A stretch of 64,000 bases of DNA, from positions 2,976,001-3,040,000 of the forward strand of contig NZ_CP143889.1 in the NCBI RefSeq assembly GCF_036417355.1. Reading direction: 5' to 3'. The notes below the pieces were generated by a model that was not told where the DNA came from, ran no database searches, and saw nothing but the letters and a program-made list of their open reading frames with translations. The translations under genes and the position numbers were made by a program. This stretch comes from Akkermansia sp. RCC_12PD (GTDB taxonomy: Bacteria; Verrucomicrobiota; Verrucomicrobiia; Verrucomicrobiales; Akkermansiaceae). This document shows positions 1 to 64,000 of the stretch, piece by piece. How positions within the stretch are numbered: position 1 is the first letter of the stretch; every line of letters starts with the position of its first letter.

Positions 1-2
1 CC

Positions 3-1502
3 CTGTCCCAGGCGCTGGAAAACATTGAAAAACGCCCGGGGTACAGCCACCAGAAAGCCGAGGACTACGACCGCTTCTCAGGCACCAAGCCCCGCTATCT
101 GGAAGGAGCCGTGCTGATGGTGGACAACCAGTCCGGCGCCGTCCTCGCCTATCACGGAGGCCGCAACCACACGAACCGCCAGTACGACGTCATCAAGGAA
201 GGAGCGCGCCCCACCGGCACGGCCATCCTGCCCTTTCTGTACGCCGCCGCCTTTGACACGGGCAAAAGCCCCGTCACCCGCATCCTGGACGACGCCATCG
301 ACAACCGCCTGACCGGTATCGGCGGATCGGAAGGAATCCTGGGAGAATGGGGGGCGGAAAACTCCAGGAACCGCTATGAAGGCATGATCACCGCCCACCG
401 CGGCCTGGCCGCCTCCAAGATAGCCGCCTCCCTGCGCATGGGCATGGACATGGGAACGGCCCCCTTCATCAAGAAACTGGCGGACTTCGGCATCCGCAAA
501 CCAGTCCGGGAAGCGGGAAGCACGGAGGTAAACCCGGTTTACCGGCCCAAGATTTTCGTGGGAACGGAACCGGCCTCCCTGACGGAAATGACGCTGGCCT
601 ACACCGCCATTCCCAACGGAGGCTCCCGGCCGGAAAACATCTATTACCTGGACAGGATAGAAGACGAGGACGGACGGCTGATCTGGGAATCCACCCAGGC
701 CATTGAAACCAGAAACAACGCCCAGGTCCGGAAAGGAGCCGCCTCCACGGCCACCGCCTTCCAGCTTCACAATATTCTGCACTCTTCCCTGAAAAACGGT
801 TCCGCCCAGCGGGTGGCGGACAGCCTGCCCGCGAATTTCAAAGGCGGTGTCAAGACCGGCACCACGTACGACTTCGGGGACAACTGGCTGTTCGGTTATG
901 ACGACCGGGTGACCTGCGGCATCTGGATCGGCTTCCTGGAAGGGAAAAAGCCCATTTACAACGGCGCCTTCTCCTCGGATACCTGCGCCTCCATCCTGGG
1001 AACGGCCTTTAAGGAATCCGAACGCCTGTTCCCAGCCGGGGAACTGGTCCCCCCGCCCAGCGTGGAGCGCGTGGAAATCTGCCTGACGACTGGAAAGCGG
1101 GCCACCCACAGCTGCTACGACATTGACCCGGTGGACAAGAAATACCGCCGCCACACCATGTTCGAATACCTCCGCAAGGGGGATTCCAGCCTCCCCTTCT
1201 GCGACTTGCACGGAGAAGACCCTGCCGCGCCGTCCTCCCCCTTCACGGCGCAGAACCGTATTCTTCCCCTGCCTCCCATCCTGCCTGTCAAGCCCATCCT
1301 GATAGGGGACGATCCCTACCACACGGAATTGAACCAGGGACCGCCCAACCGCAATTTCGAACTGCTGGGCACCAATGAAAACGTGCCGGAGGCGCAGGCA
1401 CTTTCCTCTGATCCCGTCGCTCCAGACCATGCGGACACGAGCATCACGCTGCCCGCTCCCAAGCCCATCGCCATCCCGGTTCCGGAATTCATCCACCTGT
1501 AA
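3..1502 (+). CDS. Penicillin-binding protein, C-terminal part (transpeptidase-like domain, probably non-catalytic)
   Basis: The frame is open from the first bases of the window, so the 5' end, which would carry any glycosyltransferase domain, is missing. What remains reads as the transpeptidase domain of a class A PBP (PBP1A/1C style): GAVLAYHGGR near the domain start, the KTG box as GGVKTGTTYDFGDNW near nt 840-885, and a Cys-containing C-terminal extension. The nucleophile box that normally reads GSxxKPF is here TGTAILPF (nt 213-236), with Thr for Ser and Leu for Lys, and the expected SxN box reads ASKIAAS (nt 412-432). By family knowledge such a domain should not acylate, so a structural or regulatory role in peptidoglycan assembly is inferred. 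The next gene starts 14 bp downstream. Confidence 0.8.
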   Translation: MSQALENIEKRPGYSHQKAEDYDRFSGTKPRYLEGAVLMVDNQSGAVLAYHGGRNHTNRQYDVIKEGARPTGTAILPFLYAAAFDTGKSPVTRILDDAIDNRLTGIGGSEGILGEWGAENSRNRYEGMITAHRGLAASKIAASLRMGMDMGTAPFIKKLADFGIRKPVREAGSTEVNPVYRPKIFVGTEPASLTEMTLAYTAIPNGGSRPENIYYLDRIEDEDGRLIWESTQAIETRNNAQVRKGAASTATAFQLHNILHSSLKNGSAQRVADSLPANFKGGVKTGTTYDFGDNWLFGYDDRVTCGIWIGFLEGKKPIYNGAFSSDTCASILGTAFKESERLFPAGELVPPPSVERVEICLTTGKRATHSCYDIDPVDKKYRRHTMFEYLRKGDSSLPFCDLHGEDPAAPSSPFTAQNRILPLPPILPVKPILIGDDPYHTELNQGPPNRNFELLGTNENVPEAQALSSDPVAPDHADTSITLPAPKPIAIPVPEFIHL

Positions 1503-1516
1503 TACGCTCTTTCCCC

Positions 1517-2908
1517 ATGTCATCCCTTCCCCAGGATACGGTAGCCTGCTCATGCCCGGCATGCGGCAATCTTTTTGCCGTCAAGACTTCCTTCCTGGGC
1601 CGTCAGGTCAGGTGCCCCGTCTGCAGCTCCATCATTACAGCCGCCCGGGACGTAAAACAGCCGGAAACCGTATCAAAAGCAAGGCAAGATAAAGAGACAA
1701 CGCCATCCGGACCGGAAACGGAAGAAGAAAAACACCCACGCCCCCCGGTTTCCGAATATCTTCCTTCACCGCAAAAGAAGACGGATGTGCGGAACATCCC
1801 CCGGTCCAGAAAAGCGCCTTCCGCACCGGAACGGAACACCACGAAAATCCGCAAGCGTGGGGAACGGAAAGAAGAATCTCCGGCCATCGCCACGGCAGGC
1901 ACCTCCGCCCTGGCGCAAGAATTGCCCGAATACAATTCCCCCTCAGGCGGAACTGCCGGGGAGAAGCGCAAAACCACCTGGCATATCTGGCTGTTTATCT
2001 CCGGACTGGTTCTCGCCGTTCTGGGCGTCTTCATGTTCCTCCGAGGTAATGACCTGGAGGCGGAAGACGGCAAGATTCTGAACATCTCGGAAAAATTCGT
2101 GGATCATGAGGCTGATTTCTCTACTGAAGCGGATGACGCCATGATGCAGGCCCTGAAAAAAAAGGCGGAACAATATCAAATGGCTTTCCGACACCGCAGG
2201 GAGGAGGACCGCGAAGCTGAATCCGTAGCCAGACACATCGCGGCCGCCATGAATGAACTGGCCCTGTACTGCATGGCAGGATCCGACGAAGAACGGCTCA
2301 ACCATGTTATCTCTCCCGCCGCCACGCGTCCAAAGATGGCGCACTGGGCCAAGTACGCCCATTACAAGGATTACCTGCCCCACGAACCGGGAAAGAGCTC
2401 CAAGAATGGCGACCTGCTCCAGATTCCCGTGCTGATGGACGACAATACGATGCGCCCGGCCGTATTCCTGTATGACCACGACTCCAAAAAATGGAAGCTG
2501 GACTGGGAGGCGTGGGAAGGCTATTCCTCCCTTTTCCCGGATGAATTGAAGGAAAAGCGCCCTTCTTCTCCTGTTCCGGTGAGGGTGACCATCAGCATGT
2601 CCAGCCATTACGCAGCTCCGTTCCTGGAAGAATCCGCCCCGGAAAGCTACCGCAATAGCGCCTACATTGCCTTTACGCTGGAATTCCCTAACGGAGAACG
2701 TCTGAACGCCTATGTGGACAGATATTCTCCGCTGGCGCTGGAACTGACCAAATTGCTTTACAACGGCGCCGTGCGTGCCTGCATCTCCATTCATTATCCG
2801 GCGGACCTCCCCGGCAGCCAATCCGTCATCATAGACAGGGTGGAGTTTCCCGGCTGGATGAGCGACACTACCCGGAAGCTTCTTCCCAAAAACGACCGAC
2901 AATATTAA
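1517..2908 (+). CDS. Zinc-ribbon, single-pass membrane protein of unknown function
   Basis: A 463-residue protein. Residues 11-36 hold CxC-x2-C and a second C-x2-C (Cys13/Cys16 and Cys33/Cys36), the spacing of an MJ0042-type zinc ribbon. A low-complexity, charged, Pro-rich linker follows to about residue 150, then one hydrophobic segment (about 155-177) and a C-terminal domain of about 285 residues. The topology suggests a cytoplasmic zinc ribbon and an extracytoplasmic C-terminal domain. It lies 14 bp after the PBP gene and 18 bp before the next gene, so cotranscription is likely. I do not recognise the C-terminal domain and assign no function. Confidence 0.7.
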   Translation: MSSLPQDTVACSCPACGNLFAVKTSFLGRQVRCPVCSSIITAARDVKQPETVSKARQDKETTPSGPETEEEKHPRPPVSEYLPSPQKKTDVRNIPRSRKAPSAPERNTTKIRKRGERKEESPAIATAGTSALAQELPEYNSPSGGTAGEKRKTTWHIWLFISGLVLAVLGVFMFLRGNDLEAEDGKILNISEKFVDHEADFSTEADDAMMQALKKKAEQYQMAFRHRREEDREAESVARHIAAAMNELALYCMAGSDEERLNHVISPAATRPKMAHWAKYAHYKDYLPHEPGKSSKNGDLLQIPVLMDDNTMRPAVFLYDHDSKKWKLDWEAWEGYSSLFPDELKEKRPSSPVPVRVTISMSSHYAAPFLEESAPESYRNSAYIAFTLEFPNGERLNAYVDRYSPLALELTKLLYNGAVRACISIHYPADLPGSQSVIIDRVEFPGWMSDTTRKLLPKNDRQY

Positions 2909-2926
2909 CCGGATTACCTGTTTCTC

Positions 2927-5691
<2,765 letters not shown>

Positions 5692-5724
5692 CCCATCCGG
5701 GGAAATATCCCTTTTCCTATCTTC

Positions 5725-5764
5725 AGGACTGCTCCGCCGTCATCCAGGCGGAGCAGTCCTTTTA
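5725..5764 (+). terminator. Rho-independent terminator of purA
   Basis: A 14-bp perfect stem (AGGACTGCTCCGCC at 5725-5738 with its complement at 5747-5760), an 8-nt loop and a T-run directly after. Confidence 0.92.
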
Positions 5765-5788
5765 TTTTCAATATTTTTCAGACTGCAC

Positions 5789-5803
5789 CGGATTTATAAT
5801 CCG
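5789..5803 (+). repeat. 15-nt near-palindrome, copy 1
   Basis: CGGATTTATAATCCG. Its reverse complement occurs exactly at 6101-6115. The half-sites CGGATT/AATCCG make each copy palindrome-like, as expected for a dimeric regulator operator, but no function is proven. Confidence 0.6.
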
Positions 5804-6100
5804 AAAGTCAAGCCACATTTTTAACATAAAACAGGTTGCGTTTAAAAGCTCTCTTGATGAACAAAAGCTGTATTCCCGGGGACAGAAGCATTTCGGATCG
5901 CGTAAACAAAAGATTCCAAAAGTGCTTTACATGAGGATTTCTTCTTTCTTTTTTGTCATCCAGAGTTTTGAACATGATGGAATAGACTCACTGTCATAAG
6001 TTTATTTTCCGTTTCAAAGCAAGGTGAATTTGTTGATTCCCCGGAATATGAAATTTCTATTCGACGGGAAAAGCATGATTCCTCCCATTGAAAAATATTC

Positions 6101-6115
6101 CGGATTATAAATCCG
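6101..6115 (-). repeat. 15-nt near-palindrome, copy 2
   Basis: CGGATTATAAATCCG, the exact reverse complement of the copy at 5789-5803. It lies about 40 bp upstream of the start codon at 6154, a plausible operator or promoter-overlapping position. Confidence 0.6.
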
Positions 6116-6153
6116 AATATCTTTTTGTTTGGTTTTAACAATCTGAATTAAAA

Positions 6154-6939
6154 ATGAAAAAATCCTTATTTATTGCAGCCACTCTGCTTTATTCCGGGCT
6201 GGACGTACAGGCCGCCACTCTTAAATATTATTATGATTTCAACAAACTCAACGGCAACCTGTCTTCCCTGAACGACAACAATCTGGCGGGAGAAACGGCA
6301 GGCGCCGCCGTATTCAGCGGCGGTGGCTGGATCAATTATGCGGACGGTTATGAAGGAAAGGGATACGACAGCCGTTCGGACGGTGGCCAGCTTACATTGG
6401 GGTCCGCCGACAACGGCCTGGGCCTGAATACGGAGGATGGATTCAGCCTTTCCATTGCCGTCAAGGACTTCTCCCCCGGCCATTCCCAATCCACCGCTCT
6501 TTGGAAAGGGCTGCTGACCTTCACTTCCGGAAGCGGGCAAACCATGTATCTTCAAAAGGACTCCGGAGACGCCTCCAGCGCCGGAGAATGGGCCGCCTAT
6601 TGCGGCGGCAACGTGGGCAATTGGGCCAACATGACCATCTCCAGGGATTCCTTCTCCAATATCATCATTACCTTCCAGGCTGGAGAGCTGAACATTTATC
6701 TGGATGGACAGCGCAGGATCAGCGCTTCCGGCGTCAATTTCACCGGGGATGCCCAATCTCTGAAACTGGCTTCCACGGCCGATACTATCATGGATGACCT
6801 CCAGTTGTATTCCGGCGTCTTGAATCACGATGAAATTGCGGCCCTGGCCGCCAATCCAGCCCTCCCCGTACCGGAACCAGCAACGGCCGCCTTAGGCATG
6901 CTGGGATTGGCTGCCCTGAGCTGCCGCCGCAGAGCCTGA
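6154..6939 (+). CDS. PEP-CTERM surface protein with LamG-like domain
   Basis: A 261-residue exported protein. Residues 1-20 form a signal peptide (MKKSLFIAATLL... ending VQA). The body (about 22-235) has the pattern of a concanavalin/LamG-like jelly-roll: phrases such as LNTEDGFSLSIAVKDF, NIYLDGQRRISASG and MDDLQLYSGVLNHDEI match the usual strands and the closing motif. The C-terminus is a PEP-CTERM sorting signal: VPEPATAAL, a short hydrophobic helix, then CRRRA. By family knowledge an exosortase recognises this tag. Glycan or matrix binding is inferred from the fold. A hairpin terminator follows. Confidence 0.85.
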   Translation: MKKSLFIAATLLYSGLDVQAATLKYYYDFNKLNGNLSSLNDNNLAGETAGAAVFSGGGWINYADGYEGKGYDSRSDGGQLTLGSADNGLGLNTEDGFSLSIAVKDFSPGHSQSTALWKGLLTFTSGSGQTMYLQKDSGDASSAGEWAAYCGGNVGNWANMTISRDSFSNIIITFQAGELNIYLDGQRRISASGVNFTGDAQSLKLASTADTIMDDLQLYSGVLNHDEIAALAANPALPVPEPATAALGMLGLAALSCRRRA

Positions 6940-6971
6940 ATACCGGCCCCACATGGCAATTATTTTTTTTA

Positions 6972-6999
6972 CGGGAAAACAGGTTTGTTTTCCCGTTTT
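6972..6999 (+). terminator. Terminator between the two PEP-CTERM genes
   Basis: 9-bp stem CGGGAAAAC (6972-6980) with GTTTTCCCG (6987-6995), loop AGGTTT, then TTTT. It argues against a start at 6985 for the next gene, since that ATG would sit in the hairpin. Confidence 0.8.
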
Positions 7000-7032
7000 G
7001 TTTGTCTGACAACATCCTCTTATACATTTTTC

Positions 7033-10000
7033 ATGAAAATTATCTCGCTTCTGTTCGGAATCTTCGCCGGCTGCATTTCTGTTCCCTTTGCCTGTGCCGC
7101 CGACTATACTTGGAACGGCGGCAACGCTTCCTGGACGGACTCCGGAGCGTGGCTGCTGGACGGCAGCTCCGCGGATTGGATTAACGGCAACACCGCCCTG
7201 TTCCGAACCGGCTCCACCCTTACCGTGGGCAGCGGCATCAGCGCCTCCGGCCTCCTTTACGAGGGAGCGGCCGTCACGCTGAACGGAGGTTCCCTGACTC
7301 TGGCCGGGAGCGCTTCCGGCAGCAACGGAGGTTCCGCCACCCTCTCCGGAACGGCGCTGACCCTGAACTCCACCAATCAGGAAGATGGGTGGACTGTCCG
7401 GGATACCAGCCTGAGCGGTTCCTCCACGCTCACCAAAACGGGAAACGGAACGGTTGCCTTATCCGGAACGCATACGGCGAACGGAGCCTGGAACATCAAT
7501 GAAGGAACCCTCGTATTTACAGGTACACGGGATATTACGGGGGGGGGGCAGATCAACATTGCCTCCGGCGCGGTTCTGGATGCCAGCGGAGGACGCCTGT
7601 TCCATGCCGCCAACTACGCATCCAATTGGGAGCAGCCTACCATCACCTTGAACGGCGGAACACTTAAGCTGAACCAGTTCGGTTATAATTCCGCCTCACT
7701 GGGATGTTTGCAGAATAATTTTTACGCCCTTAAATTCTCCTCCGGCACCACCAGCCGCGTCGTTATCTCCCAGGGCTACGAGTCCGGAGGCACGGGCAGC
7801 CGGGGTATTTACATTGCCGGCTGGGGCACCACCGCCGTGATTGAACTGGGAGCCAACCAGACATTTACCTGGAGTTCTTCCAACGGACAGAATTTTGATT
7901 CCATCGTCTGCGAGTCCGGCGCGGGAAGTGCCCTGCAATTGGACGTCGGGGAAAATTCCGTGTTCAATTTCGACCAGAAGTTCGCCAACAAGAACACGGC
8001 CAACGAATACGGGGCCCCGACCACCTCCAATTTTTCCGGGTTGAGTCTGATTAAATCCGGCAGCGGGGAACTGGTTATCAAACGGGCCAATACGATTTCC
8101 TCCGGCCGCGTGGTACGGGTGGATGCAGGCAAACTGACGCTTGACGTGGACAACGCCTTCGGCACGGGCTCCGGCCTGGGCGGCGTGAACATCGCCTCTG
8201 GAGCCCTGCTTTCCATGAACGGGCACACGCTGAACAATACCATTGAGGTGGTTTCCGGAGCCACGCTGGACATGGGGGGCAGTTCCTACGCCAGCCTAGT
8301 CAACTGGCATGAAGGGGGCATTCTCCTGAATACGGAGAACAACAAGGGCACGCTCAACATCATGACCCACACGGAACTGGAATTGGGAGCCAAGTCCTGG
8401 GCCGGGAGCGTGGTCACGGACACGGATACCGTCTTTACGCTGACCACGAACCAGAATCTGGGCGCACTGGGAGCCGCCGTCAACTGCTGGATAGGAGGCA
8501 GGGGAAACAACAACACGCGTCAAAGCATTTCCTTCACGGGAGGACACGGCATCAACATTGACAATTACGGGGCCAAATGGGCGGTCATTCTTTCGGAAAA
8601 CGTCACCTTCCAGAATACCGGTGATCTGACTTTCTCCAACAATGCGGCGGATATGACGAATACGGACGCCCTTTACGGAGCAGGCGCCATTGCGGCCAAT
8701 GACACGGTTACGTTCAGTGGCACGGGAGCCCTTACGTTCAGCGGCAATAGCGTCCGGGGAGATTCCGCCGCATCCGGAGGGGCCATTTATGCTTCCGGGG
8801 GAGCTCTGTTCACCAATACCGGCGCTATCAGCTTTGCGGGCAACACCGCCATGACGCACGGAGGCGCCATCCATGCGGGAGGCACCACGGGCAGCCTGGC
8901 ATTTTCCAATATTGCGGAAGATATTTCCTTCTCCGGCAATACGGCGGGAGAAAACGGAGGCGCCATCAACAACGATTTTGAGACCGTGGAATGGTCCGGC
9001 GTCGGCAACGTTTCCTTCACTTCCAACAACGCGGAGACGGGCGCCGGAGGCGCGATCTGGACCGGCATGGACATGACGGTGGATACGGCCGTCTCCTTCA
9101 CCGTAACGGACAACCAGGCAGGGGACGGAGGTGGAGGCGGAATTTACGCAGACGGCAGCGTTTCCTTCTCCAGCGTGGACAGCATCATCTTCTCAGGTAA
9201 CCATGCCTCCACCTACGGAGGGGCCATTTCCGCCTATAACGCCATCACCGTTTCCGATTCCGGAAAGGTCACCTTTTCCGGCAATACCGCCGGCTATGAC
9301 GGGGGAGCCCTGGATGCCTGCAACGTCACCATTTCCGGAAATACGGATACGGTCCTGTTCGAGAACAATAGCGCGGAGGACAACGGAGGAGCCGTCAACC
9401 TGCAAAACGGCGGTACCCTGACACTGGCGGCGGACCATGCGGACATCGTTTTCCGCGGCAATACGGCCCAGAATGGAAGCGTACGCAATGCGATTCACTT
9501 TAACGACAGCGCCACAGCCTCCTTCAATGCCGGAGCCGGGCACCGGATTCTTTTTGAAGACGGCATCAGCTCACTGGAAGATTCCGTTGTAGAAATCAAT
9601 GTGAACGAAGAAGCGGGGGCCGAAGGCGATGTTTCCATGTCCGGAGTGGACAGCCAGTCCGGCATCAAGGCCAATACCACGGTACACGGAGGCACATTCT
9701 CCGTCATCAACGGGGCTTCCTACGGCTACCAGTCTTCCGACTGGATCGCGGAAGATTCGCGCACTTCCTTCACGGTCAACGGCGGAACGCTTCACATAGG
9801 CGAACAATCCTCCTTGAATGCGGCGGACGTGAGCTTTGCGGACGGCACGCGGTTTTCCATCACGGGAACCGGCAGCCTGAACGCGGACACGCTGACCCTG
9901 GGCAACGACGTTTCCATCATCGGCGCGGGGACAGGCAGCTTCTCCATTACCGCCGCCGCCATTGATATGTCCAACGGCATCACGATTGACCTTTCACAGG

Positions 10001-10395
10001 GTGCACAGGTAGGACTCGTCCTGCATGCGGATATGCTGACCCTGGGAGGCAGCCTGGCTCTTGATGACAACGCTGTGGATTACACCGCCCGCCCATGGCA
10101 GACCGACCAGTCCTGGCTGGTCATGGATTCGGACGGCGTCACACGGACAGACGGTGAATTTTCCGGGGCTCTTTCCGGCCTCTCCAACTCCTCCACGGTC
10201 ACGGTAGGCGATCTGGGGCTGGAAGGCTATGACCCCTCACTGGAACTGGGCCGCTGGGAGCTGCGCTGGGATGAAAACCACGCCCTGTACCTGGACTGGA
10301 TTTCCACCGGACTCAGCGTCCCGGAACCTTCAACCGCCATCCTGCTTCTTCTGGCGGCCGGGAGCATGCTTGCCAGAAGAAAGCGTTTCCATTAA
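7033..10395 (+). CDS. Large PEP-CTERM protein with autotransporter-type beta strands and Pmp-like GGAI/FxxN repeats
   Basis: About 1120 residues. The chosen start (MKIISLLFGIFAGC) gives a clean signal peptide ending near ACAADYTW; an upstream in-frame ATG at 6985 lies inside a terminator hairpin. The N-terminal half holds autotransporter-associated beta-strand repeats (YTWNGGNASWTDSGAW; LTKTGNGTVALSGTHTANG; LIKSGSGELVI). The second half (about 8620-9420) has repeated FSGN/FTSN and GGAI/GGAL units typical of a right-handed beta-helix and of chlamydial polymorphic membrane proteins. Instead of a beta-barrel it ends with VPEPSTAILLLLAAGSMLARRKR, a PEP-CTERM anchor. A surface adhesin or structural role is inferred. 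Confidence 0.88.
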   Translation: MKIISLLFGIFAGCISVPFACAADYTWNGGNASWTDSGAWLLDGSSADWINGNTALFRTGSTLTVGSGISASGLLYEGAAVTLNGGSLTLAGSASGSNGGSATLSGTALTLNSTNQEDGWTVRDTSLSGSSTLTKTGNGTVALSGTHTANGAWNINEGTLVFTGTRDITGGGQINIASGAVLDASGGRLFHAANYASNWEQPTITLNGGTLKLNQFGYNSASLGCLQNNFYALKFSSGTTSRVVISQGYESGGTGSRGIYIAGWGTTAVIELGANQTFTWSSSNGQNFDSIVCESGAGSALQLDVGENSVFNFDQKFANKNTANEYGAPTTSNFSGLSLIKSGSGELVIKRANTISSGRVVRVDAGKLTLDVDNAFGTGSGLGGVNIASGALLSMNGHTLNNTIEVVSGATLDMGGSSYASLVNWHEGGILLNTENNKGTLNIMTHTELELGAKSWAGSVVTDTDTVFTLTTNQNLGALGAAVNCWIGGRGNNNTRQSISFTGGHGINIDNYGAKWAVILSENVTFQNTGDLTFSNNAADMTNTDALYGAGAIAANDTVTFSGTGALTFSGNSVRGDSAASGGAIYASGGALFTNTGAISFAGNTAMTHGGAIHAGGTTGSLAFSNIAEDISFSGNTAGENGGAINNDFETVEWSGVGNVSFTSNNAETGAGGAIWTGMDMTVDTAVSFTVTDNQAGDGGGGGIYADGSVSFSSVDSIIFSGNHASTYGGAISAYNAITVSDSGKVTFSGNTAGYDGGALDACNVTISGNTDTVLFENNSAEDNGGAVNLQNGGTLTLAADHADIVFRGNTAQNGSVRNAIHFNDSATASFNAGAGHRILFEDGISSLEDSVVEINVNEEAGAEGDVSMSGVDSQSGIKANTTVHGGTFSVINGASYGYQSSDWIAEDSRTSFTVNGGTLHIGEQSSLNAADVSFADGTRFSITGTGSLNADTLTLGNDVSIIGAGTGSFSITAAAIDMSNGITIDLSQGAQVGLVLHADMLTLGGSLALDDNAVDYTARPWQTDQSWLVMDSDGVTRTDGEFSGALSGLSNSSTVTVGDLGLEGYDPSLELGRWELRWDENHALYLDWISTGLSVPEPSTAILLLLAAGSMLARRKRFH

Positions 10396-10416
10396 AAACA
10401 TTTACTTCCTTCCACC

Positions 10417-11859
10417 ATGAACAGCATCATTAAACCGACATTGTGCGCCCTGGCCCTGGGCGTTTGCGGCGCGGCCCCTCTTTGCGCGGCGTCAGCCACG
10501 GCCTCCTGCGAGCAGACACACTCCGTCCTGTACGCGGGGGGCGTCAGCCAGGCCATCATGAAAATCAAGATAACCGCCCCGGAAACCAGCCAGATATTGA
10601 AAGGCATGACCTTTTCCATGGCGGGAACCACCTCCGTTGCCGACATTGCCAAGGCGCAGATATTCGCATCCGGAACCACTCCGTACTTTTCCCCGAATTC
10701 GGGCCAGGCCAACCGCCGCGCCGTCCCCATCCTCAACACCATTTCCAAGGGCGCGAAAACCCTCCAGTTTGAAGGAAGCCATCCCCTCTCCCCCGGAGAC
10801 AACTATTTCTGGCTGTGCGTGGACCTTATCCCCAGGGCGCGCGGCCTGAACAAGGTGGACGCCGCCTGTACCGGAGTCGCCCTGCTGGAAGACTCCAACA
10901 TCGCCGTTTCCAATCCCTCCCCGGAAGGCTGCGCCCAGGTTTACCCCTACCAGTTCCGGGTGGTTCCCTACTACCGCCACACCAACCTGATGCAATGGAA
11001 CCGCGACCAATTGAATGCCCAGCACTTCAAGTCCTTCACGGACCTTATTTACTTTAATGTGGGCTGTGACACTGACGGGAACCTGACTGGACAGAACAAC
11101 GAACAATTCCTGAACGGACTGGACAAGCTCAAGAACCTGCGCGGCACTGGGGGCAGCAAGATCATTCTGGGTGTAGCCCACTGCGATGCGGGCATGACGG
11201 CCATAACGGCCGATCCGGAAAAACGGATCAAATTCGCCCGTCAGCTGGTTTCCTTTGCCAAGGAAAAGGGCTTTGACGGCATTGACATCGATTGGGAATA
11301 TCCCGACAACGATACCCAATGGTATTATTTCTCCCTGTTCCTGGGGGAAGTCCGTTCCGCCATGGGTGCCAACGGCATGTCCCTGAGTTCCGCCATCAAT
11401 CCGTATTACCTGGCGCCTACCTCGGAAATGATGGACCTGCTGGACTTCGTCAACGTCATGAGCTATGACCGTGCCGGCCAGCATTCCACCTATCCGGACA
11501 TGGTGACGGACGTGAACACCATGCGGAATAAAAACGTGCCGGACTGCAAAATCGTGATGGGACTGCCGTTTTACACGAATGAAACGCGCTCCAACCGCAA
11601 CTGGGACGCCCAGAAAGGCTATTCCACCGTCATCCAGCTCTATCCCAACATAGCGCCCGGAACAGATACCTGCATCATCGACGGGCAGCAGCACTACTTC
11701 AACGGCATCACCACGATCAAGAAAAAATGCCAATACGTAAAAAACCAGAAGCTGGGCGGCGTGATGATCTGGTGTTATGACGGCGATCTGCTGCTGACGC
11801 ACGTCAAATCCCTGGCCAAGGCCATGTTCGGCGTCATCAAGCAACAGGCTGTCCGCTAA
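10417..11859 (+). CDS. Secreted glycoside hydrolase family 18 protein
   Basis: 480 residues with a signal peptide (to about residue 28, ending LCAASA). Residues about 30-185 form an N-terminal all-beta domain resembling the accessory domain found before BNR sialidases and other glycosidases. Residues about 190-470 are a GH18 TIM barrel: the catalytic DxxDxDxE motif is intact as FDGIDIDWEYP, followed by VNVMSYDRAG and, near the end, GGVMIWCYDGD. GH18 enzymes cleave beta-1,4-N-acetylglucosamine linkages (chitinase or endo-beta-N-acetylglucosaminidase). With the PEP-CTERM proteins upstream and sialic-acid genes downstream, action on host mucin glycans is inferred. The start lies 21 bp after the previous stop. 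Confidence 0.88.
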   Translation: MNSIIKPTLCALALGVCGAAPLCAASATASCEQTHSVLYAGGVSQAIMKIKITAPETSQILKGMTFSMAGTTSVADIAKAQIFASGTTPYFSPNSGQANRRAVPILNTISKGAKTLQFEGSHPLSPGDNYFWLCVDLIPRARGLNKVDAACTGVALLEDSNIAVSNPSPEGCAQVYPYQFRVVPYYRHTNLMQWNRDQLNAQHFKSFTDLIYFNVGCDTDGNLTGQNNEQFLNGLDKLKNLRGTGGSKIILGVAHCDAGMTAITADPEKRIKFARQLVSFAKEKGFDGIDIDWEYPDNDTQWYYFSLFLGEVRSAMGANGMSLSSAINPYYLAPTSEMMDLLDFVNVMSYDRAGQHSTYPDMVTDVNTMRNKNVPDCKIVMGLPFYTNETRSNRNWDAQKGYSTVIQLYPNIAPGTDTCIIDGQQHYFNGITTIKKKCQYVKNQKLGGVMIWCYDGDLLLTHVKSLAKAMFGVIKQQAVR

Positions 11860-11881
11860 CCGTTAAAGGCGTATTTTCTCC

Positions 11882-11917
11882 AAACGGGCGTTTTTTTCGG
11901 GGAAACGCCCGTTTTTT
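11882..11917 (+). terminator. Terminator after the GH18 gene
   Basis: 12-bp perfect stem AAACGGGCGTTT (11882-11893) with AAACGCCCGTTT (11903-11914), followed by further T residues. Confidence 0.9.
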
Positions 11918-12004
11918 CATGTGGTCTTTTTTGTGGTCTGTAAATTCCGGGATTGTCATCATAAACATGCTCTGGCATCATCCGCTTGAACCTTTTCATA
12001 CTAC

Positions 12005-12922
12005 ATGAATACCTCACTGAAACTTCACGGCCTGGTGGCCGCCGTACATACACCGTTCAAGGCAGATGGTTCTTTGAACGCTTCCAGTGTAGACGCCCAG
12101 GCCAAACTGCTTGCCTCCCAGGGCATCAAGCTCGCTTTCATTACCGGCAGCACCGGTGAGTCCTCCTCCATGCAGCTTGCGGAACGCAAGGAAATCTATT
12201 CCGCATGGAAGGAAGCCTCCGCCAAGCATGGTGTTCAGGTGATCGCCCATACCGGGTCCAACAGCGTCTGGGACGCCAGGGAACTGGCCGCTTTCGCCCA
12301 GGAATGCGGATTTGTAGCCACCAGCTCCCTGGCCCCCTCCTACTACAAACCCGCCACGGTTCAGCGCCTGGTGGAATGCTGCGCCTTTGCCGCTTCCGGC
12401 GCTCCGGACCTGCCTTATTACTATTATGATATTCCCGTGCTGACGGGCGTACGCTTCAATCCGGTCGATTTCATCAAGCTGGCCAAGGAGCAGATTCCGA
12501 ATTTTGCAGGCATCAAATTCACCAATCCGGACCTGGCCCTGTACCAGACCACCCTGAATTACGACGAAAACGTGGATATTCCATGGGGAGTGGACGAATG
12601 GTTCACGGGGGCCCTGTCCGTCGGCGCCAAGGGAGCGGTAGGCAGTTCCTTCAACTTTGCTCCGGCCCTGTACCAAAACCTGATCAAGGCTTTTGAAAAG
12701 GGAGACATGGAAACGGCAAAGGACTGCCAGTGGAAGTCCGTGCAAATGATCAACATCCTGGCCTCCAAGGGCTATATGGGATGCGCCAAGGCCCTGATGG
12801 GCTGGCTGGGCGTGGACCTGGGTCCGGCGCGGCTGCCGCAAGGCAATCCGACCGCGGACCAGCTCAAGGAACTCCGCTCCGAGCTGGAAGCCATCGGCTT
12901 CTTCCAGTGGGCCATGAACTGA
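12005..12922 (+). CDS. nanA: N-acetylneuraminate lyase
   Basis: 305 residues of the DHDPS/NAL TIM-barrel family. It cleaves N-acetylneuraminate to N-acetylmannosamine and pyruvate in the cytoplasm. Visible hallmarks are the substrate loop FITGSTGESSSM near residues 44-56, the YYYYDIPVLTG segment with the catalytic Tyr, and the Schiff-base Lys in FAGIKFTNPDL. NAL rather than DHDPS is favoured by GSTGE, the YYDIP phrase and the epimerase gene 13 bp downstream. The pair forms a sialic-acid catabolic operon, consistent with growth on mucin glycans. Confidence 0.93.
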   Translation: MNTSLKLHGLVAAVHTPFKADGSLNASSVDAQAKLLASQGIKLAFITGSTGESSSMQLAERKEIYSAWKEASAKHGVQVIAHTGSNSVWDARELAAFAQECGFVATSSLAPSYYKPATVQRLVECCAFAASGAPDLPYYYYDIPVLTGVRFNPVDFIKLAKEQIPNFAGIKFTNPDLALYQTTLNYDENVDIPWGVDEWFTGALSVGAKGAVGSSFNFAPALYQNLIKAFEKGDMETAKDCQWKSVQMINILASKGYMGCAKALMGWLGVDLGPARLPQGNPTADQLKELRSELEAIGFFQWAMN

Positions 12923-12935
12923 ACTGCCTTTTCTT

Positions 12936-14117
12936 ATGGCTGCAACGCTTGACATGCCCGCACTGGGCGCATTCTACCGCCGCCAGCTTTTGGAAGACGT
13001 GCTTCCCTTCTGGTTCCCCCGCGCCTGCGACGAGAAGAACGGCGGCCTTTACCACTGCTTTGACGCGGACGGTGCCCTGGTAGACACGGACAAGTCCGTC
13101 TGGGCCCAGGGCCGCATGGCCTGGATGCTGCTGACCATGTACAACAGCGTGGAGAAAAATCCGGACTGGCTCAAGTGGGCGGAAAGCGCCCTGACCTTCC
13201 TGTCCACCAAATGCGTGGACCCTTCCGACGGCCGCATGTACTTCCATGTGGCGGCGGACGGTACTCCCATCCGCAAGCGCCGCTACGCGTACAGCGAATC
13301 CTTTGCCGCCATCGCCTTTGCGGCCCATGCGAAAGCCGTGGACAGCGAGGAATCCGCCAAAGCGGCCCGGCACTGGTTCGACATTTTCACGGACATGTGT
13401 TTCACTCCCGGCAAAATGGCTCCAAAATTCACCGGGAACCGCCCCACGACCGGGCTGGGAACGCGCATGATTACGTTGGCCACCGCCCAGGAAATGCGCA
13501 AATACCTGGGCGACGAGGACGGATTCTACACCGGGTGGATCGACCGCTGCATCCACGACCTGCGCACCCTGTTCATGAAGCCGGACATCAAGGCCGTGAT
13601 GGAAGTGGTGGGAACGGACGGCTCCATCATTGACCACTTCGACGAGCGTACATTGAACCCCGGCCATACCATCGAGGGAGGCTGGTTCGTTCTGGAGGAA
13701 GCCCGCTACCGCGGCCATGATCCGGAATTGATCAAAGTGGGCTGCGACATGATCGACTGGGCCTTTGAACGAGGCTGGGACCGGGAAAACGGCGGCCTGC
13801 TCTACTACACGGACGTGTACGGCAAGCCCGTTCAGGAATACTGGCACAACATGAAGTTCTGGTGGCCGCACGACGAAGCGCTCATCGCCATGACGCTCGC
13901 CTACAAGCTTACCGGAGAAGAGCGCTACGCCATCCGGCACAACATGGTGCACAACTGGGCTTTCTCCCATTTCCAGGACGTGCAGCACGGCGACTGGTTC
14001 GGCTATCTGAACAAGGACGGCTCCAAGGCAAACACCCTTAAGGGCAGTCTCTGGAAGTCCTTCTTCCACCATCCCCGCGCCATGTGGTGCTGCGCTCACT
14101 ACTGCGGCGCCATTTGA
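12936..14117 (+). CDS. N-acylglucosamine 2-epimerase (AGE/RnBP family)
   Basis: 393 residues, the standard AGE length, an (alpha/alpha)6 barrel. The enzyme interconverts N-acetylmannosamine and N-acetylglucosamine, the step after NanA. Matches to the family include the N-terminal YRRQLLEDVLPFW, GGLYHCFD, KSVWAQGRMAWM, NPGHTIEGGWFVLEEA and the C-terminal KFWWPHDEALIA, with the conserved catalytic His residues. It starts 13 bp after nanA and is followed by a strong terminator, so the two genes form one transcript. Confidence 0.93.
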   Translation: MAATLDMPALGAFYRRQLLEDVLPFWFPRACDEKNGGLYHCFDADGALVDTDKSVWAQGRMAWMLLTMYNSVEKNPDWLKWAESALTFLSTKCVDPSDGRMYFHVAADGTPIRKRRYAYSESFAAIAFAAHAKAVDSEESAKAARHWFDIFTDMCFTPGKMAPKFTGNRPTTGLGTRMITLATAQEMRKYLGDEDGFYTGWIDRCIHDLRTLFMKPDIKAVMEVVGTDGSIIDHFDERTLNPGHTIEGGWFVLEEARYRGHDPELIKVGCDMIDWAFERGWDRENGGLLYYTDVYGKPVQEYWHNMKFWWPHDEALIAMTLAYKLTGEERYAIRHNMVHNWAFSHFQDVQHGDWFGYLNKDGSKANTLKGSLWKSFFHHPRAMWCCAHYCGAI

Positions 14118-14143
14118 CGGAAAAATAAAAGTTCCCCCTATTC

Positions 14144-14179
14144 AAACGGCTGTCCTGTTATCCCAGGACAGCCGTTTTT
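14144..14179 (+). terminator. Terminator of the nanA-epimerase operon
   Basis: 14-bp stem (AAACGGCTGTCCTG at 14144-14157 with CAGGACAGCCGTTT at 14164-14177) and a T-run. Confidence 0.92.
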
Positions 14180-14274
14180 ATCCGGAAAAGGCCGTCCTCC
14201 GGCAGGGATTGTTCCGGCTTCATGCCGCCCGTCCCCTGACCGGGAACGGCGTTTTCAACAATGACAAGGATCGC

Positions 14275-14886
14275 TCAGGGAAGAAGAATGTCTTCCGTAC
14301 GCACCACCACATCGCCGGGGTCCAGCATGGCGTTGACCAAAGAACAAAAGTGGAACTTTTTCACGTCCTCCGCTTTCAGGGGGCGGCATTCCATCCTCCC
14401 CCGTTCCAGCAGGAACGCGCGCTTGGTGCCCGGCAGCAGGAAGGTCTCCGGAGCCACCCAGTGGGAGCCGTTCCCGAATGCGACGTTGCTGTAGCGGGTA
14501 TCCGTCACCAAGCCGTTCCGGAGAATGAGGGCTTCCTCATCCCCGCCCAATCCCGCACCCACGGCCTCCAGTGCCGTCCTGTCCTCCCACTTGCAGGAGT
14601 AATCCAGGTGCGGAGCTTCCACACACACCAGTTTTTTCACCCTGCGGGGGCGGTAGGGTGCAAATACGGGGGCTTTCACCCGTCCCTGAGTGTCGTAGGT
14701 AATGTGGCATTTATAGATGCCGCTGCCGGGGCCTGGACAGGAAGCCAGCACGGCCTCCAAATCCGGCACGGGCGCGCCTGCCACGCCGTACAGGCTCATC
14801 GCCCTCTCCACCCTTGCCTGATGCCAGGGAAGCAGGCGGGGCGCTCCGTCCGCCCACTTCACGGTTTCAAAGATCAAACGGCACAT
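14275..14886 (-). CDS. pabC: Aminodeoxychorismate lyase-like protein (class IV aminotransferase fold)
   Basis: A PLP-dependent fold-type IV protein that by context would release pyruvate from aminodeoxychorismate to give p-aminobenzoate. I chose the ATG giving MCRLIFETVKW (203 residues) because FET-V/I is where family members begin; a longer form from 14916 is possible. The catalytic Lys is probably in the YRPRRVKKL region, and LVTDTRYSNVAFGNG matches the class IV phosphate-binding loop. Its start overlaps the end of pabB by 20 bp, so translation is probably coupled. A branched-chain aminotransferase identity is unlikely given the length and context. Confidence 0.85.
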   Translation of the reverse strand: MCRLIFETVKWADGAPRLLPWHQARVERAMSLYGVAGAPVPDLEAVLASCPGPGSGIYKCHITYDTQGRVKAPVFAPYRPRRVKKLVCVEAPHLDYSCKWEDRTALEAVGAGLGGDEEALILRNGLVTDTRYSNVAFGNGSHWVAPETFLLPGTKRAFLLERGRMECRPLKAEDVKKFHFCSLVNAMLDPGDVVVRTEDILLP

Positions 14887-15883
14887 AGACTTTGGCAATT
14901 GCTTCCCGGTATTCATCTTCCATCCGGCTCATCACGGTGATGCCCCCTCCGCTTTTATAGACAAGGTTCGCCCCGTCCTCCTCCATGAAGCGGATGGCTA
15001 CGGCGGAGTCCAGGTCCCTTCCGTTGAAAAAGCCGAATATTCCCGTATAAAATCCGCGCTCCATGTCTTCCGCCTCCGCAATGGCGCGGCAGGTGGCTTC
15101 CTTCGGCGCGCCCGTCACGCTTCCGGCGGGGAGCAACGCCATTATGATCTCCCCCAGGCGGGAAGGCCAGTTTTCCGGCAAAACGCCGCCGATTTCGGAA
15201 CTGCATTGCAGAATCGTCCCTCCACGCGTTTCCACGGGGCTGATATAGCGGTAGCGTTTCACCTGCACCCGGGAAGCCACCATGGAAAGGTCGTTCCGCA
15301 TCAGGTCCACAATGGTGGCGGATTCACGATTTTCCTTTTCATCCTCCTCCAGCCAGCGCCGGGCTTCCAGAGTGGCGGCATCTGCCGTTCCCTTCATGGG
15401 AAACGTGGAGATTTCCCGCCCCCGCACCCTCACAAACGGTTCTGGGGAAAAGCAGGAGCAGGCGCGGCCATGCACTCCGGCAGCGGAGGCGTCCGGCCCC
15501 AGAAACATCCTGTACGGAGCCTGGGCGAACCGGAACAGGTGGGAAAGCGTCAAATTCGTCTTCACCGGAGTGGCCACGCACAGGTTGAGCAAATAAGAAT
15601 CGCCGCGCAGCAGGTGGGCACGCACGGAAGAGAAAGCCGAAACATACCAGTCCACGGGACAGGGAACGGGCTCAAACCGGATTTGCTCCGGGAGGGGAGG
15701 GCTGTTTCCCCATGCTCCATATTCCCCCAGCGGAAGGGAAAAAGCCGCAGAGCGGCCGTGCCCCGCACCTTCCTTTTCAAACAGGAGATTGTGCTCCAAA
15801 TCATAGGAAATCACGAAAAAAAAGGGAGTGCCGGACCGGCCCAGAACATTCATGCGGCGGATGGTTTCTTCCCGTGTGTACAT
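14867..15883 (-). CDS. pabB: Aminodeoxychorismate synthase component I
   Basis: 338 residues of the chorismate-binding family, shorter than E. coli PabB because the N-terminal regulatory part is reduced. Signature pieces: STFPMKGTADA (substrate loop), NRESATIVDLMRNDLSMVA, PAGSVTGAPKEATCRAI and ERGFYTGIFGFFNGRDLDSAVAIR. It joins chorismate and ammonia to form aminodeoxychorismate for folate synthesis. The amidotransferase partner lies divergently 30 bp away and the lyase overlaps its 3' end, so all three p-aminobenzoate genes cluster. Anthranilate synthase is less likely because no other trp gene is nearby. Confidence 0.92.
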   Translation of the reverse strand: MYTREETIRRMNVLGRSGTPFFFVISYDLEHNLLFEKEGAGHGRSAAFSLPLGEYGAWGNSPPLPEQIRFEPVPCPVDWYVSAFSSVRAHLLRGDSYLLNLCVATPVKTNLTLSHLFRFAQAPYRMFLGPDASAAGVHGRACSCFSPEPFVRVRGREISTFPMKGTADAATLEARRWLEEDEKENRESATIVDLMRNDLSMVASRVQVKRYRYISPVETRGGTILQCSSEIGGVLPENWPSRLGEIIMALLPAGSVTGAPKEATCRAIAEAEDMERGFYTGIFGFFNGRDLDSAVAIRFMEEDGANLVYKSGGGITVMSRMEDEYREAIAKVYVPFDL

Positions 15884-15913
15884 TGGCGGGATTTACTTTA
15901 TCATGTGCGCGTC

Positions 15914-16507
15914 ATGAGTCAACCGAACGTCTGGATCATCGATCACCGGGATTCCTTCACCTGGAACCTCGCGGAACTGGCCGCAACTACAGGCATGGCC
16001 GTTCCGCGCGTAGTTCCCAATGATTTTCCCGGCCTGGAAGAAGCGGTGCGGAAGGGGGAAAAAGTCATCCTCTCCCCCGGTCCGGGCGTGGTACACGATT
16101 TCTGCCACCGGGCTACCTTCCGCCTGCTGCGCCGCCTGCCGCCGGATATTCCGGTGCTGGGGGTCTGCCTGGGACATCAGATCCTAGGCGTCTGCTTCGG
16201 AGCCGCTCTGGAACAACTCCCCAGCCCGCTCCACGGAGCGCGGGCGCAGATACGCCGCTCCGGCCCGTCTCCCCTTTTTGCCGGGCTTCCGGAGGAGTTC
16301 CCCGCGGGCCTGTACCATTCCTGGCGCCTGTCACGGGAGTCCTGGCCGGATGAGCTGATTGTCACGGCGGAGGACGGCCGGGGCCATATCCAGGCCATCC
16401 GGCACCGGACCCGCCCCCTGTACGGCATCCAGTTTCATCCGGAATCCATCCTGACTCCGTCCGGAAGCCTCATGCTGCGCAATTTTCTGGCGCTTTCTCA
16501 GAAATAA
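15914..16507 (+). CDS. pabA: Glutamine amidotransferase, component II of aminodeoxychorismate synthase
   Basis: 197 residues, class I glutamine amidotransferase of the PabA/TrpG type. The nucleophile Cys sits in PVLGVCLGHQILG and the catalytic His/Glu in YGIQFHPESI; the N-terminus NVWIIDHRDSFTWNLAEL and the oxyanion-loop phrase ILSPGPG are intact. It supplies ammonia to PabB. The frame is open far upstream, but that part is antisense to pabB, and homology starts at this ATG. The 30-bp gap to pabB must hold both divergent start regions, so the promoters overlap or lie in coding sequence. Confidence 0.9.
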   Translation: MSQPNVWIIDHRDSFTWNLAELAATTGMAVPRVVPNDFPGLEEAVRKGEKVILSPGPGVVHDFCHRATFRLLRRLPPDIPVLGVCLGHQILGVCFGAALEQLPSPLHGARAQIRRSGPSPLFAGLPEEFPAGLYHSWRLSRESWPDELIVTAEDGRGHIQAIRHRTRPLYGIQFHPESILTPSGSLMLRNFLALSQK

Positions 16508-16643
16508 AGGAGGGAAGGCAGCGTACACGGGAATTCCCCCATGCCCGGAACGGGGATGAACAGGAGCGCGCCGGGAGTTGTCTCATTCCTGTACATGTCC
16601 GGCGCACTCTGCAGTCCGGCCCATCCACCACAGCCTCCATTTC

Positions 16644-17780
16644 ATGAATACACAGGATGAACTCAAGATCAGGGACATGGAAATTCTGTTCCAGCCCTTC
16701 CATTCACGCAAGCTTGATACCCCCACGCGCATCGTCCTGCCGGCCATGACCCGGGGATTTTCCCCCGGCGGCGTGCCCACGGACGAGGTGGCCGCCTACT
16801 ACCAGCGCCGGGCCAAACATGAAGTGGGCCTCATCATCACGGAAGGTACGTTTATTGACGAGCCGAGCGCCTCCCCTTCCTCCAACTATCCCAATTTTTT
16901 CGGCGGCGCGCCGCTCCGGGGCTGGAAAAAAGTGCTGGAAGCCGTCCACACGACGGATTGCAAGATAGCCCCACAGCTCTGGCACGTGGGCATGGCGCGG
17001 CCATTCAAGGGAGAGAACCTTCCCAACCCGGAACTTCCGCCCATCGGGCCTTCCGGCATTGACGTGAATACGCTCCAGCAGACGACGGACCCCATGAGCG
17101 CCGCCAAGATAGAAGAGGTGATAGATGCCTTTGCCCGTGCGGCCGCGGACGCCAAAAGACTGGGATTCGACGGTGTGGAGATTCACGGAGCCCACGGCTA
17201 CCTGATCGACCAGTTTTTCTGGAAGGAAACCAACAAAAGAACGGACGAGTACGGAGGAGACCTGGTAGGGCGCACCCGCTTTGCCAGCCGTATCATCCAT
17301 GCCGTCCGCAAGGCGGTAGGCAGCCAGTTCCCCATTATTTTCCGCTTCTCCCAATGGAAAACCGGGCATTACGACGCCAAGCTGGCGCGCACGCCCGTGG
17401 AACTGGAAGATTTCCTGACGCCCCTGACGGAAGCGGGCGTGGACATCTTCGACTGTTCCACCCGCCGGTTCTGGGAACCGGAGTTTGAAGGCTCCCGCCT
17501 TAATCTGGCAGGCTGGACCAAGAAGCTTACGGGCAAGCCGGCCATTTCCGTCGGCTCTGTGGGGCTTAACCGGGAATTCACGAATGTTTTCGACGGCGGC
17601 CCGGAGGCGGAAGCCGCCAGCATCGACCCTCTTGTGGAACGGATGCAGGCAGGCGAGTTCGACCTCATTGCCGTGGGGCGCGCCCTGCTGGCGGATGCGG
17701 AGTGGGCGCAGAAAGTCCACCATTCACGGGAAAAGGAAATCCGCCAGTTCACAAAGGAGGCCCTCCAGTCCCTGAGCTGA
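16644..17780 (+). CDS. NADH:flavin oxidoreductase, Old Yellow Enzyme family
   Basis: About 378 residues, FMN-binding TIM barrel. Signature features: LFQPFHSRKLDTPTRIVLPAMTRG at the N-terminus, LWHVGMA, the FDGVEIHGAHGYLIDQFFW block with the substrate-binding His pair, NKRTDEYGGDL, and the C-terminal FDLIAVGRALLAD phosphate-binding motif. Members reduce activated C=C bonds or nitro groups with NAD(P)H; the physiological substrate cannot be read from sequence. An alternative start at 16677 (MEILFQPF), with a weak purine-rich box AGGGAC before it, would remove 11 residues. Confidence 0.9.
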   Translation: MNTQDELKIRDMEILFQPFHSRKLDTPTRIVLPAMTRGFSPGGVPTDEVAAYYQRRAKHEVGLIITEGTFIDEPSASPSSNYPNFFGGAPLRGWKKVLEAVHTTDCKIAPQLWHVGMARPFKGENLPNPELPPIGPSGIDVNTLQQTTDPMSAAKIEEVIDAFARAAADAKRLGFDGVEIHGAHGYLIDQFFWKETNKRTDEYGGDLVGRTRFASRIIHAVRKAVGSQFPIIFRFSQWKTGHYDAKLARTPVELEDFLTPLTEAGVDIFDCSTRRFWEPEFEGSRLNLAGWTKKLTGKPAISVGSVGLNREFTNVFDGGPEAEAASIDPLVERMQAGEFDLIAVGRALLADAEWAQKVHHSREKEIRQFTKEALQSLS

Positions 17781-18464
17781 AAAACGGTTCCTCCAGAAAA
17801 AACACGGGGCGGCATGCGTCAGGAATATTCCCCCGATAACTTCATGAGCCCAGACCGCCGGCAGCAACGGATATCAAGAGCCGGATACAGGCGCTTTACG
17901 TACCCCTGCCATTGCAAGCCATCTGACGATGTAGACGCCGAGAAACCGCTTGGACGCCCCGTCACTGCCATCAAGAGCGGTTGATACCCGCGCAGCCTCC
18001 CGTTTCCACGGTAGTAAAACACCGGTAGTTTTCCCTTGCGAGCATCGAGACGGCATTTACGGATATGCAGTTTTCTGAAATGATGATGTATTTCCAAGAA
18101 GGGAGCACTGGTCCCTGGGATTTTCCAAGCAGGAAGACGTCACCTCCATCTCCGAAGAAGAAAGTATGATATTTACGCGGAATGGTGCAGGAGTAGTCAA
18201 AAAAACCGGTAGTTTTTATATTCACTGAAGGGGTACATTATTTTTCCGCTGTCGGTACGGCGTTTCAAATCCAGGATTTCACGGATATTTCAGGGCAATG
18301 GACGCGCCTTCATTTCTTGAAAAACCAGATGCGTTCCGTCTTTGGAAATCATTTCAAACGGGCTGTTCCCATTCAGAACGAGAGATTTTCAAAAGATGCG
18401 ACGGAATTTCTTCCCTAGCAAATCCTCATTAGCTCCCGCATACCGGTACGCAAGAAAATTCACA
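17781..18464. other. Gene-poor stretch, possibly a decayed gene on the minus strand
   Basis: Nearly 700 bp without an intact ORF of convincing character. On the minus strand, short open segments in different frames join end to end with protein-like composition (about 18289-18200, then 18225-17971, then 18097-17819), as expected of a frameshifted relic. The 11-mer ACCGGTAGTTT occurs twice (near 18021 and 18206). No family was recognised and coding origin is unproven. Confidence 0.35.
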
Positions 18465-19202
18465 CTATTGTCCAGGATTTTTTTCAATGGCAGCCGTCCC
18501 TTCCCTGCCCCCCTTTTTCCGGGGCCGCACGGTCAGATACAGCAGCCTCAGCACAGCCAGAGCCGGGATCTGAAGCGTCAGCAAATACCAGGGCGCAGGA
18601 CCGAAGTATTCCAGAATGCTTCCCTCCGGAGCGTACCGGGTAAATCCGTAGTTCGTTCCCAGCCAAATGTTCACGGGAATGATCAGGAGAAGATAGGCGT
18701 CGCACAGAAGCAGGGTTTTTATGTCGTCCCACGGGCGGGAGCGCCATCCCAGCACCAGCGGGAGATAAAGGGCGGAAACAAGCAGAAGACCGTGCCCCAC
18801 AAAGAAAGCGAAAAAGGCGGCGGAAGGAAAACCTTCATACAGCATGGGGGTGATCAGCCCCTGGATGCTGGCCGTCAACACTCCGAAATAGGCTGCGGCA
18901 CATGCCCAGGGCCTGCGGTACCAAAGGGCAATGAAGCATACCAGCGTCATCAGACTGCAAAAATGCAGGGGAAGCCTGTCCTGCCACGGCTCCCAGTGCT
19001 CCCGGACGATACGCCCGAACGTTTCCGCCAGAAAAGTCAGCAGAAAGACGGCCCCCAACACCTTGCCCACCAGTATCCGCTTTTCCATCCGGAGACGGCG
19101 GCCGCCCCACAGCAGGACTGCAGCGGCCAGCGCCACCGCCCCGAGCGCCGCCCAGTGGGCCAGGCTCCAGCGGATGAACAAGGGCGAAACGTCGTCATTC
19201 AT
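18465..19202 (-). CDS. TIGR02206/YwaF-type integral membrane protein
   Basis: 245 residues with about seven hydrophobic segments. The pattern LPLHFCSLMTLVCFIAL, the GLITPMLY turn, and NYGFTRYAPEGSILEYFGPAPWYLLTLQ match the family of seven-helix proteins related to Bacillus YwaF, whose function is not established. The C-terminal tail is basic and Gly-rich (RPRKKGGREG), probably cytoplasmic. The 15-bp gap to the downstream flavoprotein gene suggests one leftward transcript. Confidence 0.8.
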   Translation of the reverse strand: MNDDVSPLFIRWSLAHWAALGAVALAAAVLLWGGRRLRMEKRILVGKVLGAVFLLTFLAETFGRIVREHWEPWQDRLPLHFCSLMTLVCFIALWYRRPWACAAAYFGVLTASIQGLITPMLYEGFPSAAFFAFFVGHGLLLVSALYLPLVLGWRSRPWDDIKTLLLCDAYLLLIIPVNIWLGTNYGFTRYAPEGSILEYFGPAPWYLLTLQIPALAVLRLLYLTVRPRKKGGREGTAAIEKNPGQ

Positions 19203-19217
19203 AAATCACCAGGAATA

Positions 19218-19718
19218 TCAACAATCGACGGGACCGGGGGGAACATCCGGCCGCGCACGGAGTTTTCCGCTGACGGATTCCGCTTTCAGGCGCAGGACGC
19301 AGACGGTGCGCGCCATGGACGGCGTCAAGACCGCTTCCCGTCCGGTCTGATGCAGCATGATGCGGTTCAGGGCATGAATCTTTTCCGCGTCTTTTTCAAG
19401 AATTTCCACCATCCCACGCCCCATGACGCTGCAATAGGAATAGCCGTACTGGCAGGGCGTATTCCCCTCCACCAGCAGATGATTCCCGTCCATTTCAAAA
19501 GCGGCTTTCGGGTTATTCCGCAGAATGTCCAGCTTCCGTCCCTCCCTGGCGCAGTGGAAAAACAGATGCAGGGCTCCGGCCCGTTCCTCATACCCGAAAT
19601 TCAGGGGGACGACATACACTTCCTCCCCGTCCCACAGGCCAAGGCGGCACACCTTGCACTGCGAGATCATGGCCAGCAGGTCCTCCCTCCGGCGGACTTC
19701 CCTGTCTTTTCTTCTCAT
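19218..19718 (-). CDS. Pyridoxamine 5'-phosphate oxidase-like flavoprotein (NimA/HugZ-like)
   Basis: 166 residues from the ATG giving MRRKDREVRRREDLLAMI; the frame extends upstream but without family character. The split beta-barrel pattern is clear: CKVCRLGLWDGEEVYVVPLNFGYE, LHLFFHCAREGRKLDILRNNPKAAFEMDG and YCSVMGRGMVEIL. In this group the residues after the first strands bind FMN, and some members reduce nitroimidazoles; others only bind flavin or heme. The physiological substrate is unknown. It lies just downstream of the YwaF-like gene. Confidence 0.82.
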   Translation of the reverse strand: MRRKDREVRRREDLLAMISQCKVCRLGLWDGEEVYVVPLNFGYEERAGALHLFFHCAREGRKLDILRNNPKAAFEMDGNHLLVEGNTPCQYGYSYCSVMGRGMVEILEKDAEKIHALNRIMLHQTGREAVLTPSMARTVCVLRLKAESVSGKLRARPDVPPGPVDC

Positions 19719-20142
19719 CACCTGACAGTATTCATTGATTTTTCCGCACGGAAAAAGAAGCATTCCAGCGCAGGGAACGACGACGGGAAGCGGAGGGAAA
19801 GCCCCCCATTCATCGGGGGCCGGCATGTATGGAAAAGAGGATGGCCGTTCATGGAACCGGAAGGACTGGCTCCGACAGGAATACAAAAAAACAGTCTGCC
19901 GGGAAAGCTTTTTACCGGGAAAAGCGGGCTTTTCCGGAATGGCTGAAATGACGCAGGGCGGCCCGCTCTCCGCCAAAATGTCCAGCATGGCAGCATGATC
20001 CGTACGCATCGGCAGTCAGCCGCCGAGGATAAAAAATCTGGAAACCAAACGTTAAAAATGTTAGAAGATAATTTAATACATGGTGCAGATAAGGATATCC
20101 ATTTAAGAATTTTTCATCAGCAGAAATACGAAGCGAACCGGG
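19719..20142. other. Intergenic region between divergent genes
   Basis: About 420 bp. The left part is GC-rich with a hairpin-like GGAAAAGCGGGCTTTTCCGG near 19918; the right part from about 20030 turns AT-rich and probably holds the promoter of the rightward gene. I see no gene in it. Confidence 0.5.
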
Positions 20143-20691
20143 ATGCCAAAGAGAGTAAAGAATACCTTGCTAAAAATCAGCATATGGCTCCTTCCCGGAG
20201 CCATGCTTATCCTGTTTTTTGTTTTTTCTCCGGATCTGCACGGAAAAGAACCATGGGCCGTTGGCATGCACAATCAGCACGGAATACCCGTGGAAGGCTG
20301 CATTTCCGTCGAAAGGGACAATACGCTGCTACAGAAACTCCTGAATCCGGTCGGATGTTTCTATCATGGCAAGTATGTCGTCAGAACGGCCCTTGTCAGA
20401 GGGAAAGGAAATTTAAAAGGGATCAGAAACGGCGATCAAATCGTGGTGTTTGCCCATAGAAGCATCCTGCCCCTGATTCTGAACGTCAAGGGAACAGACA
20501 TCCTGCTGGATGCCGGGAACATATCTTCCACTCCCGGCGGTGCAGCTCTCTCTCAGGATGATCGGTGCATTATTTTTACCTGTGAAACCAGAGATGGAAA
20601 GATCAGCCTCGCAACGGTCGAATACGCATGGTCCGGGGAAGAAATCCGGCAGTGCCAATCCATGAAGCTCATGGAGGACAAAACGAATTAA
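20143..20691 (+). CDS. Hypothetical membrane-anchored or secreted protein
   Basis: 182 residues. MPKRVKNTLLKISIWLLPG... gives a positively charged start and one hydrophobic segment (about 11-29), then a hydrophilic domain. Phrases such as GIPVEGCISVERDNTLLQKL and GNISSTPGGAALSQDDRCIIF suggest a small beta-rich extracytoplasmic domain with a few Cys residues. Base composition is AT-richer than the neighbours, which may mean recent acquisition. No family was recognised; the gene stands alone between leftward genes. Confidence 0.55.
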   Translation: MPKRVKNTLLKISIWLLPGAMLILFFVFSPDLHGKEPWAVGMHNQHGIPVEGCISVERDNTLLQKLLNPVGCFYHGKYVVRTALVRGKGNLKGIRNGDQIVVFAHRSILPLILNVKGTDILLDAGNISSTPGGAALSQDDRCIIFTCETRDGKISLATVEYAWSGEEIRQCQSMKLMEDKTN

Positions 20692-20739
20692 CGGAAAGGC
20701 TTTTTCCGGAGAAAATCCGCATTTCCGGAATAGCAGCCG

Positions 20740-21243
20740 TCATGGGCGGCCGCCCGGTTCCGCTACATCCGCAAAGGAAGCGTCCGCCGCCTGAAGCAAA
20801 TCCACGGGGGCAAGTTCGATCTGGCATCCCAGACGTCCCCCGCTCACCACGATTTCCGGCAGGGCTTCTGCGCCGGAGTCAATCACGGTGGGATATTTTT
20901 TCTTCATGCCCAGGGCCGTACAGCCGCCGCGGACATAACCCGTCACCGCGGTAATATCCTTCACAGGGATCATGGACAGGGATTTGGTTCCCACGGCCCT
21001 GGCGGCCTTTTTCAGGGAGAGTTCCGAATCAATGGGAATGACGAATACGTAGTATTGGCGGGGAGCCCCCTCCGTCACCAGAGTCTTGTACATCCTTTCC
21101 GGCGGCAGTCCCAGGGCCGCCGCCGTGTGCCGCGCATCCACAAATTCCGTACATTCATACGCATAATGCCTGTACGGGACATGGAGCGCGTCCAGCAGCC
21201 GCATGGCATTGGTTTTGACATCCCTTTCCTTTTTCCCGGCCAT
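20740..21243 (-). CDS. ybaK: YbaK/EbsC-family aminoacyl-tRNA deacylase
   Basis: 167 residues from the ATG giving MAGKKERDVKTNAMRLLD; an extension to 21315 lacks family similarity. Recognised by HTAAALGLPPERMYKTLVTEG, FVIPIDSELSLKKAARAVGTKSLSMI, the TGYVRGGCTALGMKKKYPTVID core with the conserved Gly-Gly-Cys, and EIVVSGGRLGCQIELAP. YbaK hydrolyses Cys-tRNAPro misacylated by prolyl-tRNA synthetase, a translation quality-control step. Confident for family; substrate assigned by homology. Confidence 0.9.
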   Translation of the reverse strand: MAGKKERDVKTNAMRLLDALHVPYRHYAYECTEFVDARHTAAALGLPPERMYKTLVTEGAPRQYYVFVIPIDSELSLKKAARAVGTKSLSMIPVKDITAVTGYVRGGCTALGMKKKYPTVIDSGAEALPEIVVSGGRLGCQIELAPVDLLQAADASFADVAEPGGRP

Positions 21244-21373
21244 AAGAGCTAAAAAACGTGCCGTAATTTTAGAGAAAACACACGGTTTTGGCAAGGGTCC
21301 GCGGGGAAATGCCACTCTGCGGCAGTCTCCGTCACGGCACAGGCAGGACCGGATGAATGAAGGCTCCTATTCG

Positions 21374-22492
21374 TTATTCGCTCAGCAGGCGGCAGACGGC
21401 CTGCGCCGCATGTTCCGCGGCTCCGCCCTGCCCCAGCCTGTCCGAGGCCCGCTTCATTTCCGCCAGCAGCGCATCCCTGTTTTCCGGAACGAGCAGCCGC
21501 TCAATTTCTTCTATGACCTTGTCCGGGGTGAAATCAAACTGAACCAGTTCCTTCACCACGGGCTTTTCCGCCAGAATGTTCACCATGCCGATGAAGCGGA
21601 TTTTAATGAGCATGCGGGCCATCCAGTACGTCAGCAGGGGGACCTTGTACACGAGCATGTACGGGAGGCGGTGGAGGGCGGCTTCCATCGTGGCGGTGCC
21701 GGAGGCCACCACGCCCACCGCGGCGCGGTCCATGAGTTCATGGTAACGCCCTACGGTGATATTGAAGATATCCGGAGACATTCCGGCCTTCCGCGCCATG
21801 CCGCGCATTCTTTCCGCCAGGGCCTCATTGGAGGCGGCGGTCTCAAATTTCAGGTCTGGCCTCGTCCGGGAGAGGCGGCGGATAACTTCCGCGAATACAG
21901 GGAAATGCCTGTCTATCTCCCGGTTCCGGCTGCCGGGAAAGAGGCCGACCAGGGAAGATTCCCGCACGCCTTCCTTCCGGATGGCGGCGATTTCGTCCAC
22001 CAGGGGATGCCCCACAAATTCCGATTTCAATCCGGCCTCCCGGAACAGGGGGGCTTCAAAGGGGAAAATGCACATCATCAGGTCCAGCGTGCGAACCATT
22101 TTGGGAATGCGTCCGCGGTGCCAGGCCCAGACCTGCGGAGAAATGAAGTAAACGATTTTGGTATGGGGGCAGTATTTGCGGACTTTCTCCGCCATGCGCA
22201 GGTTGAATCCCGGATAGTCAATCAGGACCAGGCAGTCCGGCTGGTCACGGCGGATCTGCTCCAGCAGGGCCAGGAAGCGCTTCCTGAACCAGCCGTATTT
22301 TTTAGCCACCTCCACAAAGCCGATCACCGCCGCTTCATCCGCCCAGTCTTCCACCTCCGGGCACAGCGCATGCATGCCGCCGCCGCCCAGCCCCCGGACC
22401 TTCAGGCCGGGCATGAGACGCAGCAGGTTTTTCAGCAACAAGGCTCCGTGAATATCCCCGCTCTTCTCACCCGCTATAATGTAAAGATTCAT
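21374..22492 (-). CDS. lpxB: Lipid-A-disaccharide synthase
   Basis: 372 residues, GT19. It joins 2,3-diacyl-GlcN-1-P and UDP-2,3-diacyl-GlcN in lipid A synthesis at the inner membrane. The start MNLYIIAGEKSGDIHGA is the family N-terminus; the frame extends upstream over the dedA promoter but without similarity. Further motifs: GVGGGGMHAL-like VRGLGGGGMHAL, VLIDYPGFNLRMAEKV, VYFISPQVWAWHRGRIPKM, VGLFPGSRNREIDRHFPVF and VVASGTATMEAAL. Divergent from dedA with 91 bp between starts. It shows that the organism makes LPS-type lipid A. Confidence 0.96.
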   Translation of the reverse strand: MNLYIIAGEKSGDIHGALLLKNLLRLMPGLKVRGLGGGGMHALCPEVEDWADEAAVIGFVEVAKKYGWFRKRFLALLEQIRRDQPDCLVLIDYPGFNLRMAEKVRKYCPHTKIVYFISPQVWAWHRGRIPKMVRTLDLMMCIFPFEAPLFREAGLKSEFVGHPLVDEIAAIRKEGVRESSLVGLFPGSRNREIDRHFPVFAEVIRRLSRTRPDLKFETAASNEALAERMRGMARKAGMSPDIFNITVGRYHELMDRAAVGVVASGTATMEAALHRLPYMLVYKVPLLTYWMARMLIKIRFIGMVNILAEKPVVKELVQFDFTPDKVIEEIERLLVPENRDALLAEMKRASDRLGQGGAAEHAAQAVCRLLSE

Positions 22493-22583
22493 AATACTCT
22501 GGAACGACGCGCGCCGTACGCCTGCGGATTTTACCCGCTCCCCTCCAGCGAGGCAATAAAAGACTTTTCTTTCAAGGATTTTA

Positions 22584-23276
22584 ATGCAATATACGCGCGG
22601 TATGCATGAGCTGATCACACTTTGGATGTCCTGGGTCCAGGACTGGGGATATGCGGGCGTCATCATTCTCATGGCCATGGAAAGCTCCATTTTTCCCGTG
22701 CCCAGCGAGGTGGTCATTCCTCCCGCGGCCATTCTTTCCGCCCAACCGAACGCCCCCATGAGCTTCTGGGGCGTCGTTCTTGCCGGGACCTTCGGTTCCT
22801 GGGTGGGATCCGCCATCACTTATGTGGTGGCCAGAGTCGTCGGACGCCCGGTCATCATGCGCTGGGGCAAATTCTTTTTCATGCCGCCCCACAAGGTGGA
22901 GAAGGCGGAACTTTTCCTTCAGCGCTATGAAGTGTCCGGCGTCTTTTTCGCGCGTCTTCTTCCCGTCATCCGCCACCTGATCTCCATCCCGGCCGGCATC
23001 GTCCGCATGGGATTCGGCGTATTTTCCCTGGTCACCACGCTCGGCGCCTTCGCCTGGTGCGCCGTGCTCGCCTGGTACGGGCACCGGATCGGCGAACGGC
23101 ATCCGGAGTTGCTCAAGTCACCTGAAGAACTGATCCGCACCGTGAAGAGCGAAAGCCTGCCCCTCATTCTGGCCGTACTCGTCCTGGCCGTCTGCTACAT
23201 CATCATGCTGCGGCTGACAGACAAGAAAAAGGCGGAGGAAGGAACGGAAAGCGCTTCTCCGGAAACAGACGAATAG
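22584..23276 (+). CDS. DedA family membrane protein
   Basis: 230 residues. Family hallmarks: WGYAGVIILMAMESSIFPVPSEVVIPPA near the N-terminus, then GTFGSWVGSAITYVVAR, FFARLLPVIRHLISIPAGIVRMG and a terminal hydrophobic helix. DedA proteins are inner-membrane proteins that support envelope homeostasis; several are undecaprenyl-phosphate or phospholipid flippases, but which applies here cannot be told. A start at 22602 (MHELITLW) is equally possible. The next gene begins 10 bp after the stop. Confidence 0.92.
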   Translation: MQYTRGMHELITLWMSWVQDWGYAGVIILMAMESSIFPVPSEVVIPPAAILSAQPNAPMSFWGVVLAGTFGSWVGSAITYVVARVVGRPVIMRWGKFFFMPPHKVEKAELFLQRYEVSGVFFARLLPVIRHLISIPAGIVRMGFGVFSLVTTLGAFAWCAVLAWYGHRIGERHPELLKSPEELIRTVKSESLPLILAVLVLAVCYIIMLRLTDKKKAEEGTESASPETDE

Positions 23277-23286
23277 ACAGCCGCCC

Positions 23287-23763
23287 ATGACCATTTCCGG
23301 GGAATACCGCGCAGCCCGCGCGCTGGACTACTTTCACCAGGGCTACAATTGTTCCCAGTCCGTGTTCACGGCCTTTGCGGATGTCTGCGGACTGTCGGAA
23401 GAGACGGCTCTCAGGCTCTCTTCCCCGCTGGGGGCGGGCATCGGCCGCATGCGGGAAGTCTGCGGCGCGTTCTGCGGGTTGAGCATGGTAGCCGGCAGTC
23501 TGCACGGCAATACCTCCCCGGATACCGGGGAAAAGGAAAAAATCTTTTCCCTGGTGCAGTCCCTGGCCGCGGATTTCAAGAAAGAATTCGGCACCCTGTA
23601 CTGTCGGGAACTGCTGGGCCTGACCCCGGAACAACTGGCGGGGGAAACGGCGCGCCCCGGCGACAGGACGGCGGCCTATTATGCATCCCGCCCGTGTGAA
23701 CGCTGCATCGCCTTCTGCGCACACTTGGCGGCGGATCTGGAAGCCGGCACTCCGGCACATTAA
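23287..23763 (+). CDS. C_GCAxxG_C_C family redox protein
   Basis: 158 residues of the family named for its Cys pattern: YNCSQSVF near residue 20-27, then a glycine-rich REVCGAFCGLSMVAG block, and later Cys residues in YCRELLG and CERCIAFCAHLA. The conserved cysteines suggest a redox or metal role, but biochemistry is scarce. It follows dedA by 10 bp, so the two are probably cotranscribed, and ends at a terminator shared with the convergent ferritin-like gene. Confidence 0.85.
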   Translation: MTISGEYRAARALDYFHQGYNCSQSVFTAFADVCGLSEETALRLSSPLGAGIGRMREVCGAFCGLSMVAGSLHGNTSPDTGEKEKIFSLVQSLAADFKKEFGTLYCRELLGLTPEQLAGETARPGDRTAAYYASRPCERCIAFCAHLAADLEAGTPAH

Positions 23764-23798
23764 AACGCCCGGGCCTCCCTGAGGAAAACCGGGCGTTT
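23763..23798. terminator. Bidirectional terminator between convergent genes
   Basis: 10-bp stem AAACGCCCGG (23763-23772) with CCGGGCGTTT (23789-23798), flanked by A-rich and T-rich sequence on either side, serving the rightward redox gene and the leftward ferritin-like gene. Confidence 0.8.
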
Positions 23799-23824
23799 CA
23801 ACCATGAACGAAGGGAAATCCTCG

Positions 23825-24172
23825 TCAATGGGCGTCCTTGCCGGAGGAGCACTGGCCGCTCTTGCAGGAACCTTTCAGTTTTTCAATTTTTTCATTGGTT
23901 TCGCCCATCCCTTCGTCGTAGAAGCCCTGTTCATCCGGGGCCAGAACCTGAAGGAGACGGAGAAATTCGCCGGCGTGTTCCTTTTCTTCATTGGTGATGT
24001 CCAGAAGGACTTCCTGGGCAAGCTTGTTGTCCGTGGATTCCGCAAGCTGGGTATAAAGCTGGATGGCTTCATATTCCGCCGCGATCATGAACCGGATGGC
24101 CCTCACCAGTTCATTGTGAGTGAGCATCCGGTCTTCCTTCAATCCGCTAAATGCATTTGTAAATTCAGGCAT
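23825..24172 (-). CDS. Short ferritin-like diiron protein, copy A (EncFtn-like)
   Basis: 115 residues with two long helices and two ExxH-type metal sites: RFMIAAEYEAIQLYTQL (Glu/Tyr) and ITNEEKEHAGEFLRLL (Glu, Glu, His). The order and length resemble the single-hairpin ferritin-like proteins that dimerise into a four-helix site, such as encapsulated ferritins and the N-terminal domain of the Pyrococcus encapsulin. The C-terminal tail CKSGQCSSGKDAH has a Cys-x4-Cys pair and a terminal His, possibly a metal or targeting tag. No encapsulin gene lies in the window. It differs from copy B at 5 of 115 positions by eye. Role: iron oxidation/storage or peroxide defence, inferred. Confidence 0.85.
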   Translation of the reverse strand: MPEFTNAFSGLKEDRMLTHNELVRAIRFMIAAEYEAIQLYTQLAESTDNKLAQEVLLDITNEEKEHAGEFLRLLQVLAPDEQGFYDEGMGETNEKIEKLKGSCKSGQCSSGKDAH

Positions 24173-24535
24173 ATTGGGTATGACTTAATATGCTACTCTT
24201 TCATTCAATATGGTTTTGTCATAATTTTTCCGTGACATTCTTTGAACTTTCGCTACGAAAACTGGTCTAATGAAACTTCCTTCCCCTTCGACATTTTTTT
24301 GTGAAACATATTCCCAGACTACGGAAGAGCAGACAGGCATTGAAATGGATATCATCCGTGCGCCCAGGTTTCCCGGCCTTCGCATTCACAAGAACACGGC
24401 AGGACACGGGTAATTCCGCATCTCCGGACTTTTCTCCGGCCAGGAGGAATCAAGCCGCCGAATTTCATTGGGCGCTCCGGCGGCTGCGCCGTCTTCCATA
24501 TACGGCAGGCAGTCCAGGCAGAAAGCGCTATATTT
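24173..24535. other. Spacer between the ferritin-like duplicates
   Basis: About 360 bp separating the copies. Its left part is AT-rich and is the likely promoter region of copy A. The right part contains a hairpin-like CTCCGGACTTTTCTCCGG (near 24422). No gene seen. Confidence 0.5.
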
Positions 24536-24571
24536 AAACGCCCGGCCTCCCTGGGGGAAAACCGGGCATTT
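24536..24571. terminator. Terminator-like hairpin, second copy
   Basis: Same hairpin as at 23763-23798, with one C.A mismatch in the stem (AAACGCCCGG against CCGGGCATTT). It sits downstream of ferritin-like copy B. Confidence 0.7.
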
Positions 24572-24597
24572 CAACCATGAACGGCGGGGAGTCTCCG

Positions 24598-24945
24598 TCA
24601 ATGGGCGTCCTTGCCGGCGGCACACTGGCCGTCTTTGCAGGACCCTTTCAATTTTTCAATTTTTTCATTGGTTTCACCCATCCCTTCGTCGTAGAAGCCC
24701 TGTTCATCCGGGGCCAGTACCTGAAGGAGACGGAGAAATTCGCCGGCGTGTTCCTTTTCTTCATTGGTGATGTCCAGAAGAACTTCCTGGGCAAGCTTGT
24801 TGTCCGTGGATTCCGCAAGCTGGGTATAAATCTGAATGGATTCATATTCCGCCGCGATCATGAACCGGATGGCCCTCACCAGTTCATTGTGAGTGAGCAT
24901 ACGGTCTTCCTTCAATCCGCTAAATGCATTTGTAAATTCAGGCAT
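24598..24945 (-). CDS. Short ferritin-like diiron protein, copy B (EncFtn-like)
   Basis: 115 residues, a paralogue of the gene at 23825. Differences seen are Ala36Ser, Leu39Ile and three in the tail (CKDGQCAAGKDAH), so the metal-ligand residues Glu/Tyr of helix 1 and EEKEH of helix 2 are kept. Tail changes concentrate between the conserved Cys pair and the end, suggesting weak constraint there. The upstream region differs from that of copy A, so the copies may be expressed under different conditions. Confidence 0.85.
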   Translation of the reverse strand: MPEFTNAFSGLKEDRMLTHNELVRAIRFMIAAEYESIQIYTQLAESTDNKLAQEVLLDITNEEKEHAGEFLRLLQVLAPDEQGFYDEGMGETNEKIEKLKGSCKDGQCAAGKDAH

Positions 24946-25042
24946 GCAGGTAAGACCGGATGGAAGGCAGCTTCATTCAATGTGTTTTTGTCACAGAAAA
25001 GATTCCGGTAAAAAATTCTTCCGCACCCTTTAATAACAAACA

Positions 25043-25075
25043 GCAGGAGCGGCGGTCTTCAGCCGCCGCTCCTGC
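25043..25075 (-). terminator. Terminator of the thioredoxin-like gene
   Basis: 13-bp perfect stem (GCAGGAGCGGCGG at 25043-25055 with its complement at 25063-25075), 7-nt loop; on the minus strand it is followed by T-rich sequence. Confidence 0.8.
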
Positions 25076-25103
25076 CTGAAATACCTCGGTCAGAACACCA
25101 GTT

Positions 25104-25604
25104 CTATTTGACCTCTGAGGTTTTGGGTGCGTACTTCTTGAAAAATTCAACGTACTGGACGGGAGTGCGTCCGGGAATATAACCCGTGCGCCCCAGTTCC
25201 TTGCCTTCCGCATCCACCACGACCATGGCGGGAACACCCGTGACTTTATATGTCTTGGCCTCCTTCGACTTGCTGAAATCCGAACTGCTGAATTCGAATT
25301 TGACGCCTATGGCCACGCCGTCCATGCCCTGTTTGAATTCCTTCTTGGAAAGGACTTCCTTTTCCAGTTTGACGCAGTAGCCGCACCAGGACGTTCCCGT
25401 GAAAAGAAGAACGATGGGAAGCCCCGTTTCTTCCGACTGCTTCTGGGCGCTCTTCAGGCTCTTTCCCCAGCGGAATTTCACCTTGGCAGCCTTGGCCGCT
25501 TTGGCGGCGGCTTCCTTGTCCGCCGGGGCATCCTGAGCCAGAGAACCCCCGGAAACGCTGAATCCTACTGCGGCGCATAATGCAAAAATCAAATGTCTGT
25601 TCAT
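25104..25604 (-). CDS. Exported thioredoxin-fold protein
   Basis: 166 residues. Signal peptide of about 24 residues ending SLAQDAP, then an Ala/Lys-rich linker (KEAAAKAAKAAKVKFRW). The thioredoxin domain has the active site TSWCGYCVKLEKEV, a CGYC dithiol, and the cis-Pro loop TGVPAMVVVD. It resembles thioredoxin_7/DsbD C-terminal-type domains acting in the periplasm on disulfides or cytochrome maturation; the partner is unknown. Monocistronic, with its own terminator. Confidence 0.88.
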   Translation of the reverse strand: MNRHLIFALCAAVGFSVSGGSLAQDAPADKEAAAKAAKAAKVKFRWGKSLKSAQKQSEETGLPIVLLFTGTSWCGYCVKLEKEVLSKKEFKQGMDGVAIGVKFEFSSSDFSKSKEAKTYKVTGVPAMVVVDAEGKELGRTGYIPGRTPVQYVEFFKKYAPKTSEVK

Positions 25605-25777
25605 CGCACTTTTGAAATGTTTTTTTCAACCTATCAGAAACAGGCCGGATAGAAAGAAAAATCAGCGTCTTTCCCAAGTCCGGAATCTTTCCGGATCTTC
25701 CATAAAATGGGCAGGATTCAAAAAAAGTATTGCTCTTTCCGTCTTAATCGGGTAATAATCCGCCCGCACTTCCAAAC

Positions 25778-25852
25778 GCGCGGTTAGCTCAGTGGTAGAG
25801 CAACACCTTGACATGGTGGAGGTCGTAGGTTCAAATCCTATACCGCGTACCA
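25778..25852 (+). tRNA. tRNA-Val (anticodon GAC)
   Basis: A cloverleaf can be drawn: acceptor GCGCGGT with ACCGCGT (one G.U pair), D-arm GCTCAGTGGTAGAGC, anticodon loop TTGACAT with anticodon GAC at 25810-25812, and T-arm GTAGG-TTCAAAT-CCTAT. The 3' CCA is encoded. A terminator follows, and the phage relic begins within 350 bp, so this tRNA may mark the edge of the island. Confidence 0.95.
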
Positions 25853-25861
25853 CTTCCCCTT

Positions 25862-25893
25862 AAAATCCCGTCCCTTCCCGGACGGGATTTTTT
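25862..25893 (+). terminator. Terminator of tRNA-Val
   Basis: 12-bp stem AAAATCCCGTCC (25862-25873) with GGACGGGATTTT (25880-25891) and following T residues. Confidence 0.9.
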
Positions 25894-26119
25894 ATGGCGC
25901 CGTTTCCGGGAACAGAGCGCACGCAGGGAATGGGCAACAAAACTTAAATGACGTGTTCCGATACGATAAGAAGAACGCTTTTCCACATCGTAATTTCTGA
26001 TGCTCAAAAATCTTTTTTCAACTTTTTTTGAACATAAGCCCCCTCTCAGGACGCTAATGGTAGGAAGGAAAAAGAAGGCCCCAGCCCTTGAAACCTTCCG
26101 CTGATGAAAAACTGACATT

Positions 26120-26156
26120 AAGCCCGGCGGAAGTTCCCCTTCCGCCGGGCTTGTTT
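26120..26156. terminator. Terminator downstream of the leftward phage-relic genes
   Basis: 13-bp stem AAGCCCGGCGGAA (26120-26132) with TTCCGCCGGGCTT (26140-26152), T-rich on one side and A-rich on the other, so it could work in both directions. Confidence 0.8.
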
Positions 26157-26189
26157 TATCCGGCTCCGGCGTTCCACGGGCCGGGGCCG

Positions 26190-27071
26190 TTACCGGGAAG
26201 TCAGGCGGTCATACAATTCATTGGCGTACTTGTGATTGGGATGGTTCACGCTCATGTATGCCTCATAGAGAGGATGGGAGGGGTCCGACTCCATCCGCAT
26301 GGCTTCTTCAGCCGGGGAGGGAGCGGCTGCTCCCTCCTGATGGAGGGGCGCCTCATCCAGCAGGCGGGAGACCTGATACAGCAGGCGGATGACATCCGGA
26401 TTGGAACCCAGGGCCCGGTTGTCCAGAAGGGCATCCGCATCCACACCCGTTTCCGAGGCCAGGCGCTGAAGGGCCGCCGTGGCCCTGCCCATGTTGCGCT
26501 CGTAGCTGCCGCCCCATTCGTTCTGCAGGGACTGTTCCGCCTGGGTTTCCTGTTCCATCTGCTGTTCCTGCACCTTTTCCCTGGCCTCCTGGTAGGCCTG
26601 CGCCATCGTGTCCTGCAGGGCGTTCATGGCTTCCGGAGGAACACCGTAGCGATAGGCGGCGCGGGCCATGCGTTCCGCCAGTTCAGGGTTCCATTCCTCT
26701 TCCGGCATGGTTTCCGGACGTTCCAGACGGTAGTCTTCTTCGGAGTCAGGCAGGCCGGCCATTTGGCGGAAACGCGCCATTTGTTCTTCATTATCCACCC
26801 CGGGATAACGCCGCAGGCGTTCCAATTCCGTGTAGCTCCTGGCCAGGGCTTCCGGAGTCTTGAATTTGGCCAGGGATTTTTCCGTGCCTTTCAATTCCTC
26901 AAACCGGGAATACCATTCCGGAACAAAGGAACCGTCTTCTCCCAGCAGGCCGGACGAAGTGGGGGTAGCAGAAATGGAGTCGGCAGAGGATTCCGCCTCA
27001 AGGGGCGCGGCTGAGGAAAAATCCGCATCCCCGGCGGGTGCGGCGGCATTGGTGTCTATGGAATCAATCAT
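26190..27071 (-). CDS. Phage scaffold-like protein
   Basis: 293 residues, acidic and rich in Glu, Gln and Ala, with long predicted helices (about 120-230: EEEWNPELAERMARAA, AQAYQEAREKVQEQQMEQETQAEQ). No signal peptide or catalytic motif. Size (T7 gp9 is about 307), acidity and position just downstream of a portal gene match the scaffolding protein of T7-like podoviruses, which guides procapsid assembly. Its start overlaps the end of the 93-residue ORF by 8 bp. The major capsid gene expected next is absent; a terminator follows. Confidence 0.65.
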   Translation of the reverse strand: MIDSIDTNAAAPAGDADFSSAAPLEAESSADSISATPTSSGLLGEDGSFVPEWYSRFEELKGTEKSLAKFKTPEALARSYTELERLRRYPGVDNEEQMARFRQMAGLPDSEEDYRLERPETMPEEEWNPELAERMARAAYRYGVPPEAMNALQDTMAQAYQEAREKVQEQQMEQETQAEQSLQNEWGGSYERNMGRATAALQRLASETGVDADALLDNRALGSNPDVIRLLYQVSRLLDEAPLHQEGAAAPSPAEEAMRMESDPSHPLYEAYMSVNHPNHKYANELYDRLTSR

Positions 27072-27345
27072 TTTTATTTTCTGTTGTGGATTCTTTAAGG
27101 GCTAGCTGGAGCTGGCGGCGGATGTACAGGAATACCTCCCTGTACGCATCGCGCCTCATGGCGTCCAGGGGGTCGTAATTCCCCGGACTGCCTTGAAAAA
27201 CGGGTAAATCAGTCTGGAAGCGGGCTTCCAGAAAGGAGAGGGCGTCGCGGCCGTCCGGCGTGTCAAACACGCGGAGGAGCTGCCGCCTTTTAAGCCGGGC
27301 CTCCTTCAGGGAGGCCTCCTGCTGCAAGATGGTATCCTGGTTCAT
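27064..27345 (-). CDS. Small phage-relic protein of unknown function
   Basis: 93 residues, helical and charged (QQEASLKEARLKRRQLLRVF, EARFQTDLPVFQGSPGNYDPLDAMRR...). It lies between portal and scaffold genes and overlaps both (4 bp with the portal end, 8 bp with the scaffold start), a typical phage packing of genes. No family recognised; a head-assembly accessory role is inferred only from position. Confidence 0.6.
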   Translation of the reverse strand: MNQDTILQQEASLKEARLKRRQLLRVFDTPDGRDALSFLEARFQTDLPVFQGSPGNYDPLDAMRRDAYREVFLYIRRQLQLALKESTTENKND

Positions 27346-28979
27346 TCCTGAATGGCTGTTAATTGGCTGAGCAACGGATCAAGGGAGGCGTAAGGGTCTT
27401 CCCCCCCGGCAGGTTCCTGCTCTCCGGACTGCTGCAACGCCTGGCGCTGGCGCCGCGCGGCCTGAACGTCCGCCCAGGGTTTCAGCATGCTTTCCGGCGC
27501 ACCTTCCACCCGTGCGGACAGGCGGAAGCAGGCATCCCAGTCCACATGGTCCGCCAGTTCCGGAGCCGCCTGCATCATCATGTTCAAGCGCTGCAGGCTG
27601 CGGTCCATGCCTTCGTTCTGCAAACGCCGCAGCACCAGGGCTATTTTGGACTGGTATACCACCCTGGGTTCCCCCACCCGGACGGTGCCGTCCCGCCCCT
27701 CCCTTAGAACAGCGCGGGGCGGCCTAGGGAATTTGCCCATGCGGAACAGGAGGGAAAAGATGCGCGCCATGGTGGAATACAAGTCGCTCACGAACAGGGT
27801 GAAAGACGGGGAAAACATGAGCACGCGCTCGTTTTCCCGGGCCATCACTTCCGTGGCTGTCATGCTGCCGTGATGGCCGCCCCACAGTTCCAGCATGGGC
27901 AGATAGTAGGCCCGCTTGATGGCCTCCTGCTTCTGGGCCAGGCGGTCCATCCCTATGTCGTACCTGCCCTGCGTGGCCCATTCCCGCGGCAGATGGAGGG
28001 AGGCGGCCTCCGGCGTAATCACCGTTCTGCCGCCGGCCCTCAGGTCCACCTCCCCGATCTGACTGGCCAGTTCCAGAATGCGGGGGAAGGCGGCTACCTC
28101 TCCCAGCGTGTCCAGAATACGGTTCAGGAACTGCGCCTGCTGGATGGCGGGAAAAACCAGCCTGCCGGGAGCCAACCCGTACGGGCCGTTTCCCCATTTC
28201 AGGAACCGGGTGACCAGGTACGGAAATTCCATGTATCCCCCTTCCTCCACGATCACCTGGTCGTCCAGAGACAGGTAAACACTTTCAAATGGCATGTGGG
28301 ACGCCTGCACCCTGCGACGGCTGCGCCGGGTGCGCGGACGCACCACGTGAAGAAACCTCAGGGAGGTGGAATACGGATTGCCGCCGCGTTCCAGCACTTC
28401 CCGCGCCCGAGGGCCGAGAGCCTTGAGCCCGAACATGCTGCGTGCCTGATGGGCCGTGAACGTGAATTCCCTGACGTAGGTGTCCACCCTGCCCTCCGCA
28501 TTCTCCGCGCAGGCGAATTGCCCGCAGGGGATGTTCGTAAACAGCAGCCGTCCGTCCACGGACGTTCCGGTAAAGAGGCTGCCCGTTCCCAGAGCCACGC
28601 GGTCCAGGAAGCATTCGTGAATCTCCGTGTAGAAATTGGATACGGAGAGTTCCTTCAAGGCGACTTCCGAGCACTGGTTGTACCACGCCTCCGCCTCGTC
28701 CCCTCCCTGGTCATCCGGAGCGGACCACTTGAACCACACGTCATGGCTGGGGGTGATGTAGGACATATGGCCGCTGGCGAGCTTCTGGCAGGCCTCCACG
28801 GCGGTCGTGTCCGTCATGCGGTCCATGGCGTCCCGGCTGGGGAGGGAAACCTCCCCCTCCCGGTTCAGGCGCCTGGGCAGTACATAGTCCCGGAGCCGGT
28901 CCCACCAGGTCTCCCAGGGCGCGCGCTGGGCGGCCAGAGCCTTATACACGGAAGTCAGTTCCGCAATTCGTTCTTCCAT
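27342..28979 (-). CDS. Phage portal (head-tail connector) protein, T7 type
   Basis: 545 residues, close to the 536 of T7 gp8. The N-terminus (RIAELTSVYKALAAQRAPWETWWDRLRDYVLPRR) and DTTAVEACQKLASGHMSYITPSHDVWFKW follow the head-to-tail connecting protein family (PF12236-like). Later features: FLNRILDTLGEVAAFPRILE, WGGHHGSMTATEVMARENERVLMFSPSF with the TATE(V/I) motif, and a Gln-rich C-terminus. In podoviruses it forms the dodecameric portal through which DNA is packaged. The gene is intact, which is notable because no large terminase or major capsid gene is seen nearby. Confidence 0.85.
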   Translation of the reverse strand: MEERIAELTSVYKALAAQRAPWETWWDRLRDYVLPRRLNREGEVSLPSRDAMDRMTDTTAVEACQKLASGHMSYITPSHDVWFKWSAPDDQGGDEAEAWYNQCSEVALKELSVSNFYTEIHECFLDRVALGTGSLFTGTSVDGRLLFTNIPCGQFACAENAEGRVDTYVREFTFTAHQARSMFGLKALGPRAREVLERGGNPYSTSLRFLHVVRPRTRRSRRRVQASHMPFESVYLSLDDQVIVEEGGYMEFPYLVTRFLKWGNGPYGLAPGRLVFPAIQQAQFLNRILDTLGEVAAFPRILELASQIGEVDLRAGGRTVITPEAASLHLPREWATQGRYDIGMDRLAQKQEAIKRAYYLPMLELWGGHHGSMTATEVMARENERVLMFSPSFTLFVSDLYSTMARIFSLLFRMGKFPRPPRAVLREGRDGTVRVGEPRVVYQSKIALVLRRLQNEGMDRSLQRLNMMMQAAPELADHVDWDACFRLSARVEGAPESMLKPWADVQAARRQRQALQQSGEQEPAGGEDPYASLDPLLSQLTAIQE

Positions 28980-28988
28980 GATAGTTGG

Positions 28989-29204
28989 CTATCCCAGTGT
29001 TTTTCTCAACAGGGTTTTCGGATTGACATCTTCCTGCCCTCCGGCGGCTCCGCGCCGCGCCAGAATGGTGGAAATCATTCCCTGCCTCTGGCGTTCCCTA
29101 GCCTGATAATCTTCTCCCACTTCCGCACCTACGCTCTCCGCCTTGACCGGGATGGTCTGAACGGGAGCGGGAGTGGAAGGCGTGGATGGTTTCATGAATC
29201 CCAT
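28989..29204 (-). CDS. Small phage-relic protein upstream of the portal gene
   Basis: 71 residues. Pro-rich N-terminus (MGFMKPSTPSTPAPVQ) and a basic C-terminal half (ARERQRQGMISTILARRGAAG, LLRKTLG). Small proteins of this make-up often precede portal genes in podoviruses. The stop is 9 bp before the portal start. No function assigned. Confidence 0.55.
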   Translation of the reverse strand: MGFMKPSTPSTPAPVQTIPVKAESVGAEVGEDYQARERQRQGMISTILARRGAAGGQEDVNPKTLLRKTLG

Positions 29205-29517
29205 AATATCTTCTTTTTCTGTATTTTGTTATTTACCGTTCCGGTCATGACAGGACGGTCTGGGCCGACTGCGGGACATTCCGTCCGGCAGGCCGTAAAA
29301 CGACTTGCCCTTAAAAACACCCCGTTCCCCGCATCCGGAAGGAACGCTATGCCGCCTGCCGAACGGTCCCGGCCAGCGCACGTCCCTATCCAATAACGGA
29401 ATTCATATAAAATGCATCCGGAGAAGCCCGGAACGCATACCTGCCACCGATGGCACAAAAGAGGCGCCAGCCAAACATGATGCACCAGAAAAAAATTTCC
29501 GCCAATCATGGGGTGCT
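29205..29517. other. Divergent intergenic region in the phage relic
   Basis: About 310 bp between the leftward portal group and the rightward tail-protein group. The left edge is T-rich (TTTTCTGTATTTTG). It is the likely site of two divergent promoters. The rightward frame is open into this region from about 29305, but that part is not protein-like. Confidence 0.5.
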
Positions 29518-30138
29518 ATGACAAATGAATCCATTCTTCAACCGGACACACCGTCCGCACTGGATATATGCAATGCCGCACTATCCAAAATCGGGGAGGC
29601 TCCTCTGGACGCCCTGATTGCCAATGAATCTACAGCGTCCCGCCTTTGCGTTCTACACTACCATCCGGCCCGCAGGGAGACCCTCTGCATGGCCCGGTGG
29701 ACATTCGCCACCGTGCAAATCACGCTGGACTCCGTTTCCGCACAGGCGCCCAATTCCCTGACGCCCTATCAATTCACCCTGCCGAAAGACTGCCTGCGCA
29801 TCCTGGATGTGGAATGCACGGAATGGAAAATGCAGGGCCGCCGCATTCTCGCCTCCCGGGCACCGCTGCGGATGAGCTACATCGCGGACATTGAAGACGC
29901 AGAACAATTCGATCCCCTCTTCATGGATGCCCTGGCGACGCGACTGGCGGAAAAACTGGCCATGCCCATGACGGGGAACCAGAACCTGCGCCAGAACCTT
30001 CATCAGGAATTCCACAAGATCATCCTTCCGCAGGCCGCCACGGTCAACGCCGTCCAATCCTTCTCCAATGACTCTCACCCTCTGTTGGACCTCTTGAGAA
30101 AAATGAGGGCCCCCCACAATCCGGAAGATTGTGAATAA
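29518..30138 (+). CDS. Tail tubular protein A-like phage protein
   Basis: 206 residues; T7 gp11 has 196. The chosen start gives MTNESILQPDTPSALDICNAALSKIG; the ALDICNAALSKIGEAPL segment, LCVLHYHPARRETLCMARWTFA and FTLPKDCLRILDVE match the gp11-like family of tail tube/adaptor proteins that dock to the portal. It is oriented away from the portal gene, unlike an intact podovirus, which indicates rearrangement. Followed by a winged-helix gene after 50 bp. Confidence 0.75.
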   Translation: MTNESILQPDTPSALDICNAALSKIGEAPLDALIANESTASRLCVLHYHPARRETLCMARWTFATVQITLDSVSAQAPNSLTPYQFTLPKDCLRILDVECTEWKMQGRRILASRAPLRMSYIADIEDAEQFDPLFMDALATRLAEKLAMPMTGNQNLRQNLHQEFHKIILPQAATVNAVQSFSNDSHPLLDLLRKMRAPHNPEDCE

Positions 30139-30188
30139 CTTGAAAATAACAAGTGAATAATATCTAAAAAACCTGTGAATAAAAATTC

Positions 30189-30482
30189 ATGAAAGCCTTG
30201 GACTTCATCCAAATATTCGCTTCCAACGTACGCAGGATGGACTTCCGCCTCAGCAGCGCGCAAGTCATTCTGGCCATCATTGCCGGGTACCGGCGTCACA
30301 GCACCATCACGGAAGCGACGCGGCTGCACCCCAACACCGTTACAAACATTTTGCAGGACCTCATCGCGCAGGGTTACGTGGAGCGCTTCGGGGACTGCCG
30401 TCCCTATGTCTACCGCTCTACGGAGAGAGGCAGGCAACTGGCCGGAAACCTGCTGGACAAACAAACACAGCCGGACTCATGA
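30189..30482 (+). CDS. Small winged-helix DNA-binding protein
   Basis: 97 residues. STITEATRLHPNTVTNILQDLIAQGYVERFG reads as a helix-turn-helix with recognition helix, followed by the beta-wing RPYVYRSTERGRQLAGNLL, typical of MarR-like regulators. Its stop overlaps the start of the next gene by 4 bp (ATGA), so translation is probably coupled. A regulator of the phage module is likely; the target is unknown. Confidence 0.75.
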   Translation: MKALDFIQIFASNVRRMDFRLSSAQVILAIIAGYRRHSTITEATRLHPNTVTNILQDLIAQGYVERFGDCRPYVYRSTERGRQLAGNLLDKQTQPDS

Positions 30483-30736
30483 ACGATCCCCTGCTCAGCA
30501 CGGAAGAAAAACGCCGCTGGCTTGCCCGTGTCTTCCGGGATACGGACGGAGAATACTCCCAGGCAGACAAATTCAAAGCCCTGGTGGAAGACACCAAACT
30601 GGCCGCCCTCCAGCAGGAAGAAGAGGAATTCAAACGCCAGAGTGAAACAGGAACCGCAGTGCAGGACCCCCTGCTGGCCCTGCTCCGTTCCCTGCCGCCC
30701 GCCGAACTCAACCCGAAAGATCGACCCATTCCCTGA
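30479..30736 (+). CDS. Terminase small subunit-like protein (remnant module)
   Basis: 85 residues. LSTEEKRRWLARVFR near the N-terminus, then DKFKALVEDTKLA, follow the pattern EEKRxxLARxxR...DKLxALExDxKLA common in phage terminase small subunit-like proteins. It overlaps the winged-helix gene by 4 bp. The large terminase gene, which normally follows, is absent: after this gene come a strong terminator and then the CRISPR array. Family assignment is from motif memory and is tentative. Confidence 0.5.
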   Translation: MNDPLLSTEEKRRWLARVFRDTDGEYSQADKFKALVEDTKLAALQQEEEEFKRQSETGTAVQDPLLALLRSLPPAELNPKDRPIP

Positions 30737-30754
30737 CTCCTTCGGCAGAAAACA

Positions 30755-30793
30755 AAAAAGCACCCCGGACTTATCTGGTCCGGGGTGCTTTTT
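30755..30793 (+). terminator. Terminator at the end of the phage relic
   Basis: 16-bp perfect stem (AAAAAGCACCCCGGAC at 30755-30770 with its complement at 30778-30793). The degenerate end of CRISPR array 1 begins 8 bp later, so the hairpin may also stop the pre-crRNA coming from the right. Confidence 0.92.
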
Positions 30794-30801
30794 AATCATC
30801 G

Positions 30802-31768
30802 TACAAGTCAGCCGGCCTCCTTGCGGAGAGCGACCGCTCTCCGCAGACACCTCATCCGCCTCCCTCTCGTTTCAATCCACGCCCTCCTTGCGGAGAGCGA
30901 CCCCATCCGCACGCCGGTCCGCTCTCTAGCCTATGTTTCAATCCACGCCCTCCTTGCGGAGAGCGACTCTCCTGCGCCGTCAATCACTTCCACCTTCACG
31001 GTTTCAATCCACGCCCTCCTTGCGGAGAGCGACAGACGGAACAGAAGAGTGCGTGGGAGATTCATACGTTTCAATCCACGCCCTCCTTGCGGAGAGCGAC
31101 GGATGGTGCCTGTACTGCAATTTCCTGCTTCATGTTTCAATCCACGCCCTCCTTGCGGAGAGCGACTTTCGGAATTTATCAAGTACGCTACTCCACGTCT
31201 TGTTTCAATCCACGCCCTCCTTGCGGAGAGCGACTTTGAACGGCACGTCAGTTGACACAAAATTGCCGGTTTCAATCCACGCCCTCCTTGCGGAGAGCGA
31301 CCCAGGTGTACAATATCTTCAATGAGTTCGTCAGGTTTCAATCCACGCCCTCCTTGCGGAGAGCGACCGCGCCGCCTTTGCTTCCGTAACAGCAGCAGCC
31401 TGTTTCAATCCACGCCCTCCTTGCGGAGAGCGACAGCATCAGGAGTACCAGGAATAACTTCCTGCAAGTTTCAATCCACGCCCTCCTTGCGGAGAGCGAC
31501 TCAATTTTAAGGTCAGGCGCGAGATAGTACACCCGGTTTCAATCCACGCCCTCCTTGCGGAGAGCGACCTTCTTCAGCACAAGTACCTGTATTTCTTCAA
31601 CGCGTTTCAATCCACGCCCTCCTTGCGGAGAGCGACTCCAGGTCTTTTCGTCCCCTCCTTTTGCCGGGGGTTTCAATCCACGCCCTCCTTGCGGAGAGCG
31701 ACGCCATGGCCCCTTCAGCGTCGCAACGGATTCCGGTTTCAATCCACGCCCTCCTTGCGGAGAGCGAC
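30802..31768 (-). CRISPR. CRISPR array 1 (33-nt repeats, 15 units)
   Basis: Fourteen full 33-nt repeats start at 30869, 30935, 31001, 31068, 31134, 31202, 31269, 31335, 31402, 31468, 31536, 31604, 31670 and 31736, plus a degenerate one at 30802-30834; 14 spacers of 33-35 nt. On the plus strand each begins GTTTCAATCCACGC and ends GGAGAGCGAC. On the minus strand it ends ATTGAAAC, the 5' handle of type I-C crRNAs, and folds as GCTCTCC-GCAA-GGAGGGC. The degenerate repeat at the left end marks the old end, so the leader is on the right, next to cas2, and transcription runs leftward. Confidence 0.97.
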
Positions 31769-31968
31769 TGCCCCAACGGTACATGTTGTTAATCAATCAT
31801 GCAAGCGGGGCTTTGCGCCAACTTCACGAAGACGGTACATCACATACCGTCTTCTCTTCATCATACTTGGTTGTCAATCTGCGTTTTCCAATGTCTTACA
31901 AGAATCGCCGACTTCCCGGCAATTTGATGTAAGCTTGGGGTTGGCGCAAAGGCCATGTCAAACAGCAC
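31769..31968 (-). promoter_or_regulatory. Leader of CRISPR array 1
   Basis: 200 bp between array 1 and cas2. A pair of inverted 11-mers, TTTGCGCCAAC (31812-31822) and GTTGGCGCAAA (31940-31950), frames a segment whose right-hand 70-80 bp (from about 31870) closely match the leader of array 2. A perfect 10-bp hairpin (GAAGACGGTA at 31828-31837 with TACCGTCTTC at 31845-31854) lies inside and is absent from leader 2. The 43 bp between the last repeat and the first 11-mer are not shared. Promoter and integration signals are expected here. Confidence 0.8.
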
Positions 31969-32259
31969 TCAAATGATCAACGGCCCGGAAATGTCATAGC
32001 TCTTTTCCTTGCCTAATTGTTCGATTTTATGATGCCAATTGGACCCCATGTGGTAAATCCGGAGGCTGTCACTGTCCTGATCAATAATTTTAAGCAACTT
32101 GCTCCTGATTTCAACCAATTGGGCCGGAGAAACCTCGCATTCAAACACGGAATTCTGTACTCTCTGCCCGATGTTTTCACAAGCACGGGCAACCCGCCTC
32201 AGGCGGCGCTGGCCGGCCTTGTCTTCCGTAACAACATCGTAGGTGATGAGAATATACAT
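31969..32259 (-). CDS. cas2: CRISPR-associated endonuclease Cas2, type I-C
   Basis: 96 residues from MYILITYDVVTEDKAG, the usual I-C Cas2 length; the frame opens eight codons earlier. The ferredoxin-like pattern is clear: ITYDV first strand, GQRRLRRVARACENIGQRVQNSVFE, and C-terminal SGPLII. With Cas1 it forms the spacer integrase. It lies 13 bp after cas1 and ends next to the leader of array 1. Confidence 0.95.
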   Translation of the reverse strand: MYILITYDVVTEDKAGQRRLRRVARACENIGQRVQNSVFECEVSPAQLVEIRSKLLKIIDQDSDSLRIYHMGSNWHHKIEQLGKEKSYDISGPLII

Positions 32260-32272
32260 GGAGAGAAAGCAT

Positions 32273-33292
32273 TTATTTGCCAATAAACGGAGGATAACAA
32301 TCCATATCTCCGCGCAGATGGCGTGCCAGCAACAGCGCCTGAATATGGATCAGCAGTCCCAGCGTGGTTTTCTCCTGGAGGAAGGGATGAACCAGAACGG
32401 TTTTCTTGCGTTCCTGCCATGCGGTCAGAACTTTTTTACGGGAATCCTCCTTCAAAAAGACGGCTCCGGATTCTTCCCTGTCAAAGTCGTCTGAAGATAT
32501 CTGCTTGCGGTTAATCAGAGTCAAGGCCAGACGGTCCGCCAAAGGAGCCCGGAATTCTTCCATAAGGTCCAATGCCATGCCGGGGCGTCCCGGACGATCG
32601 CGGTGCAGAAACCCTGCAGCCGCGTCAATCCCGGAGCTTTCCAAGGCGGACCTGGCATCATGGCACAACAAACTGTACAAAAAGGAAAGCAACGCGTTGA
32701 AACAGTCCTTTGGCGGTCGTCTGTTGCGGCCTTCAAATACCAGTTCCGGATCTTCCGTGCGCTGGCAGTGGGACAGGCAGGAAAAATACGTTTCCGCGGC
32801 GGAGCCTTCAATTCCCCGCAGAATGTCTCCGGAAACGCACCCGCGGACCATGCGGCAAAAAGCAGCCAGCCGGTTCACTTCTTCCGAAAGATTTTTCCCG
32901 TAAGTCCTCTGTGCCCTCAACAGCAAGTTGCGGCAATTGGCGATTTTTGCGGCAATCATTTCCCGCGCCACTACAACCCATTTTGCTTCTTCATCGGCCC
33001 AGCGGTACTGTTCCCGGCGCAACAGGATGTTTCCTTTCATGAATCCCTGCACGCCAGCCAGGAATTTACCGTAAGGATTGCAGAACGACAGTGTAATTCC
33101 TTTTTCCGCACAGGCCCCCATCAAATACGGAGACACGCCGATATCCCACCCCAGCGTGACGATTCCTTCCAGATTATGAAGAGGGACCCGCAGCAGGCAC
33201 TGACCTTCCGAATTTACTTTTACAGTATCTCCGTCCTTGGACAGCCAGCATCCTTCCAGCGTCACGAACAATGTATTTAAATGCTTCTTCAT
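32273..33292 (-). CDS. cas1: CRISPR-associated integrase Cas1, type I-C
   Basis: 339 residues. N-terminal beta domain with LEGIVTLGWDIGVSPYLMGACAEKGITLSF; C-terminal helical domain with ALLSFLYSLLCHDARSALESSGID, then the catalytic His/Asp region GFLHRDRPGRPGMALDLMEEFRAP, all typical. Cas1 catalyses spacer integration with Cas2. It overlaps cas4 by 4 bp at its start. Composition is closer to the chromosomal genes than that of cas3-cas7. Confidence 0.96.
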   Translation of the reverse strand: MKKHLNTLFVTLEGCWLSKDGDTVKVNSEGQCLLRVPLHNLEGIVTLGWDIGVSPYLMGACAEKGITLSFCNPYGKFLAGVQGFMKGNILLRREQYRWADEEAKWVVVAREMIAAKIANCRNLLLRAQRTYGKNLSEEVNRLAAFCRMVRGCVSGDILRGIEGSAAETYFSCLSHCQRTEDPELVFEGRNRRPPKDCFNALLSFLYSLLCHDARSALESSGIDAAAGFLHRDRPGRPGMALDLMEEFRAPLADRLALTLINRKQISSDDFDREESGAVFLKEDSRKKVLTAWQERKKTVLVHPFLQEKTTLGLLIHIQALLLARHLRGDMDCYPPFIGK

Positions 33293-33957
33293 AAATCATC
33301 AGCCTCCCACATATTCAGACTTTCCTCAAATACTTCGTCCACACGGTCCTTCATTCCCAGCCTGCGTTCCCGGCATACGTCCGGAAGGCAGTCGTTGACC
33401 AGAGAACAGGATTTACAGGCTTTGGAATATTGGGGCAAAGGCGTTACCACTCCGATCAGGATATCCCTGGTTTCCCGAATAATCCGAACCGTCAGGGAAC
33501 GCAATTCATCATCAAACGCCACCTCATGCCTCCTCTGGGTTTTCCCGTAAAATAAAAACCCCGCAGGAATGGCCGTTCCGAACATTTCCTCCAGGCACAA
33601 GGCCTGGGCGCATACCTGCACTTCGTCCGCGCGATGCGGTTTTGGCTTGCCTACCTTGTATTCCACCGGAGTCATGGATATGGGAACGCCGCCTTTTTCA
33701 GCATAAACAGCCTCCACAACATCCGCAATGCCGTGAATTCCCCATTGGAGGGAGGAAACATGCAGGGAACGCAGAATTTTCTTTCGTCCGCGGTTTTCCG
33801 TCATGCCGGAATCCGCCCGTTCATGAAATACATTCCCTTCCGCCGTAAACTGGTTGTCAGCCCACACACATTCCAGATGAATCAGCGCGCACTGCCTGGG
33901 ACAGTACAGATAATGCTGCAATGCCGCCAGGGGAACGGAAAAGAGAGAAGGTAGCAT
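33289..33957 (-). CDS. cas4: CRISPR-associated exonuclease Cas4, type I-C
   Basis: 222 residues. Fe-S cluster Cys residues are visible at the N-terminus (HYLYCPRQCALIHLE) and C-terminus (ACKSCSLVNDCLP); the RecB-type nuclease motifs read GIADVVEAVY, MTPVEYKVGK and the QVCAQALCLEE helix. In type I-C, Cas4 trims prespacers and checks the PAM before Cas1-Cas2 integrates them. First gene of the leftward cas4-cas1-cas2 operon, divergent from cas3. Confidence 0.95.
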   Translation of the reverse strand: MLPSLFSVPLAALQHYLYCPRQCALIHLECVWADNQFTAEGNVFHERADSGMTENRGRKKILRSLHVSSLQWGIHGIADVVEAVYAEKGGVPISMTPVEYKVGKPKPHRADEVQVCAQALCLEEMFGTAIPAGFLFYGKTQRRHEVAFDDELRSLTVRIIRETRDILIGVVTPLPQYSKACKSCSLVNDCLPDVCRERRLGMKDRVDEVFEESLNMWEADDL

Positions 33958-34018
33958 CCGATAAATTTGTTTGAAAATGTTACTATTGCATAAAATAATA
34001 AAAAAATCAATTCATACA

Positions 34019-34046
34019 TTGAAAATCCCACGGAAAAGACTATTCT
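34019..34046 (+). promoter_or_regulatory. Candidate promoter of the cas3 operon
   Basis: TTGAAA (34019-34024), 16-nt spacing, TATTCT (34041-34046), about 36 bp before the cas3 ATG, in the AT-rich 125-bp gap between cas4 and cas3. A purine-rich GGAAAGGA stretch sits about 10 nt before the ATG. Read by eye only. Confidence 0.35.
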
Positions 34047-34082
34047 GATTTTCCGTACCCAACTGGAAAGGATACATGGCAC

Positions 34083-36545
34083 ATGCTAGCACGGCCCGGA
34101 CAGACAATAGAACAACACACACATGAGTGTACTGTAGGAGCTTCACTCAATGCCTCAAGAATAGGTTTGGCAAGGACGGCTGCTCTGATTGGAGCGTTCC
34201 ATGATTTTGGAAAATGGAGTGATGCCTTTTATGACTATATGGAAGCTATTGCCTCGGGGAAAAATCGTACTCGGAAGGGCTCCGTCGATCATTCTACGGC
34301 AGGAGCACAACATTTATGGCGTTATTTCACAGATGGACGGCAAGCAATAGAGCCCTTTGAAAGATATTGGGTCCAAATAATAGCCCTCTGCTGTCTTTCC
34401 CATCATGAAGGGTGCCTGATTGATAACTTAAAGACAGAGGGAACAAATCATTTCAAGGCACGCATTACCAAAGACGTCCGGCAATCCTATTATGAAGAAG
34501 CCTGGAAAAATATACCGGCAGAAGAAAAGGCCCGGATGCAGGAATTGCTTTCAGACCCGGCATTAAGGGAAGAATGGCGTTCGTTTGACGCCCTACTCCG
34601 GAAAGGTGAAAAAAAACTTTCCTCCAGGGAAATAAAATACCGATATGGCCTTTTATCTCGCTTTTTACTGAGTTGTCTTGTAGATGCCGATCATTCCAGT
34701 GCGGGGGGCGAACCGATTGAAGCCGTACCTACTCCTCCATGGGATAAAATGTTGGCAAATCTGGACAGATATCTGGCGCGCCTTGCCTCACGAGGAATGA
34801 TTGATGATTTGCGGGCAGAAATTTCCCAACGCAGTTTCACCGCCGCTGACCGTCCTCAAGGCAAGTTTTTGATGACACTCCCCACAGGAGCCGGAAAAAC
34901 TTTGGCAAGCCTGAGATTTGCATTGACTCATGCCCTGAAGCACCAGCTGGACCGGCTAATTTATGTCATTCCCTACACTTCTATTATTGATCAGAATGCA
35001 GCCACTATCCGCGAGGCATTGGGAAATGAGTTTGCCGACCTTATTCTGGTTCATCATGCCAATGTGCTGGTGGATCCAAAAAACGATCTATCTGAAGAAG
35101 AACTCTACCAGGAGGAAAAACGCCGTTATAAAGCAGAATGTACGTGGAAATCTCCCGTCATCCTGACAACGGCAGTACAGTTTCTACAGACTCTGTTTTC
35201 CAAGGGTAGCAGCTATGTGCGCCGTATGAACAGTTTGGCCAGTTCCGTGATCATTTTTGATGAAGTACAAGCACTTCCGTTAAAATCGACCTACCTGTTG
35301 ACGTCTGCATTAAATTTCATGGAAGAAGTCATGGGATGCAGTCTTGTTTTATGCACGGCCACGCAACCTATATGGAGCCAATTGGAAGACGAAAACTGGC
35401 ACTTAAGATTAAATCCGGATCCTCATATCATTCCCGACTATCAACGGTACTTTGAATTGTTTTATTCCAACCGCCGGATCGCTGTGAATATAATTGAAGA
35501 ATCCGAAAAATGGAAGCTGCAGCAATTTGCCGATTTTGCTCTAAAACAAGCTCAAAGCGGGAGAAATACCTTAATGGTTGTTAATACCAAAACATTTGCC
35601 CGCAATTTATATGAGGCGTGTGGAGACGTACCGGACGTGCAAATCTACCATTTGAGTACGAACATGATTCCACAGGATCGCTCAAATATCATCACCAATA
35701 GAATAGACAAGCAATCTCTTAAAACGGCTAAAAGGATAAAAAAGCCCGTTTTGTGCTTTAGTACGCAATTGATTGAAGCGGGGGTGGATGTAGACTTTGA
35801 TGTAGTTATTCGCAGTGCAGCCGGGTTGGATTCCCTTGTCCAAGCCGGAGGCCGTTGCAACAGAGATGCTCAACTGGATAAAGGAGAAATCTTTGTCGTT
35901 TTCCCATCTGAGAAATTGGAAAATATAAACAAACTGGAAGAAATCAACATAGGCAAGACTCTTTTAAAAACGATTCTCCCTGATGTGCAAGGCAATACCA
36001 ACTTACTCATGGAAGAGAACGCCTTGAACTCATTTTATCAATATTATTATTCCGAAAATAAGAGCAGGCTGTATTATCCGTTGAAAACCAACAGTTACAC
36101 TATGATGGACCTTCTTTCGACGAACAGTACCATCAAAATGGAGGCTCAACGGATCCAGACCGATTACTCCTTTATGCTTCTGCACCAGTCCTTCCAGGAG
36201 GCAGCAAAAAATTATCAAGTTCTGGAAGGTTTATCAACCCCCGTCATTGTAAGTAAAGGAAAAGGTGCAGAAATCACTGAGCATCTGCGGGCCTTGGCAC
36301 ATCCCCACTCCAAGGAAGAATGGGAAGCAGTCCGGAAGTTGCTCAAGGAAGCCATGGAATATACTCTCTCCTTAAACTATACAGAGAAGGATATCAATGC
36401 CATGCTTGCAAGCGGCATCATTGCCTTATTGCCCACGGATTATCCTGTCTATATACTTTCAAAACATCATTATGATGAAAAAACTGGTTTTTCATGGTCA
36501 AAGTCGGAACCATATGCTAAAAATCCGAACGGCCTTACCGTTTAA
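34083..36545 (+). CDS. cas3: CRISPR-associated helicase-nuclease Cas3, type I-C
   Basis: 820 residues. The N-terminal HD nuclease has LIGAFHDFGKWSDAF and, further on, SHHEG. The SF2 helicase has Walker A in MTLPTGAGKTLAS, Walker B as IIFDEVQALP, ATQPIWSQ, and motif VI as SLVQAGGRCNRD. Cas3 is recruited by the target-bound Cascade to unwind and degrade foreign DNA. First gene of a rightward operon with cas5c 12 bp downstream. AT-richer than the chromosomal genes and cas1, which suggests a separate source. Confidence 0.95.
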   Translation: MLARPGQTIEQHTHECTVGASLNASRIGLARTAALIGAFHDFGKWSDAFYDYMEAIASGKNRTRKGSVDHSTAGAQHLWRYFTDGRQAIEPFERYWVQIIALCCLSHHEGCLIDNLKTEGTNHFKARITKDVRQSYYEEAWKNIPAEEKARMQELLSDPALREEWRSFDALLRKGEKKLSSREIKYRYGLLSRFLLSCLVDADHSSAGGEPIEAVPTPPWDKMLANLDRYLARLASRGMIDDLRAEISQRSFTAADRPQGKFLMTLPTGAGKTLASLRFALTHALKHQLDRLIYVIPYTSIIDQNAATIREALGNEFADLILVHHANVLVDPKNDLSEEELYQEEKRRYKAECTWKSPVILTTAVQFLQTLFSKGSSYVRRMNSLASSVIIFDEVQALPLKSTYLLTSALNFMEEVMGCSLVLCTATQPIWSQLEDENWHLRLNPDPHIIPDYQRYFELFYSNRRIAVNIIEESEKWKLQQFADFALKQAQSGRNTLMVVNTKTFARNLYEACGDVPDVQIYHLSTNMIPQDRSNIITNRIDKQSLKTAKRIKKPVLCFSTQLIEAGVDVDFDVVIRSAAGLDSLVQAGGRCNRDAQLDKGEIFVVFPSEKLENINKLEEINIGKTLLKTILPDVQGNTNLLMEENALNSFYQYYYSENKSRLYYPLKTNSYTMMDLLSTNSTIKMEAQRIQTDYSFMLLHQSFQEAAKNYQVLEGLSTPVIVSKGKGAEITEHLRALAHPHSKEEWEAVRKLLKEAMEYTLSLNYTEKDINAMLASGIIALLPTDYPVYILSKHHYDEKTGFSWSKSEPYAKNPNGLTV

Positions 36546-36557
36546 CTTACCATTATC

Positions 36558-37253
36558 ATGGGAAATAACATAGAATATCTGGTATCAGGGAAATTAGCCT
36601 TATTCACTGATCCCCTTACCCGCATGGGCGGTGAAAAATGCTCTTACCATATCCCCACCTATGAAGCATTAAAAGGGGTGACCAAATCCGTCTACTGGAA
36701 ACCCACCATTAATTGGGTCATTGATGAAGTACGCGTCATGAATCCTGTCCGTACTTTCGCAAAAAACATGAAACTGATCAAGTATCATGAAAGCGGCGCC
36801 GAATTATCCGTATATACCTATTTAACAGACGTTTCCTATCAGGTACGGGCACATTACGAGTGGAATTTGCTTCGCGATGATATGAAGGCGGACCGAATTG
36901 AAGGCAAGCATTCCGCCATTATCCAGCGCACGCTGGAAAAGGGCGGAAGACGCGATATCTGCCTGGGTGCGCGCGAATGCCAGGCTTATGTGGAACCGTG
37001 CCGGTTTGGAGAAGGCCCGGGAGCGTATGATGATATTCCGGAATTAGCCTTTGGCGTTATGTTCCATGGATTTGATTATCCGGATGAAACAGGAAGAGAA
37101 GAATTGGGAGTACGGTTCTGGAAACCTGTCATGAAGAATGGGATTGTTAAATTCATTCGTCCCGAAGAGTGCAAAATAACCAGAGCTGTCCGCAAGATGA
37201 AAGCTAACCCTCCACGATCATGTGGTGTAAATGATTTATCTTTAGAAGAATAG
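36558..37253 (+). CDS. cas5c: Cas5c (Cas5d), crRNA-processing Cascade subunit
   Basis: 231 residues. N-terminal KLALFTDPLTRMGGEKCSY and SYHIPTYEALKG match the I-C Cas5 family, as do VYWKPTINWVIDEVRVMNPVRT and LGARECQAYVEPC. In type I-C, which lacks Cas6, this protein cuts the repeat RNA and caps the 5' handle. It must handle the repeats of both arrays if both are used, since no cas6 is present. It is 14 bp before cas8c. Confidence 0.94.
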   Translation: MGNNIEYLVSGKLALFTDPLTRMGGEKCSYHIPTYEALKGVTKSVYWKPTINWVIDEVRVMNPVRTFAKNMKLIKYHESGAELSVYTYLTDVSYQVRAHYEWNLLRDDMKADRIEGKHSAIIQRTLEKGGRRDICLGARECQAYVEPCRFGEGPGAYDDIPELAFGVMFHGFDYPDETGREELGVRFWKPVMKNGIVKFIRPEECKITRAVRKMKANPPRSCGVNDLSLEE

Positions 37254-37267
37254 AAAGTGAGGTAAAC

Positions 37268-39193
37268 ATGAACTGGATGGAAGCTTTATATAAGACATAT
37301 GAAGATAATGCCCAACGGACAGGCTTGAATTCTTCGGAAGAGAAAAATTCAAAAAACCGAACAATCACCCCGTTATTTCCGCTTTATCATGGCAGCCAAA
37401 ATGCCCAGGTAACAGTTGTACTGGATGGTTCCGGTGCATTCAGACGAGCGGAGGTAGTCCCTGCCGGGAACCAGCAGACAATCATTCCCGTTACTGAAAA
37501 GTCGGGAGGCAGAACCAGCGGATTGTGTCCCCACCCCCTTTGCGACAAACTGCAATATGTGGCGGGAGATTTCACTAAATGGACAGGTAATACAAAAACC
37601 GGGTACAAAGAATATCTCAACCAACTGGAGCGTTGGAAAGATTTTGATCCTTCCAATGCAACGCTTTCTTCCATCTTTTTGTATGTATCCAAAGGCTGTC
37701 TTTTGGAAGACCTCGTCAAATCAGGAGTTCTTCCCGTGAATGAAGCTTCCGGTACCTTGATGAAAAAATGGATGGGAGAAAAAAATGACGCACCGGAGAT
37801 TTATGCGGCTCTCGGCGTCGTTGGCATGGATGCCATCCTGATCAGATGGCGTGTGGAAATTCCCGGAAACCTTATCCCGGATGTATGGAAAAACAAGGAA
37901 ATGTGGGATTCCTGGATCAGATTTCAAGAGTCACAGGAACAAAATACAGGTCTTTGCTATGTAACAGGTGAAATAACCAATTTGGCAATACAACATCCAG
38001 CCCGGATCAGAAACGCTGGAGACGGAGCCAAGATCATCTCTTCCAATGATTCTTCCGGGTTTACGTTCAGAGGCAAATTTGATGATTCAACCGAGGTTTG
38101 CGGAGTTGGAAGAAAAGTCTCCCAGAAAGCTCACAGTGCGTTGAGATGGCTTATTTCCAACCAGGGATGGAGGGATGATTCCCAGGCGATCGTAGCTTGG
38201 TCATCCAACAGTTTTTTGATACCGAATCCGTTAACCGACACTGAAGGGCTGCTGGATTTGGACCCTGATGAAGAACATGAAACTGTCCCGTATACGGCTG
38301 AAGAAACGGGACGGAAAATTAGAGAAAAAATCTCCGGTTACAAAGCGGAAGTGGCCAACACCAGCCACATTTTTATTATGGGCCTGGATTCAGCCACACC
38401 AGGGCGGCTCTCCATAACCTTCTTCAATGAGATGGATTCTGTGGAATACTGGAACAACATTGAACACTGGCATACCGAATGTGTGTGGTGGCAATGGAAT
38501 AACAAAAACAAATTGTGGTACGTTGGAGCACCCTCTCCCCGAACTATCGCGGAAGTGGCTTATGGAAAATCTTCAGATGAAAAATTGCGCAGGCAAACAG
38601 TAGCACGCTTACTTCCCTGTATTATTGAAAAACGCCCCGTACCCTCTGATCTTGTGGAAGCTTGCATCCATCGGGCGTGTAACAGAAACGGCCTGGAATC
38701 TTGGGAATGGAATGTTGCCGTCAATACAGCGTGCGCTCTATTTCGATACCGATTTAACTCAACTAAAAAACAATACCATTATACCATGAGTCTGGATAAA
38801 ACCATTACAGAACGGGGATATTTATACGGAAGGCTGCTCGCCGTAGCGGAATTGCTGGAAAAAACCGCCCAGAAAACTTCCTCCGACACGGAACGTCCCA
38901 CGAATGCGGAAAAACTGATGCAGCGCTTCAGCATTCACCCCCATTCAACGTGGGAAATACTGCGCAAAGCATTGGACCCCTATCTTCAAATTCTGACCAA
39001 AAATGAACCTGGATTAAAATTCTACTATGACAGGGAATTAGCAAGTATCCATGCCCTTTTCGATCGAAACGACTTCATCGACGACAGCAAGGTGTCAGGA
39101 GAATTTCTTCTTGGATACTACTGTCAAAAATCAGAAATGTTCCCTAAAAAATCTTCTGAAAAAGAAAAGGAAAATTCCCAACCTAAAGAATAA
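37268..39193 (+). CDS. cas8c: Cas8c (Csd1), large Cascade subunit of type I-C
   Basis: 641 residues. Family features: PLYHGSQNAQVTVVLDGSG, SGLCPHPLCDKLQYVAGD, LCYVTGEITNLAIQHPARIRNAGDGAKIISSNDSS and VGRKVSQKAHSALRWLI. Cas8c recognises the PAM. The C-terminal 135 residues (from an internal Met at 38786) correspond to the part known in other I-C systems to be made separately as the small subunit Cas11c. Stop is 5 bp before cas7c. Confidence 0.94.
   Translation: MNWMEALYKTYEDNAQRTGLNSSEEKNSKNRTITPLFPLYHGSQNAQVTVVLDGSGAFRRAEVVPAGNQQTIIPVTEKSGGRTSGLCPHPLCDKLQYVAGDFTKWTGNTKTGYKEYLNQLERWKDFDPSNATLSSIFLYVSKGCLLEDLVKSGVLPVNEASGTLMKKWMGEKNDAPEIYAALGVVGMDAILIRWRVEIPGNLIPDVWKNKEMWDSWIRFQESQEQNTGLCYVTGEITNLAIQHPARIRNAGDGAKIISSNDSSGFTFRGKFDDSTEVCGVGRKVSQKAHSALRWLISNQGWRDDSQAIVAWSSNSFLIPNPLTDTEGLLDLDPDEEHETVPYTAEETGRKIREKISGYKAEVANTSHIFIMGLDSATPGRLSITFFNEMDSVEYWNNIEHWHTECVWWQWNNKNKLWYVGAPSPRTIAEVAYGKSSDEKLRRQTVARLLPCIIEKRPVPSDLVEACIHRACNRNGLESWEWNVAVNTACALFRYRFNSTKKQYHYTMSLDKTITERGYLYGRLLAVAELLEKTAQKTSSDTERPTNAEKLMQRFSIHPHSTWEILRKALDPYLQILTKNEPGLKFYYDRELASIHALFDRNDFIDDSKVSGEFLLGYYCQKSEMFPKKSSEKEKENSQPKE
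38786..39193 (+). CDS. Predicted internal translation product Cas11c within cas8c
   Basis: An in-frame ATG (MSLDKTITERGYLYGRLLAVAELLEK) opens a 135-residue, mostly helical segment at the 3' end of cas8c. Established knowledge: I-C systems translate Cas11c from an internal start at this place. No strong Shine-Dalgarno box is visible upstream (AACAATACCATTATACC), so the start is a prediction. Confidence 0.5.
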   Translation: MSLDKTITERGYLYGRLLAVAELLEKTAQKTSSDTERPTNAEKLMQRFSIHPHSTWEILRKALDPYLQILTKNEPGLKFYYDRELASIHALFDRNDFIDDSKVSGEFLLGYYCQKSEMFPKKSSEKEKENSQPKE

Positions 39194-39198
39194 ACATT

Positions 39199-40020
39199 AT
39201 GTCACTACAACATAAGATAGACTTTGCGGTGATTTTCACCGTAAAAAATGCAAATCCCAACGGAGATCCGTTAAATGGCAACCGTCCGCGCACCACGCTT
39301 GACGGGAATGGAGAACTTTCCGATGTCTGCTTGAAACGTAAAATCCGCAACAGGCTTCTTGATTTGGGAGTGCCTATATTTGTTCAATCAGACGATCACA
39401 AGGTGGATGAATGCAAAACATTAAAAGACAGGGCTTCCATCCTTCTGGAAGGAAAGAAAACCAAAGAGGAACAAACAAAGCTGGCCTGCCAGACCTGGTT
39501 TGACGTACGCGCTTTCGGCCAACTGTTTGCTTACAAAGGTACCGGGGAAAAAAAGAACGACGGCGTTTCTCTCGGGATTCGCGGCCCCGTCACCGTTCAG
39601 GCAGCTTTCAGCGTGGAACCTGTGGAAATCACCAGCACCCAAATCACGAAAAGTGTAAGCGGGGAGGGGGATGGAAGCAAAAAAGCATCTGATACCATGG
39701 GGATGAAACACCGTGTAGATCAAGGAGTTTATGTATTCTACGGGGCCATTTCTCCACAGCTTGCCTCCCTGACAGGTTTTAGTGATGAAGATGCAGAATT
39801 ATTAAAAAATACTCTTCCTTTTATGTTTGAAGGGGATGCCTCTTCCTCCCGGCCTGAAGGAAGCATGGAAGTGAAGAAAGTGATCTGGTGGAAACATTCC
39901 TGCCCTGCAGGTCAATATTCTTCTGGAAAAGTCCATAGAAGCCTCATTGTCAATAATGATGGTACCTATGAATTGAAAGAACTTCAGGGATTGACCCCAG
40001 AAGAAATTGATGGATTTTAA
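39199..40020 (+). CDS. cas7c: Cas7c (Csd2), Cascade backbone subunit
   Basis: 273 residues. IDFAVIFTVKNANPNGDPLNGNRPRTT at the N-terminus is the Cas7 RAMP signature, followed by LSDVCLKRKIRNRL, FDVRAFGQLFAYKG, GIRGPVTVQAAFSVEPVEI and TMGMKHRVDQGVYVFYGAI. Several copies coat the crRNA. It is the last gene of the effector operon; a terminator and array 2 follow. Confidence 0.95.
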   Translation: MSLQHKIDFAVIFTVKNANPNGDPLNGNRPRTTLDGNGELSDVCLKRKIRNRLLDLGVPIFVQSDDHKVDECKTLKDRASILLEGKKTKEEQTKLACQTWFDVRAFGQLFAYKGTGEKKNDGVSLGIRGPVTVQAAFSVEPVEITSTQITKSVSGEGDGSKKASDTMGMKHRVDQGVYVFYGAISPQLASLTGFSDEDAELLKNTLPFMFEGDASSSRPEGSMEVKKVIWWKHSCPAGQYSSGKVHRSLIVNNDGTYELKELQGLTPEEIDGF

Positions 40021-40030
40021 TCTCTCCTGT

Positions 40031-40064
40031 CCGGCCTATTTTCATTGAAAATAGGCCGGGCTTT
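40031..40064 (+). terminator. Terminator after cas7c
   Basis: 12-bp stem CCGGCCTATTTT (40031-40042) with AAAATAGGCCGG (40048-40059), then GCTTT. Confidence 0.75.
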
Positions 40065-40279
40065 GAATTTACTTATAATTTAGACTTTACCTTTCCCTTG
40101 TAAACTAACCCCTCTAAATAAAATTGGGGCAATATTTATTTCTTCATACTATGATATGGTAAATGAGTCACCCACTCTTTCCAGAACAATTCAATACTTT
40201 TTACTAAACACTTCCGTTTTTAGAAAATTCTATTGAGGGGACTCATTGTTTTAATAGCATTTTAGATTCTTTCTGTCTT

Positions 40280-42387
40280 GTTATATAAATACATCCCGTG
40301 AGGATGCGACTGTCCAGCTTTTTGATCCTGGATCCCTTTTTTGACTTTCAATTCGCGCACCCGTGAGGGTGCGACTCTTTCTGGCCGCTACGCTCGAACT
40401 CTCTCGCCGTTTCAATCCACGCACCCGTGAGGGTGCGACATCATAGAATTAAATCATATGGATAATTTAAACGTTTCAATCCACGCACCTGTGAGGGTGC
40501 GACTTGCGGCCATGCGCCTTCTCCAGAAACTTCCGTTGTTTCAATCCACGCACCTGTGAGGGTGCGACCCCTCCCTTCACCATCTTGCTCTCTACCCAAT
40601 ACGTTTCAATCCACGCACCTGTGAGGGTGCGACCGCAGCGCGGGCAGCAAACGGAAGAGGCCCGGAAGTTTCAATCCACGCACCTGTGAGGGTGCGACAC
40701 TTCTTCAACCCGGTAAACTCCACCGCCGTAAAGTTTCAATCCACGCACCTGTGAGGGTGCGACTCACCTCTCCATTCTCAAATTGAAAAATGAAAATGTT
40801 TCAATCCACGCACCCGTGAGGGTGCGACAAATAAAATTCCAACTTCCGACCGCACAGATTGGGTTTCAATCCACGCACCCGTGAGGGTGCGACTCCGTTT
40901 TAAAACGCCCGTCCTCGCTTTGCGGCTCGTTTCAATCCACGCACCCGTGAGGGTGCGACAGGATTCCTTGCCTTGCTTACCATCCATCATGATGTTTCAA
41001 TCCACGCACCCGTGAGGGTGCGACGGAGAGCGCTTTTCCAATACGACTTCCCGCATCCAGTTTCAATCCACGCACCCGTGAGGGTGCGACGGCGGCGTCA
41101 TTCGCCTCCTGCTGCTGGACATGGTTTCAATCCACGCACCCGTGAGGGTGCGACTCTTGCAGTATTATCGGACTTCCGCTTCGAATTCTGTTTCAATCCA
41201 CGCACCCGTGAGGGTGCGACCCCTGGCCGGAAGGGAAGCCCAGGAAAAACTCCTGGTTTCAATCCACGCACCCGTGAGGGTGCGACCTGATGCGGTTTTT
41301 CCGCCGCCTCCGGGCGGCGGTTTCAATCCACGCACCCGTGAGGGTGCGACTCCACTCCTTAGCCCACTCATCCCAGGCTTCATAGTTTCAATCCACGCAC
41401 CCGTGAGGGTGCGACTGCTCAGCCTGAGACAGTAATGCCTGTTCAAGAGTTTCAATCCACGCACCCGTGAGGGTGCGACTGGCAAGGTCAGATCATGACT
41501 CCAAATGATGCCGGTTTCAATCCACGCACCCGTGAGGGTGCGACTGGCGTAGATAGCCTCCTTGTCTATGACAGGAACGTTTCAATCCACGCACCCGTGA
41601 GGGTGCGACCGACGAAGAAACAACAGGGCTATGTAGCACAGCTGTTTCAATCCACGCACCCGTGAGGGTGCGACTCTCCGGTAGTGAACATCCGCAGGCG
41701 TAAGGTGGGTTTCAATCCACGCACCCGTGAGGGTGCGACTCAGAAAGGTGCTATCATGCGGAAGTTCGAACCAGTTTCAATCCACGCACCCGTGAGGGTG
41801 CGACCATCCGGGAAGGAAGGATGGACCCCTGCAAATGAGTTTCAATCCACGCACCCGTGAGGGTGCGACAACTTACATGTTTGGCGCCCCGGAGGTATTC
41901 GGAGTTTCAATCCACGCACCCGTGAGGGTGCGACTCCCAACGCGCGATTCCCGCCCGTGCTGGAAACGGTTTCAATCCACGCACCCGTGAGGGTGCGACC
42001 GCTGGACGCCCCCTGCGTTACGGTATGCACGCAGTTTCAATCCACGCACCCGTGAGGGTGCGACAGCTTTGAGGATGATCCCAACAACGTGTGGTATGTT
42101 TCAATCCACGCACCCGTGAGGGTGCGACTTGCTCTGCTCACTATCCATCATGATGAACGGAGTTTCAATCCACGCACCCGTGAGGGTGCGACACGCGCAG
42201 GAGATTCATGAACACGTCAGTATTCAGTTTCAATCCACGCACCCGTGAGGGTGCGACCCCGCCTTTGGCCTCGCCTGCTCTACCGTGGACGGTTTCAATC
42301 CACGCACCCGTGAGGGTGCGACCCTTCTTCCTCCATAACTGTTTCAGTGTAAAGGGGTTTCAATCCACGCACCCGTGAGGGTGCGAC
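40280..42387 (-). CRISPR. CRISPR array 2 (31-nt repeats, 33 units)
   Basis: 31 near-identical 31-nt repeats from 40409 to 42387, preceded by a variant (40345-40375) and a strongly degenerate repeat (40280-40310); 32 spacers of about 33-35 nt. On the plus strand each begins GTTTCAATCCACGCACC and ends GAGGGTGCGAC. The minus-strand form ends ATTGAAAC and folds as GCACCC-TCAC-GGGTGC. Repeats at 40473, 40538, 40603, 40668 and 40733 share one C-to-T change. Degenerate repeats on the left place the leader on the right, so the array is transcribed leftward, toward and convergent with the effector operon. Confidence 0.98.
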
Positions 42388-42600
42388 AGCGTGAGGAAAT
42401 ATCCATTAAGAGAGAACAGCGCAGAAGGCTTTTTGCGCCAACTTCTCTCCATCACGATATTCCGCACGACTTAAATTTTGTAATTGGATATGTCAAACTT
42501 CGTTTTCCAATGACTTACAGCAATCGCCGAACTTCCGGGGAATTCCTGTGAGCTTGGGGTTGGCGCAAACAGAACAGCAGATTTTCAACAAGTGTTGAGA
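42388..42600 (-). promoter_or_regulatory. Leader of CRISPR array 2
   Basis: Contains the same inverted 11-mers as leader 1: TTTGCGCCAAC (42432-42442) and GTTGGCGCAAA (42559-42569). The stretch from about 42488 to 42569 matches leader 1 closely, with CGTTTTCCAATG, AATCGCCG and AGCTTGGGGTTGGCGCAAA in the same order. The 44 bp between the last repeat and the first 11-mer are unrelated to those of leader 1. The remaining sequence to about 42700 holds no gene that I can see. Confidence 0.8.
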
Positions 42601-42705
42601 TCATTGTTTTCCGCCTGCCTGTACAACCTGCATCTCCTGAATGCTAGACATTCATTCATGCGCCGTCCAGCAACTTTTCCTTTCATTACAAGTTCTGGAA
42701 AACAG

Positions 42706-42736
42706 AAGGCCGTTCCGCCATGAGCGGAACGGCCTT
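42706..42736 (-). terminator. Terminator of glyS
   Basis: 13-bp stem AAGGCCGTTCCGC (42706-42718) with GCGGAACGGCCTT (42724-42736); on the minus strand TCTGTTTTCC follows. Confidence 0.85.
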
Positions 42737-42773
42737 GGAGTATTTACAATATTTAATTCCGCTAAGGAACATA

Positions 42774-44351
42774 TTACCGCACACGGGCAATGAGCCAGTG
42801 CAACAGGTCCTTAACGGCGACGCGTTCTTGTTCCATGGAGTCGCGGTGGCGGATGGTCACCGTGTCTTTGAGGGAAGGATCGTTTTCTCCGAGGGTTTCG
42901 AAGTCCACCGTGATGCAGAAGGGGGTGCCCACTTCATCCTGGCGGCGGTAGCGGCGGCCAACGGCTCCCGTTTCATCGTAGAAAACGGTCATCCAGGGCT
43001 GGAGGGTCTTTTCAATTTCCCGGGCAATGCGTACCTGTTCCTCGTTTTTCTTGAGGAGCGGGAAGATGGCGGCCTTGATGGGCGCTATGCGGGGGACAAA
43101 GCGCAGCACCGTGCGCACGTCCTTTTTGTCCTTGTCGTCCACAAGCTCTTCTTCATCGTAGGCTTCACAGATGATGGCAAGCACGGTCCGGTCACATCCG
43201 GCGGAGGGTTCCACAACATGGGGAATGAATTTTTCCCGCGTTTCTTCGTCGAAGTATTCCAGGGGACGGCCGGAACCTTTCTGGTGGCAGGTCAGGTCGT
43301 AGTCCGTACGGTAGGCGATGCCTTCCAGTTCCTGGATGCCGAAGGGGAATTCGTATTCCAGGTCATAGGTTTTTTTGGAGTAGAAGGCGCGTTCGTCATC
43401 CGGTACGTCCAGAATGTGGATGTGTTCACGGGGAACCCCCACTTCGTCGTAGAAACTGAGACGCTTTTCCAGCCATTCGTCCACCAGCCTCAGGCCGTCT
43501 TCCGGACGGCAGAAGTATTCGATTTCCATCTGCTCGAATTCACGGGAGCGGAAGGTGAAGTTGCGCGGATTGATTTCATTGCGGAAGGATTTGCCGATCT
43601 GGGCGATCCCGAACGGCAGTTTCACGCGGGAACTGTCCAGAATGTTTTTGTACTGGCAGAAGATGGATTGAGCCGTTTCCGGCCGCAGCCATCCGGTGGC
43701 GTTGGGATCGTTTTCATCGGAGGTGGCCCCGATGGTCGTCTTGAACATAAGGTTGAATTCGCGGGCTTCCGTCAGCAGGGAGCCGTTGGCGGGGTTGTAC
43801 ATGGTGGAGTCCGTGACGGGTTCCATACGCTCCCCCCGGAGCTCGATTTCCTTGTGGGATACGTCCTTGCCGGCCAGTTGCGCGTAGTACTGGGCCGCGG
43901 TTTTGCGGGCCTTGTCCGCCTGTTTTTCAGTTTCCACCAGCACGGAGTATTCCTTTTCCATGCTCCAGGAACCGTCCTTTTTTGCGGCTCCCGTGTAGAA
44001 GAATCCCATGCCGCTCTGGGCCGGCACCTGGTCGGCGCGCAGGCGTTCCTTGGTCAGCAGGCAGTCGCACATCGGGTCAGAGAAGCCGCCCACGTGGCCG
44101 GAGGCCACCAGCACGGAGTTGTGGGTCAGGATGGAGCCGTCCATGCCCACCACGTCGTCACGTTCCTGGACGGTTTTGCGCCACCAGTATTCCTTGAGGT
44201 TGCGCTTGAGCTCCACCCCCATGGGACCGTAGTCCCAGCAACCATTCAGACCGCCGTAGATTTCGGCTGCCTGGAAAATGAAACCTCGCCTTTTGCAAAG
44301 GCTTACAATTTTCTCCATTCGGGCGGGATCTGTATTGGTTCTGTCTGCCAT
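42774..44351 (-). CDS. glyS: Glycyl-tRNA synthetase, single-chain class II type
   Basis: 525 residues from MADRTNTDPARMEKIVSLCKRRGFIF; a longer start at 44399 adds non-conserved residues. Class II motifs: AEIYGGLNGCWDYGPMGVELKRN, RPETAQSIFCQYKN, FGIAQIGKSFRNEINPRNFTFRSREFEQMEIEYFC (motif 2 region) and the C-terminal anticodon-binding domain IAPIKAAIFPLLKK. It charges tRNA-Gly. This is the alpha2 eukaryote-like form, not the alpha2beta2 GlyQS type. It borders the CRISPR island. Confidence 0.97.
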   Translation of the reverse strand: MADRTNTDPARMEKIVSLCKRRGFIFQAAEIYGGLNGCWDYGPMGVELKRNLKEYWWRKTVQERDDVVGMDGSILTHNSVLVASGHVGGFSDPMCDCLLTKERLRADQVPAQSGMGFFYTGAAKKDGSWSMEKEYSVLVETEKQADKARKTAAQYYAQLAGKDVSHKEIELRGERMEPVTDSTMYNPANGSLLTEAREFNLMFKTTIGATSDENDPNATGWLRPETAQSIFCQYKNILDSSRVKLPFGIAQIGKSFRNEINPRNFTFRSREFEQMEIEYFCRPEDGLRLVDEWLEKRLSFYDEVGVPREHIHILDVPDDERAFYSKKTYDLEYEFPFGIQELEGIAYRTDYDLTCHQKGSGRPLEYFDEETREKFIPHVVEPSAGCDRTVLAIICEAYDEEELVDDKDKKDVRTVLRFVPRIAPIKAAIFPLLKKNEEQVRIAREIEKTLQPWMTVFYDETGAVGRRYRRQDEVGTPFCITVDFETLGENDPSLKDTVTIRHRDSMEQERVAVKDLLHWLIARVR

Positions 44352-44432
44352 GATTGAATATAGGTTGGGTTGGCTGTGCGGGGGTATTGATGACCTCAAA
44401 CGGAGGGCAGTGAAAGCAAAAAGCGTGTCTTC

Positions 44433-45095
44433 TCAAGAATTCCAGGGGAGGGGAATGTTCCTGAGCAGCTGGGAGTCATAGCCCGCTTCCACGAGCGTGC
44501 GGAAGGCTTCCATCGCTTCCGGAGTTACGGGCTGTTCCGTGGAGAATCCCTGCCGCGGGTACTCCAGGATTCTCTGGAAGTCCCCCACCATGGCGGAGAC
44601 AACCAGCTCCTGCGGCAGTTCTGCGGTCAGATATCCCCGAAAAGTGACGGGAGGGGAGCTGACCGCCACCCGCGCTTCCGGCCACTGGGCCTGGAGCGTG
44701 GCCAGCGTCCGCCGTTCCATGTAGGGCTTTTGCAGGGCAATGAGGCTGACAGGCTCCCCGATTCCCGCCCGTTTCAGCACTTCCCGTGAGAAGCGGACAT
44801 TTTCCCCGGTGTTGGTGGATTTGTTTTCTATCAGGATGCAGTTTTCCGGAACGCCCGCTTTGATGGCCGCCTCGGCAAAGAGTTCCGCCTCCGGGACGGC
44901 CCAGCCTCCCGTAAAGCGCCCCATGCCGCCGGAAAAAAGGATGACCGGAGCTAAATGCCGCTTATAGAGCTCCGCCGCATATTCCGCCACGCGTACGTCA
45001 TTGCTGCCAAGCACGAAGATGAGGTCAGCCGGGTGGAGCTCCTGCCCGACGTGATGGTAGTTCCACAAGATTTCTATGGCTTCATCCGGAGTCAT
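44433..45095 (-). CDS. YdcF/SanA-like DUF218 protein
   Basis: 220 residues from the ATG giving MTPDEAIEILWNYHHVG. The DUF218 core reads ADLIFVLGSNDVRVAEYAAELYKRHLAPVILFSGG, then IENKSTNTGENVRFSREVL and SLIALQKPYMERRTLATLQAQWP. The family is poorly characterised; some members affect envelope integrity, and no membrane segment is seen here, so it is probably cytoplasmic. It lies 43 bp downstream of the protease gene in a leftward gene group. Confidence 0.85.
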   Translation of the reverse strand: MTPDEAIEILWNYHHVGQELHPADLIFVLGSNDVRVAEYAAELYKRHLAPVILFSGGMGRFTGGWAVPEAELFAEAAIKAGVPENCILIENKSTNTGENVRFSREVLKRAGIGEPVSLIALQKPYMERRTLATLQAQWPEARVAVSSPPVTFRGYLTAELPQELVVSAMVGDFQRILEYPRQGFSTEQPVTPEAMEAFRTLVEAGYDSQLLRNIPLPWNS

Positions 45096-45138
45096 CGCGC
45101 CTGTGTACTCAAGATTGGTCTCTCTGTAAATGCCGGAT

Positions 45139-45918
45139 TCACCACAGTCCGCATTTGCCCCATTCCAGTGCGGCCCAGCCCAGCAGAGCATTGGCCACGG
45201 CGTGCATCACGATGACGGCGCACAGGTTTTTCTGCCAGACAGCGAGCAGATACGCCAGCGAGCCGTAGATGAAGGCGCCGCAGTAGTCCACGGGCTGATG
45301 CACGGCCATGAAGCAGAGCGTAGTGATCCAGTACGCTTTCCAGGAGTGCGTGCCGAACGGGACTTTCCACGGATGGTCCGGATTGACCAGGAAGCGCATG
45401 AGGTATCCGCGCCAGAAGAGTTCCTCCACCACGGCCACCACGATGACGGCGCGGAAGAACCGCAACGCCAGAGCCGTCAGCCAGCTCCAGGATCCCGGAG
45501 CAAATACTGCCGAAGGATCAAATCCCTCCGGCCGGGCGTCGATTCCCAGCAGATAACGGTACCAGGGCCATTCCGGATGACCGAACCACGCATCGGGGCC
45601 GCCCGGCAGGCGGTCCGCCGCCATGGTAGGGGCCAACCAGCACAGGATACCCAGCACGCCGAAGAGGATTCCCCACGCCGCAGGCTTTCCTTTCCAGTCC
45701 CAATCCACGGATTTTCTCCACCAGAGGACCAGAATGAAGCAGACAACGGCCTGGAGCGGGTAGAGCCATTGCCCGGGAGCCCTTCTCCACCACGCGGCAA
45801 CCGGATGGTCCCATTCCAGAAGGGGGGCGCCGAATTGCCAAAGGAGGGTGAATCCCATGAATACCGCGAACGGCGCCACATACGCCTTCGTTTTCTGGTA
45901 CTCCAGGTCGGAGTTCAT
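45139..45918 (-). CDS. CPBP/CAAX-type intramembrane protease, PEP-CTERM-associated type
   Basis: 259 residues with seven or eight hydrophobic segments. The catalytic motifs of the CPBP (Rce1-like) family are visible: VVEELFWRGYLMRFL (Glu-Glu-x3-Arg), FMAVHQPVDYCGAFIYGSLAY (His) and CAVIVMHAVANALLG (second His). The size and layout resemble the CAAX protease-related group found with exosortase/PEP-CTERM systems; with PEP-CTERM proteins at 6-10 kb this link is plausible but no exosortase gene is in the window. The start is 12 bp downstream of the aminotransferase stop in the leftward direction. Confidence 0.82.
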   Translation of the reverse strand: MNSDLEYQKTKAYVAPFAVFMGFTLLWQFGAPLLEWDHPVAAWWRRAPGQWLYPLQAVVCFILVLWWRKSVDWDWKGKPAAWGILFGVLGILCWLAPTMAADRLPGGPDAWFGHPEWPWYRYLLGIDARPEGFDPSAVFAPGSWSWLTALALRFFRAVIVVAVVEELFWRGYLMRFLVNPDHPWKVPFGTHSWKAYWITTLCFMAVHQPVDYCGAFIYGSLAYLLAVWQKNLCAVIVMHAVANALLGWAALEWGKCGLW

Positions 45919-45930
45919 GAGAAGACCGGG

Positions 45931-47100
45931 TCAGGAGAGTGTCTTGACGAAGCGCTCCATGCGGTTGCAGGCTTCCTTGATTTGATCGTAGGCCGTGGCA
46001 TAGCAGCAGCGCAGGAAGCCTTCCCCGCTTTTCCCGAAGGCGGTACCCGGCACGGCCGCCACTTGTTCCTCCATCAGGAGACGTGTAGCGAATTCCTTGC
46101 TGCTGAGTCCGAATTTGGAGATATCCGGGAAGACGTAGAACGCACCGCCGGGCATATGGCAGTCCATTCCTATTTCATTGAAGCGCTTCACCAGGTAGTC
46201 ACGCCGCTGGCGGTAGCTTTCCCGCATCTTGAGCATGGCATTCGTACCGTTTTCCAATGCCTCAATGGCCGCTTCCTGAGAGGTGATGGGCGCGCAAAGC
46301 ATGGAGTACTGATGGATTTTCATCATGGCGGAGATGAGGGGTTCCGGCCCGCAAGCGTAACCGAGGCGGAATCCTGTCATCGCAAAGGCCTTGGAGACGC
46401 CGTGCAGCAGCAGCGTGCGTTCCCTCATGCCCGGCAGCGCGGCGATGGAGACATGCGGCTTGCCGTCGTAGCGCAGTTCGCTGTAGATTTCATCCGTCAG
46501 CACAATGAGATCGTGCTTGATGCAGATGCGCGCGATTTCCTGGAGGGTTTCCACCGGAGCCACGGCCCCGGTCGGGTTCGTGGGGAAGTTGAGCATCAGC
46601 ACCTTGGTTCTGGGGGTGATGGCGGCTTCCAGCACGGCAGGATTGAGGGCGAAGAGATCCTGCTTGCTCGTAGGCACGGCGGTAGCCACTCCGTAAGCCA
46701 TCCTGACGCTGGGCGCGTAGGAGACGTAGCAGGGTTCGTGGTACAGCACTTCATCCCCCGGATTCAGGACGGCGCGGAGAGCCAGGTCAATGGCTTCACT
46801 GACGCCCACTGTCACCAGCACTTCGTTCAGCGGGTTGTAGTCCACATGGAAGAAACCGCGGACGTATTTGACAATGGACCGGCGCAGGGATTCCAGGCCA
46901 TAGTTGGAGGTGTAGGAGGTATGGCCTTTTTCCAGAGAGTAAATGGCGGCTTCCCGGATGTTCCACGGCGTAACAAAGTCCGGCTCCCCGACGCCCAGGG
47001 AGATGATGTCCGACCTGCCCGTGACCAGGTCAAAGAATTCCCGGATGCCGGAACGGGGTATGGAGCCTACCTGCTCCGCAATTTTATTCTGCCAGTTCAT
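45931..47100 (-). CDS. Class I/II pyridoxal-phosphate aminotransferase
   Basis: 389 residues. PLP motifs: ISLGVGEPDFVTPWNIREAA, YTSNYGLESLRRSI, MLNFPTNPTGAV with the conserved Asn, VLTDEIYSELRYDG, and the Schiff-base Lys in LLHGVSKAFAMTGFRLGYACG. This is the AspAT/AlaAT subgroup; the amino donor cannot be fixed from sequence. An Lrp-type regulator gene lies 27 bp upstream, suggesting joint expression and amino-acid-responsive control. Confidence 0.92.
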   Translation of the reverse strand: MNWQNKIAEQVGSIPRSGIREFFDLVTGRSDIISLGVGEPDFVTPWNIREAAIYSLEKGHTSYTSNYGLESLRRSIVKYVRGFFHVDYNPLNEVLVTVGVSEAIDLALRAVLNPGDEVLYHEPCYVSYAPSVRMAYGVATAVPTSKQDLFALNPAVLEAAITPRTKVLMLNFPTNPTGAVAPVETLQEIARICIKHDLIVLTDEIYSELRYDGKPHVSIAALPGMRERTLLLHGVSKAFAMTGFRLGYACGPEPLISAMMKIHQYSMLCAPITSQEAAIEALENGTNAMLKMRESYRQRRDYLVKRFNEIGMDCHMPGGAFYVFPDISKFGLSSKEFATRLLMEEQVAAVPGTAFGKSGEGFLRCCYATAYDQIKEACNRMERFVKTLS

Positions 47101-47127
47101 GATGTTTCCTTTCTTGACGGCAGAGGC

Positions 47128-47613
47128 TTACGGTGCAACGACGAGGCGTTCCGTCTGCGCGGGCGCTTCAAAGATACAGCCGTTTTTCTTGTAGGTTCTC
47201 AAATGGAAGTGCGTGGAAGTGGAGAGCACCCCTTCCAGTGTGGAGAGTTTTTCCGCTACAAACCGGGCAATGTCCCGCATGCTTTTGCCTTCCACCAGGA
47301 CAAGCAGGTCAAATCCGCCGCTCGCCAGGTAGCAGGAGGATACTTCGTCAAAGCGGGAGATGCGCATCGCCAGGCGGTCGAATCCGCCGTCGCGTTCCGG
47401 AGTCATCTTCACTTCAATGAACGCCGCCACCTTGTTATCGTGTTCGTATTCCTCGTTCACCACGGCCTGGTAGCCCACGATCAGCCCTTCCCGTTCCCAT
47501 TGCTCGCGCTGGGCCCGCACGGCTTCTTCAGTCATGTCAAGACGTTCGGCCAATTCGCCATCGCTCAAGCGCGCTTGAGTCGCCAATAACTGTAAAAGAG
47601 GTGCGGAGGACAT
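47128..47613 (-). CDS. Lrp/AsnC family transcriptional regulator
   Basis: 161 residues. N-terminal winged HTH (LLATQARLSDGELAERLDMTEEAVRAQREQWEREGLIVGY) and a C-terminal RAM/AsnC ligand domain (AAFIEVKMTPERDGGFDRLAMRIS, CYLASGGFDLLVLVEGKSMRDIARFV). Such proteins sense amino acids and form octamers. The gene is first in the leftward group with the aminotransferase, which is the likely target. Divergent from the SNF2 helicase. Confidence 0.92.
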   Translation of the reverse strand: MSSAPLLQLLATQARLSDGELAERLDMTEEAVRAQREQWEREGLIVGYQAVVNEEYEHDNKVAAFIEVKMTPERDGGFDRLAMRISRFDEVSSCYLASGGFDLLVLVEGKSMRDIARFVAEKLSTLEGVLSTSTHFHLRTYKKNGCIFEAPAQTERLVVAP

Positions 47614-47917
47614 AAATTTTCAGAGATAAAAGACTCTTTTGAAGCTGGCGTGTCAAGGATACATATTCCGGAAGACTGACATTCTCCTTTCCCGGGCCCT
47701 TTCATTCAAGCGCCTCATTTGAAGCCGGGACCATGCCTGTAAAAAGGGAACGCCATCGTTATCAACACAATAATAATCGTTTTAAACATTCGTTAGAATT
47801 AATTTCAGAGAATAGTTGCTCTAATCCGCCTTTTGTGCCATAATAAAGTGCATAGACCTATAGCGTCCTTTTTCCGGGGAACGCTGGACACCAATTTTTA
47901 TATGACAGTTTGACATT
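47614..47917. other. Divergent promoter region between the Lrp-type regulator and the SNF2 helicase
   Basis: About 300 bp, AT-rich in its middle (ATAATAATCGTTTTAAAC near 47770). Likely holds promoters in both directions and a regulator binding site; no gene and no confident -35/-10 pair identified. Confidence 0.5.
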
Positions 47918-50900
47918 ATGAGTATGGCACTTAATCCTGACAGGGCTACCCTGAACTTTCTCAATGCCTTCCCGGAAGAAATCCGGCTGCGCGGTGAAAA
48001 GCTGCAAAAAGACGGAGCAGTTACACAAATTTTCGGCAATCATTTATATATTCAGGGCCGTGTGGAAGACGCGCACGGCGTCCACCGGGTGAATCTCCGC
48101 CTTCAGGGGAACAGGTGGTTCGGAGCATGTTCCACGGAAGACGAAGATCTGGCGGGCGCGGCCATGTATGCCACCATGCTGGAACGCATGTACCGCGGCC
48201 AGGACCTTCCGGAATCCCCCAACGAACTGAACGACGTTCCCCTGCTGGACATTCTGGAAGAGAAGCTGGGCCGCGAGCTGGACGACAAGGAGGCTGATTA
48301 CGTAGGCAAGCTGGAAAAGCGCTACCGCCGTTTCGCCATTGAGCAGGAAATCCATGACCACGACATGGTACGCCTGAATCCACGGTGGGAAATCACCACC
48401 TATGATCCGCTGGAGCTGTGGCCGGTCCCGCCGACGAATATTCTGGAATTCTGGAATTACATTGCCTATGCCTTCAACAAGAGGCGCTTGCCCTATCCGG
48501 AGTTCATGGAGAGCATCACGGACCTGGAAAAGGTGCAGCACAAGATTCACGAGTGGGAACGCTCACGGGAGGTAGGCACCTGGTACGACCGCATCCAGTC
48601 CGTCAACGAACGGCCGCCCCAGCCTCCGCGCGGCGAGTTGTTCATGCGGCTCGTCTCCACCATCAACGAAGGGCACTTCGAATACCGCCATTCCCTGAAG
48701 CAGGACTGGATTCCCGTCCGGGAAAAACAGGACCTGGAACATCTGGAAAACCTGCATGAACGCGCCGCCGTGCGCATGGACGCCCAGACGGAAATCCTGC
48801 TGGTATCCCTGGCCGATTACGCCCATGAGGAAGACGCCCTGACGCTGGACCTGGACCAGGAGGCCGCCTGCGCCCTGATGAACAAGCTTTTCCACCAGCC
48901 CGCACTGAAGGGATATCTGGTGAATCTGGATGAGAATTATTTCAAGGTGGTGGACGAACCGCTCAAGTGGGTCTGCCAGGACGATCCCATTGAGCCGGAC
49001 TGCTACGCGCTTCAGCTCGTCACTTCCTCCGGCATCAACGTTTCCCACTCCGTCAGGCAGCTTCCCGGCCAGCAGGAATTGTACCAGTCCGACGAAACCG
49101 TTTTCCCCGGCCCTCCCCGCTGGCTGGAGAGCACGGAAGTGGAACCCCGCTATTCCATCCCCAAGCAGGTCATCGACAGCCTGGAAGGCGTGGAATTCCT
49201 CCGCAAGATCGGAGCCACCCTGCCCCCCAGCATGGAGGACCGCGTGGTGGACATCGACCTGCGCGGCAGCTTTGACATGAAGATCGTGCGCGGCCTCACC
49301 TCCGCAGAAACGGAACACGTGCTGTGCGAAGTGACCGCCACGGACGCTTCCGGCTACCGCACGGAAAAACTCGGCAAGGACGGCTGGGAAGTGGCTCATC
49401 AGGAACCCATGCGCAACAAGGCGCTCCTGCGCTTCATCCGCGAACACCTTTACCCCATCCCCGGCCTGCTGGAGGAGATGGGCTTTTCCTACGATCCCCA
49501 GGTAGGGGCTTTCAAGGCGCGCGTCACGCGCCAGTTCCCTGAAAAGTTTGCGGAATGGGCCAAGCACCTGCCCGAAGAACTGACCGTGAACATGGATGAG
49601 AAGCTCAAGACGCTGCTGGCGGACCCGGTGGCGGCGGCCGTCCGGTTCGAGGTAGTCAACCAGGAGATCGACTGGTTCGACCTCCGCATCGTCATTGACG
49701 TGGAGGGCGTCCAGCTTTCCAAGGAACAAATCCGCGCCCTGGTGGCCGCCAGAGGCGGCTACGTCCGCATGGACGACGGCGGCTGGATGCGCCTGGAAAT
49801 CAAGCTGGACAACGACCAGCGCGACGCCGTTACCCGCCTGGGTCTGGACCCCTTCGACCTTTCCGGGGAAACCCACCGCATGCACGCCATGCAGCTCGCG
49901 GACCCCAAGGCCGCGGAAGTGTTCGACCCGAAGGCATGGAAACGCATCAAGGACCGTACCGCGGAAATCCAGATCGACGTCAAACCGGACGTTCCCAGCC
50001 AGCTTCAGGCTACCCTGCGCCCCTACCAGATCGACGGCTTCCACTTCCTGGCCTACCTGGCCACGAACGGGTTCGGCGGCATTCTGGCGGACGACATGGG
50101 CTTGGGCAAAACCATCCAGTCCATTACTTACGTTCTGTGGCTGCGCGAGGAATACGCACGCAAGAACAAGTCCAGGAAAAAGCTCGCCGTTCCTCCGGTA
50201 CTCATCGTGTGCCCCAAATCCGTGCTGGACGTATGGGCGGGGGAAACGGAGAAATTCGCCCCCGGCGTGCGCGTTCTCGTCATCCGCAGCAAGGACCAGG
50301 CCAATCTGGAGGACATCAACAAGAATTACGACATGGTCGTGGTCAACTACGCCCAGCTCCGCGTCTGCGGAGAAACTCTGAACCAGATCAAATGGCTCAC
50401 GGTCATTCTGGACGAAGGCCAGCAGATCAAGAACCCGGATTCCAAGGCCGCCAAGGCCGCGCGGGACATCGTTTCCTACAACCGCCTCGTCCTCTCCGGC
50501 ACGCCTATTGAAAACCGCCTGCTGGATATGTGGTCCCTCATGGCTTTCGCCATGCCCGGCGTGCTCGGCTCCCGTTCCTACTTCAAGAAGAGGTTCGACA
50601 AACGCAAGGACCCACAGAGCCAGAACCGCCTGGCCGCCCGCCTGAAGCCCTTCCTCTTGCGCCGTACCAAGTCCCAGGTGGCAAAAGACCTGCCGCCCAG
50701 AACGGAAGAGGAAGTGTACGCCAAGATGGAAGGCATCCAGAGCCAGCTTTACAAGGCGGAACTGCGCCGCATTCAACAGGCCCTGCTCGGCCTGGATTCG
50801 GACGAATCCGTGAAGAAGAACAGCTTTGCCATTCTTCAGGGCCTCATGCGCCTGCGCCAGATTTGCTGCCATCCCGGCCTGGTGGACCCGAAGTACGCCA

Positions 50901-51433
50901 AGGAGGATAGCGCCAAGATGACCGCCCTGTTCTACCTGCTGGACCAGCTCCGGGAGGAAGGGCACAAGGTGCTCGTCTTTTCCCAGTTCGTTTCCATGCT
51001 GGAAATCATCAAGAATCGCCTGGAAGCGGAGAACCGTCCGCTCAACTACCTCACGGGCCAGACCAAGGACCGCCGCGGGGAAATCGAAAAGTTCCAGACG
51101 ACCAAGGACCCGTCCGTCTTCCTTCTTTCCCTGAAAGCCGGGGGCGCCGGCCTCAACCTGACTTCCGCCTCCTACGTCATTCTGTACGATCCGTGGTGGA
51201 ACCCGGCTGTGGAAAGCCAGGCCATCGACCGTACGCACCGCATCGGCCAGAAGAACAAGGTAATCGCCTATCGTCTTCTGACGAAGGATTCCGTGGAAGA
51301 GAAAATCCGCATCCTCCAGCACCAGAAGAACCAGCTGGTTGCCAACGTGCTTGGAGACGAAGGCTTCACGTCCAGCCTCGGCATTGACGACCTGAACTTT
51401 ATCCTCAACCACGGGGACGACGAGGAAGGTTAA
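47918..51433 (+). CDS. Large SNF2-family DEAD/DEAH helicase
   Basis: 1171 residues. The C-terminal ~480 residues form the Snf2 ATPase: LRPYQIDGFHFLAYLATNG, Walker A in ADDMGLGKTIQS, Walker B as VILDEGQQIKNPDSK, LSGTPIENRLLDMWSLM, and C-lobe LVFSQFVSMLEIIK and AIDRTHRIGQ (motif VI). The long N-terminal part, about 690 residues, is acidic and unlike known accessory domains that I recognise. Such proteins remodel protein-DNA complexes, for example recycling RNA polymerase, but the target here is unknown. Monocistronic, ending at a terminator. Confidence 0.93.
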   Translation: MSMALNPDRATLNFLNAFPEEIRLRGEKLQKDGAVTQIFGNHLYIQGRVEDAHGVHRVNLRLQGNRWFGACSTEDEDLAGAAMYATMLERMYRGQDLPESPNELNDVPLLDILEEKLGRELDDKEADYVGKLEKRYRRFAIEQEIHDHDMVRLNPRWEITTYDPLELWPVPPTNILEFWNYIAYAFNKRRLPYPEFMESITDLEKVQHKIHEWERSREVGTWYDRIQSVNERPPQPPRGELFMRLVSTINEGHFEYRHSLKQDWIPVREKQDLEHLENLHERAAVRMDAQTEILLVSLADYAHEEDALTLDLDQEAACALMNKLFHQPALKGYLVNLDENYFKVVDEPLKWVCQDDPIEPDCYALQLVTSSGINVSHSVRQLPGQQELYQSDETVFPGPPRWLESTEVEPRYSIPKQVIDSLEGVEFLRKIGATLPPSMEDRVVDIDLRGSFDMKIVRGLTSAETEHVLCEVTATDASGYRTEKLGKDGWEVAHQEPMRNKALLRFIREHLYPIPGLLEEMGFSYDPQVGAFKARVTRQFPEKFAEWAKHLPEELTVNMDEKLKTLLADPVAAAVRFEVVNQEIDWFDLRIVIDVEGVQLSKEQIRALVAARGGYVRMDDGGWMRLEIKLDNDQRDAVTRLGLDPFDLSGETHRMHAMQLADPKAAEVFDPKAWKRIKDRTAEIQIDVKPDVPSQLQATLRPYQIDGFHFLAYLATNGFGGILADDMGLGKTIQSITYVLWLREEYARKNKSRKKLAVPPVLIVCPKSVLDVWAGETEKFAPGVRVLVIRSKDQANLEDINKNYDMVVVNYAQLRVCGETLNQIKWLTVILDEGQQIKNPDSKAAKAARDIVSYNRLVLSGTPIENRLLDMWSLMAFAMPGVLGSRSYFKKRFDKRKDPQSQNRLAARLKPFLLRRTKSQVAKDLPPRTEEEVYAKMEGIQSQLYKAELRRIQQALLGLDSDESVKKNSFAILQGLMRLRQICCHPGLVDPKYAKEDSAKMTALFYLLDQLREEGHKVLVFSQFVSMLEIIKNRLEAENRPLNYLTGQTKDRRGEIEKFQTTKDPSVFLLSLKAGGAGLNLTSASYVILYDPWWNPAVESQAIDRTHRIGQKNKVIAYRLLTKDSVEEKIRILQHQKNQLVANVLGDEGFTSSLGIDDLNFILNHGDDEEG

Positions 51434-51480
51434 AGCCGTCCGGCACTGCCGGATGGCAGTGGTCCATGATGAAAGACCAG

Positions 51481-51514
51481 AAAAAGGGCAGGATTCCTAT
51501 TCCCGCCCTTTTTT
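51481..51514 (+). terminator. Terminator of the SNF2 gene
   Basis: 9-bp stem AAAAAGGGC (51481-51489) with GCCCTTTTT (51505-51513), a 15-nt loop and T-rich end. Confidence 0.7.
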
Positions 51515-51577
51515 CATCATCGGTTTTGGCACTGTTTCAGCGGCATGGCCGCTGAAATGTCCATTCGCCAGGCAGCA

Positions 51578-51955
51578 TCACCAAGTCAGGCTGACGGGGT
51601 CCGTATGGTAGAGCATGCCGCCCTCGTCCCGGACAAGAAGCGTGAGCTGGATGCGCGCGGGAAGGCGAAGCATCTGAAGGCCGTTGAAGGCGAAAATCTG
51701 CCCCTGGCACAGCAGGGGGCGGGAACCGAAGAGTTCATCCCCCTCAATGACCTGCGTGCCGTCCTGGTGGGAACGGACGGTCCATTTTTTGCCGATGATG
51801 CGCACGGCCCCGTCCCCCATGTTGCGGATGCTCACATTGTAGGGCACGGGGATGCGCCCGTCGTCGCCCGCCATTTGCTGCAATTCCTGATCCTGGGAAT
51901 ACAGATTGCGCGGAGAAAGACGCACGTTCAGGCTCGTCAAGAGGGGAAGCACCAT
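51578..51955 (-). CDS. ApaG-domain protein
   Basis: 125 residues. The ApaG (DUF525) fibronectin-like fold is suggested by VPYNVSIRNMGDGAVRIIGKKW, then SHQDGTQVIEGDELFGSRPLLCQGQIFAFNG, which parallels the family's xxGxGVxGxQPxLxPGxxFxYxSG stretch. ApaG proteins are linked to divalent cation and Ap4A biology without a settled mechanism. The conserved Gly-x-Gly pair is partly altered. It starts 15 bp after the leftward secreted-protein gene and is probably its operon partner. Confidence 0.75.
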   Translation of the reverse strand: MVLPLLTSLNVRLSPRNLYSQDQELQQMAGDDGRIPVPYNVSIRNMGDGAVRIIGKKWTVRSHQDGTQVIEGDELFGSRPLLCQGQIFAFNGLQMLRLPARIQLTLLVRDEGGMLYHTDPVSLTW

Positions 51956-51970
51956 AAGGAACAGGGAGAG

Positions 51971-52861
51971 TTATGATTCCGCGGGCGCCAGCGCCGCCTT
52001 CATCAGCTCCAGCGTCGTCTTGCGCAGGGCTTCCACTCCCGCCTTCGTAGGCTTGGCTCCTGGAGCCAGCGTCATCTGCTCCTGCAACGTGGTCAGTAGG
52101 TTCATGATTTTGCCGATGTCCCGGCGTTCCTTCATTTCCGGCTCCACTCCGTCCAGAATGTAATGGAAGTATTCCGGCACGTCCGGCTGAAAAATGACTT
52201 TGGCCTTGTCTTCGGAGAATTTGTTGTCCAGGGCCGCCGTAGCGGCATCCAGCGCCCGAATCCAGCCGCCTAGGCCGATCAGGTTAGCCATGTCGGAATC
52301 ACGCAGGGAGGCAAGCTCCTGCTCCACGTCGGACTGGATCAGGGCCAGATTATTCTTGAAACTGCCCAAATCGCCGTCCTCCGCATTTTTCAGCAGGCTG
52401 GCGGCGTGGCGGTTTACGCGCTCTCCGGCTCCTATCGCCTTCGCGTAGTTGGAGAGGTCCAGCGCAATGGGCTTCACTTCGTTCATCTTGCCGCACTGCA
52501 CGATGACAAAGCCGTCCGCCATCATTCCTCCCAGTTGAAGAGCCAGTGAGCAGCGGTCCATCGGCGGCCGTTCCGGACGCGGACGCAGGGCCGCGTTTTC
52601 CGGGATTTCCGGCAGTCCCTCCAGGTCTTCAAAAATCTTGCGGATGGACGGGGCGGTAAATTCGTTGATTCCCAATTCCTCATTCATATGGGAGTCGTCC
52701 AGAAGGCGCTCCGGAATGGCCGGCTGGGACTGCCTGTCAGGCTGCGGAAGCTGGATGTCCAGCACGGCGCCGTCCCTTTCAGGTGCTTCTTCCCCGGGAT
52801 CGGCAAATGCCATTCCCCCCGTCACGGATACGGCCGCGGCCAGCAGATAAAATCTCTTCAT
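51971..52861 (-). CDS. Hypothetical secreted protein
   Basis: 296 residues from MKRFYLLAAAVSVTGG, with signal peptide ending MAFADPG. The mature protein is acidic N-terminally and mostly helical C-terminally (LGGWIRALDAATAALDNKF, DIGKIMNLLTTLQEQMTL). One Cys pair (MDRCSLALQ, VIVQCGKMN) might form a disulfide. An in-frame ATG four codons upstream is possible. No known domain was recognised. It precedes the ApaG-like gene by 15 bp. Confidence 0.65.
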   Translation of the reverse strand: MKRFYLLAAAVSVTGGMAFADPGEEAPERDGAVLDIQLPQPDRQSQPAIPERLLDDSHMNEELGINEFTAPSIRKIFEDLEGLPEIPENAALRPRPERPPMDRCSLALQLGGMMADGFVIVQCGKMNEVKPIALDLSNYAKAIGAGERVNRHAASLLKNAEDGDLGSFKNNLALIQSDVEQELASLRDSDMANLIGLGGWIRALDAATAALDNKFSEDKAKVIFQPDVPEYFHYILDGVEPEMKERRDIGKIMNLLTTLQEQMTLAPGAKPTKAGVEALRKTTLELMKAALAPAES

Positions 52862-52995
52862 AACAATATTCAAAAAGGTTAGGCAAAACTGAATATGTCT
52901 TGACTCTCGGCTTATGGTGTCTTATACGGGCGTCGCGTCAAGGAAATCCCTTGCGTCTGACGCAAAAAGGATATTGAACAACCCATCCGCCCTGC

Positions 52996-54507
52996 ATGAA
53001 CTACAATTTTATCTGGCTCTTGTGCTATCTTCTGGTCCTCGTAGGCCTCGCCGGCTACGGTTTTCACCGCCTCACCATCGTTTACCTTTACTGGAAGAAC
53101 CGCAACAACAAGCCGCAGCCCAAATCCCGCTTCCGGGAGCTTCCCGTGGTCACGGTCCAGCTTCCCATGTTCAATGAAAAGTTCGTTGTGGACCGCCTTC
53201 TGGAATCCGTCGCCGCCCTGGACTACCCCAAGGACAAGCTGGAAATCCAGATTCTGGACGATTCCACGGACGATACGACGGAACAGTGCTACCGGAAGGT
53301 GGAGGAATTGAAGTCCCGCGGCTTTGACGCCGTCTGCATTCACCGCACGGACCGCACCGGTTTCAAGGCCGGAGCGCTGGAAGCGGCCACCAAGGTTGCC
53401 AAGGGAGAATTCCTGCTGATCCTGGACGCCGACTTCGTCCCGGAACCCGACCTTCTGCAAAAGACCATTCATTATTTCACGGATGAAGGCGTCGGCCTTG
53501 TCCAGACCCGCTGGGGCCATATCAACCGGGAATACAACCTTCTTACCCGCGTCCAGGGCATGTACCTGGACGGCCACTTCGCCATGGAACAGACGGCCCG
53601 CAACCGTTCCGGACGCTTTTTCACGTTCAACGGCACTGCCGGCATCTGGCGCAAATGCGTGATCGGCGACGCAGGCGGCTGGTCCCACGATACGCTGACG
53701 GAGGACATGGACCTTTCCTACCGCGTCCAGCTCAAGGGATGGCGCTTCATTTACCTGAACGACGTGGTAACCCCCGCGGAACTTCCTGTGGACATGGACG
53801 GCTTCAAGTCCCAGCAGCACCGCTGGACAAAGGGCTCCATTCAGGTCTGCCAGAAGATACTGCTGGACATCTGGCGTTCCAAGGCTCCGCTGAAAGCCAA
53901 GGTGGAGGCCACCACCCATCTTACCTGCAATTATTCCTACCTTCTTCTGGCCCTGCTCTGCTTCCTGGTGTACCCCATCTGCACGCAGCGCATCCCGGAA
54001 AATGAAACGGTGGTCATGTGGTTCGTGAACGTGGCTCTGTTTTTCCTGACCAGCGTGGCCGTCTGCATCTTTTACATGAGCGCCCAGATCGTGGTGCGTC
54101 CCAAGTCCTGGTGGAAGGAACTTCCCTACCTGCCTCTTCTGCTCACCCTGAGCGTGGGCATGGCGGTCAACAACGCCAAGGCCGTTCTGGAAGCCATCTT
54201 CGGCCACCAGTCCGCCTTTGTCCGCACGCCCAAGTACGGCGTGGAACAGAAGGAAAACAGGCAGCATGTCTCCCAGCTCAAACGCAACGGGTACAAGGCG
54301 ATCAAATCCGTTGTCATTCCCGTGCTTGAAATCGCCTGCGGCACTTTCTTCCTGAACCTGATCATCCTGATGATACGCCAGGGCCACTATATTTCCCCCA
54401 TCCTGATGATTCCCTTCCTGGGATTCTATTACACCGGGTTCTGCTCCCTGGGCCGCATGATTTCCAATCTGATGCCCGCCCGGCAAACCGCCAAAGCCAA
54501 GAACTAG
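52996..54507 (+). CDS. Membrane glycosyltransferase family 2 (cellulose synthase-like)
   Basis: 503 residues. N-terminal membrane segment (IWLLCYLLVLVGLAGYGF), then a GT-A domain: LPVVTVQLPMFNEKFVVDRLLESV, QILDDSTDDTT, LLILDADFVPEPDLL (D-x-D) and, after TEDMDLSYRVQLKGW, the QQHRWTKGS box (QxxRW) of processive enzymes. At least four C-terminal membrane segments follow. It probably makes or extends a glycolipid or polysaccharide at the inner membrane; the product is unknown. An L,D-transpeptidase gene follows after 9 bp. Confidence 0.9.
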   Translation: MNYNFIWLLCYLLVLVGLAGYGFHRLTIVYLYWKNRNNKPQPKSRFRELPVVTVQLPMFNEKFVVDRLLESVAALDYPKDKLEIQILDDSTDDTTEQCYRKVEELKSRGFDAVCIHRTDRTGFKAGALEAATKVAKGEFLLILDADFVPEPDLLQKTIHYFTDEGVGLVQTRWGHINREYNLLTRVQGMYLDGHFAMEQTARNRSGRFFTFNGTAGIWRKCVIGDAGGWSHDTLTEDMDLSYRVQLKGWRFIYLNDVVTPAELPVDMDGFKSQQHRWTKGSIQVCQKILLDIWRSKAPLKAKVEATTHLTCNYSYLLLALLCFLVYPICTQRIPENETVVMWFVNVALFFLTSVAVCIFYMSAQIVVRPKSWWKELPYLPLLLTLSVGMAVNNAKAVLEAIFGHQSAFVRTPKYGVEQKENRQHVSQLKRNGYKAIKSVVIPVLEIACGTFFLNLIILMIRQGHYISPILMIPFLGFYYTGFCSLGRMISNLMPARQTAKAKN

Positions 54508-54516
54508 CCGCCTCCC

Positions 54517-55368
54517 ATGCCTGCGCCTCTCTCGCAAGCACGCCTGATTCAACTGACCGTTACCGCTGTTGCGGTGCTCGGTGCCCTCGTTTCCTGCACC
54601 GGCAGGGACTACCAGCCTACTGCCATCGTCAAGGACGGCGTGGTCGTCAGCGTCCGGGACCAGAAAATGGCCGTCATGCGCGGCGGCAAGGTCGTAAAGA
54701 CCTACCCGGTCAGCACATCCAAATTCGGACTCGGGGACGGCAAGGGAAGTTGCCGTACTCCGCTGGGCGCGCACCGGATTGCCGCCAAGATAGGGACAAA
54801 CCAGCCCAAGGGCATGGTGTTTAAAAGCCGGAAGCCCACCGGGGAATGCGTGGCGCCGAATTCTCCCGGCCGCGACCCTATCGTCACGCGCATCATGTGG
54901 CTGAAGGGCGTGGAATCCCGCAACCGGAACGCCTATTCCCGCCTGATCTACATTCACGGAACGGCGGAGGAACGCACCATCGGCACTCCCGCCTCCTACG
55001 GTTGCATCCGCATGAAGAGCGACGACGTGTATGAAGCTTTCAACCTGGTCAATACTGGAGACCCCGTGGTGATTGAACGCTGCTCCATCAGCGCCTCCCT
55101 GAAAGCGCTGGAAGAGGCGGAAAGAATGCAGAACACCCCCCTTCTGGTCATGGCCCCCGCCCCGGCAGCCGCAGAGCCCCACAATACGGCTTCCCTGGTT
55201 TCCTACCGCCACCGGTCTTCCCGCCCCCCTGCCGTGGCCCTGACGCACAAGCAGACCACCGCCAAAAAGAAGGCCGCCTCCCGGACTCAAACCATACAGT
55301 CCCGCAAGGCGAAAAGCGGCAAGTCCGCGTCCCGCTCCTCCAAAACATCGCGGTCCCGCCGCGGCTGA
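54517..55368 (+). CDS. L,D-transpeptidase (YkuD) lipoprotein
   Basis: 283 residues. The N-terminus has a hydrophobic stretch and lipobox LVSC (Cys at about 28), so it is probably lipid-anchored. The catalytic domain shows the family signature: IYIHGTAEERTIGTPASYGCIRMKSDDV (His-x-Gly, later Ser-x-Gly-Cys-Ile-Arg-Met) with the active-site Cys in SYGCIRM. These enzymes cross-link peptidoglycan or anchor proteins. The C-terminal ~50 residues are very basic (TKKKAASRT...SKTSRSRRG), perhaps for polyanion contact. It follows the glycosyltransferase by 9 bp. Confidence 0.9.
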   Translation: MPAPLSQARLIQLTVTAVAVLGALVSCTGRDYQPTAIVKDGVVVSVRDQKMAVMRGGKVVKTYPVSTSKFGLGDGKGSCRTPLGAHRIAAKIGTNQPKGMVFKSRKPTGECVAPNSPGRDPIVTRIMWLKGVESRNRNAYSRLIYIHGTAEERTIGTPASYGCIRMKSDDVYEAFNLVNTGDPVVIERCSISASLKALEEAERMQNTPLLVMAPAPAAAEPHNTASLVSYRHRSSRPPAVALTHKQTTAKKKAASRTQTIQSRKAKSGKSASRSSKTSRSRRG

Positions 55369-55465
55369 TTTTTCTCCGCCCGGCTTCCTTCCTCTCCCGG
55401 CATGCCTGACACGGCTGTTTGAACGCGCGGTTGCGCGCCTTCGTCACATTTGTTAACATGCGCAT

Positions 55466-56029
55466 ATGGAGATGATGGAACACGAAGATATCAGCAACGC
55501 TAATCTGGCCGGGCATCTGCTGGTGGCCGCTCCCTACCTGGAAGGCGGTGGATTCCACCATTCCGTCATTTTCCTGAGCCGGGTGGAGGAGGAATTCGTC
55601 ATCGGCTACATCCTGAACCATCCGGCCAACATGACCGTAGGAGACGTAGCTCCCAGCACGGACATTCCTGCGTCCCTTTATTCCGTCCCCATCTTCAAGG
55701 GCGGTCCGGTGGAGCGCAACCAGCTCATTTTCGCCGCCTTTTCCCGTACGGAGGAAAAATTGCGCGTCCAGTTCCACCTTCAGGAGGAGCAGGCGCTGGA
55801 ATATGCGGAAGACCCCCATGTCATGCTGCGCGCCTATGTGGGGCACAGCGGATGGACGCTGCCCCAGCTGCGCAGGGAGCTGAACGACCGCGCGTGGTAC
55901 GTTTCCCCCATGGTTCCGGACCTTTGCCTGGAGCCGGATTATTCCAAGGTGTGGGCCATGGCCATGCGCCGCCTGTCCCCGCTGCACCAGATCATGAGCC
56001 ACGCGCCCGCACAGCCTTCCTTGAACTGA
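55466..56029 (+). CDS. YqgE/AlgH family protein (UPF0301)
   Basis: 187 residues. Family features: LAGHLLVAAPYLEGGGFHHSVIFL at the N-terminus, VIGYILNHPANMTVGDVAP, YSVPIFKGGPVERNQLIFAAF and AYVGHSGWTLPQLRRELNDRAWYVSP. Function is poorly defined; the family is widespread in Gram-negative bacteria. Start at 55466 or at the in-frame Met two codons on. The next gene starts 11 bp downstream. Confidence 0.9.
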   Translation: MEMMEHEDISNANLAGHLLVAAPYLEGGGFHHSVIFLSRVEEEFVIGYILNHPANMTVGDVAPSTDIPASLYSVPIFKGGPVERNQLIFAAFSRTEEKLRVQFHLQEEQALEYAEDPHVMLRAYVGHSGWTLPQLRRELNDRAWYVSPMVPDLCLEPDYSKVWAMAMRRLSPLHQIMSHAPAQPSLN

Positions 56030-56040
56030 TACCACCCGTC

Positions 56041-56742
56041 ATGAGCATCCAACAAAACCTGGAACACATTATCTCCCGCATCCGCGCCGCGGAAGCACGC
56101 GCCGGACGCCCGGAAGGGTCCGCCAGCCTGGTAGCCGTCAGCAAAACGTTTCCGGCCTGCGACATCCGGACCTGCTATGATGCGGGACAGCGCGTCTTCG
56201 GAGAAAACAGGGTTCAGGAAGCCCTGGAAAAGATTCCCGCCCTGCCTCCGGACACGGAATGGCACCTTATCGGCCCCCTCCAGCGCAACAAGGTGCGCAA
56301 GGCCCTGGAACATTTCACGCTGATCCATGCCGTGGATTCCCTGCGCCTGGCGCAGTTCCTGGACACGGTAGCGCAGGAGACGGGCAAACGCCCCCGCATC
56401 CTGCTGGAAGTCAATGTCGGGGCGGAAGACAGCAAATTCGGGTTCTCCCCGGAGCTTCTGGAACAGAAGTGGGAAGAACTGGCACGGCTCGGCCATATCG
56501 AGATCGCCGGCCTGATGTGCATTCCCCCTCCCGTGGATGACCCGGAAGAGGCTCGGCCCTATTTCCGCCGCCTGCGGGAGCTGAGGGATTCCCTGGCCGC
56601 CAAAAGCGGAATGCCGCTTCCGGAGCTGTCCATGGGCATGAGCCATGACTTTGAAACCGCCGTGGAGGAAGGAGCCACCCTCGTCCGCGTGGGCACGGCC
56701 ATTTTCGGAGGCAGGACGTATGCCCCGGCGCCGTCATTTTAA
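56041..56742 (+). CDS. YggS family pyridoxal phosphate homeostasis protein
   Basis: 233 residues, TIM-barrel PLP-binding protein. Conserved stretches: LVAVSKTFPACDIRTCYDAGQRVFGENRVQEALEKI (Lys in VAVSKT is the PLP Schiff-base residue), WHLIGPLQRNKVRKAL, ILLEVNVGAEDSKFGF and MSMGMSHDFETAVEEGATLVRVGTAIFG (here LSMGMSHDF...). It buffers PLP levels. The frame is open upstream into yqgE, but homology starts at MSIQQNLEHII. Confidence 0.94.
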   Translation: MSIQQNLEHIISRIRAAEARAGRPEGSASLVAVSKTFPACDIRTCYDAGQRVFGENRVQEALEKIPALPPDTEWHLIGPLQRNKVRKALEHFTLIHAVDSLRLAQFLDTVAQETGKRPRILLEVNVGAEDSKFGFSPELLEQKWEELARLGHIEIAGLMCIPPPVDDPEEARPYFRRLRELRDSLAAKSGMPLPELSMGMSHDFETAVEEGATLVRVGTAIFGGRTYAPAPSF

Positions 56743-56822
56743 TTGGACAGAAGGAATTGCGGCGTGTAGGGTTGCTGAAGAGGGAGGGAAAGCCCCGGAC
56801 GGTTTTTTTGATTTCATAGCCC

Positions 56823-58491
56823 ATGCTGACAGGAGGGAAAAATGTGATTCCGCATGCGGTGCGGGACGTAGCGGATGCCGCCGCGGCATTTTCCGCTCGC
56901 ATTGGTCCGGACAGGCATTTCGATTCCCAGAAGGATGTGGAGGAAGCGCTGGAGGAATGCTGCACTCCGCAGAATGTCACCGTCATCGGCCTGACGGGGT
57001 CCGGCAAGTCCTCCACGCTGGACGCCTTGGCGGGGGAATATTTCTGCTCCCGCGTTTCCAGCGAAGCCACCCTGATACGCTGGCAATACAAGCCCAACCC
57101 CGCCCCGCACACCCATGAATGGGTGGAGGACCGCTTCTACCCGTCGGATTCCCTGCTGAATCTGGAGTTCTGGGACACCATCGGCCTGGAACAGCCCGCC
57201 GCCCCCCCAGCGGCTGAAACACATCGTCCCCAAGTCGGACGCCGTGCTGGTCGTCATTTCCGCCAAAGACGGCAATGAACCCGCCATCTGGGAGTATTTG
57301 AAAACGCTGGAGGAACGGCTCCATTCCCGCATGGTGCTGGTCATCACCCACGCGGAGCTTCTGCCTTTTGAACAGCTTCAGGCGCTGAAGGAGGAGATGC
57401 GCTCCGTCTCCCGGGAACATCTGGGCGTTCAGCTTCCCCTGTACCCCATCACTCCCGCCGGGGAGCGCGCGGGCGAGGGAGTGGAAGCCCTGAGAACCTG
57501 CGTGCAGGAGGTTCTGAAACGGAGCCCCCTGACGGACAGGCGCGTGGAACGCCTGCTGCTGGCCACGGACCGCCTGCTGGAGGAACAGGGGAAGGTACTC
57601 AATGAACTGCACCGCCTTTCCAAGCTGGATTCCGGCTTCCTGACTTCCATTGACCGGGAAATCGACCGCATCCAGCTTCAAATGGAGGAGGAAATGCCCG
57701 CAAGGCTGAAGGCATACGCGCAATACGTCCAGGATTGCGTGCCGCGGCTGGGTAAAAAGTCCGCCCGGCAGCTGGGACGCTTCCTTTCCATCAGAAGGAC
57801 GATGATCCTGCACAAGCTTCCCCCCGTCATCGACGAATGGTTTTATGAACTGGTCAAGTCGGGCATCGAAGAACGGCACGCCTACTACAACAAGGAGTTT
57901 CTCAACATCTGCCAGACACACTGGAACCACGTGCGCCCGCGCGTCAGGGAGCAGTGGGATTGCGACATCGGGGAATTCCCGGCAGCCCGGCTCCAGGCGG
58001 ACCTGGAGGTGTACAAGGAACGGCTGGGACGCTCCGTGTACATGCCGCTGAAGGATTTCGGCATCAAGCCGTGCCTCAGCAAGCTGTTCCTGGACCAGGA
58101 AGACGTGATGCGGACGGAACTTAAGCTGATGCTCGTCATGGTCATTCTGGGCGCGTTGCTGGGCAGCTTCGGGGAACACGGGGCGGGATTCGCCTGCCTG
58201 GGCGTGGCTCTGGTCCTGTGGCTGGGGAGCAATCTGGGACTGGCCTGGATGCAGTACCGGCTGTCCAAGCAGATCGTCTCCGCGGCGTCTGAAATGAGCA
58301 TTGCGATTGACTGCGGCCTGCGCACTCCCCTGTATGAAGCCATGATCAGCGGCCTTTCAGATTACCGCAAACTGTACGCGGATATCCGCGGCCAGGTGGC
58401 CGGAGGCGTGGAGCACCTGACGCCCCTGCTCAATGCACGCTATGACCTGTTCTACAAGCTGACCGTGCAGAAGCACCGGTTCCGCATTTAA
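56823..58491 (+). pseudogene. GTPase with two membrane segments, frameshifted in a C7 tract
   Basis: The first part (56823-57208) carries the P-loop GLTGSGKSST and the G3 box DTIGLE; the second part, one frame on, continues smoothly with QRLKHIVPKSDAVLVVISAKDG. The frames join at a run of seven C at 57202-57208; six C would restore one reading frame of about 555 codons. The C-terminal half is helical with two hydrophobic segments (VMVILGALLGSFG and FACLGVALVLWLG). It is a dynamin-like or Era-like GTPase, function unknown. The break could be sequencing error, phase variation or loss. Confidence 0.75.
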
Positions 58492-58605
58492 CCCCCCTAC
58501 TTTTCCAGGCGCCCTGCCCGCTCCGGGGAATTTCCGTTTTCCCTTCCATTCGCACTTCCGCAAACGGGCTTTTGCGGAATATTGCGGAATACGCAGCTAT
58601 GCGCA

Positions 58606-59196
58606 TTACTCCATGCCGGGGATGACGACCATGTCCACCTTTTTGTCGTGCGGTTCCACAGGTAGGTCGTCCAGAAGCTGGCAGGGAAAGCAGACGCCGA
58701 CCAGTGGAACGCCGCGCGCCGGACCGGCCAGCAGGGTATCGTAAAACCCCCCTCCGTAGCCCAGCCTTCTTCCATCTCGCGTGAAGGCGGCTCCCGGCAG
58801 AACAATCAGGTCCAGTTCCCCCGCGTGCAGTTCCGGACATGCCGGACCGGGTTCCCGGATGTCCCAGCTGCCCGTGACGAATTCCCCGCCATGGCACACG
58901 CGGTGAAAACTCAACCGGCGCCCTTCATGCACCAAAGGAAAATACCATTCCCGTTCCGGCATCATGTCCAGCAGGGGCAACAGGTCCACCTCCCCCGGTC
59001 TGGCGGCAAAGACGGCCACGCGCCGATAGTCCTTTTCCCGTGCCAGGGCCGCCAATTTCCGGCAGATGTCCAGGGACACGGCCTGCCGGGCGGCGGCGTC
59101 CAGTTCCGCAATCCTCCCGCGGATCATGCGGCGCAGTTCCCGCTTGGCGGCCGGCAGTCCTCCTATTGTTCCGGATTGGGGTGCTTCGCTTTCCAT
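58606..59196 (-). CDS. 5-formyltetrahydrofolate cyclo-ligase
   Basis: 196 residues. It converts 5-formyl-THF to 5,10-methenyl-THF using ATP, keeping folate pools active. Motifs: AAKRELRRMIRGRIAEL at the N-terminus, LIVLPGAAFTRDGRRLGYGGGFYD, and PVEPHDKKVDMVV near the end. Its start overlaps the end of the ABC ATPase gene by 34 bp. It belongs to a leftward group with the ABC ATPase and an M20 peptidase. Confidence 0.93.
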   Translation of the reverse strand: MESEAPQSGTIGGLPAAKRELRRMIRGRIAELDAAARQAVSLDICRKLAALAREKDYRRVAVFAARPGEVDLLPLLDMMPEREWYFPLVHEGRRLSFHRVCHGGEFVTGSWDIREPGPACPELHAGELDLIVLPGAAFTRDGRRLGYGGGFYDTLLAGPARGVPLVGVCFPCQLLDDLPVEPHDKKVDMVVIPGME

Positions 59197-60041
59197 TCCA
59201 GCAGGCTTTTAAGAAATACGCTTTCCAGTGAATTGCGGGGGTGCCCGTCCTCCAGCCACACGGCGCGCCCGTCTTCCCGTACCATTTTTTTCAATTCCTC
59301 CAGAAGGCGGGGGGAGGCGTGTTCCAGCAGGATTTCCTGCTTGTCGGAGTCCCTCGTCAGTTCGTTCATGGAGCCTTCCGCAATGAGAAGGCCCTTGAAG
59401 ATGATGCCCACCCGGTCGCACACTTCCTGAACCTGCTCCAGAAGGTGGGAGCACAGGAATACGGTCATGCCGCGGTTCTTGAGATTTTCAATGATGTTCC
59501 GGATGTCCCGGGAACCGAGGGGGTCCACCCCGGCGGTCGGTTCGTCCAGCACCACCAGGCGGGGGGACTGCACCAGGGCCTGGGCCATGCCGATGCGCTG
59601 GAGCATTCCCTTGGAATAGCCGCCCAGACGGCGGTCCGCGGCGTCCGACAGTCCCACCAGGTCCAGCAGTTCCCTTACTTTTTCCTTCAGGCTTCTGCCA
59701 CTGAGTCCGCACAACTTTCCGTAAAAAGCCACGGTTTCCGCCCCGGTCAGGAATTTGTAGAAGTACGGGTTTTCCGGCAGAAAGCCCACTTCCTCCCTGC
59801 TGTCCGGGGACAGGCTGGATTTGCCGAAGATGGAGCAGGAGCCCTGCGTGGGCCTCACCAGCCCCAGCAGGGCCTTCATCAGCGTGGATTTTCCGGATCC
59901 GTTGGGACCGATGAGGCCGTACACCTCCCCCTGCCGGATGCTCATGTCCACCCCGCGCACGGCGTGCACCACGGGCTTGCCCAGACCCGTCTTGAAGGTC
60001 TTGTGCAGGTTGACTATTTCAGCGGCGGCAGGCTGGTCCAT
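59163..60041 (-). CDS. ABC transporter ATP-binding protein
   Basis: 292 residues. Walker A in LIGPNGSGKSTLMKALLGLV, Q-loop in GFLPENPYFYKFLTG, ABC signature GGYSKGMLQRIGMA (LSGGQ variant YSKGM), Walker B in LVVLDEPTAGVDPLG, His switch in VFLCSHLLEQV. Typical of ABC-2-type exporters; no permease gene is adjacent, so the partner is elsewhere. It sits 12 bp downstream of the M20 peptidase stop in the leftward direction. Confidence 0.93.
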   Translation of the reverse strand: MDQPAAAEIVNLHKTFKTGLGKPVVHAVRGVDMSIRQGEVYGLIGPNGSGKSTLMKALLGLVRPTQGSCSIFGKSSLSPDSREEVGFLPENPYFYKFLTGAETVAFYGKLCGLSGRSLKEKVRELLDLVGLSDAADRRLGGYSKGMLQRIGMAQALVQSPRLVVLDEPTAGVDPLGSRDIRNIIENLKNRGMTVFLCSHLLEQVQEVCDRVGIIFKGLLIAEGSMNELTRDSDKQEILLEHASPRLLEELKKMVREDGRAVWLEDGHPRNSLESVFLKSLLEWKAKHPNPEQ

Positions 60042-60053
60042 AAAAGGGGGGGA

Positions 60054-61394
60054 TTACCGTTTGATCTGCCCCAGGCGGCGCAGAAGTATCTGGCTCATTT
60101 CTATTCCCTTGGTGAACAGTTCCACGGAGAAGTTTTCATTGGGGGAATGGATGCGTGCATCCGGCAGGCACATGCCCAGCATCAGCGCATCCGCTCCCAG
60201 CACGTTTTTCATTTCCTCAATGATCGGGATACTGCCGCCTTCACGCACCAGCACCGGCTTGCGCCCGAAGGCTTCCTCCAGGGCCTGCTGCGCGGCGAGG
60301 CCGAATTCGGAGTTGGGATCGCAGACATAGGCCCTGCCGCTGTGCTCCCGCTTGAATTCCACGGACACTCCCCTGGGCGTATGCGTTTTCACGTGCTCTT
60401 CCAACAGGGATTCGATCCGTTCCGGGTCCTGGCCCGGCACGAGGCGGCAGGATATTTTGGCGAAGGCGCGGCTGGGTATGATCGTCTTGCTGCCCTCTCC
60501 CTGGTAGCCGCCTCCGATGCCGTTGAGCTCCAGCGTAGGGCGCGCGTAAATGCATTCCGCTCCGGTAAACCCGGCTTCCGTCACCACGGTATCCACTCCC
60601 GTCAGCTTCGCCAGTTCTTCGTTGCTCATGCCGGGCACCGTGGCCCACATGCTGCGTTCCCAGGTGGCGATGGGTTCCACGCCGTCATAAAATCCCCTCA
60701 CGGCCACGCGGCCTTCCGAATCATGAAAGGAAGCGATGATTTCCGCCAGAGCAGTGACGGGGTTGGCTACCGCCCCGCCGAACACGCCGGAATGCAGGTC
60801 GGCGGACGGTCCCTTCACGATGATTTCCGCGCCCGCCAGACCGCGCAGGCCGTAGGAAAAGGTGGGAGCGTCCGGAGCGGCCATGCCGGTATCGGAGACA
60901 ACGATGACGTCGCAGGCCAGTTCATCCCTGTGCTCCTTCAGGAAGAGGGAAAGACTGCCACTGCCGACTTCCTCCTCCCCTTCCAGCAGGAAGATCACGT
61001 TCACGGGCAGATGCCCGCCGTTCTGGCGCTGGAGTTCCTCCACGCCCAGAATGTGGGCGAACAGCTGGCCTTTGTTGTCCGTGGCTCCGCGGGCGTAAAT
61101 TTTGCCGTCGCGCACTTCCGGTTCAAAGGGGTCGGACTCCCACAGCTCCACCGGATCCACGGGCTGCACGTCATAATGGCCGTAAATCAGCACGGTCGGC
61201 CTGCCTTCTTCCCGGGGGCTGCGCCCCACCACGACGGGATGCCGGTGCGTCTTGTGCGCCACGGCTTCAAATCCCATGCCGGAGAGCTTGTCCACCAGCC
61301 AGTCCGCGCAGTCGCTCACGTCCCGGGCATGCTCCTTCTGCGCGGAGATGCTGGGAAACCTTAACAACGTAGCCAATTGATCCAGTCTGTTCAT
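60054..61394 (-). CDS. M20 family dipeptidase
   Basis: 446 residues from MNRLDQLATLLRFPSISAQ. Zinc-binding motifs of the M20 family: VLIYGHYDVQP (His, Asp), ARGATDNKGQLFA (Asp), FLLEGEEEVGS (Glu pair). The lid domain contains LNGIGGGYQGEGSKTIIPS and ISCRLVPGQDP, as in the dipeptidase group related to carnosinase-like enzymes. It hydrolyses dipeptides in the cytoplasm; the preferred substrate is unknown. First gene of the leftward group, divergent from hprK. Confidence 0.94.
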   Translation of the reverse strand: MNRLDQLATLLRFPSISAQKEHARDVSDCADWLVDKLSGMGFEAVAHKTHRHPVVVGRSPREEGRPTVLIYGHYDVQPVDPVELWESDPFEPEVRDGKIYARGATDNKGQLFAHILGVEELQRQNGGHLPVNVIFLLEGEEEVGSGSLSLFLKEHRDELACDVIVVSDTGMAAPDAPTFSYGLRGLAGAEIIVKGPSADLHSGVFGGAVANPVTALAEIIASFHDSEGRVAVRGFYDGVEPIATWERSMWATVPGMSNEELAKLTGVDTVVTEAGFTGAECIYARPTLELNGIGGGYQGEGSKTIIPSRAFAKISCRLVPGQDPERIESLLEEHVKTHTPRGVSVEFKREHSGRAYVCDPNSEFGLAAQQALEEAFGRKPVLVREGGSIPIIEEMKNVLGADALMLGMCLPDARIHSPNENFSVELFTKGIEMSQILLRRLGQIKR

Positions 61395-61547
61395 GGCACC
61401 ATGAGACCATGCCTGGGCTCTCAAATCAACAGGTAAAGTGTGGCATTCCCTTCCGGAACGGGGCTTTTTTCAAAAAAATGGGCCATCGGGGCAGTCCGGG
61501 AATATATTTGATTGCCCTGAAGCGTCGTTTGTCCCTTTAATAAGCCT

Positions 61548-62517
61548 ATGTTCAGTAAATCCAAAGTAAAAAAAGTGGATTTCGTCACCCTGTCCAAATT
61601 TTACGGCAAATACAAGGAAGCCCTCCAGCTTGAGCTGATCAACAGCCCGGCGGGCCTCACCCGCCACATTTGCGAACCGGCGCTCAACCGTCCCGGCCTG
61701 GCCATTGCCGGGTTTTACTCCTACTTCGCCAACAAGCGCATCCAGGTATTCGGCTCCGCGGAGCTGGCCTACCTCCAGAAACTGCCGGAAGGCATGCGCA
61801 AATCCCGCATCCAGCGCATGTTCCGGTGCGAGGTGCCGGGCATCGTTTTTTTCCCGGGACCAGGACCCTCCCCAGGAGATCGTGGAACTGGCTGACGAGG
61901 CCGGGGTCTGCGTCTTCCGCACCAGCCTGGTTACCATGAAATTCGTCAACTCCGCCACCATTATTCTGGAAAATGAATTTGCGGAAAGCATGACCTTGCA
62001 CGGCTGCATGGTGGACGTGCGCGGCGTGGGGGTGCTGATACGCGGCAAGAGCGGCGTGGGGAAGAGTGAAACGGCCCTGGGCCTGATCGAACGCGGGGCG
62101 GCTCTCGTGGCGGACGACATGGTTTACGTGCGCAACGTGGGCGGAGAACTAGTGGCAAGTGCGCCGGAGATGAGCCGCGGCTTCATGGAAGTGCGCGGCC
62201 TGGGCATCGTCAACATCACTACCCTGTTCGGGCTGAAGTCCCTGCGCCACAACAAGCGGCTGGACCTCATCGTCACGCTCATTCCCGCCAGGGACCAGGA
62301 ACAGCTGGACAGGCTGGGTCTGGAGAGGGAAGGTCTTGAAGTTCTGGGAGAAAAAGTATTGCACGTCCAACTTTCCGTGGCCCCCGGCAGGGATATAGCG
62401 CGCTTGGTGGAAGTGGCCGCCATGGACTACCATCTCAAGGACATGGGCATCGATATGGCCGGAGAGTTCAACCGCCGCCTCATGTCAAACTTCCCGGCCC
62501 CGGAAAGCGACGACTGA
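61548..62517 (+). pseudogene. hprK: HPr kinase/phosphorylase, frameshifted in a T7 tract
   Basis: The N-terminal part (61548 to about 61850) ends VPGIVF and the C-terminal part, one frame on, begins SRDQDPPQEIVELADEAGV. The frames meet at seven T (61846-61852); six T would give one intact protein of about 323 residues, the family length. The C-terminal domain is typical: Walker A IRGKSGVGKSETALGLIERG, LVADDMVYV, and MEVRGLGIVNI. HPrK phosphorylates Ser46 of HPr to control carbon use. Gene order hprK-ptsH-ptsI fits. The break may be artefact, phase switch or loss. Confidence 0.82.
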
Positions 62518-62594
62518 CAAAAAACTCTTGGAAAAAAGCTCTTATTAGTGTACTTACCGTTTTAGCAACCGCTTCACCCCTTACTTCTATTTCC

Positions 62595-62861
62595 ATGGTT
62601 ACCAAGGAACTCACCATCATCAACAAACTCGGCATTCATGCCCGCCCGGCTGCTCAATTCGTCAAACTGGCCAGCAGCTTTGATGCAGACATCGTCGTGG
62701 AAAAGGATGGCGAAGAAGTTGACGGAAAGAGCATTCTGGGCCTCATGATGCTGGCCGTGGGACACGGTTCCAAGATCACCGTCACGGCTGAAGGGAAGGA
62801 CGAGCAGCAGGCGCTCGACGCGCTGGAAGACTTGGTCGCCCGCAAATTCGAAGAAGATTGA
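62595..62861 (+). CDS. ptsH: Phosphocarrier protein HPr
   Basis: 88 residues, the standard length. The active-site His is in KLGIHARPAAQF, phosphorylated by EI; the regulatory Ser is in GKSILGLMMLA, the HPrK site. It lies 77 bp after hprK and about 46 bp before ptsI. No sugar-specific EII gene is in the window, so a regulatory role via HprK may dominate. Confidence 0.95.
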   Translation: MVTKELTIINKLGIHARPAAQFVKLASSFDADIVVEKDGEEVDGKSILGLMMLAVGHGSKITVTAEGKDEQQALDALEDLVARKFEED

Positions 62862-62907
62862 ACATATTCCGGCTCATGGCCATGAGTCCGGGCCAGAAAG
62901 CCCGCAG

Positions 62908-64000
62908 ATGATTCAGGAACCCATTTCCACGGAAGAAATACATCTCCAGGGCATTCCTGTTTCTCCCGGCATCGCCCTCGGTAAAATCAGGATCCAGATC
63001 AAGGGGTCCAAGGAACCGGTCGCCTACGACATTGAGCCGGACGAGGTGGATTCCGAATTGGTGCGCTTTCACCGCGCCCTTCAGACGACCGCGGTGCAGA
63101 TCAGGGCCCTGCGCGAGCGCATGATCCAAATTTCCGGGGAAAAGGAAGCCGCCATTTTTGACGCCCACATTCTCCTCCTCCAGGACAAGATCATCCTCGA
63201 CCAGGTCCGCACGGAACTGGCCAGGCGCCTCCAGAACGTGGAGCATATCTTCTACGTGGTCATGCAGAACTACATGGAAGTCCTGCGCCGCGTGGACGAC
63301 CCCTACCTGCGGGCCAAGACCGCGGACATGGAGGACATCATGCAGCGGGTGATCGACAACCTGCGCAGCACGGAACCGCCGGAGGAAGACGAGGAGGACG
63401 GGGAAGAGCCCGAAATCCTCGTGGCGTACGACCTAACGCCTTCCGACACCGCCGCGGTGGACGCCAGCCAGATTCACGGATTCGCCACGGAAATAGGGTC
63501 CTCCGTTTCCCATACGGCCATTCTTGCGCGTTCCATGGGCATTCCCGCCGTGGTGGGGCTGGAGCAGGCGCTGCTGAATGTGGAAAGCCACGCTCCGGCC
63601 ATTCTGGACGGCTACAAGGGCGTCCTCATCCTCAAGCCTTCCACGGAGACCGTAGAATACTACAAGCGGCTCCAGGTGGAGAAGGAAAAGGCGTACAAGG
63701 CCCTGGAAGCCCTGCGGGACCTGCCCACCGTCACCCGGGACGGCCGCAGCATCCGGCTCTCCGTCAACGTGGAATTCCCCCATGAATACTCCGGCATCAA
63801 GGAGGTGGGCGCGGAAGGCGTAGGGCTGTTCCGCACGGAGTTCTTCCTGCTGGGCAATCCATCCGGCATGCCGGATGAAGAGGAGCAGATGCACTATTAC
63901 AAAAAACTGGCGGAAGGCTGCGCCCCTCACGGCGTCATCTTCCGCACGCTGGATTCCGGAGGCGACAAGCTGCCCTGCGAACGGCTCGACACTCCGGAAC
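62908..64000 (+). CDS. ptsI: PTS enzyme I, 5' part (runs off the window)
   Basis: The frame is open from MIQEPISTEEIHLQGIPVSPGIALGKI to the window edge, about 364 codons of a protein normally near 575. The active-site His is in GSSVSHTAILARSMGIPAVVG, preceded by the HPr-binding helices (AAIFDAHILLLQDK). The start of the PEP-binding barrel is visible: VGAEGVGLFRTEFFLLG and FRTLDSGGDK. It transfers phosphate from PEP to HPr. Odd: an acidic insert (TEPPEEDEEDGEEPE) before the swivelling domain. Confidence 0.95.
   Translation, partial: MIQEPISTEEIHLQGIPVSPGIALGKIRIQIKGSKEPVAYDIEPDEVDSELVRFHRALQTTAVQIRALRERMIQISGEKEAAIFDAHILLLQDKIILDQVRTELARRLQNVEHIFYVVMQNYMEVLRRVDDPYLRAKTADMEDIMQRVIDNLRSTEPPEEDEEDGEEPEILVAYDLTPSDTAAVDASQIHGFATEIGSSVSHTAILARSMGIPAVVGLEQALLNVESHAPAILDGYKGVLILKPSTETVEYYKRLQVEKEKAYKALEALRDLPTVTRDGRSIRLSVNVEFPHEYSGIKEVGAEGVGLFRTEFFLLGNPSGMPDEEEQMHYYKKLAEGCAPHGVIFRTLDSGGDKLPCERLDTPE

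Follow-up and report, generated by a model that had tools for sequence, protein, structure and literature searches.

The ladder-like repeat fold of the protein described here is best known from the surface adhesins of chlamydiae, the polymorphic membrane proteins (Pmps), and the C-terminal region of such a passenger is thought to initiate helix folding while the protein is exported through the barrel. A prediction-based study of Pmps found that their tetrapeptide motifs are buried and that the loops are the parts thought to bind; it gave a rung length of at least 27 residues and found, in all 123 Pmps examined, an aspartate of rung 0 at the junction between the repeats and the middle region that seeds an asparagine ladder (PMC10715098). 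The middle region of Pmps has been described as bearing, at its C-terminal end, a cap made of two long antiparallel strands. A Pmp-like autotransporter has already been reported in A. glycaniphila (PMC11166332). PEP-CTERM proteins, the other class to which the protein relates, number 23 in A. muciniphila, where they were more abundant in intracellular fractions than in those of the outer membrane (PMC4960237).

We have found that P0001, encoded on the plus strand at 7033..10395 of the window (the whole 64,000-nucleotide stretch of Akkermansia sp. RCC_12PD DNA that was analysed), is a Pmp-type beta-helix protein with a PEP-CTERM tail. Its open reading frame is intact, running from an ATG at 7033 to a stop that ends at 10395 and encoding 1120 aa, and 74-93% orthologues are present in 8 further genomes. 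A probable Sec signal peptide, MKIISLLFGIFAGCISVPFACAA (7033..7101), was read by eye from its basic start, hydrophobic core and small cleavage-site residues, and is followed by an N-terminal beta-strand-repeat region (residues 25-500; 7105..8532) in which residues 133-161 give a single PATR match (PF12951, E 7e-6 and 26.4 bits, slightly below the cut-off of 27; TIGR02601, at its cut-off). The Pmp repeats, about 10 rungs, occupy residues 520-835 (8590..9537) as judged from the two Pmp models, motif statistics and AlphaFold. An earlier note on this DNA had claimed Pmp-like repeats here, and the profile search that it proposed yielded eight stretches with each model, PF02415 from Pfam (68.2 bits, E 1.8e-19; cut-off 20.6) and TIGR01376 from NCBIfam (90.5 bits, E 2e-26; cut-off 15), the strongest matches in the genome. 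The many GGAI/GGAL and FxxN units that it saw in the second half of the protein are likewise borne out: residues 520-850 hold 7 paired FxxN...GGAx units, whereas 20,000 shuffles averaged 0.04 and none exceeded 3. The FxxN motifs are spaced 28-35 residues apart, near the published rung length, with a single gap of 58 residues that is occupied by a variant, VTDN.

The C-terminus of P0001, VPEPSTAILLLLAAGSMLARRKRFH, carries a PEP motif, a transmembrane helix (a helix is also present in the structural model) and a basic cluster (10315..10386). Both PEP-CTERM models score it above their cut-offs (PF07589, 22.7 bits against 20.7; TIGR02595, 26.9 bits against 16), it is the top PEP-CTERM match in the genome (30.9 bits), and it is kept in all eight orthologues. 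A scan of P0001 for the autotransporter barrel PF03797 gave no match. The claim that the protein ends in a PEP-CTERM signal and not in a barrel therefore stands, and for this reason we do not class P0001 as a Pmp autotransporter. The genome encodes a single exosortase (PF09721, 173.6 bits, E 6.2e-51; TIGR02602, 152.4 bits against a cut-off of 105.55) in which the C/R/H motifs are present (GCSG, NGVR and WHDWSG), and it contains 28 PEP-CTERM matches, that of the LamG gene adjacent to P0001 included.

The earlier note had also asked whether the repeat matches might be no better than those of generic beta-helix proteins. In the host genome, a single contig of 3.17 Mb, 11 of the 16 barrel autotransporters and 27 of the 28 PEP-CTERM proteins that pass their cut-off are without a PF02415 match, and the whole-protein PF02415 score is 68 bits for P0001 versus 12-31 bits for the genome's other Pmp-repeat proteins. 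We conclude that the repeats of P0001 are more than a generic beta-helix. PF02415 matches eight frames in the genome, one of them by chance; this frame, of 642 aa, is a transaminase-like ORF and was rejected as a Pmp protein. Among 14 control genomes TIGR01376 matched in one, and at a strict cut it matched in 25 of 289 Verrucomicrobiota genomes. The proposal that the adhesin domain is shared through the Chlamydiae-Verrucomicrobia superphylum fares poorly, both on this sparse count and because PF02415 proteins lie mostly outside Chlamydia (443 of 1448 are chlamydial; PMC11166332); Pmp motifs occur, moreover, in archaea and trichomonads (PMC10715098).

Searching named genomes with P0001 returned nothing beyond close orthologues and matches over part of the N-terminus. 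Three proteins of the genus Akkermansia (L185:2681-6001, L186:2196-5309 and L187:419-5029) carry many Pmp repeats together with PEP-CTERM-like tails, and the combination is thus not unique to the P0001 gene. The gene was not found in genome G160 (2,664,102 bases) and is present in larger Akkermansia genomes, a distribution that may bear on differences between species. As a lead only, we note that Akkermansia phylogroups differ in their adherence to epithelial cells, with AmIV binding more (PMC8262928). We also observed Pmp repeats in other settings. A 562-aa protein of the same genome (L051:831-2516) has them with neither barrel nor PEP-CTERM, and a Pmp-repeat protein of another verrucomicrobial family (L199:569-3946) ends in a hydrophobic segment and basic tail, LLFGCLSILGAVILLLIRKCFKRDGRRVS, that has no PEP motif and is possibly another sorting signal. 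Two ORFs of 3400 and 4341 aa in other Verrucomicrobiota (L193:4702-14901 and L203:2570-15592) hold dozens of Pmp-like units.

Relatives with barrels are encoded in the same genome as P0001. Frames of 967, 1763, 1365 and 1023 aa have PF02415 over its cut-off and a PF03797 barrel, and a 1317-aa frame has the barrel with PF02415 just below cut-off. The presence of these Pmp-repeat proteins with real barrels speaks against PEP-CTERM as this lineage's alternative to the barrel; what is supported of the interpretation first offered is the occurrence of Pmp-type repeats on a barrel-less PEP-CTERM protein, and neither descent within the superphylum nor PEP-CTERM as a barrel substitute is supported. 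BLASTP aligned residues 494-1092 of P0001 with the 1317-aa autotransporter (4e-31) and residues 566-1079 with the 1023-aa autotransporter (6e-11), and in each alignment the similarity breaks off shortly ahead of the ends of the two proteins, a PEP tail in P0001 and a linker and barrel in the autotransporter. Judged from these alignments, the homology reaches further than the earlier note had seen, into the region that precedes the autotransporter barrel; the note overlooked the barrel paralogues as well as the GH18 partner gene described below. Its observation, which was correct, was understated.

This region, which resembles the Pmp middle domain (residues ~841/845-1094; 9565..10314), tests kinship better than the repeats do because it is less repetitive. 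On its own (259 aa) it matched the 1317-aa protein by BLASTP at 8e-11. We built profile and profile-profile tests so as to avoid circularity: a profile made from PEP-type middle regions only, run against 1192 ORFs, found besides its own members barrel ORFs only (2.5e-11 to 9.5e-8), and hhalign comparison of the PEP-type middle region with three groups of barrel proteins gave probabilities of 97.6-97.9% over 250-257 columns. The Pmp middle domain PF07548 is matched by 10 of 19 barrel homologues, which carry PF02415 and PF03797; the best of these matches is 1.3e-5, and the cut-off is passed in three genomes once neighbouring in-frame matches are counted. P0001 gave no direct PF07548 match at E 1, and its link to the chlamydial domain thus runs through the barrel relatives.

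At the junction of the repeats with the middle region lies an F-x-D motif (F841 and D843; 9553..9561), both residues of which are invariant in all 27 aligned Akkermansia proteins, PEP-type and barrel-type. On a comparison made among Akkermansia proteins, this motif is likely to be equivalent to the rung-0 aspartate of Pmps. The homology of the middle region and the shared junction together indicate that one genome holds a Pmp-type passenger with two kinds of end, either the barrel or the PEP-CTERM tail. When 31 middle regions were placed in a tree, the PEP-type proteins clustered in one group (100/100); mapped onto this tree, which has no outgroup, the type of anchor switches a single time, on one long branch. 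We note that in one genome (G086, L184:9729-17143) genes for two Pmp autotransporters of the barrel type, which share 60% identity with the 1023-aa autotransporter, lie directly upstream of a locus with genes for LamG-PEP, Pmp-PEP and GH18 proteins.

Structure prediction, which the earlier note had also proposed, gives residues 500-1099 as a confident long beta-helix with a regular strand pattern, the repeat region having pLDDT values mostly above 90. When barrel relatives were included in the AlphaFold alignment, residues 500-1120 reached a mean pLDDT of 91.1 and a pTM of 0.88, with the middle region mostly above 80; a full-length model made without barrel rows is all-beta, with a mean of 72.9 and residues 1005-1073 below 50. 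This gain in confidence is consistent with a shared structure, alignment depth and model length being further differences between the models. The modelled helix ends in two long strands (1071-1079 and 1084-1091), followed by a short linker and a low-confidence helix in the PEP tail, and the strands at residues 1071-1091 appear comparable, in the model, to the published Pmp cap. Searching the PDB by sequence found no relative of P0001, and by fold it found only distant autotransporter passengers, pertactin being the best (E 3.6e-3) and TM values reaching at most 0.41; weak matches to solved structures have likewise been reported for CtPmpE.

Downstream of P0001, after a gap of 21 bp, lies a gene for a secreted GH18 glycosidase with a BNR_assoc_N domain (10417..11859, plus strand; PF00704, 112.8 bits, E 3.5e-32; PF14873, E 2.3e-15). 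Its N-terminus is leader-like and its DxxDxDxE catalytic motif is intact (DGIDIDWE, residues 287-294); its sequence would fit a chitinase or an N-glycan endoglycosidase, and both are candidate activities. Upstream lies a LamG-domain protein that is also a PEP-CTERM protein (6154..6939; PF13385 and PF07589), and downstream of the GH18 gene follow genes of the DHDPS/N-acetylneuraminate-lyase family (12005-12922; PF00701) and the GlcNAc 2-epimerase family (12936-14117; PF07221), which probably serve sialic-acid catabolism. All are on the plus strand, and the five genes stand in this order both in the window and in 8 further genomes. Terminator-like hairpins lie between the LamG gene and P0001 (6971..6996; a consensus match only, of a kind found in total at near-chance numbers) and 3' of the GH18 gene (11882..11914; a 15-pair stem, likewise a consensus match only). 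The short spacing and the flanking hairpins suggest co-transcription, and on this basis the P0001 and GH18 genes probably form a two-gene unit. A GH18 gene adjoins the P0001 orthologue in nine of nine genomes. It is also found directly downstream of the genes for five PEP-tailed homologues at 25-29% identity, all of which pass the PF02415 cut-off; their tails fall slightly below the Pfam PEP-CTERM cut-off and the region preceding the tail differs from that of P0001. The paired GH18 proteins split into two clades, and 15 other GH18 loci have no counterpart of the partner.

Elsewhere in the window we observed a type I-C CRISPR-Cas locus (32273-40020) that looks complete and is low in GC; the minus strand encodes its Cas1 and Cas4, and the plus strand its Cas3, Cas5c, Cas8c and Cas7c. 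A 1171-aa SNF2-type helicase (47918-51433) is DpdE/ZorD-like, far under the curated NCBIfam cut-offs, and is preceded by two ORFs (42720-44357 and 45130-47589) with no match in the libraries scanned. A phage head-tail connector protein on the minus strand (27342-28979; PF12236, E 5e-139) suggests a prophage or its remnant.

On balance, and with confidence only a little above even, we favour the reading that P0001 is an exosortase-sorted, Pmp-like partner of the GH18 enzyme that binds glycans or glycoproteins; its binding, sorting and display are all parts that we infer. On this reading P0001 is an autotransporter-type Pmp passenger, consisting of the repeat beta-helix and the middle region, with a PEP-CTERM tail in the place where its relatives have a linker and barrel. 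It would leave the cytoplasm via Sec, and the exosortase would cleave it at the PEP motif and transfer it to an anchor of lipid or glycan, after which it might reach the outer surface or an extracellular coat; surface display is in our opinion plausible. There the loops of the rungs could bind host glycans or glycoproteins and so deliver substrate to the secreted GH18, and the buried FxxN and GGAx motifs would build the fold and take no part in binding. Adjacency to GH18 alone is not proof of joint function, and 15 other GH18 loci have no such partner. More tentatively, the secretion route may have been exchanged, the same passenger travelling, within one genome, by type V secretion in some paralogues and by the exosortase in others, with the exosortase form serving as a dedicated surface partner of GH18.

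Other readings deserve consideration. PEP-CTERM proteins have been proposed in general to be the proteinaceous component of exopolysaccharide material (PMC1569441), and P0001, a long beta-helix rich in Asn, Ser and Thr in a genome with 28 PEP-CTERM matches, one of them in the adjoining LamG gene, might be a structural protein of an extracellular matrix or capsule layer, to which GH18 is incidental or next to which it acts on glycans of the cell envelope. We regard this as unlikely, since the GH18 neighbour is retained even at 25-29% protein identity and genes of sialic-acid type come next in the locus. It is also rather improbable that P0001 is a tethered or released beta-helix that stays undisplayed, within the periplasm or at the outer membrane's inner face. 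P0001 has no barrel, and the locus encodes no other exporter recognised as acting at the outer membrane; both points would fit such a location, as would the fractionation of A. muciniphila; however, three glucose-exclusive outer-membrane proteins of that species bore PEP-CTERM (PMC4960237), and a passenger-type domain would point to a role outside.

The likeness to Pmps could, in principle, be convergent, with P0001 being a generic repeated beta-helix that has no specific tie to Pmp autotransporters. Short repeats easily arise alike, PF02415 is spread over numerous organisms that are not related (PMC11166332, PMC10715098), and the fold matches in the PDB are distant. Against this, neither the generic autotransporters nor the PEP-CTERM proteins that this genome also encodes show a match and the F-x-D junction is invariant, and the homology of the non-repetitive middle region to barrel-type Pmps strongly disfavours convergence, which we consider very improbable.

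We found no description of Pmp repeats on a PEP-CTERM protein in the literature searched, and annotated proteins of this type may well be present in sequence databases. The conserved pairing of P0001 with a secreted GH18 gives an initial pointer to the function of a beta-helix protein of the PEP-CTERM class, here in a bacterium of the gut mucin layer. Like PEP-CTERM/exosortase substrates (TIGR02595/PF07589; Haft 2006), P0001 has a PEP motif, a transmembrane helix, a basic end, a cognate exosortase in its genome and a probable N-terminal signal peptide (the latter as read by eye), but unlike those described in the papers searched it carries a Pmp-type passenger. The closest solved autotransporter-passenger beta-helices, those of pertactin and antigen 43 (PDB 1dab, 2iou and 7koh), match it weakly (E 3.6e-3 or worse). 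Like the chlamydial Pmps, which combine PF02415, PF07548 and PF03797 and use type V secretion, P0001 alternates FxxN and GGA[ILV] motifs, spaced by some 28-32 residues, and has a long predicted beta-helix, a candidate equivalent of the junction Asp and a distinct region that follows the repeats on their C-terminal side; unlike them, it has a PEP-CTERM tail in place of the beta-barrel, a middle region too divergent for a direct PF07548 match, and an additional PATR-type N-terminal half. With the five Akkermansia Pmp-repeat autotransporters it shares homologous repeats, the middle region and F-x-D, but these end in PF03797 barrels and P0001 does not. The presence in one genome of a barrel or a PEP-CTERM end on the same kind of passenger thus offers a natural comparison, one that bears on the route by which PEP-CTERM proteins get past the outer membrane, on where they finally reside, and on the role of the Pmp middle region.
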